A DNA stretch of 38,646 nucleotides from Syntrophomonadaceae bacterium (GTDB lineage: Bacteria; Bacillota; DSM-12270; Thermacetogeniales; Thermacetogeniaceae): the NCBI GenBank assembly GCA_012840385.1, contig DULK01000020.1, positions 1-38,646 on the forward strand. Direction: 5' to 3'. The notes under the pieces were generated by a model. It saw nothing but the letters and a program-made list of their open reading frames with translations, ran no database searches and had not been told where the DNA came from. Position 1 is the first letter of the stretch; each line of letters starts with the position of its first letter. This document shows, piece after piece, positions 1 to 38,646 of the stretch. Both the position numbers and the translations under genes were made by a program.

Positions 1-125
1 GCCCCCAAGAGTAATCGTTTATTTTGACTATTTTCCATTGCCAGGGTGCGGTGATCAATTATTTAGCCCAATTTCATGCTAAAATAACGTGACGTTTTGA
101 TGTGCATTTATTGTGACGAATAACA

Positions 126-2194
126 CCTCATAGGTAGGCTGGAAACGTCTTTAGCCGGGTTGTTTCCAGTCTTCGCTGCGTAGTTTCAATTCCTCATAGG
201 TAGGCTGGAAACTAACATGCTGTCATGAGTGCAATAGAGGTAAAGGTTGTTTCAATTCCTCATAGGTAGGCTGGAAACTGTTTTAGCAGAGGAAGGATAT
301 AAAATGCCGTGGCAGTTTCAATTCCTCATAGGTAGGCTGGAAACTCCGGTGCAGTGTAGTCTTTCGCTAAATCTCTTAAACGTTTCAATTCCTCATAGGT
401 AGGCTGGAAACCAGGAACCATGTAAATATTCAGGTTTAGGTACATATGTTTCAATTCCTCATAGGTAGGCTGGAAACCTTGTAAGGCAAGTTTTTCATAA
501 AGACGCTTTTCCTGTTTCAATTCCTCATAGGTAGGCTGGAAACAAAGGAAGAAAAGATTTCTCCCTTTGAGATTGCTTCGTTTCAATTCCTCATAGGTAG
601 GCTGGAAACAAATTTGACCTCTATTTAAAAATGGATCTTTTAATGTTTCAATTCCTCATAGGTAGGCTGGAAACCCTACTTGGGACGGGCATCTTTCCGG
701 CTCTCCAGGGTTTCAATTCCTCATAGGTAGGCTGGAAACAGGAGCCCGGGTGACATCTCTTCCTTTTTGATCAGAGTTTCAATTCCTCATAGGTAGGCTG
801 GAAACTTAAAAGAACTGTTTTTTCAATGTTTGAAAAAGGTGTTTCAATTCCTCATAGGTAGGCTGGAAACGGGAATTGCCCCGGGAGAGGTAATGCAGGT
901 AATAGGTTTCAATTCCTCATAGGTAGGCTGGAAACTTATTGTATGACGTTATTTTTATGCTTTCATTTTTTTGTTTCAATTCCTCATAGGTAGGCTGGAA
1001 ACGAATTGGAGAAGGAGGATACAGGCAATGTTAAGCCTGTTTCAATTCCTCATAGGTAGGCTGGAAACTGTAACGACTTTTTGTTGCAGGAATATTGTGA
1101 TCCCGTTTCAATTCCTCATAGGTAGGCTGGAAACTATTGGATAAGATACTGGAATATGAAAAGAATTTGTGGTTTCAATTCCTCATAGGTAGGCTGGAAA
1201 CCAGTGATCATGGCAAGAAATATCCGATGGTCTGTTAGTTTCAATTCCTCATAGGTAGGCTGGAAACCAATAACATGTTGACCAGGTTCTATTCCATCCT
1301 TTTCGTTTCAATTCCTCATAGGTAGGCTGGAAACCTTTTTTTTCCTCAAGCTTTTCTACATCCTCTTCAACGTTTCAATTCCTCATAGGTAGGCTGGAAA
1401 CCATGCTCCTTATTCCACCAATCAAACGCTTTTTAAAGTTTCAATTCCTCATAGGTAGGCTGGAAACGGTTACAAGTCCATCGAATTTACCTCAAGATAA
1501 ATAGTTTCAATTCCTCATAGGTAGGCTGGAAACTGAAGTGATGGTGATTTTGTGGAAGCGATAGCAGTGTTTCAATTCCTCATAGGTAGGCTGGAAACAC
1601 TAAGGCTCCTTTCACTTGGTTTCAGGCATGGCAAGTTTCAATTCCTCATAGGTAGGCTGGAAACCCATATAAGCTGCTCAGGAATACGTTTCCAGATGAA
1701 GTTTCAATTCCTCATAGGTAGGCTGGAAACAAAGGAGCCTTAGTCATAGCAACATCTTTAACTTCTTGGTTTCAATTCCTCATAGGTAGGCTGGAAACTC
1801 TTCTATCTCCGGAAACTGAACGCCAGTCTTTTTAGTTTCAATTCCTCATAGGTAGGCTGGAAACATAGGAGATTAGGTTGTTATTGTAGCAGTTACGATG
1901 TTTCAATTCCTCATAGGTAGGCTGGAAACATAGTAAAAATTATCACTATGTAACAATAATTAACAGTTTCAATTCCTCATAGGTAGGCTGGAAACTGTTG
2001 CCGTAGTGTCCCCGCTAGTTGTTCTTACTGCGTTTCAATTCCTCATAGGTAGGCTGGAAACTCCGGCAGTTCCGGTTTCTCGTACTCCTTGCGAACAGGT
2101 TTCAATTCCTCATAGGTAGGCTGGAAACCTTTTCATGCCGGCTGCCATTTTAGCCGTTGGCTGGGTTTCAATTCCTCATAGGTAGGCTGGAAAC
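126..2194 (-). CRISPR. CRISPR array, 31 intact repeats plus one degenerate terminal repeat, 31 spacers
   Basis: A 30-bp repeat (plus strand starts GTTTCAATTCCTC and ends GTAGGCTGGAAAC) starts at 183, 249, 315, 382, 448 and so on to 2165. All 31 intact copies look identical. Spacers are 35-38 nt. A broken copy at 126-146 keeps only the last 21 bases of the plus-strand repeat. Read on the minus strand the repeat ends in ATTGAAAC, the usual 5' handle of I-B/III crRNAs. I therefore infer minus-strand transcription, the leader at 2195-2458 next to cas2, and the degenerate copy at the trailer end. The array is co-directional with the cas genes and is the only one in the window, so it probably feeds both the I-B and the III-B complexes. 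Confidence 0.98.
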
Positions 2195-2458
2195 CCATTT
2201 TTGGCGCATAGAGTAAGGATTCTTCATCCCGCCGTGCACTGTCTCACCCTTCCATCTCGCCGGACTGAAAGCCGTTTCTGCAGCGCCGGGTGCGGGTTTT
2301 ATCCTCCGGTAGGTTGTCGTCGATCTCCGGCTTTTTTTGCATTATTAGACATCGACGACAGTTTTCCTCCCGGAGTTGAAATTTTGCACGGCGCATAGCC
2401 CTCACACCATCTTCAGCAATTCCTTAAGAAGAAGCCGGGGAAAACACCCGGCTCCTGC
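2195..2458 (-). promoter_or_regulatory. CRISPR leader region between cas2 and the array
   Basis: This 264-bp non-coding stretch lies on the leader side of the array. Visible structure: a perfect 10-bp inverted repeat, TGTCGTCGAT at 2315-2324 and ATCGACGACA at 2351-2360, with a 26-nt loop holding an A/T run; a 9-bp direct repeat GGCGCATAG at 2204-2212 and about 2391-2399; and several CCGGAG-type blocks. I see no clear -35/-10 pair for the array promoter. Function as leader is inferred from position and repeat orientation. Confidence 0.7.
2433..2453 (-). terminator. Possible intrinsic terminator after cas2
   Basis: On the minus strand a 7-bp stem AGCCGGG/CCCGGCT with a 7-nt loop lies just past the cas2 stop, followed by TCTTCTT rather than a clean T run. 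It is a weak terminator that may separate the cas operon from array transcription. Confidence 0.45.
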
Positions 2459-2722
2459 TCAGAAAACCCAATCCTCGCCGCCTTTACGAATACCCATAAG
2501 TTCTCTTCTGGCGTACTTTTCATTCCCCAAAATGTAGAAAAGCACAGAATCCTCCTTGGTGTCGATAACTCGTGCCAGGTCGCTTCGCAGGGCGCGAAAG
2601 GTGGCTTCGGTCAACTCACCCTCAAGCACCGAGTTCTGCACCCAGGTGAGATAGCGGCGGGCAGTTTTCAAAACCTTGCCCACCCGCGAGACGTTGACAT
2701 CATAAACGAGAATAACGTACAT
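2459..2722 (-). CDS. cas2: Cas2, CRISPR adaptation protein
   Basis: 87 aa, the normal size for Cas2. The N-terminus MYVILVYDVN is the first ferredoxin-like beta strand with its conserved aspartate. The protein ends with the small C-terminal segment typical of the family. Cas2 dimers bridge two Cas1 dimers in the integrase that inserts new spacers at the leader end. The gene starts 3 nt after the cas1 stop, with GGTGG as a ribosome binding site, and is the last cas gene before the leader. Assignment rests on fold signature and position. Confidence 0.95.
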   Translation of the reverse strand: MYVILVYDVNVSRVGKVLKTARRYLTWVQNSVLEGELTEATFRALRSDLARVIDTKEDSVLFYILGNEKYARRELMGIRKGGEDWVF

Positions 2723-2725
2723 CTG

Positions 2726-3721
2726 CTACCACCGGCTCACAAAGGGTTCATAGGGTTGTTCGCCCATGAGGTGTTTTTCCACCTTGTAAAGCTCCATGCG
2801 CATCAGAGTCTGGTAGCTGACGTTGCGCTTGAGGCGTCGATGGTAAAATGTCGCCCGGAGTTTTTCTTCCAACTCCTGCACGTAAACCCGCCTTCCCCGT
2901 TCTTTCAGGAGATAAGCACTGCCACGGCGCTCAAAGTCATCAGGTCCTAACATCTTCTTCCCAACAAGGCTAAAAAGCACACGGTCAGCAATAATGGGCT
3001 TAAAGATTTCCGCCACATCAAGATTCAGGGAAAAACGACGGAAATTTGTGGCATGGAGAAACCCAATTCGGGGATCAAGATGGGTCTTGTAGATCTCTGT
3101 GAGGATCTTGGCATAGACCAGAGAGTTGCCAAAGCTGATCAGGGCATTTAAGGGGTCTCCTGGGGGGCGCTTGCTTCGGCCATCAATGGTAAAGGGAGAT
3201 CCATCCAGGATCGTATTGAAGCCCTCATAGTAGTAGCCGTGCGCATTCCCCTCAACTGCCATCAATTCTTCAATGGTGTTACAGCAAGGAAGGCTTCCCT
3301 CAGCCAAGCGGGTAATCGCCTCGATGAATGGAGTGAGCTCTTTTCCCCGGTTCTGGTAATAGCGCAACACCTGCAAGATGTTGGATAGCGCGCCATCCAC
3401 AAACCTCCGGGCAAGCTCCAGGCGCCGTTCAGGATCGAGGTAGTGCTCCGCCTGCCGGAGGATCACGTACCCCGAGTTATAATGCTCCCTGGGGTAAAAG
3501 CTTCCCACATAGTTCCCGTAATAATCAAAGAAGTGGAGGATCACCTCATTTTCCTCCATAAACTCCAAAAGCTTTTTGTTGAGATCGACCTCACCAAAGA
3601 CGAAAATGTCCCTGAGACTCGTGACCGGAAAATATTTTGTCTCTTCCTCACTCTCTACGCAGATCGTATTATCTTTGCGCCGGAGCCGGCCGTTGGCAAA
3701 GAGGTATAATGTCTTTTGCAT
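2726..3721 (-). CDS. cas1: Cas1, CRISPR integrase
   Basis: 331 aa, full length for a type I-B Cas1. The N-terminal beta domain covers about the first 75 residues. The C-terminal helical catalytic domain has the expected metal-ligand region: E157 in AVEGNAHGYYYE, H223 in FLHATNF, and the acidic residues D235/E238 in the following helix. It catalyses spacer integration together with Cas2, and here Cas4 is encoded directly upstream. The start ATG has a good GGAGG site. The gene lies about 25 nt after cas4 and 4 nt before cas2, so the three form the adaptation cassette of the I-B module. Confidence 0.97.
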   Translation of the reverse strand: MQKTLYLFANGRLRRKDNTICVESEEETKYFPVTSLRDIFVFGEVDLNKKLLEFMEENEVILHFFDYYGNYVGSFYPREHYNSGYVILRQAEHYLDPERRLELARRFVDGALSNILQVLRYYQNRGKELTPFIEAITRLAEGSLPCCNTIEELMAVEGNAHGYYYEGFNTILDGSPFTIDGRSKRPPGDPLNALISFGNSLVYAKILTEIYKTHLDPRIGFLHATNFRRFSLNLDVAEIFKPIIADRVLFSLVGKKMLGPDDFERRGSAYLLKERGRRVYVQELEEKLRATFYHRRLKRNVSYQTLMRMELYKVEKHLMGEQPYEPFVSRW

Positions 3722-3746
3722 CTTTCAGCCTCCTCGAACCATCTTT

Positions 3747-4244
3747 TCAAGCCCAGCAAAATTCAGCATAGGCGCATTTGCCACAGAAGCGTATTTTCTC
3801 TGGCAGAGGGGCTTGATCTTGGGCGATCAGGGCAAGGATGCGAGCCTTCAATTCTTCTACCTGCCGCGCAAGGCTCTCATCGAGCACCACCCGTTCTCTT
3901 CGGCGCTCTTCAGGGAAGAGCAACTCCCCCTCTGCCTCCATCCCCATCTCCCGCAGTTCATAGAGGTAAAAGGCCAGTTGCATCCGCGCAGCTTCCCGGG
4001 CGCGGGAAGATTTCTTGACCTCACCGATGACGAAATCCCGCCCGCCGCGGCGAACGAGGTCAATGCAGAGATGTTCCAGGCGCACCTCTTTCCGCTCACG
4101 CCCGAAGGACTGCGCCCCGATCAGGCGACCCAGCTGGAGGTAGACATTATCCTCATCGGGGCAAATCTGGCGGGACATGAGCCACGCTTGGCGCGGGCAG
4201 ATCTGATACGCCTGGACGAGACTTCCAACGATGCGCACTTCCAT
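3747..4244 (-). CDS. cas4: Cas4, RecB-like nuclease with 4Fe-4S cluster
   Basis: 165 aa, a typical short Cas4. C16 (in CPRQAWL) and C154, C157 and C163 at the C-terminus (FCGKCAYAEFC) can hold the 4Fe-4S cluster. The RecB nuclease core includes GEVKKSS and the downstream QLAFYL motif. Cas4 trims prespacers and selects those with the right PAM before Cas1-Cas2 integrates them. It lies 22 nt after cas3 and just ahead of cas1. A diverged, broken second cas4 occurs at 21184-21400 and is clearly a different lineage at the DNA level. Confidence 0.95.
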   Translation of the reverse strand: MEVRIVGSLVQAYQICPRQAWLMSRQICPDEDNVYLQLGRLIGAQSFGRERKEVRLEHLCIDLVRRGGRDFVIGEVKKSSRAREAARMQLAFYLYELREMGMEAEGELLFPEERRRERVVLDESLARQVEELKARILALIAQDQAPLPEKIRFCGKCAYAEFCWA

Positions 4245-4266
4245 GCCTCACTGCCCCTTTAGACTT

Positions 4267-6771
4267 TTAAAAGATCAGCGCATCTTCCTGTTCGCAGCGT
4301 TTAAACCCTGTTTCCCTGTCGTAGAATTCATCGAGGAGATACGCCGGGATCACAAGCGGGCGTGAATCAACAGGCAGCCTATGCACAACCAACTTATTCG
4401 GAACAGATACCAGGTAACGATGAAAATCCCGCTTGATTTCCAGAAAGGCTGCCCATCTCCGCCGCAGGTCTCTTTCCTTAGCCACTGTCTTCTGATACCT
4501 TTCCCAGATCCCTTCTGCTCGCTCGTCTACACAGATGAAGATATCGTTGTAATATGGGAGCTGACGGATGAGCTGGAAGTCGCTGACGCAAGCAACACCT
4601 TCTCCGGCAGCCGAGCTTTTGAACCGGAGGGCAGTCATCGCCCGCAGAATGGCTTCGCTCTCTGCAGCAGATTTATTTTGGCGCACAGCGCTGAAATACT
4701 CAGCGACTAGTTCGTAAAAATCCGGCTCCTCAAGATAGGTGCAGCTGGAGAAGAGGCACCGTGCCGTGAATGTGTGGATCCTGCCGTAAACATAGGAGGC
4801 CAGGCTCAGACCTTCATCGCCTCTACGGTCTACCAGGTGCACGAGGCGGACATCCCCTTGCTTTTTCCGGAAATGCCGGTTGCAGCGCCCAGCCACCTGC
4901 ACAACAGCATCGACAGGGCCAAGGTCGCGCCAGACCACATCAAAATCGAGGTCAACGCCCGCCTCCACCACCTGCGTGGAGATTACAACCGGTTTTTCTC
5001 CACTGGCGAGGGATTCCCGGATTTCCGCAATACGCCTCTGCCGCTCTGCAGGAACAATGTTTGTGGAAAGATAATAAAGGGGTACCTCGCTCCCCAACGC
5101 CTCCCTCAGAATGTTGTAAAAGACCACAGAGCTTCTGATGGTGTTCAGCACGACAAGATAGGACATGCCCCGCTGATGCTGTTCCAGGAAAGCAGCTGCC
5201 GCCTCTTCGACCGTGCAGGGCGTAGTATCAACCACCAGCCTCACCCTGTTCAGCGCCGCAAAGCGCCTCCGCACCGCCTCTGGATCGCCCGCCAGTTCCC
5301 AAACTTCCTCGGGCTCAAACCACTCCGGCCGTGTAGCGGTCATCAAGATCACTCGCATATCGAGGTGAGAGCATGCCTGCCGCAGGCTCTCTTCAACGAG
5401 CGGCCAATACTCCACGGGGATGTTCTGCACTTCGTCCAGGAGGACCACAGCCCCGCCCAAGCGATGGAATTTCTTGAGCATCCTGTTCTCGTAACCTACC
5501 AGGGTATGGAAGAACTGGACAAAAGTCGTGACAACGACCTCGCTCTGCCACGACTCGATGAGCAACAGCGCCTCATCCAAGGGGCTTTCTGCCTCACCCG
5601 GCGAGCGCAGATAAGATAAGTCGGCGAGATGGTGATGTTTCAAGATCAGTGATGTGGGAAGAGCATCAGGTGGCAGCTGCAGGGCGGTACACAAGACGTC
5701 TTCACCGACGGCAAAAGCCTGGTCGATAATGCTAGTGAAGGGCAATGCATAGATGATCCGGGGCGGAGTGCCGCGCTCCTCTGCAAGCCGCTCCCGTAGG
5801 CAAAAGGCGGCAGCCAGCGCCGCCAGGGTTTTACCGGAACCGGTTGGGGCGGTGAGTGAGAACAGCCTTTGCTCCAGGGGAGCCTGCCGGATCCGTTCGG
5901 CGACGCAACGGTAGAGATCCTCCCTGAGGGCATCGACAGCAGTAGCTGGCGGGCCATATTTCGCACCGCGATAGCGCTCGACCGCATCAGCCGGGATCGG
6001 CATCCGGCTGGGCTCGCTGACCCGCGCCGCATGGATCTTATCGGCATCGATGAGCGCAGAAAAGAGGGAAAGGATGCCAAAGTAAAGGCCGAGATCCCTA
6101 CACCTCGATCCCGCTGCCTCAGAGGCCAGCCTCTGCCTCTTGAAGCGGCGCCAGAAACCGAAGAACCCTCTATAAACATCCTTCCATCCGGCAAGAAAAT
6201 CAGCTAAAACCTCACCCCAGTCGCCTCTCAGCCATTCAGGCGAGGGGAGCGCGCGGGCGGCAAGGAGCCTTGCCGCCCAACGGCCAGCTGTCCCCAGGGA
6301 AGCGGTGATCTCCTCTCTGCGCTGTTGCAGATCAGCGATCTGGGCGACAACCACCCGCAGCTGCTCCCTCGTCCTGCAGTCCAGCTCCGCCCAGTCGCCA
6401 TCGAGGTCTGCAGGTGAGACGAGGCTCTCCTCGGGATCCCCCAGATCCTGGTGATGGCGCCCTACAGCAAAATAGATCGCCAGCTGCTGCTCTGGCGGCA
6501 GGGAAAGCCGGCGCGCCAGATAAGCCCCCCACAGCCCTGAAATGAGGGCGTGCTGCTTTTCAGCCCCACCACGGCCCGTCCGCAGGTATGACTGAAAATA
6601 GCTGGTATATTTTCCGAAATCATGCGCCAATCCTGCCACCAGGGCTGCAGAGTAAAGGGTTTCCCTCGTTGGGGAGGAGGAGAGCCTCTCCGCAGCTCCA
6701 ACCGCTACCCAGGCCAGATGGGCACTCAGGGGATAGAATTTTTGCTCCACCCGATGAGCATAGCAGCGCAT
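4267..6771 (-). CDS. cas3: Cas3, HD nuclease-helicase of type I-B
   Basis: 834 aa. The N-terminal HD nuclease domain has H50-D51 in GLAHDFGKYT. The superfamily 2 helicase has the Walker A motif TAPTGSGKT, the DExH-type box LLDEVQN, motif III (LMTATRP), and motifs V/VI (STQVVEAGVDLD, VVQVAGRCNR). All key motifs are present, so the enzyme should be active: it is recruited by the Cascade R-loop, unwinds target DNA and degrades it. The gene begins 6 nt after cas5. HD and helicase are fused in the usual I-B order. Confidence 0.97.
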   Translation of the reverse strand: MRCYAHRVEQKFYPLSAHLAWVAVGAAERLSSSPTRETLYSAALVAGLAHDFGKYTSYFQSYLRTGRGGAEKQHALISGLWGAYLARRLSLPPEQQLAIYFAVGRHHQDLGDPEESLVSPADLDGDWAELDCRTREQLRVVVAQIADLQQRREEITASLGTAGRWAARLLAARALPSPEWLRGDWGEVLADFLAGWKDVYRGFFGFWRRFKRQRLASEAAGSRCRDLGLYFGILSLFSALIDADKIHAARVSEPSRMPIPADAVERYRGAKYGPPATAVDALREDLYRCVAERIRQAPLEQRLFSLTAPTGSGKTLAALAAAFCLRERLAEERGTPPRIIYALPFTSIIDQAFAVGEDVLCTALQLPPDALPTSLILKHHHLADLSYLRSPGEAESPLDEALLLIESWQSEVVVTTFVQFFHTLVGYENRMLKKFHRLGGAVVLLDEVQNIPVEYWPLVEESLRQACSHLDMRVILMTATRPEWFEPEEVWELAGDPEAVRRRFAALNRVRLVVDTTPCTVEEAAAAFLEQHQRGMSYLVVLNTIRSSVVFYNILREALGSEVPLYYLSTNIVPAERQRRIAEIRESLASGEKPVVISTQVVEAGVDLDFDVVWRDLGPVDAVVQVAGRCNRHFRKKQGDVRLVHLVDRRGDEGLSLASYVYGRIHTFTARCLFSSCTYLEEPDFYELVAEYFSAVRQNKSAAESEAILRAMTALRFKSSAAGEGVACVSDFQLIRQLPYYNDIFICVDERAEGIWERYQKTVAKERDLRRRWAAFLEIKRDFHRYLVSVPNKLVVHRLPVDSRPLVIPAYLLDEFYDRETGFKRCEQEDALIF

Positions 6772-6777
6772 ATGTGA

Positions 6778-7542
6778 TCACTCCAGAAAAGCCACCGTCT
6801 CCTCGTCCCCCGTTGCGGCATCGCTGAAGCGATAAGAGGGGACGCGCAGTGCGGCAGAAAGCGGTTTTCCGCTGCTCTCGTACACAACGGCAATCGGCGG
6901 CCGCAGCGTCCTCCCGGCGCCGAAGCTGTACGGGGCGCGCTCACGCACGAGGTTTAAGGTTTTCCCACCTGAAAAATCAATCTTGTCCAGGTGCGCAACA
7001 TTTAAGACCGAAGCGAGCTCCACCGTCGTCCCCGGCGGCACCTCCTGATAATCCCCTGTCCCATAAATGTTCACAAACCTGGCACCAGCCAGGCACTCCG
7101 TAATCCCCAGGTACAGGGGGAAGCATGTCCGCCCCTCACGCAACCGGTCGCCAGCCTCCTGCACAAGGCCGGTATCCGGATGACTGAAAAATACCCGGAA
7201 GCAAAGAGATCTCGCATCTCCTGCAGGGAGAAGAAACTCCAGCGGGGTTTGAGTGCCAGGCACCTGCTGCAGCCGCCGCAGCAGATTAAGGTCTTCTTTT
7301 TTCGTGCGTACATAGTTAACCGTCTGCAGCAGGCGGCGGGTGGGTGCTTTAACGGCAACAGCAAAACGGCCGCGGTTCAGCTCTTCGTAATAAGTGTCCC
7401 GCTCAAACCCCAGGATAGCAGCAACAATTCCCATCAGAACGGTGCGCGGAGGAAAGCCATAAGTAAGCGATGATGTATTCGTGTAGTATTTGCGGAAATG
7501 GGCCATCGGCCCAAACAGGTCAAAAACCATCACAGCTTTCAA
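6778..7542 (-). CDS. cas5: Cas5, type I-B Cascade subunit
   Basis: The N-terminus KAVMVFDLFGPMAHFRKYY and the early glycine-rich segment (PPRTVLMGIVAAILG) are typical of Cas5h/Cas5b, which caps the 5' handle of the crRNA. I place the start at the TTG at 7542 because AAAGGA lies 9 nt upstream and the resulting 254-aa protein begins like family members; an upstream TTG at 7560 overlaps cas7 and adds six residues. The gene follows cas7 after 4 nt and precedes cas3. Confidence 0.92.
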   Translation of the reverse strand: MKAVMVFDLFGPMAHFRKYYTNTSSLTYGFPPRTVLMGIVAAILGFERDTYYEELNRGRFAVAVKAPTRRLLQTVNYVRTKKEDLNLLRRLQQVPGTQTPLEFLLPAGDARSLCFRVFFSHPDTGLVQEAGDRLREGRTCFPLYLGITECLAGARFVNIYGTGDYQEVPPGTTVELASVLNVAHLDKIDFSGGKTLNLVRERAPYSFGAGRTLRPPIAVVYESSGKPLSAALRVPSYRFSDAATGDEETVAFLE

Positions 7543-7546
7543 GCTA

Positions 7547-8515
7547 TCAGGTCCTTTCAATGGCCTTCACCTTATCCGCCCCTAACAGTTCTGCAAGCCA
7601 GGCTGCTACAGGAGTCTCCTGCCCTGCAACAGCAGTACAGAGTTCAGGATCCTGGAAAACGAGTACCTGGTCGATCCGCTCCTTAAAGCGCTCGAGCCGC
7701 CTACCCAAGGCTGTCAGATCCAGAGAGAAATCTTTGACCGAGCGCAGGTCCTGGTCAGGATTCATCACCAGATCGTCGCGCATGTCACCGATGAAAGTCT
7801 CCCCGTCGCTGAAGATCAAACGGAGATAAAGCCGCGGGTACTGGCCGATCTTCGAGCGGGTAGCAGCGAGCGGTATCGCCTGGACCATCGCCTCGTCCAA
7901 GCGTTCCAGATCAGCCTCGCTGGTGGCAGCTGCTTCGTTTCCGCCGGCACGCTCCCGCATCGCCAGGGCACGACGGGCGCTGACGATCCCATGGAAAGCG
8001 ATCAGTGCATAATAGATCCTGTAGTCCTTGCCGAACGTCCCCTGGCCGGCCTGTTCGCGCGTGGCGAACTGCGAAGAGATGGTCACGGAATCGACAAACT
8101 GCACACGGTTGAGGGAATAACCCCACGTAAACTGGACTGGCCCGGTGAGGTTGACCGCCTCCCCCTCACCCCTCTTGGCGCCCTTGATCGGCATCGTGGC
8201 GCCGAAGAGGCGCACATCGATCAACCTTTCCAGAAGAGCCGGGAGATCTTCACCGCTCACGTTATCCTTTCCCAGCACCTTCTTGAGCCGCTCAGCAGCC
8301 TGCACAACCCCTTCTGCCTTGGTGACATAGATGAGCTGGCCTTTATCCTCCAGATAGTCCCGGATGTAGCGCTTCAGGCGCACATCCGACACCAGGCAGC
8401 GCTCCCTGTCAGGGTCGAAGCGCGGCCGGTTTTCATCATCTGGGTCTCCGTTGGGGTTGCACATCTTGGCATCATAAAGAAAGAGTATCTCACTGTTTTT
8501 ATCAACAGTACTCAT
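7547..8515 (-). CDS. cas7: Cas7, type I-B Cascade backbone (DevR/Csh2 family)
   Basis: 322 aa. The N-terminus EILFLYDAKMCNPNGDPDDENRP matches the DevR-family Cas7 signature (NPNGDPD). The protein polymerises along the crRNA spacer in Cascade. Its ATG overlaps the cas8b stop (ATGA), which implies translational coupling. A C-terminal charged segment ends at the cas5 ribosome binding site. Confidence 0.94.
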   Translation of the reverse strand: MSTVDKNSEILFLYDAKMCNPNGDPDDENRPRFDPDRERCLVSDVRLKRYIRDYLEDKGQLIYVTKAEGVVQAAERLKKVLGKDNVSGEDLPALLERLIDVRLFGATMPIKGAKRGEGEAVNLTGPVQFTWGYSLNRVQFVDSVTISSQFATREQAGQGTFGKDYRIYYALIAFHGIVSARRALAMRERAGGNEAAATSEADLERLDEAMVQAIPLAATRSKIGQYPRLYLRLIFSDGETFIGDMRDDLVMNPDQDLRSVKDFSLDLTALGRRLERFKERIDQVLVFQDPELCTAVAGQETPVAAWLAELLGADKVKAIERT

Positions 8516-8955
8516 CGCTCAGCATCCCCCTCCTGTTCATCCTGCGCTTTTGCCTTCTCCCTCTCCGCCCAGGCCTTGAGCGCCATGCGCGTGCCGTAGG
8601 CATACCCTGAAAGGATGTAAAAGACGTTCTCCTCAGGTGAAAGCGGCCACTCCTGCTGATGGGCGCCGGGCCTGTAGGCGTCGAACAGGCCTTTCATCAC
8701 CGCAAAGAGCCCTTCACAGTACTTCAAGATGTCATGCTGCCGCAGCTGGTCCACCAGCAGATTCGCCAGCCGGACAACTTTCGGCCAGGGCATCCCGGCA
8801 TAGTTCACCTTCTCCAAGACCGGTTTGCTCTCATAGCCGCGCTCGTATTGTTTCTGCCCTACCTGGTGTAAAAGATAACCCAGGAGGAAAAGCGCCGTCT
8901 GGGGCTCATTGTAGGCCATAGCCTCAAGATAATTCCTCATCCCCTCCGGCAGCAC
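8512..8955 (-). CDS. Putative internally initiated Cas11b small subunit within cas8b
   Basis: An in-frame GTG at codon 525 of cas8b (8955-8953) is preceded by AGAGGAGA at 5 nt, a good internal ribosome binding site. It would give a 147-aa, mostly helical protein identical to the Cas8b C-terminus. Other in-frame starts nearby (ATG at 8991 and 8940) have purine runs but poor spacing. In type I-B, I-C and I-D systems Cas11 is known to be made by internal initiation in the large-subunit gene. Here the role and the exact start are inferred. Confidence 0.4.
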   Translation of the reverse strand: MLPEGMRNYLEAMAYNEPQTALFLLGYLLHQVGQKQYERGYESKPVLEKVNYAGMPWPKVVRLANLLVDQLRQHDILKYCEGLFAVMKGLFDAYRPGAHQQEWPLSPEENVFYILSGYAYGTRMALKAWAEREKAKAQDEQEGDAER

Positions 8956-10527
8956 CTCTGTCTCCTCTCGCAGCGGAGCGCTCAATGGCATCCCTCCTCG
9001 TAACAGTTCCTCCTCATCTAAAAACTTCAACAACAGGTTCGCCTGCAGCAGGCGCTGCGTCCATTCCAGCTCCTCATTCCCCGCCTTCGGCTGGGATACA
9101 TTCGTCCCCGCATAACCCCCTGCCTGGAAGATCCTGACAAGAGATACGAATTCCCTGATCAGCCAGGTGCGCTCGATGGGTTCGCCAGTGAGCAAGCTCT
9201 GGTAGACGTGGAGCAACTTCTTATACTCCACCCTGCGCGGCCCCTCATTGAGCGGGATAAGGCGGTAAATGGCTGTGAGATCGAGCCACCACCTGGCCTG
9301 GCCCAAGACTTCCTCAGCCATAGCAGCGATCCGGTGGCTCCGGCGCAGGAACCGGGAGATTCTGCCCGGCGCCACATCCTTGATCAGAGAGAGGATGCGG
9401 AACTCGCTCCTCCCCTCCGAGTAACTGTAAAAAAGGAAGTTCAAAAGAGCCGCATTGGCGTAGGGCAGCCCCTCCAAGAGGTATTGCAGTTCTCTCTCCA
9501 GGCCGCTCCTGCCGCCTATCTTTTCCAGCCACCCGGCGAAGTCGGTGAAGGCACCGACCCGCACCTTGAGGCTCTCCACCCATGCCAGCAGATCGTCTCG
9601 GGAGAGCTCTGGCTCCTTAAGAAAAGCGGGCAACACCAAGAAGGATAGCCTCCCTACTCTGAGGCTTAACCCGTCCTGGACGAACTTCTCTGCCAGGGAA
9701 AGCCCTCTAAAGCACTCTTCACAGGCCTGGAAGTTACGGGCAAAACCCTCCTCTTCCAGACCCGAGGCTGCCCCAAGCTTGTCTGTGATATAGTACTTCA
9801 AGAAGTTCAGTCGGGTGAAATCCGTCGTAACCGGCCGGTCTGTTGCGCCGCAAACGGAGCACACTCCTCGCTCTCTGCTGTCAACAGCCGCATCTTTGCC
9901 GCTCAGCAAGATCCGGTCATAATCGGGGTCAGCCGCCAAAGGCTCGCCATCGAGCAAGATGGTCCAAAGGGCTGCCTCCTTGGCTTTGAGGCCAAGCTGC
10001 TTGAGCGCCCACTTTTCCAAGAACCCCGCCACCCCTGAAATGACCTCTTTCGCCGGATCCTGAGGCTTTCCCGTCTCTTGTTCCCAGAGAGCAGTGATCA
10101 GATCCTCATCTGTCAACTCGAGCCTCTGGGGGTCGAGCACCCGCGTACCATCAGGTAGCTTGCGGTAAAACAGTGCGACAAGCCGGGACAACCTGCGATG
10201 GAGACTGCCGTTTTCCAGCCCGCCCACCTCCAGACGCTCCAAGAGGTTCTCTGGCACCTGCCCGACAAGGTAATCAAGCCTGCCGCTGGTCAGACAGATC
10301 TGAGGCCGGTTGCCTTTTTCGTGCCCCACCCAGCGATACTGGAGAAGGGCAGACCGGTCGATCTCCTGCATTTCCACAGTTAAAGGCTTCCCGCCGCCTG
10401 TCTGGAAGTTCAACTTGACAAGGTAAATCCTCTCGACATCGGCAGGCTTCTTGACAGTCTTGATCAGATCAGCCACCGAATAATCCTCAGCCAGCTTCCT
10501 GCCGATCAAGGCAACAGCTTCCAGCAA
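8512..10527 (-). CDS. cas8b: Cas8b large subunit of type I-B Cascade (TM1802/Csh1 family)
   Basis: 671 aa. A zinc-finger-like centre has CSVCG followed about 50 residues on by CEEC, as in Cas8b/Csh1. Position ahead of cas7-cas5-cas3 supports the call. The protein recognises the PAM and holds the target DNA. The start is TTG at 10527 with AGGGGGTG upstream; no ATG fits. The last ~150 residues are helical and probably also made separately as Cas11 (see the internal start at 8955). It is the first gene of the I-B block after a 147-bp gap. Confidence 0.88.
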   Translation of the reverse strand: MLEAVALIGRKLAEDYSVADLIKTVKKPADVERIYLVKLNFQTGGGKPLTVEMQEIDRSALLQYRWVGHEKGNRPQICLTSGRLDYLVGQVPENLLERLEVGGLENGSLHRRLSRLVALFYRKLPDGTRVLDPQRLELTDEDLITALWEQETGKPQDPAKEVISGVAGFLEKWALKQLGLKAKEAALWTILLDGEPLAADPDYDRILLSGKDAAVDSRERGVCSVCGATDRPVTTDFTRLNFLKYYITDKLGAASGLEEEGFARNFQACEECFRGLSLAEKFVQDGLSLRVGRLSFLVLPAFLKEPELSRDDLLAWVESLKVRVGAFTDFAGWLEKIGGRSGLERELQYLLEGLPYANAALLNFLFYSYSEGRSEFRILSLIKDVAPGRISRFLRRSHRIAAMAEEVLGQARWWLDLTAIYRLIPLNEGPRRVEYKKLLHVYQSLLTGEPIERTWLIREFVSLVRIFQAGGYAGTNVSQPKAGNEELEWTQRLLQANLLLKFLDEEELLRGGMPLSAPLREETEVLPEGMRNYLEAMAYNEPQTALFLLGYLLHQVGQKQYERGYESKPVLEKVNYAGMPWPKVVRLANLLVDQLRQHDILKYCEGLFAVMKGLFDAYRPGAHQQEWPLSPEENVFYILSGYAYGTRMALKAWAEREKAKAQDEQEGDAER

Positions 10528-10674
10528 AAAGATTCACCCCCTCTCCATCATATCAACCCTGCCTCGCAATACTCGCAAAGCAAGATTTTTTCTTCCTAAT
10601 ACATTAGCGGACCAGAAATCTGCTCTTTAGAAAAAACCTTACCTTTTTCCTTAGGATTGAATTACTATCTCAGA
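10528..10674 (-). other. Intergenic gap between csx1 and cas8b
   Basis: 147 bp, AT-richer than its surroundings, and the largest gap inside the cas block. It divides the III-B half from the I-B half, so an internal promoter is plausible. The best candidate is an extended -10 (TGATATGAT on the minus strand, near 10548-10556), which would leave only a very short leader. I see no convincing -35 and no clean terminator. Confidence 0.3.
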
Positions 10675-11916
10675 TCAAGGCAATAACTTCCAGAGTTTTT
10701 TCACCTTCTCCTTCGCCTTCCGAATAATGGTTTCCGGTGATTCTGGGTTCTCATTCATGGCGCAATGAGCGACATCGTTCCTGAAGTTCGTCAGGTCATT
10801 CCACAGATGTGCCAAATCCTCCGCCTCCGGCAGTTGCTTGTACCACTCCGGAAGAGAATCCATCCCTCTTTCCTTCCTGCAGAAGACCAAAACAGCTAAT
10901 CCTAACGCATCCTCAATGTTTTTGCGCTCACGCTTAGACCGCCACTTCTCTAACCCCATGCACCATGCCAACCAGTTTATAACCCATTCCCTTTCCATCA
11001 AGGCAGCCTGCACAATAAGTCCTTTCTCAATAAAGTAGTCGATCAGCGACAGCTGAGCTTTCAGTAGCTTTTCGTCGAGTGTGCTCACATCACTAACAGC
11101 AAGAGGAGTGAGTTCCTCCGTGACGCGAGAAAGGATATGCTTAAAAGGCTTCGCCCAACGCACCGCCTCTTGCTCAATGTTTTTGGCGCGAATCAGCGCC
11201 CGGGACCCCGAAGCTAAAGCGTCCAAAGGCCTAAGCAGCCTCATTGAGCGAGAAAAGTCCCTGATACACTCCCCCATCTCCTTGAGCTGCCGCGGAAGCT
11301 CATTTCTCCTACCTTGAGCGGCTCTCCAGGGCCGTCCCTGAGCCTCTTCAAGCAGCTCCGCCAACCTCTCCCCTTCACACCTGTTCTGAAAGTCCTCAAC
11401 CCCAAGCATCCACTCCTGCAGCTCCATCATCATCGTGAGATCAAAAACTGGGACAGACGGCACATCCCCTGCGGAATTGTCCCTGACATCATATGCTCCG
11501 TAGACGATCCGCTCCAAAGCTACCCCCTTGGTCAACCTGAGATAATTGATGACACCAAAGACAATGAACGGCAGAGAGCGAAGGGCATGCGTCACATCGA
11601 GAATTACTCTGGAATCACTTGGCACAGAATCCGCCACGAGCTCAAATATCTGCCAGAGCTCGTCCTCGTTCTTACCCAGGGGAACCATTACAGGCTGCAG
11701 TCTCTCCCCAAACGCCTTTTCAATCCTTTCATAATTTTTGTGAGAGCGAGCATCCTCAGTGACGATCAGCAGCAATTTATCCGGGTGAAAGAAGGCGTCA
11801 ACTGCAAGCGGGAAAAGATCTGTGCGGCACACCTGCTGTTCTCCACGCTCTGAAAGCCAAAAGTAGTCCCCCACCTTGTAATCAGTAGGGACAACGCTAG
11901 AAAGAGCCACGAGCAT
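10675..11916 (-). CDS. csx1: Csx1-family CARF-HEPN ribonuclease (TM1812 type)
   Basis: 413 aa. The N-terminal CARF domain includes ILDVTHALRSLPFIVFGVINYL and VYGAYDVRD, typical of TM1812-family Csx1 proteins. The C-terminal HEPN domain has the RNase motif R379-N-x3-H384 (RNDVAH). Such proteins are switched on by cyclic oligoadenylate made by Cas10/Cmr2 and then cut RNA non-specifically. The start ATG has AAAGGAG upstream. The gene lies between cas6 and cas8b, about 20 nt after cas6, in the same operon as a GGDD-containing Cmr2 that could supply the ligand. Ligand size (cA4 or cA6) cannot be told from sequence alone. Confidence 0.88.
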   Translation of the reverse strand: MLVALSSVVPTDYKVGDYFWLSERGEQQVCRTDLFPLAVDAFFHPDKLLLIVTEDARSHKNYERIEKAFGERLQPVMVPLGKNEDELWQIFELVADSVPSDSRVILDVTHALRSLPFIVFGVINYLRLTKGVALERIVYGAYDVRDNSAGDVPSVPVFDLTMMMELQEWMLGVEDFQNRCEGERLAELLEEAQGRPWRAAQGRRNELPRQLKEMGECIRDFSRSMRLLRPLDALASGSRALIRAKNIEQEAVRWAKPFKHILSRVTEELTPLAVSDVSTLDEKLLKAQLSLIDYFIEKGLIVQAALMEREWVINWLAWCMGLEKWRSKRERKNIEDALGLAVLVFCRKERGMDSLPEWYKQLPEAEDLAHLWNDLTNFRNDVAHCAMNENPESPETIIRKAKEKVKKLWKLLP

Positions 11917-11936
11917 CGGCTCAACTCCTTTCTCCC

Positions 11937-12695
11937 TTAACTCGTCTGCTCAACAACTGGGATGCAGCAGCCGTAGCCCTGGGAGTTCTTCGCACCGAGG
12001 CCGGCATCCAGGGCAACCTGCAAGAGGCCGGGATCTCCACTAAGCTCGTATTCCCCCATCCAACCCTTCACAACCGTCTCCTTGTAGTAAGTGACCTTCT
12101 GGTCGCTGTCCCTCACCCCCACCGGCCTGAGAGCAAAGCCCTCAGACTGAGCAGAGCGACCGTAGATCAGCAGGTGCTTCTTAGCCAGGTTTTCGGCGAC
12201 AAGGTCTGCAAACCGCGGCTCAAAGGGAGAATAATAATATGTATATTTCTTCCCATCGCCGTTGGCGAAGGTGCTGTAAACCACCAGAGGCGAGAGCATT
12301 CGGACTCTCAAGGCAGCCTGCCTTACACGGGGAGCAGCGGTGGAGAACTTCATCACCTCCAGCCTGGCGTTCCCCAGCCTCACGCTCCCCTCTTTCAGAA
12401 AACCTGTGCCTAATTCCTGGAGAATAAAGGGGATCGGGGAACAGATGAGGAGGCGGATGGGGGGTGTAAACACCAGACAGCCTTTTTCTCTGTCGTAGCG
12501 CACCTCCTTCCCCAGCAGCCGGGAAAAGGTGAAGAGCTTAAACCGCCGCTTCTCCAAGACAAATCCCTGGTCGTGGAGGTAATTCCTGAGCACAGGATTA
12601 TCCAGATGTCTGTAGATCAGCCCCTGGACCAAATGGCTGTACTGGACAGGGATGGCCACCGGCCCCGGAGCGCTGAAGAAAACAGTCAGTTGCAC
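11937..12695 (-). CDS. cas6: Cas6, crRNA-processing endoribonuclease
   Basis: 252 aa with two ferredoxin-like halves. The C-terminal glycine-rich loop GLGAKNSQGYGCC is the Cas6 signature. Histidines in the N-terminal YSHLVQGLIYRHL segment are candidates for catalysis. It cleaves the repeat to leave an 8-nt handle, expected here to be AUUGAAAC. The GTG start has an AGGAG-rich stretch just upstream. It lies between cmr6 and csx1 and is the only Cas6 in the window, so it should serve both complexes. Confidence 0.9.
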   Translation of the reverse strand: MQLTVFFSAPGPVAIPVQYSHLVQGLIYRHLDNPVLRNYLHDQGFVLEKRRFKLFTFSRLLGKEVRYDREKGCLVFTPPIRLLICSPIPFILQELGTGFLKEGSVRLGNARLEVMKFSTAAPRVRQAALRVRMLSPLVVYSTFANGDGKKYTYYYSPFEPRFADLVAENLAKKHLLIYGRSAQSEGFALRPVGVRDSDQKVTYYKETVVKGWMGEYELSGDPGLLQVALDAGLGAKNSQGYGCCIPVVEQTS

Positions 12696-12725
12696 CTCCT
12701 ATTCCTCTCCTCCAACCCAAAATTT

Positions 12726-13865
12726 TCATGCATTTTCCGGCAAGAACTTCTTGATCTCCGCAATTTTGACTGCATTTTTCTTGTTCGGTTTTTGCCACTG
12801 GTCGGACTTATAGGTCATGTACCAATCCTTAAGTAAAGCTGCGATCTCTTGTTTTGTATTTAACGGCACCTGTTCATCTTGTAATTTTTTCAACCACTTA
12901 TTAGTCAAAAACTCCATAAAACGATCAGGGTTGCTGCTATACCCGTCATCCTCCATTTCTTTGCGGATTGGGCTTACTGCCTCGTTCCTTTTCTCTTCTG
13001 TTGGCATTTCAGCCAAGCCATCTGTCAACGATATTTCACTGATCTCAGAGATCGGGCGTCTGCGAAAGATTTTGTTTGTAGCTTCATCATCAGGCGCAAA
13101 CCGCCCATAACCAACAGCAGTTTTTGCACCAGCACCAATATACTCAAGAGCTTTAGTTAACCATTCCATAACCAAGTGACAATCAGCACGGCTCTGTTCA
13201 TCTTCTGGTCGGCGAGGCGCCAGTGCAAAAAGGAATACTTGTCTGGGCGCAACAGTCAGAAAAGGAATAGGCACAGGATCATACCAATCACCAGGCGGGT
13301 TTTCGGGCCTCTCCTGCTGATAATAAACGCTGTAATGGGGCGTCATAACATCTGCTTCTAATTTCACCGGTTCAATGGGGAGAGCATCGAAAAAAATGAC
13401 ACTTCCGACATGCTTATCTATTCCCTCTCCCTCTGGACCAAATATCCGTACTATTTTATCTGAATCTTGTGAGTCACCAAACCTTTCAGCCCATGTTCGT
13501 ACAATTCCTTTTACCGAAGATCCGGGGAGAAAGGGAACTCCCAGCGTATGGTGCCAAGCAAACCCGTTCTCAACCGGGTGTGGGCGTCCCAATCCGGTGA
13601 CAAAACGCCAGTCAGTCCCAAAACAACGGCATTCACCGTCGAGGGCACGGACCAAGCTTGTCAGACGGGATACAGCTTCCTCCAACAGAACTCTGTCTCC
13701 TACCGGTACCTTACATACTTCCTGAATCCATCTCTTTTTCCCATCTTCTTCTACTGTCCAATCGTTCCTCCAAAACATGAAGAATTTATCGTACCATAGG
13801 CCTGTATTAAAACCTCTCGTATAACCTTGTGGTACACGAAGGCCGGCATATAACGGGAGAACCAT
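12726..13865 (-). CDS. cmr6: Cmr6, type III-B Cas7-like subunit
   Basis: 379 aa. FVTGLGRPHPVENGFAWH followed by PFLPGSSVKGIVRTWAE is the Cmr6 RAMP signature. Near the C-terminus AKTAVGYGRF is the second glycine loop. It caps the 3' end of the Cmr complex. I take the ATG at 13865, with GGAGGTG 5 nt upstream, 4 nt after the cmr5 stop; the frame stays open further upstream but overlaps cmr5. The region after the RAMP core (about residue 260 onward) is polar and low-conservation. Confidence 0.92.
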   Translation of the reverse strand: MVLPLYAGLRVPQGYTRGFNTGLWYDKFFMFWRNDWTVEEDGKKRWIQEVCKVPVGDRVLLEEAVSRLTSLVRALDGECRCFGTDWRFVTGLGRPHPVENGFAWHHTLGVPFLPGSSVKGIVRTWAERFGDSQDSDKIVRIFGPEGEGIDKHVGSVIFFDALPIEPVKLEADVMTPHYSVYYQQERPENPPGDWYDPVPIPFLTVAPRQVFLFALAPRRPEDEQSRADCHLVMEWLTKALEYIGAGAKTAVGYGRFAPDDEATNKIFRRRPISEISEISLTDGLAEMPTEEKRNEAVSPIRKEMEDDGYSSNPDRFMEFLTNKWLKKLQDEQVPLNTKQEIAALLKDWYMTYKSDQWQKPNKKNAVKIAEIKKFLPENA

Positions 13866-13869
13866 CCTC

Positions 13870-14277
13870 TCACCTCCCGATAGAACCAGGATTTTTGAGG
13901 AAAGCCACGGCAAACTTTTTCATCCATTCTAGCCATGCCAGAGCTTCGGCCTGGGCGCGCAAATAAGTTCCACGGTCACAATTAACGATCGCAGCCATGA
14001 GATCATTCTCAGCACGGTACGGCGCCTGAGGTTCATCGCGGCAGAGCCATTCCTCCAAGCAACTATAGAGGAGATAATGGGCATCACTCCTGTCACCCCT
14101 CGCTTGCGCCAACAGCATCGCTACTGCCTGGCCAAAGCCGTTAGTGAGAATCATCGACGGCAGATTCTCCACATAGGAAACAAACATCTCCTGCTTTTCT
14201 TCAACATAATCACGCTCGATTTGTTTCACTTTATTTAAAGCATGTTGGGCTCTTTTTTGCTCCAGCGTCTGCATCAT
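13870..14277 (-). CDS. cmr5: Cmr5, type III-B small subunit
   Basis: 135 aa, all-helical, starting with the typical segment TLEQKRAQHALNKVKQI. It also has LPSMILTNGFGQAVAML, a conserved Cmr5 patch. Cmr5 (Cas11-like) forms the inner filament contacting the target strand. The ATG overlaps the cmr4 stop (ATGA). Confidence 0.93.
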   Translation of the reverse strand: MMQTLEQKRAQHALNKVKQIERDYVEEKQEMFVSYVENLPSMILTNGFGQAVAMLLAQARGDRSDAHYLLYSCLEEWLCRDEPQAPYRAENDLMAAIVNCDRGTYLRAQAEALAWLEWMKKFAVAFLKNPGSIGR

Positions 14278-15119
14278 GATGCATCACCTCTGGATACCCG
14301 CAGGCCTATGGAACACCAACCCTGGCCTATTGTTTCATTCCCGCCAACCTGCAAGTATGGTCTCTCTCTAAATATTTTTTCTAGCTCTTCTAAAAGGCCA
14401 TCTTTTCCAGAGCGTTCAAACAATAATGCGTAAAAAAGAGTATCAGGCGGGATGGTTTCTTCATGCCACAGGTTCATACTTGTTTTGGTATCATTTTCCA
14501 GAACATTGCGGGCATTTACTGGCAAGCTGTAACGGGCAAAATAGGCGAATTCTTCATCACTAACGATTACAATTCCACCCACCAAGCGCTCCCGCACAGA
14601 AGCATATCGGATTAAAGAACTTATAGACTCAACTATCGGCGTAAGATTATCGAGAATCACATCGAAAGAAAGTTCCTCCAGGAAGAGTTGCGTCTGGTTC
14701 TCTCCATGGTCTCGATTCATTACAGCTTGCCCTTTCGCCGGTTGGGGCAATGGGAGGTCTCCTGCCTCTATTCCCGCGAGCTTCAAGTCACGAGAATAAC
14801 GCTCTAGGAGATAAGGACAGGTTAACCATTTGAAATGACCGCTCAGTGAGCGCACCGGCAGGAGCAGCAGCCGCGCATCGGTTACTGCTATAGCACCAGC
14901 GCTTTCTTGCTCACCAAAAATCCGCTTAACTCTTTCATCTTCAGTTCCCCAGACCTGTTCAGCCCGGTCGCGCAAGGCACCTTTTAGGCTTGAACCGAAG
15001 ATAACCGGATAATCAGTGGTTTTCTCCCGCGCTACAGGCAGATCAACAGCACCTACTACTTGGCCGATTCCCGGATGAAGGCTGGTTTCGGCTAGCAAAC
15101 CAAGAAGCATACTCCTCAT
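14274..15119 (-). CDS. cmr4: Cmr4, target-RNA-cleaving backbone of type III-B
   Basis: 281 aa. The segment GAVDLPVAREKTTDYPVIFGSSLKGALRD, cited here by its parts AVDLPVAREK and GSSLKGALRD, carries the conserved aspartate of Cmr4 that cuts target RNA at 6-nt steps. Since Cmr2 lacks an HD domain, Cmr4 is probably the only target nuclease in the complex itself. The start is ATG at 15119, overlapping the cmr3 stop as ATGA and with GGAGGAG upstream; an earlier ATG in the same frame at 15137 would sit inside cmr3 and lacks a good site. Confidence 0.93.
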   Translation of the reverse strand: MRSMLLGLLAETSLHPGIGQVVGAVDLPVAREKTTDYPVIFGSSLKGALRDRAEQVWGTEDERVKRIFGEQESAGAIAVTDARLLLLPVRSLSGHFKWLTCPYLLERYSRDLKLAGIEAGDLPLPQPAKGQAVMNRDHGENQTQLFLEELSFDVILDNLTPIVESISSLIRYASVRERLVGGIVIVSDEEFAYFARYSLPVNARNVLENDTKTSMNLWHEETIPPDTLFYALLFERSGKDGLLEELEKIFRERPYLQVGGNETIGQGWCSIGLRVSRGDAS

Positions 15120-16219
15120 TTTTTCTCCTCCTCCCATTTACCAATAACGATTTGTCCGAAGCCATAAGCTTCACGGGAACTCAAACATTGTCCATGCAAT
15201 TTGGTTATCTCCTCGGCGTACTGAGGATCTCCTTCATAGAACCAAGTGCTTCCCGGCGGCACCACAGATATAAGACTTCGCGGTTGGCGATTAAGGAGAT
15301 CCCAACCTCCGATCTGCTGGACCTTACCAATGCATGCCGAAATGCAGCGTCCCGGCACGCCCGGGGGCCCCTCGCAGATCACCCGCTCAACATCCTCCAA
15401 TTCGCCATAACAACCCGGCGTGATTAAGGTCACAGTAAAGCGCAGCTTGCCGTCTTGTCCACCAGTCAAATGAGGTGGCGGCGGTAGAAGTTGAGCGGGC
15501 TCTCCAGCCTCAACCTCCACTGCAGCGAGGCGACTTTCTCCTCCGAGGGAAAGGATCCGTTGATTGCTTACCTGCCATTTCCCCGGAATACCTAATACAA
15601 ATACTACCAGTTTTACTTTTGGACGAGGCCGAATATGAACGCAGTTATAGAGATGTCCTTCCAGGGCTGTGCGAGTGGTATCCTGGCGCTCCAACCCGAT
15701 ACGTGATTCTTCAACCCAAAGCTCATCTGACCTTTTTGTATCTTTCTTGGTTGGTGTTCCTCCCTCCAAAACAGCAGCCAGACCATCCCGGGAGATGTAA
15801 CATCCCTCCGGCACCTTCGCCCCCTCGATGGGCCGCTGCGGCACGGGAAGGCTGACATATCCCAAATCGCACTCAACCTGTTCTCCAGGCAACAGCCTTG
15901 TAAAATCACCATCTTTCTCTAACAGAAGAAGTGGCATTGAGAAATACGGTTGATCTTCAAAACAAAGATACGGGCCACGGAGCTTTAGCTCCCCAAGATC
16001 ATTGGGTCCACCCAATTCTTTGGGCCAGAGTCTCTCCTCGCCTGGAAGCCAGCCTCGCTCTAGAGCCAGCGATGTCCGGATGGCACCCTGAATGGTGAAC
16101 ATTGTCGGCGGAAAAATAGTACGAGTAGTCGTGTACCCACCTTCACCAGAATTAAAGGGAGATGAATTTCGGAAAAAGCAGGTATCGAGGGCCCGGAAGG
16201 TCCACCGTTGCCAGTTCAT
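15116..16219 (-). CDS. cmr3: Cmr3, type III-B Cas5-like subunit
   Basis: 367 aa. The start WQRWTFRALDTCFFRNSSPF and the C-terminal SSREAYGFGQIVIGKW glycine loop are typical of Cmr3, which binds the crRNA 5' handle and contacts Cmr2. Start ATG overlaps the cmr2 stop as ATGA. A central stretch (about residues 150-200) is a variable insertion. Confidence 0.9.
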   Translation of the reverse strand: MNWQRWTFRALDTCFFRNSSPFNSGEGGYTTTRTIFPPTMFTIQGAIRTSLALERGWLPGEERLWPKELGGPNDLGELKLRGPYLCFEDQPYFSMPLLLLEKDGDFTRLLPGEQVECDLGYVSLPVPQRPIEGAKVPEGCYISRDGLAAVLEGGTPTKKDTKRSDELWVEESRIGLERQDTTRTALEGHLYNCVHIRPRPKVKLVVFVLGIPGKWQVSNQRILSLGGESRLAAVEVEAGEPAQLLPPPPHLTGGQDGKLRFTVTLITPGCYGELEDVERVICEGPPGVPGRCISACIGKVQQIGGWDLLNRQPRSLISVVPPGSTWFYEGDPQYAEEITKLHGQCLSSREAYGFGQIVIGKWEEEKK

Positions 16220-18129
16220 CTTTCCACCCCCTTCTGGACAAGGAATTTCACCAGAAGAGCGCCATCGAGAGTGAGAGCTTTTTCATTTCTTTGAAGATTG
16301 CCTTCTTTATCACGCCATGCAGGGTGACAGATCTTGAGTAATCGTTTCATCCTTTGCTGGGCAGTTGACCAGTCGACTTCACGCTCCCGGTTCTTGAGGT
16401 ATTCAGCAGCCAAAATGTTGATCATCTCATCCTCAGTCCAAGCTGAGAAAATATGCCCCTCTTCATCAGCCAGGACTCTAAACTGTGCTCGAAGATTATA
16501 GAAAAATGTATTGTTATACTCGCTATCTTTGGAATCATTGATCTTAAAGGTATCCACCATCTCATCAATAATATTGGGTTTACCATCCCTGATTATCTGC
16601 CAAGGAGCTGCCCACGTTAGTACCCGCCCTGCGCCCTTCCATACAGTTATAGCCAGGCTATCACGGCCAGTTTTAGCCTTCGCTACATCGTCAAGCAAGC
16701 GGTGGGCTTCTCTGATCACCGAGGCCAACGGAGTGTTGTAATGCGCATAGATGAGAGCGCCGGAAATTGTCGCCTGCTCCGGAGGCACTTTGCTCCGGGC
16801 AAAGCACCTACCATATTCGCAGTGCAGGGCAACAGCTGCTTTGAGTGCACCATCTAAAGGCAGTAAAGCAAGGACATCGTCACCGCCGGCATAAACAGTT
16901 ACGCCGTTATATTCACTAATAATTTCCTTCACACGCTTGCTGAAGCCGTTGAGAGCTCTGCTCACCTCTTCGGCCTTGTAATTTTTTAGGAGCGCTCCCA
17001 TTCGATCGCCATCCATAAAAAGCAATGCATAAAAAGATGAAGGAGACGCCCCTATTTCTTCATGAAGTTGTTTCAGTTTTTTGATCAATTGCTGACGTAA
17101 GTCATCATAAATTTTCCTTTGTGATTCGGCGATATCCCAGAGACGCGGGTTGGCAATCGCGGTAGTAAAGAAGCAATTCCCATCCAGCGATGCAAACTCC
17201 CGGGCCTGCTGGTGTTCCGACAGAGCCTTCTGCAAACGAGGGAACCGTTCAGGATTCTCACGGTACTTAGCCCCTGGAAGGCGTGCAGCCGCAGCAGCAT
17301 ACTGCCTTGCGCCGTCAGGGTTAATTTCAACTGCCTTTTCGATCCACGGCAGAGCGGCAAGATAGGGCGTTGAAGGGTAACGTTCACATTCTGATAATCT
17401 CCACCCGATAGCCTTCTCCGCACCTAGAGGAAAAAGTCGCTTGATCAGCCCGATGGCGGAAAGGCGTTCTTTTTCATCGATCTCATATCCTCCAACTTGT
17501 TTTCGCAGTGCCGCCCAGAAGGCGTCTTGCTTTTTCCGCTCACGGCTACGTACATAACCCGAGAGTTCCTGGAGGTTGCCCATCAGAGTACATTTGTCAC
17601 CTGGCTCTTCCGGCAGCACATGACAACGCCAGTTCTTACGCCGGCCCAAGATATCCTTGTCACTTTCACCTCCAACGGCCCAAGCAATTTCCCAGAAGGT
17701 ATTCACCTGGCGTTCCCATATCTCCCATGTTCCCTGGCCTTTATCAGCAACCGGCTCCATATAGTTCTCCCATACTGTTTTCGCGACCCGCTGCCATGCC
17801 CTTTCGACAGCCTGAACGCACAGTTTAGGGTCAAAACCGGCAGGAATAAAAGCCATGAAACGGTTAGGTATCGTAGCAATCACAGGGCCCTCACCGATAT
17901 GTTCAGATTTGCGAGATCTCTGAATAGCTGCCAGCAAAAGATCCGGCTCCTCATCATCCACATAAGGTAAGATCATCTTTCCCCCCGACTCAATCAACTC
18001 ACACATGGCATGTCCAGTGAGATAAGACAGAATAAATGAACCCGCCCAGAAATCACGCGTCTTTCGGGCTTGAGCTACAAATCCTTGAACTGGGCCCAGA
18101 GAGAAATGCAATATCCTCTCAGAATTCAT
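16216..18129 (-). CDS. cmr2: Cmr2 (Cas10), cyclic oligoadenylate synthase without an HD domain
   Basis: 637 aa. GGDD at about residues 415-418 (TVYAGGDDVLALLPL) is the Palm polymerase motif that makes cyclic oligoadenylate. The protein begins directly with SLGPVQGFVAQARKTRDFW, which in longer Cmr2 proteins lies after an N-terminal HD domain of about 200 residues. No HD motif is visible anywhere and the preceding gene leaves no room for one. DNase activity is therefore not expected, while signalling is. Start ATG at 18129 overlaps the cmr1 stop (ATGA); a TTG two codons earlier is less likely. The Zn-binding cysteines of some Cas10 proteins are not obvious here. Confidence 0.92.
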   Translation of the reverse strand: MNSERILHFSLGPVQGFVAQARKTRDFWAGSFILSYLTGHAMCELIESGGKMILPYVDDEEPDLLLAAIQRSRKSEHIGEGPVIATIPNRFMAFIPAGFDPKLCVQAVERAWQRVAKTVWENYMEPVADKGQGTWEIWERQVNTFWEIAWAVGGESDKDILGRRKNWRCHVLPEEPGDKCTLMGNLQELSGYVRSRERKKQDAFWAALRKQVGGYEIDEKERLSAIGLIKRLFPLGAEKAIGWRLSECERYPSTPYLAALPWIEKAVEINPDGARQYAAAAARLPGAKYRENPERFPRLQKALSEHQQAREFASLDGNCFFTTAIANPRLWDIAESQRKIYDDLRQQLIKKLKQLHEEIGASPSSFYALLFMDGDRMGALLKNYKAEEVSRALNGFSKRVKEIISEYNGVTVYAGGDDVLALLPLDGALKAAVALHCEYGRCFARSKVPPEQATISGALIYAHYNTPLASVIREAHRLLDDVAKAKTGRDSLAITVWKGAGRVLTWAAPWQIIRDGKPNIIDEMVDTFKINDSKDSEYNNTFFYNLRAQFRVLADEEGHIFSAWTEDEMINILAAEYLKNREREVDWSTAQQRMKRLLKICHPAWRDKEGNLQRNEKALTLDGALLVKFLVQKGVER

Positions 18130-19271
18130 GGCCAAACCACCACTCTTGAGCTAAAGGCAGGTCTTTCAAAGAACTCTTCAATTACCCTGTAGCCGACATT
18201 ACAGGGAAGATAAACAGATTGCCGTTTGGGACATCTAATAGCAACCCGTTCCCTTTCCGGCAGAAACATCGCTGGCAGCAATGTCATCACCGCAGCATAC
18301 TTTTCTTCTCCTAACTCATGGATATGAATAAAGAGGGGGCTCGCACGCCGTTTGAGATGCTCCGCCTCTACCATGGCCTTTTCTCTTAAGCTCTGGAAAA
18401 AGTAGTTATGAGGCAAGCCAAAAACAATACGACGGGGATGGCGATGGATTTCCCTGCCGGTCAAATAATCCTGGATAATATCGTGATCATCTCTGAAATT
18501 CTGCTCCGCCCTTTCAGACCACGGAAGCACATGTTCGCTCCCCTTGAGCCGTCCATAGCTGCGATAGCGCAGAAGTTCTTTCTCAATCTCGTCTAAAAGA
18601 GCGAGGGCGTTTTGGCTAGTTTTCACAATGCATACTTTTGTATCCGAACTAAAAGCAGTATATAAGGGTCGTGAAACAAAAACACCATGCGGATTAATCT
18701 CCCTCAAGAAATCTCTCATCACCTGCTTTAGTTCATCCGTATTAGCAGGCCTTTGCCAGATTTCTTCTCCATCGAGACAAAGAGACTCTAGAGAGAGCGA
18801 ACCAAATCCCTTTCGCGATCGTGCACCTGCACCCCCAAAGAGCCCAAGGGCTTCCAACGCTTGAATGAGCAATGCACTTTGTTCTTGGCGTAGGCTTCGG
18901 TTTAAGATGAGACGTACTGTAAATCTTCCCCCTGGCTTTAGATACGGGCGCAACGTATTACCTTTAGTATCAATCACTCCGTATCCTAAATAGCCTATCC
19001 CATGTCCCTTTAAGGAATTTTGAGCTTTCTGAATATTTATATCGGTCACGGACATCATAAAAGAAGCTTGGTTCTTTGTGCTGCCAAACAGCTCCCGCTC
19101 CATAGCCCATACTGCATCCAAAGATCCAAGCTGTGGCAGAGCTAGGGCACGAAACCAGAAACGCAACAGCCCTTTTAAAGATGGTGGACGGATTTCAGCT
19201 ATTTCTTCTGCATCTGCCCCTCCTAAAAAAAGGGGCGTAGTAATCTTATAAGTAGCTTCCAACTTTAACAC
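18126..19271 (-). CDS. cmr1: Cmr1, type III-B Cas7-like subunit
   Basis: 381 aa. The N-terminus ATYKITTPLFLGGADAEEIAEIRPPSLKGLLRFWFRAL matches Cmr1 (parts: TTPLFLGGAD and SLKGLLRFWFRA). GLFGGAGARSRKGFGSL is the glycine loop. Cmr1 sits near the 3' end of the bound target and helps capture RNA. The GTG start has GGAGGGAG upstream. A 63-bp gap separates it from the Csx15-like gene. Confidence 0.92.
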   Translation of the reverse strand: MLKLEATYKITTPLFLGGADAEEIAEIRPPSLKGLLRFWFRALALPQLGSLDAVWAMERELFGSTKNQASFMMSVTDINIQKAQNSLKGHGIGYLGYGVIDTKGNTLRPYLKPGGRFTVRLILNRSLRQEQSALLIQALEALGLFGGAGARSRKGFGSLSLESLCLDGEEIWQRPANTDELKQVMRDFLREINPHGVFVSRPLYTAFSSDTKVCIVKTSQNALALLDEIEKELLRYRSYGRLKGSEHVLPWSERAEQNFRDDHDIIQDYLTGREIHRHPRRIVFGLPHNYFFQSLREKAMVEAEHLKRRASPLFIHIHELGEEKYAAVMTLLPAMFLPERERVAIRCPKRQSVYLPCNVGYRVIEEFFERPAFSSRVVVWP

Positions 19272-19334
19272 CTATCTCTCCCTCCTTTTTCCCCTACTGT
19301 TTTCCCTAATGCAACCAATGATTTTTAGCACATC

Positions 19335-19715
19335 CTAGCGCTTCTCCCGGGCTTTTTCCCTCACCTCCTGGAGATTGATGATCTCAGCCACCTCAAAGCG
19401 AGGCGGAAGAGAGCCGGCCACAGGGCGCAGGCGCAACACCGGAGGAAAATACCCCATCCGGCCATGCAGTTCTGCCAGCAGAGTTACCGCGCTGAAGTTG
19501 AGAGAAGGTGGCACGATCAGGATGGACAGGGTTTGCCATTCCTTTGAGGTAAGACCAGCCCGATCGGCCAGAGCCGCAACCTGGGGAGCGATGGGTTGTT
19601 GGAGATCGATTTGAGCGTCGATTTCGATCACCTGCTCCACTTTGTTCCCGAGAAGTTCCTCTAATTGCTGCAATTGCTCAGCGGTCAATGGATGAGAGTA
19701 ATTGATGACGATCAA
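19335..19715 (-). CDS. csx15: Csx15-like CRISPR-associated small protein
   Basis: 126 aa. The pattern INYSHPLTAEQLQQLEELLG near the start and LLAELHGRMGYFPPVLRLRP, then PPRFEVAEIINLQEVRE near the end, resembles the Csx15 family found with type III loci. I assign it by memory of that pattern, not by search. Its biochemical role is not something I can state; small proteins next to cyclic oligoadenylate systems are often ligand-degrading or ligand-sensing. The ATG has AGGGGG 9 nt upstream. It lies between the CARF-HTH gene and cmr1. Confidence 0.7.
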   Translation of the reverse strand: MIVINYSHPLTAEQLQQLEELLGNKVEQVIEIDAQIDLQQPIAPQVAALADRAGLTSKEWQTLSILIVPPSLNFSAVTLLAELHGRMGYFPPVLRLRPVAGSLPPRFEVAEIINLQEVREKAREKR

Positions 19716-19719
19716 GAGA

Positions 19720-19821
19720 TTAACCCCCTAGCTCATTAATCGTAATCCCCAATTCACTGCTCCGCTGCCTTAAAATCGACTGGAGGCGCTCGTAAACTGC
19801 CCGTGTGCGCTTCGTGCACAC
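19720..19821 (-). CDS. Possible 33-codon ORF between the CARF-HTH gene and csx15
   Basis: A GTG at 19821 opens a frame of 33 codons ending at TAA 19722-19720, four bases before the csx15 ATG. The peptide is basic and helical (TKRTRAVYERLQSILRQR). Its frame is also open for some codons upstream, overlapping the CARF-HTH stop. Spacing is compact, as in a coupled small gene, and the csx15 ribosome binding site lies in its last codons. It may instead be chance or the eroded tail of a longer gene. Confidence 0.3.
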   Translation of the reverse strand: MCTKRTRAVYERLQSILRQRSSELGITINELGG

Positions 19822-19822
19822 G
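19802..19822. other. Hairpin in the CARF-HTH/csx15 gap
   Basis: CGTGTGC and GCACACG form a 7-bp perfect stem, extendable by two more pairs (one G-T) to a 3-base loop. No T run follows on either strand, so it is not a standard terminator. It might stabilise or attenuate the operon mRNA, or be part of the small ORF. Confidence 0.45.
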
Positions 19823-19831
19823 AATACTGCC

Positions 19832-20719
19832 TTAATCCCTCTCCTCCATCTGGGCAAAATAAGGGGCGAATTCGGCGATCAACACGCTCCGGTCGACATT
19901 GTACTCCGGATAGCCGAGCCATTCCCTGAGCTTCTCGTAAACACTGCCAAGCTGGTTCGCCACCGTCTGGTCGCTCTTACAAAGGACTTTGGCCACAGTA
20001 GCGTTATCCAGCCCCTTGCACACCAGCCGCACCACCTCCCGTTCTGCCCTTGTCAGCCAGTGCCGGATAAACTCATCCTGGCGCTTCATCTTGTTTTCTT
20101 TGCTCAAACGCTCGTACCAGGCGACCACCTCAGCCGGATCATTCAGCTCCGCAACTGTCCGCAGCAGAGTCCCAGCCTCCGCCCAGCGCAGCACCGGCAC
20201 CGGAACCAGCCAAACCCTGTCGGCAGGCGAAAGGTGCAGCCGGCGCTCCGCTCCAGGATGCCACCCTTCGGTGACCAGATGCCAAACGCAATCTTTGGGG
20301 CCGAAAAGCAGCTGGGCGACCACCATCCCTATAATCCCCATGACTTTGCGCCCGCCGGAAACGCACAGGTGCACTGTTGCACCGCTCTGGCGGGCGCGGC
20401 GAACCTCTTTGTACAGGGTGCGGAGCAGTGCTCGCAGCTCGTCTTCACCGCAGAAATCAACCACCGGCCCGCTGGCGGAAACAACCGGCGCTTTTCGCAG
20501 CTGCACACCGGGATAGAAGCCTTTCACACACTCGGCTTCGATCACCGCCAGCGCCTCCTCCACGCCGGGGCTCAGGGTGTAGACTACTGCAACTTCGCGG
20601 ATGGAGCACCCCCGATGCAAAAGCTGGTCGAGGGTAATGGTTACCACCTGAGGCTCCACGCCGAGGGTGGCTATCAGAACTTCCCCGTTCCCATCATTGC
20701 AAGCCGCACTACCATTCAT
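19832..20719 (-). CDS. CARF-HTH protein, NE0113/Csx14-like, predicted cyclic-oligoadenylate-responsive regulator
   Basis: 295 aa. Residues 13-200 look like a CARF domain of the Cas_NE0113 type (EVLIATLGVEPQVVT at the start, LCVSGGRKVMGIIGM at about 119-133). Residues 222-268 are a LuxR/GerE-type helix-turn-helix: LTRAEREVVRLVCKGLDNATVAKVL, then SDQTVANQLGSVYEKL (quoted in parts). So the protein should bind a nucleotide ligand and DNA. Start ATG with AGGAGA 8 nt upstream. It is the first gene of the III-B operon and has a 20-bp palindrome in front of it, suggesting autoregulation. Some NE0113-family members are annotated as ring nucleases, so ligand cleavage is an alternative or additional role. 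Confidence 0.8.
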   Translation of the reverse strand: MNGSAACNDGNGEVLIATLGVEPQVVTITLDQLLHRGCSIREVAVVYTLSPGVEEALAVIEAECVKGFYPGVQLRKAPVVSASGPVVDFCGEDELRALLRTLYKEVRRARQSGATVHLCVSGGRKVMGIIGMVVAQLLFGPKDCVWHLVTEGWHPGAERRLHLSPADRVWLVPVPVLRWAEAGTLLRTVAELNDPAEVVAWYERLSKENKMKRQDEFIRHWLTRAEREVVRLVCKGLDNATVAKVLCKSDQTVANQLGSVYEKLREWLGYPEYNVDRSVLIAEFAPYFAQMEERD

Positions 20720-20772
20720 ACCAATCTTCTCCTAAACCGGCGGGATAGGCCAGCTATTTGGTTACTCTTTTC

Positions 20773-20792
20773 TATAGTAATGAGATACTATA
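20773..20792. promoter_or_regulatory. 20-bp perfect inverted repeat, candidate operator of the CRISPR superoperon
   Basis: TATAGTA, six bases, then TACTATA: two perfect 7-bp half-sites within 20 bp, centred about 63 bp upstream of the CARF-HTH start. It overlaps the likely -10 area (TATAGT on the minus strand), but no good -35 is seen at standard spacing. Operators of LuxR-type HTH proteins are often palindromes of about this length. Binding by the downstream gene product is inferred. Confidence 0.5.
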
Positions 20793-20913
20793 CCGCTGCA
20801 TGTACCCTGCAACAGTGCCTTTCCCGAAAAGCAGAAAGTATAACCCAGGGGGGTAGTCGGGGCAAAGAGCTAACAAATCTTTAATGCGAATAGTGTCGAA
20901 AAAAGACGAAAAT

Positions 20914-20942
20914 GAAAAAGGCAGGAAATTCTCCTCCTGCCT
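20914..20942 (-). terminator. Intrinsic terminator upstream of the CRISPR superoperon
   Basis: On the minus strand AGGCAGGA, an 8-nt loop, TCCTGCCT, then a T5 run. It should stop transcripts coming from the trp/aroF side and the decayed cas4 region before the CARF-HTH promoter. Confidence 0.8.
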
Positions 20943-21183
20943 CTGCGCATCCCTGTTTTTGCGGCCATCTTCCGGCCGCTATCTTCGAAGCATTGCTTTC
21001 AATATTTTTTATTTTTGGAATTATTCTTTGAGAAATATTAGTGCTTATGGTATTCACGTCCTGACCCAAAAGTCCCATCAGAACTTATTTGTTTTTTGTT
21101 CGACGTCTGCCGGTTATTTCCTGCCAATCTCCACAAATTTTCTAGTTTTTCCTGCATATTCTTTTTATCGACCGGGCTGCTTT
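20943..21183. other. AT-rich stretch with no recognised gene
   Basis: Both strands have short open frames only. A minus-strand frame of about 50 codons (starting near KSSPVDKKNMQEKLENLW) continues just after the decayed cas4 but in another frame and has no convincing ribosome binding site. I read this as eroded DNA. Confidence 0.5.
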
Positions 21184-21573
21184 TTACTGCATATGAATTA
21201 TCAATCCGTCCAGATAAACGATTCGTAATATTTCCCTTTCTGTTTTATTAAGCTCCTTCAGCATATCCTCATTCAAAACTACGGTTTCACGCTCTTTCTC
21301 TGCAGGAAAGCGTAACTCCCCAATTGCCTCAACACCCCGAGCTGCAAATTCCTTATTGAGGTAAAAAGCAAGTTACATCCTGGCGCTTCTGCGATATCTG
21401 AACAATTTGTCTGACCACTCTGGACACAAACCAAGTTCCAAAGCGGTTTCGACCGGAATTACTGTCCCGGCCGATCCTGTATCCACTAGACACTTTTTTA
21501 AAAATAAGGATTTGTTTCTATTGGTAAGAATTACACCAACAAATGGAAGCCCGTCAATGATTTCTAATTTCAT
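21184..21573 (-). pseudogene. Chimeric remnant: retropepsin-like N-terminus joined to a decayed cas4
   Basis: From ATG 21573 (AAGGA 8 nt upstream) the first ~55 codons read as a retropepsin-like aspartic protease domain with the motif VDTGSAGTVIPVETALELGL. The frame then changes character to FRYRRSARM, a stop TAA at 21375-21373, and in the same frame LAFYLNKEFAARGVEAIGEL and RFPAEKERETVVLNEDML. The intact Cas4 at 3747-4244 has AARMQLAFYLYELREMGMEA, GELLFPEERRRERVVLDESL at the matching place, so this is the middle of a Cas4 with Gln changed to stop. The C-terminal cysteines are missing; the frame ends at 21184. A deletion probably fused the two genes. Confidence 0.8.
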
Positions 21574-21652
21574 CTTGCCGTCCTTATTCCTAACCATTGA
21601 CGTTCTTCAATATCCAAAACAGGACGGTTTGTATTCTGACGGGTACGAATGA

Positions 21653-22567
21653 TTATATATCACCCGGCGAGTCTGATGATAAACAGGTAGCGGCAGTATA
21701 CGCAGCCAATTGGTTGTTTTCTTTCTTTGAAGGCCGCACTTCCCGGCCGACCGCCGCGGCGATCGGGCGGAGTTCCTGCATCAGCTTTTGGAAACTCTCC
21801 GGGAGGAGGGACTGCGGCCCGTCGGACAGGGCCAGCTCCGGGTTCTGGTGCACTTCGATCATCAGGCCGTCGGCTCCTGCCGCCACCGCCGCCCGGGCCA
21901 CCGGGGGCACCAGCCGGCGGCGCCCGGTGGCGTGGCTGGGATCGACGATCACCGGGAGGTGCGACAGTTCCCTGACCAGGGGAACCGCGCCGATATCCAC
22001 CGTATTGCGGGTGGCGGTTTCAAAGGTGCGGATCCCCCGCTCGCAGAGGATGACGTTGGGGTTTCCCGCCGCCAGGATATACTCGGCCGCCAGCAGCCAC
22101 TCCTCGATGGTGGCCGAAAGGCCCCGCTTCAGCAAAACGGGCCGGCCGGCCCGACCCAGTTCCTGGAGCAGGGTGAAGTTCTGCATGTTCCTGCTCCCCA
22201 CCTGAAGAATGTCGGCACAGGCGGCGACCGCATCCAGATCCCTGGCATCCAGGATCTCCGTCACCACCGGGAGGCCCGTAACCCTGCGGGCTTCGGCCAG
22301 GATTTCCAGGCCTTCCCTGCCGAGCCCCTTAAAGGAATAGGGTGACGTCCGGGGCTTGAAAGCACCGCCGCGCAGCAGATGCGCGCCCATTTCCTTGAGC
22401 TGCAGGGCCAGCTGCAGATAGGCTTCCCTGCCTTCCACGGCACAGGGGCCGGCGATTACCACCAGCTCCGGGCCCCCGATGGTGACCTCCCCCACCCGGA
22501 TCATGGTGCGCTCCCCGGAACAGGTCCGGGCTGCCAGTTTATAAGATTTCACAGGAATCACCCCCAT
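21653..22567 (-). CDS. aroF: 3-deoxy-7-phosphoheptulonate synthase (DAHP synthase, type I-beta), catalytic domain only
   Basis: Up to 304 aa. [55 protein letters not shown] and [10 protein letters not shown] are the conserved blocks of this family, including metal and phosphate ligands. It condenses PEP and erythrose-4-phosphate at the entry of the shikimate pathway. Related enzymes of ~338 aa carry an N-terminal ferredoxin-like regulatory domain; here the protein starts just after where that would end. A GTG at 22552 with GGGGGTG in front is as good a start as the ATG at 22567. It is last in the trp operon. Confidence 0.93.
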
Positions 22568-22711
22568 CTATCCATCAGATATCCCCGCCACCGCTGCGGT
22601 ATCGGATTTAAAAACCGGAGTGTTGGCATACACGATTCCGTTATGTACAAGAGACCGGCCGCAGTGGTTGGAGAAGTGCCCTTTCGGCTACTGCTTCTAT
22701 GATCTGCCGTA

Positions 22712-23548
22712 TCAAGTAGTCGGCTGGCCAATAGTTCTGATGCTTGATGATAGCGTTATCGCTTCTTTGATCTGCCGCACCAGGCCGCCGACCTTTTCCA
22801 CCAGCAAATCCGGATCGGCCTGATACTGCTCCACCAGGTTGACAATTGCGCTGCCCACGATCACCGCATCCCCGAGCCCGGCCATCCGGGCGGCCTGCTC
22901 GGGGTTGGAGATCCCGAATCCGATGGCCAGCGGCTGGGCGCAGTGCTTTCGCACCCTTGTTATAAATTCCTCGACGTGGGGCGGGAGTTCCCGGCGCATT
23001 CCCGTCACCCCTGTCAGGGAAACGCAGTAGATAAACCCCCTGGCCACTTCCGCCGTCCTGTCCAGGCGCTCGGGGGTGCTGGTCGGGGCGGCGAAGGGGA
23101 TGAGATCCAGGCCGTGTTTGGCCGTCTCCTCGAGCAGCGGCCCGCTCTCCTCCACCGGCAGATCCGGAACGATCAGGCCGTCCACCCCTGCCGCGGCGGC
23201 CTCTGCGGCAAAGGCACCCAGTCCGTACTGAAGCACGGGATTGTAGTAGCTCATCAGAACCAGGGGGATCTCCGTTCGGGTCCGCAGCCTTTTCACCAGG
23301 GCGAGAATTTCCGGCAGGGTGGTTCCCCGCTCGAGGGCACGCTGCGAAGCCCGCTGGATCACCGGGCCGTCGGCCATGGGGTCGGAGAAGGGAACACCCA
23401 GCTCGATGAGATCCGCCCCTGCCCGCTCCATGGCCGGCACCAGCCGCTCCGTCACGTCAGGGTCCGGGTCGCAGGCGGTGATGAAGGTGATCAGCCCCTT
23501 TTCCCCCTTCCGGCGCAGCCTCTGAAACATGCTGTCGATGCGGTTCAT
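22712..23548 (-). CDS. trpA: Tryptophan synthase alpha subunit
   Basis: 278 aa. DLIELGVPFSDPMADGPVIQ holds the catalytic glutamate and aspartate, and GFGISNPEQA and DAVIVGSAIV are the phosphate-binding segments. It cleaves indole-3-glycerol phosphate to indole, which passes to TrpB. ATG at 23548 follows the trpB stop with one base between (TAGGATG); a longer frame upstream overlaps trpB and is less likely. The last codons look altered by a local duplication (22683-22800), leaving the tail SSSIRTIGQPTT. Confidence 0.95.
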   Translation of the reverse strand: MNRIDSMFQRLRRKGEKGLITFITACDPDPDVTERLVPAMERAGADLIELGVPFSDPMADGPVIQRASQRALERGTTLPEILALVKRLRTRTEIPLVLMSYYNPVLQYGLGAFAAEAAAAGVDGLIVPDLPVEESGPLLEETAKHGLDLIPFAAPTSTPERLDRTAEVARGFIYCVSLTGVTGMRRELPPHVEEFITRVRKHCAQPLAIGFGISNPEQAARMAGLGDAVIVGSAIVNLVEQYQADPDLLVEKVGGLVRQIKEAITLSSSIRTIGQPTT

Positions 23549-23549
23549 C

Positions 23550-24734
23550 CTAATCCACCCCCAGGATCCGGGAAACTTCCGGGACATCCTTGTCCCCTCG
23601 CCCGGAAAGGTTGATCACCATAATCTGCTCCGCGCCCATTTCCGGCGCCAGCTTTGCCGCCAGGGCAACGGCGTGGGCGCTTTCCAGGGCGGGAATGATC
23701 CCTTCGGTTTCGGACAGCAGCTTAAAGGCGTCCAGGGCCTCGCCGTCCGTGATGGCGGTGTAGCTCGCCCGGCCGGTTTCTTTGAGATAGCTGTGTTCGG
23801 GGCCCACTCCCGGGTAATCCAGGCCTGCGGACACCGAGTGCGCCGTCAGCACCTGCCCGTGCTCGTCCTGGAGCAGGTAGCTCAAAGCCCCGTGGAGCAC
23901 GCCGATCCTTCCAGCGGTCAGGGTGGCGGCATGCAGGCCGGTTTCCAGGCCGCGGCCTGCGGCCTCCGCCCCGAACAGCCCGACCGGGTCGTTGAGAAAC
24001 GGGTAAAAGATCCCCATGGCGTTGCTGCCTCCGCCGACGCAGGCCACCAGGCAGTCGGGCAGCCGCCCCTCCATCTCCATGATCTGCTCCTTCACTTCCT
24101 CGCCGATCACCGACTGGAAGTCCCGCACCATCATGGGGTAGGGGTGGGGCCCGCCCACCGAGCCGAGCAGGTAGTGGGTGGTCTCCACATTGGTCACCCA
24201 GTCCCGGATCGCCTCGTTCATGGCATCCTTCAACGTCCCGCTCCCGGCGGCAACCGGCACCACCCGGGCTCCCAGCAGCCTCATCCGGTAGACGTTCAGC
24301 CTCTGGCGCCTGATGTCTTCCTCACCCATATAAACATCGCAGGACATGCCAAACATGGCGGCCACCGTGGCGGTGGCGACGCCGTGCTGCCCGGCCCCGG
24401 TCTCGGCGATCAACCGCCGTTTCCCCATCCTGCGGGCAAGCAGCGCCTGGCCCAGGGTGTTGTTGATCTTGTGGGAGCCGGTGTGGTTGAGGTCCTCCCG
24501 CTTCAGGTAGATCTTCGCACCCCCCAGCCGGCGGGTTAACCTTTCGGCATAATAAAGGGGGCTCGGCCGCCCGGCATAATGCTTTAAATAATACCGCAGT
24601 TCTTCCTGAAACGCCGGGTCCTGCCGGGCTTTTTCATATTCAAGGGTCAGCTCCTCAAGGGCGGGCATCAGGGTTTCGGGGACAAAGCGCCCTCCGAAAA
24701 TCCCGAAATGCCCGTTACGATCCGGTAAGCTCAT
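23550..24734 (-). CDS. trpB: Tryptophan synthase beta subunit
   Basis: 394 aa, normal length for TrpB1. [17 protein letters not shown] holds the PLP lysine, and [13 protein letters not shown] is the phosphate-binding glycine loop. It joins indole and serine to make tryptophan. ATG at 24734 has AGGAGG at 7 nt; it starts within the end of trpF. All expected motifs are present. Confidence 0.97.
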
Positions 24735-25341
24735 ATTCAATCCTCCTCACCTCGGCCAGCAGCGACCTGATCTTCTGCGGGTCCTTCCTCCCCCCCGACT
24801 CCACGCCACTGCTCACATCAATGGCAAAGGGCCTCACGGTCCGGATCGCCTCTTCCACATTCTCCCGGTTGATCCCCCCCGCCAGGATCACCGGGCCGAG
24901 AACTGCGGCCTCCCGGGCCAGCTCCCAGTCGCAGCGGACCCCGGTGCCGCCTGCTTTCCCCGGAACGCAGGCGTCGAGCAGGCAGGCGGAAACCCGGTAT
25001 CCGGACATCTCTTGTAGAAAGGACCTGTCTTTGACGCGAAATGCCTTGATCACGGCGTAACGCCACCCGGCGCAGTACTCCGGGGGTTCCTGGCCGTGAA
25101 ACTGCAGGGTATCGAGACCGCAGTAGTCCGCGATCTCCTCGACCTCCTTCCTCGGTGCGTTCACGAAAACCCCGACCTTGCTGACAAAGGGAGGAAGATT
25201 AAGGGCTATCCTGCGCACTGTTGCCGGTTCCACCCGCCGGGGGCTATCCGCAAAAACAAACCCGACGGCGTGGGCCCCTGCCTCCACCGCAGCCAGGGCG
25301 CTCTCCAGGTCCCTGATGCCGCAGATCTTAACCCTGACCAT
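24715..25341 (-). CDS. trpF: Phosphoribosylanthranilate isomerase
   Basis: 208 aa TIM barrel. [11 protein letters not shown] at the start holds the catalytic cysteine; the aspartate lies in [28 protein letters not shown] and [18 protein letters not shown] are the phosphate-binding end. Start chosen at ATG 25341 with GGAGGGGGAG just upstream; the frame is open further but runs into trpC. It overlaps trpC by 14 nt and trpB by 20 nt. Confidence 0.95.
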
Positions 25342-26125
25342 GCTCTCCCCCTCCCAATAGCCGCCTGATCTCCGCCGCAACGTCCGGGGCCCGCATCAGG
25401 GCTTCCCCTACCAGGACGGAGTCGATACCCCTTTCCGCCAGCCTCACCAGATCCTCACCCGTCCTGATGCCGCTCTCGCTCACCACCACCCGGCCCGGAG
25501 GGATCAAGGGGGCCAGGTTGAAGGTGGTGCTGAGATCCGTTTTAAAGGTGGCCAGGTCGCGGTTGTTGATGCCGATGATCCGGGCGCCGGTCCGGAGGAC
25601 CCGGTAGAGCTCCTCCTCCGTGTGCACCTCCACCAGCGCCGCCATGCCCAGCTCCCGGGCCAGGGCGAGGCAGTCCTCCAGCCGGCTCTGTTCGAGAACG
25701 GCGGCGATCAGGAGCACGGCATCGGCTCCGAGCAGGCGTGATTCGTAGATCTGAACAGGATCGATGATGAAGTCCTTGCGCAGCACGGGGAGGGCGACGG
25801 CCTCCCGCACCCGGCGGAGGTGTTCCGGGTGCCCCTGGAAAAACCTTTCGTCGGTCAGCACCGAGATGGCCTTTGCTCCGGCGCTCTCGTATTCCCGGGC
25901 GAGGGCCGGGGGGTCGAAATCCGGGCGGATGACTCCCCGGGACGGGGATGCCCGCTTGATTTCGGCGATCAGGTTGACCTGTCCGCCCGTCCTTTTTAGA
26001 GCCCGCAAAAAATCCCTCGCCGGAGGGGCTTCCTCGGCCTGCCGCCGCAGCCGGTGCAGGGGGAAAGCCTCCCTCAGGCGGGCCACCTCTTCCCTCTTGG
26101 CGGAGACGATCTGATCCAGGATCAT
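25328..26125 (-). CDS. trpC: Indole-3-glycerol phosphate synthase
   Basis: 265 aa. LIAEIKRASPSRGVI, VLTDERFFQGHPEHL, VLRKDFIIDPVQIYE, GINNRDLATFKTD and VSESGIRTGEDL are the family blocks with catalytic Lys and Glu residues. It closes the indole ring. The ATG at 26125 forms TGATG with the trpGD stop and has GGGAG 9 nt upstream; an ATG three codons earlier has that GGGAG directly against it and is less likely. Confidence 0.96.
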   Translation of the reverse strand: MILDQIVSAKREEVARLREAFPLHRLRRQAEEAPPARDFLRALKRTGGQVNLIAEIKRASPSRGVIRPDFDPPALAREYESAGAKAISVLTDERFFQGHPEHLRRVREAVALPVLRKDFIIDPVQIYESRLLGADAVLLIAAVLEQSRLEDCLALARELGMAALVEVHTEEELYRVLRTGARIIGINNRDLATFKTDLSTTFNLAPLIPPGRVVVSESGIRTGEDLVRLAERGIDSVLVGEALMRAPDVAAEIRRLLGGGEHGQG

Positions 26126-27762
26126 CAGGCGCATCTCCCGGTAAAATCGATGAGTTCCCGGAGCTTGCGGAGGGCCGCCCCGGAATCGATCACCTCTGCC
26201 GCCAGCCGCACACCGTCCTTCAGGCTGTCCACTTTGCCTCCAACGAGCAGGGCCGCCCCTGCATTCATCAAAACCACATCCCGGCAGGGGCCGGGGCGCC
26301 CGTTTAAAACATCGAGGGTGATCCGGGCGTTTTCTTCGGCGGTGTTTCCGGTAATGTCCTCCAGCCTGCCCCGTTTCAGGCCGAGGTCCTCCGGCGCCAC
26401 CTCGTAGCTCCTGATCTCACCGTCGACCAGTTCGCTGATCCTGGTCCTGCCCGTATGGGTGATCTCGTCCAGGCCGTCCTCCCCGTGCACCACCATCGCC
26501 CGGCTGCTGCCCAGGCGGCGCAGGACCCGGGCGATCACCCCGGTCAGGTTGGGGTCGTAGACCCCCAGCAGCTGGATCTGCGCCCCCGCCGGGTTCGTCA
26601 GCGGACCCAGAATGTTGAATACGGTGCGGATGCCGATCTCCCGCCGGGGACCCACGGCGTGCTTCATCGCTTCGTGAAAGACCGGGGCAAACAGGAAGCA
26701 GATCCCGGTCTGTTCCAGGCACCGTTCCGCCTGTTCGGGAGCAATGTCGACCTTAACCCCGAGCGCCTCCAGGACGTCGGCGCTGCCGCACTTGCTGGAG
26801 ACGGAGCGGTTCCCGTGTTTGGCCACCGGCAGGCCCGCTCCCGCCACCACGAAGGCCGCCGTGGTGGAGATGTTGAAGGTCGACTTTTGATCCCCGCCGG
26901 TGCCGCAGGTGTCGATGAGGTGATTGAAACGGGGTGTGATCCTTCTCGCCCGCGCCCGCATGGCCCGCGCAAAACCGGTGATTTCCTCAACGGTCTCGCC
27001 TTTCAGCCGCAGGGCCGTCAGCAGGGAGGCGATCTGGGCGGGGGTGGCCTCGCCGCTCATGATCGCTCCCATCGCTTCCTCCGCTTCTTCCTCGGACAGG
27101 TGGTAGCGATTGACCACCTTTTCGATGACACTTGTCAACTGCATGCCTCTCCCCTCTTTTCTTGCATGTTTCAAATACCTGCCGGAACCGGTGCCGGCGG
27201 TCAGCCTTAGAAAATTCTTCAGGATCTCCTTTCCGGATTCGGTTAAAACAGACTCGGGATGAAACTGCACCCCTTCCACGGGGTACTCCCGGTGCCGGAG
27301 CCCCATGATCTCCCCGTCCCGGGTCCAGGCGCTGACCTCCAGGCAGGAGGGAAGCGCATCCCGGTCCACCGCCAGGGAGTGGTAGCGGGTGGCGGTAAAG
27401 GGGTTCTGCACCCCCCTGAAAATGCCCCGACCGTCGTGGTAGATCTCCGATGTCTTCCCGTGCATCAACCGCCGGGCGGGAACCACCCTGCCCCCGAACA
27501 CCTCACCGATGGCCTGGTGCCCCAGGCAGACGCCCAGGATCGGGATGCTGCCGGAAAAGGCCTTGATCACCTCCGGCGTGATCCCGGCATCCGCGGGTTT
27601 CCCGGGGCCCGGTGAGATCACGATGGCGGACGGCGCCATTTTCCGGATCTCCTCGACGGTAATCCGGTCATTCCGGTAGACAACCAGCTTCTCCCCCAGC
27701 TCTCCCAGGTACTGGACGAGGTTGTAGGTAAAAGAGTCGTAGTTGTCGATGACCAGGATCAT
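26125..27762 (-). CDS. trpGD: Fused anthranilate synthase amidotransferase and anthranilate phosphoribosyltransferase (TrpG-TrpD)
   Basis: 545 aa. Residues 1-206 are TrpG: class I glutamine amidotransferase with [11 protein letters not shown] (nucleophile Cys) and VQFHPES (His/Glu). Residues 207-545 are Trp[18 protein letters not shown] and [21 protein letters not shown] bind PRPP and anthranilate. The joint is a short basic linker (ARKEGRG). In the DNA the joint still contains AGAGGGGAGAGGC directly before ATG 27144, so a free TrpD of 339 aa may also be made. The trpE stop overlaps its ATG (ATGA-type). Confidence 0.95.
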
Positions 27763-29213
27763 GCGCCCTCACCCTCCTCCGCCAGGCTCAGAGCCTTCAG
27801 CAGGGCGCCGGCCTTGTTCAGGGTTTCCTCGTACTCCCTTTCCGGGTCGGAATCGGCCACTATCCCCGCCCCTGCCTGAACATAGGCCGTATTTCCCTGC
27901 ATGACGATGGTCCTGATGGCGATACAGGAATCCAGGTTGCCGTTGAAGCTCAGGTAGCCGATCGCCCCCGCATAGGGCCCCCGCCGGGTGGGTTCCAGTT
28001 CCTCGATGATCTCCATCGCCCGGACCTTCGGCGCCCCGGAAACCGTTCCGGCCGGGAAACACGCCCGCAGGGCATCGAAGGCGTCGCTTCCCCGCGCCAG
28101 CCTTCCCCTTACCACCGATACCAGGTGCATCACATGGGAATAGCGCTCGTTCTCCATAAACCGGACCACCCTGACGGATCCGTATTCGCAAACCCGGCCG
28201 AGGTCGTTTCTCCCCAGGTCCACCAGCATCACATGCTCCGCCCGTTCCTTGGGGTCGGCCTGCATCTCCCGGGCCAGGGCCTCGTCGGCCTCCGGTGTTT
28301 CGCCCCGCGGCCGGGTGCCGGCGATGGGATGGGTCTCTACCCGTCCGTCCTCCACCCGGACCAGCATTTCGGGGGATGAGCCGACAATCCGGAGGTCGCC
28401 GAAGTTCAGGTAAAACATGTAGGGGGAGGGGTTGAGAGTCCGCAGAACGCGATAGACGGAAAAAGGATCGGCATTAACCTCCTGCCGGAACCTCTGGGAG
28501 AGGACCACCTGGAAGATGTCCCCTGCCTTGATGTACTCCTTGGCACGGCGCACCCCTTCAACAAACCTCTCCCTGCTCATGTTGGAAACCGGCCCTTGCG
28601 ATGCAGGCGGCCGCCTCTCCGCCTGTTCCCCCGGCAGCTCCGCCAGGAGCCGCTCTTTGATGCGTCTGATCTCCGCCTCCGCCCGGCCACCCTCCTCCGG
28701 CTCAAAGGCCACGATCTTCAGAGTGCGCCTGACATGGTCGTAAATCAGAACGTTCCGGGTAATGATGAAAAAACAGTCGGGCAGTCCGAGATCATCGGTG
28801 GCCAGCTCGGGTATCCGCTCGAAATGACGCACCAGGTCGTAGCCGAAGTAGCCGACCGCCCCCCCGAAGAAGCGCGGCTCCCCCGGCAGCGGGCCCACCC
28901 GCAAACCGGACATCAGCTCCTTTAATGCCCCGAGCGGGTCGCCCCTGACGGTGCGTTTTCCCCCGGCATCCTCAATTTCCACGGCATCCCCCTTGGCCCG
29001 GAAGATCACCAGAGGGTCGAAACCGATGATGGAGTAGCGGGCGATCCGCTCACCTCCTTCCACACTCTCCAAAAGGTAGGTGTACTCCCCCGCCGCGGTT
29101 TTCTTAAAAACGGAGATGGGTGTTTCCAGATCGGCGGGAACCTCCTCCCAGACCGCCTTGATATTGCAGCCGGCCGCTGATTTCCGGCAGTGTTCCCCGT
29201 ATGAAACAGCCAC
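27759..29213 (-). CDS. trpE: Anthranilate synthase component I
   Basis: 484 aa. The N-terminal domain has the LLES motif ([10 protein letters not shown]), which binds feedback tryptophan in this family. The chorismate-binding domain has [20 protein letters not shown] (20 residues quoted), [26 protein letters not shown] and [20 protein letters not shown]. It makes anthranilate with ammonia from TrpG. Start is GTG at 29213 with AAGGGGGTG about 8 nt upstream. The leader in front carries a TRAP attenuator, and the LLES motif adds a likely enzyme-level control. Confidence 0.97.
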
Positions 29214-29237
29214 CTTAACACCCCCTTAGAACACGAA

Positions 29238-29263
29238 AACCGGCACTCAAATGAGTGCCGGTT
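29238..29263 (-). terminator. trp leader terminator hairpin
   Basis: A 26-bp near-perfect palindrome: AACCGGCACTCA, two bases, TGAGTGCCGGTT, followed on the minus strand by a short T-rich end (TTCGTGTT). It lies about 25 nt upstream of the trpE start and shares 29260-29263 with the alternative hairpin at 29260-29284, so only one can form. Confidence 0.85.
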
Positions 29264-29284
29264 ACGGTCCAACACCGGATAACC
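29260..29284 (-). promoter_or_regulatory. trp leader antiterminator hairpin
   Basis: On the minus strand GGTTA-TC-CGGT, loop GTTGG, ACCG-TAACC: a 9-bp stem with a 2-nt bulge. It overlaps the terminator arm by exactly 4 nt and begins next to the last TRAP triplet (AAG at 29286-29288). AGTG from that triplet could also pair with CACT of the terminator arm and extend it. TRAP bound to the triplets would block it and favour termination. Confidence 0.7.
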
Positions 29285-29285
29285 A

Positions 29286-29390
29286 CTTCACTCATCTCAG
29301 CTCATCTCAACTCCGCTCAACTCGTCTCGGCTCGTATATGCGTTTTTCGCTCTTCTCGGCTCTTCCAAACCTCTGCCTGAAACTATCCTA
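29286..29390 (-). promoter_or_regulatory. TRAP binding site in the trp leader (GAG triplet repeats)
   Basis: On the minus strand, nine GAG triplets and one AAG are spaced at exactly 5 nt from 29333 down to 29286. After a 16-nt gap, three more GAG triplets sit at 29362-29350 at the same spacing. Further upstream are GAG (29373-29371) and two UAG triplets 5 nt apart (29390-29383). Tryptophan-bound TRAP, an 11-subunit ring, binds such (G/U)AG repeats with 2-3 nt spacers. The TRAP gene (mtrB) is not in this window. Confidence 0.85.
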
Positions 29391-29399
29391 TTGCCTTAG

Positions 29400-29428
29400 A
29401 GTATAAAAAATGACAGTTCACCTGTCAA
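29400..29428 (-). promoter_or_regulatory. trp operon promoter
   Basis: TTGACA (29428-29423), 17-nt spacer, TATACT (29405-29400) on the minus strand: a consensus sigma-A promoter. Transcription should start near 29393, giving a leader of about 180 nt before trpE. Confidence 0.9.
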
Positions 29429-29452
29429 GCAGTTTTTGGTGCCCGGTGTTTC

Positions 29453-30973
29453 TCAACCCTCCGGTATCCCCGCCAGCAGCCCGGCCAGGTGAAGCTCATG
29501 CCTCTTCACAAAGGCGTCCCTCTCCGCCTCCTGCAGGCATTCCCCCGCCTCCAGGGCGGAAAGGAGGGTTTCAAAACACTCCACCAGGTGGGCGTTAGCC
29601 CGTCTGAAGATCTCCGGGGCCTCCCGGGGCGGCTGCACCCTGCCGCTCCAGACCCCCGACAGGCGGGTGAACAGGAAATTGGTGAGGCGCCTCATCACCT
29701 CCGCCAGGCAGGCGACACCGTCGTTTTCGTAGACCGCCGTTCCTTCATAGGGATTGTCCGAAATCCTCAGACGCCCGCTTCTCTCCAACTGCCGGTAGGC
29801 GGGCGTGCCTTTCAAGACGATCTGGTGGTGGTAAAGCACGTTGGCGGTGATCGCCAGGTTTTCCAGCAGCCGGTTTCTCCTGAGAAACTCGAAATTGGCC
29901 CGCACATCCTCCAGGGTGGAGTCGGGCTCGAACATGATAAAGCCGACGTTGGGCTCGATGCCGTGCTTCCGGAGGATCCGCAGGGCGGCTTCGTTCTGGG
30001 CGACGGTGGTCCTCTTGTTCATCCTCTGCAGGGACTCGTCCCGGCCGCTCTCCAGCCCGATCAGGATGCTCCGCAGGCCGGCGGCAACAAGCGCCCCGAT
30101 GGTTTCGTCACGGATGTCGTTCACCCGGGCCTCGATGCCGAAGCGAACCCCCCGGTCTTTCAAGAGCGAAGCCAGGCGCAGCGCCCTCCTCTGGCCGCGC
30201 TCGCCGGGGCCGAAGAAATTGGGATCGGTGAAGTAGAAATCCCTTTTTCCCCACTTTTCCAGGATCTCGTCGATCTCGGCCGCGATATTCTCCGGGCTGC
30301 GCCCCCGCCAGTGCGAACCCTGCCCGTAGAAGGGGTTGATGTAGCAGAAGGTGCACCCCCCGTAGCACCCCCGGCTCCCCTGGAGGTTCACCTCGGGAAG
30401 CCGCATCATGGCCGGGGTGCGCACCGGAAAGGGAAGCCGGTCCAGGTCCTTTACCGGCTCGCGCCTGGTGCACCTGATTCCTCCGTCCGCATCCCTCACG
30501 GCAAGGCCGGGAATCCCCCCGATCTCCCCACCCCGGGCAAGCCGCCCCGCCAGTTCCGCGAAGGTGAGCTCCGGCTCTCCCACCACCACCGCATCCACCG
30601 CCGCGCACTCCTTTAAAACGGCATCAAAAGCAAAGGTGGGGTAATAGCCGTACACCGCGATGTAGGGGACGGCCCCGGAGGCCTTCATGCCCTCCAGAAA
30701 GTCGAACAGCAGCCGGTCCCTCTGCCACTGGTAGACCATGTGGACCCCCAGCAGGTCGGGAACGGCATCCCCGATCCTCCTCCCGATCTCTTCGTAAGAG
30801 AGGTGATCCAGATAACCCTCCACGATCTCCACCTCATGCCCCGCCTCCTGCAGCACCCCGGCCGTGTATCCCGACAGGAGGCAGGAGGCAAGGGGGGTAT
30901 TGGCGATGTCGTTGCACCTCTCAGGCACGATCGCCCTGGGGTGTTCCAGCAACACTACCCTCATTTTCGGCAT
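29453..30973 (-). CDS. bzaE: BzaE-like B12-binding radical SAM methyltransferase
   Basis: About 506 aa. An N-terminal cobalamin-binding domain (MRVVLLEHPRAIVPERCNDI) precedes a radical SAM core with the CX3CX2C motif CYGGCTFC at about residues 203-210. In the known bza pathway BzaE is needed for the last methylation giving 5,6-dimethylbenzimidazole. I take ATG 30973 because GGAAGGGGG lies just upstream; the frame is open 8 codons further. It overlaps bzaD by about 50 nt. BzaD and BzaE are assigned by gene order and could be swapped. Confidence 0.85.
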   Translation of the reverse strand: MPKMRVVLLEHPRAIVPERCNDIANTPLASCLLSGYTAGVLQEAGHEVEIVEGYLDHLSYEEIGRRIGDAVPDLLGVHMVYQWQRDRLLFDFLEGMKASGAVPYIAVYGYYPTFAFDAVLKECAAVDAVVVGEPELTFAELAGRLARGGEIGGIPGLAVRDADGGIRCTRREPVKDLDRLPFPVRTPAMMRLPEVNLQGSRGCYGGCTFCYINPFYGQGSHWRGRSPENIAAEIDEILEKWGKRDFYFTDPNFFGPGERGQRRALRLASLLKDRGVRFGIEARVNDIRDETIGALVAAGLRSILIGLESGRDESLQRMNKRTTVAQNEAALRILRKHGIEPNVGFIMFEPDSTLEDVRANFEFLRRNRLLENLAITANVLYHHQIVLKGTPAYRQLERSGRLRISDNPYEGTAVYENDGVACLAEVMRRLTNFLFTRLSGVWSGRVQPPREAPEIFRRANAHLVECFETLLSALEAGECLQEAERDAFVKRHELHLAGLLAGIPEG

Positions 30974-32291
30974 GTACCCCCTTCCACATGAACACATTCC
31001 GGTAGAGGCTGAGCGTCTCCAGCCGGTACCTCAAGGTGTCAAAAGGTTTGGGATTGTAATAGACGGGGTAAAGCAGGTCGGTGTCGGGCCCGATCACCCC
31101 TTCCGCCCTGGCGATCCTTTCGATCCCGGTGCCGGGCAGAATCCTGATGTTGTTCAGGACCACGGTCCCCAGGTTTTTCCCGGAGGCGTGCAGGTCGTAG
31201 ATCCGTTCCAACATTTCGATCCCCCTCCGGCAGGTCTCTTCGGTTTCTCCGGGCACGTTGACCATGAAGTGGTAGACGCTGAGGACCTCCCTTCTGGCCG
31301 CCAAGCCGGCAGCCCGCAAAATGTCCGCCTCGGTCAGCTGCTTCCCCAGCACCTCCAGCGCCTCCTGGTACAGGCCGTCCGGGGAAAAAGAGAAGCACTC
31401 GCAGCCGGCCGCTTCGAAGAGGGCGATGTTCTCCTCGCTCAGGTAGTCCTCCCGGAAAAAGCCGTCCCACCGCACCTCCAGCCTTCTTCTCAGGATCTCC
31501 CGACAGATCTCTTCGAGGTGACCCGGGGGGATGTTCAGCACCGGATCGGTGAAATGAAAGCTCCGGATCCCGAATTCCTTATGCAGGAATTCGATCTCGT
31601 CCACCACCGAGGCGGCGGAGCGGCAGCGCAGCCTGCGGCCCTGGAGCTGCGGGTAAACGCAGTAGGTACAGGCAAAGGGGCAGCCCCGCTTGGTTTCGAC
31701 TCCGATGGCAGGAACATAGCTGTTGATGCCGGCATAAGGAGCGGGGTCCCACAGCCTCCGGTCCGGCGGCGTATAGCCTGCCATATCAAAATCCCGATCC
31801 GGCGCCATCACATATACCGAACCGTTATCCCGGTAGCAGAGCCCCGGAACCGGCGGCGGACTGTCGAGGGAGGCCAGCAGGGCAGGAAGTGTCCTCTCCC
31901 CCTCCCCTACAATCCCGTAGTCCAGTTCCGGCACCTCCCGCATAATCCGCTCCGGGAAAAGGGAAAAACCGGTGCCCCCGGCGATCAGCCGGGCATCGGG
32001 AAGGAGTGCGGCCACCATCCTGGCGGTGACGATAAACTGGGGAATGAGAGAGCTGGTTTTGTTTCCCAGGGGATCGATATTTCTTAAAGAAAGCCCCACC
32101 ACCTCCGGCCGGAAGTCCAGGAGCTTCTCCTGAAGCCGTCCGAAGGGATCCGGATCCAGGTTCATATCCAGAATCTGCACATCGTGGCCGGCGGCGCGCA
32201 AGTGTCCCGCCAGGGAAACGATCCCGATGGGATAAACCTTTTCGGCGCTGAAAACCTCCACGGAGGGGGTCTGAACAAGCAAAAGGCGCAC
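30921..32291 (-). CDS. bzaD: BzaD-like B12-binding radical SAM methyltransferase
   Basis: 456 aa. The N-terminal B12-binding fold (YPIGIVSLAGHLRAAGHDVQ, then GGTGFSLFPERIM) is followed by the radical SAM motif CPFACTYC (C204, C208, C211) and a barrel with VYHFMVNVPGETEETC. In characterised anaerobes BzaD is tied to methylation of 5-methoxybenzimidazole at C6. GTG start at 32291, with GGAGTGATGAG upstream, 6 nt after bzaC. It is homologous in layout to the next gene. Confidence 0.85.
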   Translation of the reverse strand: MRLLLVQTPSVEVFSAEKVYPIGIVSLAGHLRAAGHDVQILDMNLDPDPFGRLQEKLLDFRPEVVGLSLRNIDPLGNKTSSLIPQFIVTARMVAALLPDARLIAGGTGFSLFPERIMREVPELDYGIVGEGERTLPALLASLDSPPPVPGLCYRDNGSVYVMAPDRDFDMAGYTPPDRRLWDPAPYAGINSYVPAIGVETKRGCPFACTYCVYPQLQGRRLRCRSAASVVDEIEFLHKEFGIRSFHFTDPVLNIPPGHLEEICREILRRRLEVRWDGFFREDYLSEENIALFEAAGCECFSFSPDGLYQEALEVLGKQLTEADILRAAGLAARREVLSVYHFMVNVPGETEETCRRGIEMLERIYDLHASGKNLGTVVLNNIRILPGTGIERIARAEGVIGPDTDLLYPVYYNPKPFDTLRYRLETLSLYRNVFMWKGVHAENEGSVAGTPQGDRA

Positions 32292-32297
32292 GGCTCA

Positions 32298-33848
32298 TCA
32301 CTCCAGCAGCAGCAAGGCGAAGTATTTGACGTAATCCTGCCGGTCTTGCAGGGTTCTGAGGGAAAGGCCGGCCCTCCTCACCGTCTCATAGACATCGATC
32401 CCGCACCCCTCCATGGAAGGTCTGGCCTCCCGGGGGTTCCGGCAGGGGCCCGACTCCGAGCAGGAGGGGCAGAGGGCGCAGGGCCCCGCCCAGAACGCCA
32501 GGGCCTTATAGTACCCCGTCCGAAAAGCCTCCCTCTCCGCGGCCAGGACCCTCCGCTGAAAGTCCCGGGCCGGGGGCTCCCCTTCCAGCAGCAGGGCTGT
32601 AGAAAAATCCCTCAGAGCGGCCCGGGTTTTCTCCGGCGGCGGGGTGTTGGGAGGGCAGTGCGGCCTGCCGTAGTTTTCGCAGCCGTAGCGACAGCGCAGG
32701 TCCACCCAGTCGGGAACGTGCACCTCCGCCGCAGGAATGGAGCGGACCTCCCGGAACCCCAGGGACCTGATGCGGGAGATCAGGCGCTGCACCGGCGCCA
32801 GCCGCAGCCTCTCCAGGGCCCCGGCATCCCGCGCGGCGATCACCAGGGCGGTGTCGGTCCGCAGAGGCACGAGCTCCGTGCAGTAAAGCCCCCGGGCCTC
32901 CAACTGCTCCCGGACCCACCCGGCGGACAAAACCCTGCCGTTGTAGGTGTTGATCAACATATTCAAATCCAGCAGCGCCGCCTTTTCCGGCCGGTGCTCC
33001 GGAAAGAAATCGTGCACAAGCAGGTAGCCTCCGGCGCCCAGACACCCCGCCGCCCGGGAAAGCAGCAGGGCGATCTCCCGCTCCGAATAGGCGTGGACGA
33101 TGTTGGACAGGATCACCAGATCGAAGGGCCCCTCCGGAAGCGCATCAGGCTCCAGGAGGTTGGCCGGGTGGCAGGTGAATCGGCCCCCCAGCCCCCTTTC
33201 CTCCATCATCCCTTTAGCGAATTCCAGCACTTCGGGGAGGTCCACCAGGGTGGCCGTAAGCTCCGGAAAACATTGAAGGAAGCCGGCAGCCACCGCTCCG
33301 GAGCCCGCTCCCACGTCCAGGATCCTACCGGTGCCGAAGACCCCTTCAAAGACCGGCAGAATTTCCCGCACCTTGGTTCCGGCCACATCGTCCATCGCCC
33401 GGATATACATCTCCACCCGCCGCCGCATGCTCTCCCCGGGTTCCTCCGGCGGGGGGTAGGCCACCCTCCCCCCCGCCTCCAGGCATTCCCGCAGGCCGCG
33501 CCAGGATTCCCTCAGGTATTTCCTCCAGAGGATGGAGTTCCCCTGGTAGTGCTCCCTTCCCCTGACCAGGTAGGTGTCCGAAAGCCGCGTGTTAAAGAAC
33601 ACGTCTCCGTCCCGGCCGAGCAAGCCCAGGGCGCAGAGGGCGTTCAGGAAGCGCTCCGTCCCCGCCGGGTCGAAGCCGAGGGCTGCGGCGATTTCGGCCG
33701 CCCTCATGCCTCCTCCGGCCAGGAGGGTAAACAGCCCGGCCTCCACCGCGGTGAAAAGGACCTCCGAAAACCAGTAGCCGGTGGCCAGGTCCTCCAGGTA
33801 CTGCGGGGAAAGATCCTGCGGGTCGTGTTTCAAAAAACCGTTCTTCAT
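32298..33848 (-). CDS. bzaC: BzaC-like methyltransferase fused to a DUF2284-like cysteine-rich domain
   Basis: 516 aa. Residues ~1-340 are a SAM-dependent O-methyltransferase: N-terminal winged-helix dimerisation part, then RILDVGAGSGAVAAGF (SAM loop) and FDLVILSNIVHAYSE. BzaC O-methylates 5-hydroxybenzimidazole. From ~residue 345 comes a second domain with CRYGCENYGRPHCPPNTPPP and CALCPSCSESGPCRNPREAR, the spacing of the DUF2284 predicted metal-binding family. The ATG overlaps the cobT stop (ATGA). I do not know how many BzaC proteins carry this tail. Confidence 0.83.
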   Translation of the reverse strand: MKNGFLKHDPQDLSPQYLEDLATGYWFSEVLFTAVEAGLFTLLAGGGMRAAEIAAALGFDPAGTERFLNALCALGLLGRDGDVFFNTRLSDTYLVRGREHYQGNSILWRKYLRESWRGLRECLEAGGRVAYPPPEEPGESMRRRVEMYIRAMDDVAGTKVREILPVFEGVFGTGRILDVGAGSGAVAAGFLQCFPELTATLVDLPEVLEFAKGMMEERGLGGRFTCHPANLLEPDALPEGPFDLVILSNIVHAYSEREIALLLSRAAGCLGAGGYLLVHDFFPEHRPEKAALLDLNMLINTYNGRVLSAGWVREQLEARGLYCTELVPLRTDTALVIAARDAGALERLRLAPVQRLISRIRSLGFREVRSIPAAEVHVPDWVDLRCRYGCENYGRPHCPPNTPPPEKTRAALRDFSTALLLEGEPPARDFQRRVLAAEREAFRTGYYKALAFWAGPCALCPSCSESGPCRNPREARPSMEGCGIDVYETVRRAGLSLRTLQDRQDYVKYFALLLLE

Positions 33849-34939
33849 ACCGCATACTCCCTGGACCTGTTCCGGGCAACCCCGGCCTCCTCAAAGGTAA
33901 GCATCTCGCGGATCACCCGTGCCGCCCCCTCCACAATGCACATGGCCAGGGCGGCCCCGGTGCCCTCCCCCAGCCGCATGTTGAGATCGAGCAGCGGCCG
34001 CAGGCCGAGTTCCTCCAGCATATACCGGTGGCCGTACTCCATGGACCGGTGGGCGGCGATCATGTAATCAACACTATGGGGAGCGATGTGTTTCGCCAGG
34101 AGGGCACCGGCGGTGGATATAAAGCCGTCCACAACTACAGGCACCCTGTAGTAGGCCGCACCGAGAATCAGCCCGGCAATCCCGCCGATCTCGAACCCTC
34201 CCACCTTGGCCAGGACGTCTACCGGGTCCTGGGGGTCCGGCCTGTTTACGGCAAGGGCCCTTTCGATCACCCGGACCTTCCTGGCCAGGGTTTCATCATC
34301 GATCCCGGTGCCCCTGCCGGTCACCTGCCGGACCGGCAGGCCTGAAAGGGCCGCCAGGACGGCGCTGCTGGGTGTGGTGTTGCCGATCCCCATATCTCCC
34401 GTTCCCAGCAGTTCGGCGCCCTCCCGGACCAGATCCCCGGCGATGTTGATTCCGGCCTCCAGGGCCTGCACCGCCTGCTGCCTGGTCATGGCGGGGCCCC
34501 GGGTCATGTTGCGCGTTCCGAAGCCCACTTTGCGGGAAAGGATCTTCCCCTGCTCCACCAGCTCCTTTAAATCCCCGGCAACCCCCATGTCCACGACCAC
34601 CACCCTGGCGCCTGCTGCTCCGGCCAGGGCATTGATCCCGGCCCCTCCGGCCACGAAATTGTAAACCATCTGGAGAGTCACCTCCCGGGGGCAGGTGCTG
34701 ACCCCTTCCTCCACAACACCGTGGTCGCCGGCCATGGTGACCACCACCTTGTTCCCCACCGAAGGCTTCAGGCTTTCCTTGATGGCAGCCAGCTGTTCGG
34801 CGATGTCCAGAAGCCGCCCCAGGCTTCCCACCGGGATGGCCAGGTTGTTCAGATGCTCCCGGGCCCTCCGACGCCATTCGCCGTCGACGGGCCTGATCCC
34901 TTTAACCGCATCCTCCAGCTTCAATTCCACCGTTAACAC
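33845..34939 (-). CDS. cobT: Nicotinate-nucleotide--dimethylbenzimidazole phosphoribosyltransferase
   Basis: 364 aa. MAGDHGVVEEGVS, GTGDMGIGNTTPSSA, GFEIGGIAGL and NMRLGEGTGAALA (catalytic Glu) are the CobT blocks. It activates the lower-ligand base to its alpha-ribotide for attachment to the corrin. A GTG at 34939 and another at 34930 are both possible starts; GAGGGG favours the second. Its place between the ThiC-like genes and bzaC is the bzaA-bzaB-cobT-bzaC order of known anaerobic operons. Confidence 0.95.
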   Translation of the reverse strand: MLTVELKLEDAVKGIRPVDGEWRRRAREHLNNLAIPVGSLGRLLDIAEQLAAIKESLKPSVGNKVVVTMAGDHGVVEEGVSTCPREVTLQMVYNFVAGGAGINALAGAAGARVVVVDMGVAGDLKELVEQGKILSRKVGFGTRNMTRGPAMTRQQAVQALEAGINIAGDLVREGAELLGTGDMGIGNTTPSSAVLAALSGLPVRQVTGRGTGIDDETLARKVRVIERALAVNRPDPQDPVDVLAKVGGFEIGGIAGLILGAAYYRVPVVVDGFISTAGALLAKHIAPHSVDYMIAAHRSMEYGHRYMLEELGLRPLLDLNMRLGEGTGAALAMCIVEGAARVIREMLTFEEAGVARNRSREYAV

Positions 34940-34997
34940 CCCTCGTCCTGCATGCTTCGTAAAAACTTTAAGTCACCCGGCACCCGGGGGTCCCCCT

Positions 34998-36314
34998 TCA
35001 TCTGCTATCACCCGGGGATGCCGGATCCGCGGCACGGCCTATCCCGAAATACCCGGCGGCCACCTGCGCCGCGCAGTCCGGCCCGCAGGCGGCGCAGGTG
35101 TAACGGGCCTCGGCCCCGCCCAGCAGCGACCTCGCCCTTTCCGGATCGACGGCAAGCTCGATCTGCTTTTCCGGATCAAGGGCAACCCGCGCCCGGGCCA
35201 TCTGCAGATCCCGCTCCCAGGCCTGCCGGTTCCCCCGGGCCAGATCCGCCGCATGGGCGGCGATCCGGGCGGCGATCACCCCTTCTCTGACATCCTGCTC
35301 CGTGGGCAGCCCCAGGTGCTCCGCCGGGGTCACATAGCAGAGAAAATCCGCCCCGGCCGCCCCGGCGAGGGCGCCTCCGATTGCCGCGGTGATGTGGTCG
35401 TAACCCGGAGCCACATCCGTGGCCAGGGTGCCCAGAATGAAGTAGGGCGCTCCACCGCACAGGCTTTTCTGTAGCTGTATCGTGGCTTCCACATGGTTGA
35501 GGGGGACATGCCCGGGGCCCTCCACCATTACCTGCACCCCGGCCTCCCGGGCGCGCCGGACCAGCTCCCCGGCCACGATCAGCCCCTGCAGCTGGGCGCC
35601 GTCCAGGGAATCGGCGGTCGATCCCGGGCGAATGGCATCGCCCAGGCTGAGGGTAACATCGTACTTCAGGAGAATTTCGAGCAGCCTGTCGAACTGCTCA
35701 TAAAGGGGATTCTCCTTCTGGTTGTGCAGCATCCAGCCGGTGAGGAAGGCTCCACCCCGGCTGACGATGTCGGTCACCCGGCCGCAGGCCTGAAGCCGTT
35801 CGATAATATCGAAATTCAGGGCGCTGTGGATGGCCATGAAGTCAATCCCGTCCCTTGCCTGTTTTTCCACGGCTTCAAACATGTCGTCCGGAGTCATCGC
35901 CACAATGCTGCCCCGCCTCTCGATGGCCTCAATGGCAGCCTGATAGATGGGGACACTGCCAACCGGAACCCGGGCGTGGGCAAGGGTGAGCCGCCTCATC
36001 CCGTCGATATCCCCGCCGGTGCTCAAATCCATGAAGGAGTCGCACCCGGCGGCCTCGGCGGCGGCGATCTTCCGCAGTTCCATCTGCCGGTCGTCCCGCT
36101 CGCTGGAGGTCCCGATCAGGGCGTTGACCTTGATGCGCAAACCCTTCCCGATCCCGCAGGGCTTGGGGACTTTCCGGTTGACGTTCCCGGGGATAACAAT
36201 GGTTCCCTCCGCCAACCCTGCCAGGATCAATTCCACCTCCACCTTTTCCTCCGCCGCCACTTTTTCCATTTCCGGAGTTATCCTTCCCGCACGGGCATCC
36301 AAGACCAGACTCAT
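34998..36314 (-). CDS. bzaB: BzaB, ThiC-like radical SAM enzyme for 5-hydroxybenzimidazole
   Basis: About 438 aa, ThiC family (AEGTIVIPGNVNRK, MDLSTGGDIDGMR, VEGPGHVPLN). The C-terminal cluster motif is CAACGPDC, i.e. CX2CX3C, one residue shorter than the CX2CX4C of ordinary ThiC. With BzaA it converts aminoimidazole ribotide to 5-hydroxybenzimidazole in known systems. ATG at 36314 with AGGAGGTG 6 nt upstream; the frame also allows a GTG three codons before. It follows bzaA by a few bases. Confidence 0.9.
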   Translation of the reverse strand: MSLVLDARAGRITPEMEKVAAEEKVEVELILAGLAEGTIVIPGNVNRKVPKPCGIGKGLRIKVNALIGTSSERDDRQMELRKIAAAEAAGCDSFMDLSTGGDIDGMRRLTLAHARVPVGSVPIYQAAIEAIERRGSIVAMTPDDMFEAVEKQARDGIDFMAIHSALNFDIIERLQACGRVTDIVSRGGAFLTGWMLHNQKENPLYEQFDRLLEILLKYDVTLSLGDAIRPGSTADSLDGAQLQGLIVAGELVRRAREAGVQVMVEGPGHVPLNHVEATIQLQKSLCGGAPYFILGTLATDVAPGYDHITAAIGGALAGAAGADFLCYVTPAEHLGLPTEQDVREGVIAARIAAHAADLARGNRQAWERDLQMARARVALDPEKQIELAVDPERARSLLGGAEARYTCAACGPDCAAQVAAGYFGIGRAADPASPGDSR

Positions 36315-36326
36315 TAAATCCACCTC

Positions 36327-37625
36327 CTAGCAGACATGTTTGGGCGTGCCCAGGTATCTGGAGACGATCTCCATGGCGCAGTATTTGCCGCACATGGCGC
36401 ATCCCGCCGATGAAGCGCCGCTTCTCTCTTCCCTTAACCTCCCAGCCCTTTCCGGGTCGATGGAGAGGGCAATCTGCCGCTTCCAGTCCAGTTCCTTCCT
36501 CGCCCGGGAAAGCTCCAGGTCCCACCCGGCGGCAGCGGGCAGGCCCCTCGCCAGGTCCGCCGCATGGGCGGCGATCCGGGCGGCGATCACCCCTTCCCGG
36601 ACCTGGTCGACATCCGGAATCCCCACATGCTCGGCAGCCGTTACATAACAGAGAAACTCCGCCCCCGCCCAGGCGCTCAGGGCACCGCCGATGGCGGCAT
36701 TGATGTGGTCGTAGCCGACCGCGATATCCGTTACGAGGGGGCCGAACACAAAGTAAGGGGCGCCGTGGCAGAGGCTCTTTTCCAGCGCCACCGTCGCTCT
36801 GAGCTGATTCAGGGGAACGTGGCCCGGCCCCTTCACCATTACCTGCACCCCGGCCTCCCGGGCGCACCGGGTCAGCTCCCCCAAAACCACCAGTTCCTCC
36901 ACCTGAGGCGCATCCAGGGAATCGGCCAGGCATCCCGGCCTCATGCCGTCGGCGAAGCTGATGGTGACGTCGTACTTCCGGGCGATTTCGAGAACCCGGT
37001 CGAAGCACTCATAGAGGGGGTTTTCCCTCCGGTTCGCCAGCATCCACCCGATCAGGTGGGAACCCCCGTAGCTCACCAGGGGATCGAGCCTCCCGTCCTT
37101 TTTGGCGCGTTCCACAATCCGCATGGTGGTCCCGCAGTGCAGGGCGAGAAAATCCACTCCTGCGGCAGCATGACGTTCGATCGCATCAAACAGGTCCTCG
37201 ACCTGCATGTGGACGGAAGAGCCGTATTTCCTGCCCGCCTCGGCTAAGGCCTGGTAAAGGGGCAGAGTGCCCACGGGTTTTGTGGTAACGGCCAGCGTCT
37301 TCGCAAGCATGGCCTCGATGTCCCCGCTGACGCTCAGGTCCATAATGGCATCGGTCCCCGCTTCCACCGCGGCCCTGATCTTGGCAACCTCCACAGCGAT
37401 CGCGGCCTTCTCTCCGTACAAACCGACGCTGGCGCTGACCTTCGTCCTCAGCCCTTGGCCGACGCCGATGGGGACCACATTCCGACGGGAGGCGTTGCGC
37501 AGGATGACTATCGTTCCCTCGGCCACCCCCTTTCTCACGAACTCCGGCGTCACACCCTCTTGCAGGGCCACCTGCTCCATTTCCGGGGTAATCACGCCGG
37601 CCAGAGCGCCTTCCAACTGGTTCAC
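36327..37625 (-). CDS. bzaA: BzaA, ThiC-like radical SAM enzyme for 5-hydroxybenzimidazole
   Basis: 432 aa, paralogous to the next gene (EGTIVILRNASRRN, MDLSVSGDIEAML, VKGPGHVPLNQLR). The C-terminal motif CAMCGKYC again is CX2CX3C. Two adjacent ThiC-like genes followed by cobT behind a cobalamin riboswitch mark this as bzaA-bzaB rather than thiamin synthesis. GTG start at 37625 with GGAGGG upstream. Confidence 0.9.
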   Translation of the reverse strand: MNQLEGALAGVITPEMEQVALQEGVTPEFVRKGVAEGTIVILRNASRRNVVPIGVGQGLRTKVSASVGLYGEKAAIAVEVAKIRAAVEAGTDAIMDLSVSGDIEAMLAKTLAVTTKPVGTLPLYQALAEAGRKYGSSVHMQVEDLFDAIERHAAAGVDFLALHCGTTMRIVERAKKDGRLDPLVSYGGSHLIGWMLANRRENPLYECFDRVLEIARKYDVTISFADGMRPGCLADSLDAPQVEELVVLGELTRCAREAGVQVMVKGPGHVPLNQLRATVALEKSLCHGAPYFVFGPLVTDIAVGYDHINAAIGGALSAWAGAEFLCYVTAAEHVGIPDVDQVREGVIAARIAAHAADLARGLPAAAGWDLELSRARKELDWKRQIALSIDPERAGRLREERSGASSAGCAMCGKYCAMEIVSRYLGTPKHVC

Positions 37626-37637
37626 CGGGAATCCCTC

Positions 37638-37856
37638 CTATTCCATTCTGACAGCCCCCACCGGGGCCTGCGCCGTTAAGGTTTCTTTTTTAACGGCATT
37701 CTTTATTTTGATAATGATCACGTAGAGCAGCGCCGTAACGGCCATGCTCAGGAAGTAGCTGATGTCGGCCCCGCCCAGATAATTCCTGGCGATGGGGCCG
37801 GTGTACAGCACCGAACTCCGGGCGAGCAGAACACCACCCACCAAATTGCCTATCAC
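37638..37856 (-). CDS. Small membrane ORF, probable C-terminal remnant of an NCS1-type permease
   Basis: 72 aa. GPIARNYLGGADISYFLSMA followed by VTALLYVIIIKIK reads like the last transmembrane segment of purine/cytosine (NCS1) permeases. The rest of such a transporter (about 350 residues) is absent. It nevertheless has a good GGAGGGG site before GTG 37856 and lies directly under the riboswitch, so it is probably translated. It could be a remnant or a short functional peptide; family call is tentative. Confidence 0.5.
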   Translation of the reverse strand: MIGNLVGGVLLARSSVLYTGPIARNYLGGADISYFLSMAVTALLYVIIIKIKNAVKKETLTAQAPVGAVRME

Positions 37857-37883
37857 CTGACCATCCCCTCCGTTAGAATTGCT

Positions 37884-37922
37884 AAAAAATAAAGCCCACG
37901 CCTAAACTCAAGCGTGGACTTT
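37884..37922 (-). terminator. Intrinsic terminator of the cobalamin riboswitch
   Basis: On the minus strand AAAGTCCACGC, loop, GCGTGGGCTTT with one mismatch, then ATTTTTT. It lies between the aptamer and the first gene, so B12 binding probably ends transcription here. Confidence 0.85.
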
Positions 37923-37970
37923 ACCATCATCCATGCTTACGCCTGCCCCTTCCGCGAGGGCGGCATAAAC

Positions 37971-38118
37971 TTTTCAGGCAGGTCTCCTGACTCGGTTCCT
38001 CGCGCATCTGCCCCTTCCCCCGTCTCCGGAGTGGTCCGGCAGGCGCTCCCCTTCACAGTGGCGGGTCCGTCCGGGACTTGCACCCGGTTCCCTATTCTCC
38101 CTTGCGGGCACCTGAAAA
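37971..38118 (-). promoter_or_regulatory. Cobalamin (B12) riboswitch aptamer
   Basis: Closing stem P1 TTTTCAGG (38118-38111) pairs with CCTGAAAA (37978-37971). Inside are GGTGCAAGTCCCGGACGG and the B12 box GACCCGCCACTGTGA, then the 3' part GAGTCAGGAGACCTGCC. Family assignment is firm. It should repress the bza operon when cobamide is plentiful. Confidence 0.95.
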
Positions 38119-38142
38119 GCGACCCATATTCACTTTACGATT

Positions 38143-38171
38143 ATTATACTCACCCCTGCGGCTCATGTAAA
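38143..38171 (-). promoter_or_regulatory. bza operon promoter
   Basis: TTTACA (38171-38166), 17-nt spacer, TATAAT (38148-38143) on the minus strand. Transcription should begin near 38136, a few bases before the riboswitch P1 stem. Confidence 0.88.
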
Positions 38172-38384
38172 GAGCACCCGATCACTCACAGGACCTGCTT
38201 CCCAGCATCTGCCATTCCCATAATTCAGCCATCTCAAGCGTTCCAGCAATCGCAAACCTGGTAAAAGCTATAATCAACCCTTTCACCGATAACTAAGGTT
38301 TTCGGAGCCGGATGTTTAAGAGTAGTCATTTGACGAGCTTTTCGGGGAAACCAACCATATTAACTAAGTTGTGCAGCAGTCTAA

Positions 38385-38646
38385 TTAATCCCCCTCCCGA
38401 AGTTTCAGCCGTAAAACTTCAAAAAACGATCTGTTCTTGAGTTTGACTAATTTTGTATATACATCGGCCTTTTTAACAAGGATCTGGTCATTCTTCTGCA
38501 GGGGAAAGCCAACCTGCCAGTCAATGGTAACCATTACATCAGGGGACTCAGATTTTAGAACAATCCTGATCAACTCGTGATCGGCGAGAATGAACGGACG
38601 GGCGTATAGCGTATGCGGGCAGATCGGGGTGACGATCAGAACTCCC
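38385..38646 (-). CDS. nadK: NAD kinase, C-terminal part (cut by the window edge)
   Basis: Read from the window edge the frame gives VTPICPHTLYARPFILADHE, then SPDVMVTIDWQ and RLKLREGD at the end. This is the C-terminal third of bacterial NAD kinase, which makes NADP. TIDWQ replaces the usual DGQ, an uncommon change. TAA at 38385. The N-terminal GGDG part lies outside, so integrity cannot be judged. The DNA is AT-richer than the bza genes. Confidence 0.88.
   Translation of the reverse strand, partial: GVLIVTPICPHTLYARPFILADHELIRIVLKSESPDVMVTIDWQVGFPLQKNDQILVKKADVYTKLVKLKNRSFFEVLRLKLREGD

Follow-up and report, generated by a model that had tools for sequence, protein, structure and literature searches.

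Which regulator acts on the trp operon of a bacterium outside the Bacillus-like context, whose trpE gene is preceded by two evenly spaced runs of GAG triplets, and what is the role of the 16-nt gap that separates the two runs? TRAP is a textbook RNA-binding regulator that has been studied almost only in Bacillus, and reviews list its gene, mtrB, in some clostridial genomes. The trp leader of B. subtilis carries 11 (G/U)AG triplets and is the target of tryptophan-activated TRAP (PMC3913778, PMC4027176). The DNA analyzed here, a stretch of 38,646 nucleotides (the window), is contig C3 in the draft assembly (2.7 Mb, 98.8% complete) of a genome (G000) from the Thermacetogeniaceae, the family to which the genera Thermacetogenium and Syntrophaceticus belong.

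Results

In the window, trpE (anthranilate synthase component I, GTG start, 29213-27759; NCBIfam TIGR00564, 590 bits against a cut-off of 517.7) is the first gene of an operon on the minus strand, followed by a trpG-trpD fusion (27762-26125; NCBIfam NF011201, 773.5 bits against a cut-off of 670) and then by trpC, trpF, trpB, trpA and the DAHP synthase gene aroF (26134-21653; open reading frames named from sequence). Ahead of it, on the same strand, lies a sigma-70-type promoter, TTGACA-17 nt-TATACT (29428-29400), which matches the consensus at 11 of 12 positions, where shuffles expect 0.1 occurrences, and which is identical in a congener (G010). Three scattered triplets, UAG (29390-29388), UAG (29385-29383) and GAG (29373-29371), occupy the 5' end of the leader and are possible, if not essential, TRAP contacts. 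They are followed by an upstream block, GAG cc GAG aa GAG (29362-29350), by the gap of 16 nt (29349-29334) and by the main predicted TRAP-binding block of nine GAG and one AAG (29333-29286), both blocks at an exact spacing of 5 nt. The consensus promoter, the thirteen (G/A)AG triplets in two blocks and the additional triplets further 5' are thus all present as a preliminary description of this DNA had reported them. The same holds for the gap that splits the triplets into 10 and 3; the suggestion that the ring may loop it out is not supported in so far as the gap is no passive stretch but contains a conserved box.

The tenth and final triplet of the main block, AAG, is non-standard with respect to (G/U)AG, and the congener G010 has GAG at this place. 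The longest exact (G/U)AG chain in the window counts nine triplets. When the full window was shuffled 200 times with its dinucleotides preserved, no chain was longer than four, which excludes chance as the source of the array. In a pattern search of the 2.7-Mb genome, a six-triplet pattern was unique to the trpE leader. Nine exact triplets, the AAG and three more upstream agree with the approximately 9-12 triplets at 2-3 nt that one expects of a TRAP attenuator.

Do the triplets also take part in a switch? All fold energies given here are computed. The predicted antiterminator (29297-29249) consists of an inner hairpin, GGUUAU/GUAACC, and of an outer helix of 7-9 bp in which AGAUGAGUG (29297-29289) pairs with CACUCAUUU (29257-29249); taken alone (29300-29251), it has a free energy of -18.4 kcal/mol. 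The terminator hairpin (29263-29238; -19.8 kcal/mol alone) has 11 bp, AACCGGCACUC AUUU GAGUGCCGGUU, and is followed by the broken U-tract UUCGUGUU. In the computed folds, the nascent RNA adopts the antiterminator as long as it ends at the terminator loop, and the terminator once its 3' arm is present. The outer helix of the nascent RNA takes in triplet 9 and a part of triplet 8, and the antiterminator, which in this way contains the last triplets, excludes the terminator. When the ten-triplet block is forced to be single-stranded, the outer helix is gone and the energy of the whole nascent RNA changes from -38.8 to -21.7 kcal/mol. Since the outer helix uses triplets 8-9, the binding of TRAP would open the antiterminator, as it does in B. 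subtilis.

The logic of the B. subtilis leader, which the preliminary description had proposed for this one, is therefore found here too, in the form of exclusive folds that depend on the triplets, and folding the leader with and without blocked triplets, as had been suggested, bears this out. Two details had to be revised. Namely, the two hairpins are indeed exclusive, but the 4-nt overlap assigned to them is too small, as the terminator's 5' arm is contested by the antiterminator in its distal part too; and the antiterminator does not lie entirely beyond the triplets, the last of which sit in its outer helix. A reading frame of 26 codons, one of them for Trp (29295-29215, minus strand), begins beside triplet 9 and spans both antiterminator and terminator. 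Its counterpart in T. phaeum ends after 8 codons, and the frame does not look conserved.

The regulator itself is encoded in the same genome. In particular, a search finds mtrB on another contig (C40) at 138 bits (E 2e-40). Its product scores 141 bits with the MtrB equivalog model (cut-off 117), and the greater part of it can be aligned with the sequences of solved TRAP structures (E ~1e-28). The gene is flanked by a dnaE-like frame on one side and, past one small frame, by an accD-like frame on the other, these neighbors being named by eye. The analysis covered 20 genomes from the order, 18 of which carry the gene, and one scan of genome contigs returned at least 530 mtrB loci, the best 80 of which are mostly from Clostridia-type Bacillota, with some from Paenibacillus. 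Anti-TRAP (rtpA, PF15777), which would complete a circuit of the B. subtilis type, was not found in this genome, where the search gave only a 22-bit partial match (cut-off 32) inside a 399-aa frame.

How widespread are such leaders? Leaders with triplets and a terminator stand before trpE, or before an operon of DAHP synthase and trpE, in most genomes of the order with a recovered trp operon, so the triplet arrays are kept in relatives. As mtrB is in the genome too, neither of the two observations that the preliminary description had named as a refutation of its TRAP reading was made. By sequence comparison, leaders of the TRAP type are found throughout the family, and of 299 genomes sampled from the phylum 52, or about one sixth, contain seven or more triplets in a chain, a share whose true value is somewhat lower because a few of these chains are simple repeats (e.g. 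in G122, G139 and G105). With leaders throughout the family and in about one sixth of the phylum sample, a leader outside Bacillus is unsurprising in itself. The preliminary description was right to place it outside a Bacillus-like context, but, given the number and kind of mtrB loci, not in presenting this as exceptional. In the phylum sample, the triplets precede trpE, trpD, aroF, iorA-like and trpP/ECF-transporter genes (names partly by eye). A terminator-like hairpin lies within 110 nt in 55 of the 82 collected sites. At least 4 bp between the terminator arm and the last three triplets are formed in 14 of these 55 sites, and the leader in the window, as a shortened fragment, has 3 bp; this phylum-wide criterion is too strict, because many antiterminators, including that of the window, pair one triplet and the linker. 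At the sites L019-L031 and L197-L260, from across the phylum, many terminators of TRAP-type leaders are near-identical, approximately AACCRGYRCTCATTTGAGYRCYGGTT, with a 5' arm CTCAT that is complementary to a final triplet ATGAG.

Two further genes or operons of this genome are candidate TRAP targets, as judged from their upstream regions. A second TRAP-type leader precedes pabA-pabB-pabC (L042:721-815, contig C98) and also occurs in two congeners and in G003, G013 and G014. Among the genes, PabB scores above its cut-off, the first encodes a TrpG/PabA-type amidotransferase and the third an aminotransferase IV protein. As this leader has its own terminator, it points to regulation by attenuation. 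At a trpB2-like (TrpB-like) gene (contig C87, upstream of 43281; L221, L237), the triplets span the ribosome-binding site and the start codon, an arrangement kept in nearly all family genomes that carry the gene.

Several single observations may be added from the survey. Indolepyruvate ferredoxin oxidoreductase-like genes have terminator-bearing TRAP-type leaders in two families (L134 in G001:C4 and L210 in G240:C3); a trpX-like transporter gene of T. phaeum has a TRAP-type site (L152; 354 bits, below the cut-off of 390, and a single case); one operon (L021, G002:C163) has two TRAP-type leaders, one before aroF and another before trpE, both equipped with a terminator; and the triplets at a homocitrate-synthase-like gene (L146, G013) may be due to chance.

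What, then, fills the gap in the trpE leader? At 29347-29337, 3 nt 5' of the main block, the minus strand reads AAAAACGCATA, an instance of a box with the consensus AMAAYTRMATA. The box was seen by eye in both sets of sites ahead of the formal test, and the two motif discoveries, on 31 non-redundant sites from the family and on 48 sites from other families, were run separately; their outputs, AAAACTGAATA and ACAATTAAATA, respectively, are the same motif. In cross-validation, 22 of the 48 and 18 of the 31 sites score above 6 bits, as compared with 2.8 and 1.4 in dinucleotide shuffles, and the mean for the box was reached by none of 300 shuffles. What is more, the family matrix recognizes 22 of the 48 sites from other families, where 2.0 would be expected from AT-matched real windows upstream of genes. 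The box is present in about half of the sites, the remaining ones being without a good match, and several of the collected sites come from close relatives.

The position of the box is equally characteristic. In 36 of 39 cases its end lies 0-7 nt ahead of the main block, a figure in which only the distance is used, the matrix having been built from the same instances. Searching 398 genomes for ACAAYTGMATA followed within 0-8 nt by three triplets, we found 10 places in 9 genomes and tryptophan-related genes only, while a scrambled box with triplets and the reversed pattern gave no match in the same 398 genomes. Six of the 10 places were new, and all six precede trpE/pabB-type or trpP genes; they amount to about four independent cases, since three come from one genus. 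Two or more regularly spaced triplets stand 5' of 19 of 45 boxes, with 5.2 expected, and the box is also found before triplet blocks that have no upstream triplets. The same order thus recurs in the collected sequences, with a few triplets first, then the box and then a long series of triplets, and the leader in the window conforms to it.

Two other roles for the box were considered and rejected. As half of a stem it is ruled out by the lack of excess complementarity to its own leader, the longest complementary run having a mean of 4.69 as against 4.84 for shuffled boxes; as a promoter or start-site feature it fails because its distance from the promoter ranges from about +1 to +80, while it mostly keeps within 0-7 nt of the triplets. 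The box is AT-rich, contains no (G/U)AG triplet and is apparently unpaired, i.e. single-stranded.

Discussion

The TRAP gene, the triplets and their conservation are observed and the competing hairpins are computed, and we regard it as very probable that the trpE leader acts as a transcription attenuator by which TRAP controls the trp operon. From the sequence we infer TRAP binding, termination and a response to tryptophan, which would proceed as follows. With tryptophan plentiful, the TRAP ring would occupy the triplets as the leader is made, the antiterminator would be unable to close its outer helix, the terminator would fold and transcription would end before trpE. With tryptophan scarce, the free RNA would form the antiterminator, and the operon would be transcribed.

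Could the leader work without TRAP, as a T-box or a ribosome-mediated attenuator with a leader peptide, the triplets being incidental? The 26-codon frame across the antiterminator, with its Trp codon, is what one could cite for this, but the frame has no tandem Trp codons and is cut short in T. phaeum, Rfam gives zero T-box or Trp-leader matches even at E 5, and thirteen regularly spaced triplets would be left without a role; we consider such a mechanism extremely improbable.

Concerning the box, its conservation, its lack of a pairing partner and its fixed place beside the triplets suggest that TRAP, or a factor associated with it, makes contact here. The box may be an accessory element of TRAP binding, which would help TRAP to load or would define where the wrapped RNA starts on its 5' side. 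We see a serious, if tentative, possibility that it forms a true second recognition element. In more general terms, TRAP sites in Bacillota other than Bacillus may carry a second sequence-specific element, read either by TRAP itself, in a mode not described for Bacillus TRAP, or, where anti-TRAP is absent, by a factor yet to be discovered through which TRAP regulation would be adjusted; this proposal, both alternatives taken together, is put forward with some reserve.

A site for a second trans-acting factor, be it a protein or an RNA, that modulates TRAP and, for example, replaces the missing anti-TRAP would be in line with a box that is sequence-specific, has no pairing partner and no (G/U)AG triplet, and with the outcome of the search for anti-TRAP. 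However, no candidate for such a factor emerged, and the box mostly keeps its distance of 0-7 nt from the triplets whether a site is of the attenuator or of the translation type, for which reason TRAP or its loading is the simplest explanation; we think a separate factor unlikely. The view of the preliminary description, by which the TRAP ring binds both blocks of triplets and the gap is looped out, draws on the excess of upstream triplets before the boxes, which indicates that the two blocks matter together. Yet the sequence of the gap is conserved, also before blocks without upstream triplets, and there are more triplets, thirteen, than the B. subtilis ring has subunits, 11, so that looping on its own appears rather unlikely, even if looping and a function of the box can coexist. 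12-subunit forms of TRAP exist (PMC3184956); they belong to the same protein family, and a larger ring could take another triplet. Finally, might the gap be a neutral, AT-rich spacer, kept unstructured for TRAP, and the motif a mere reflection of composition? The AT-richness of the box and the half of the sites that lack a good match would agree with this, but 22 matches against 2-3 in dinucleotide shuffles or AT-matched genomic windows, and a scrambled box of the same composition that retrieves nothing in 398 genomes, make it very unlikely.

The likeness to the B. subtilis trp leader extends to a regulator of the TRAP family, triplets at 2-3 nt spacing, exclusive antiterminator and terminator, a broken U-tract and a leader of approximately 180-200 nt before trpE (PMC3913778, PMC4027176). 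The broken U-tract could be held against the attenuator reading, but B. subtilis also has a broken one and depends on TRAP for termination (PMC3913778). The differences are that the triplets of the window are arranged as 10+3, are parted by a conserved linear box and are dominated by GAG, that no anti-TRAP was found in its genome, and that trpG is inside the operon, as a trpG-trpD fusion. The 5' stem-loop of the B. subtilis leader has a role in TRAP binding. This stem-loop has been mapped (PMC3913778), and in its place the window has a weak predicted hairpin, UUUCAGGC/GUUUGGAA, together with the box, which by analogy would take the position of the stem-loop. Translational TRAP sites of B. subtilis are known at trpG, trpP and ycbK, with triplets straddling the ribosome-binding site (PMC11255114). 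In the genome of the window, and in most of its relatives, it is the trpB2-like gene that has triplets over the ribosome-binding site in this manner, while pabA, the counterpart of trpG, has a terminator-bearing leader in place of the translational control of B. subtilis trpG.

Among open-licence papers, we found none that treats the box or the TRAP leaders of organisms other than Bacilli. The attenuator is of a known type, and the box is a component for which no description was found. The collected leaders indicate that TRAP serves much of the phylum, with trpE, aroF, pabA, trpB2, iorA, trpX and trpP as candidate targets, and an additional conserved box is seen at roughly half of the TRAP-type sites. 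Should the box take part in binding, the picture of TRAP-RNA recognition by triplets only would be incomplete outside Bacillus.

The window has other contents of note. Beside the trp operon, the minus strand at 38130-29453 apparently holds an anaerobic B12 lower-ligand (bza) operon. Behind a cobalamin riboswitch (37960-38130), it comprises two ThiC-like genes, of which NCBIfam identifies one as BzaB, cobT, a methyltransferase-DUF2284 gene and two B12-binding radical-SAM-like genes. At 183-2194, there is a CRISPR array of approximately 31 repeats (CRISPR-DR2), after which cas1/cas2-like, cas3-like and several RAMP-type genes follow (2459-19271), apparently as adjoining type I and type III systems.
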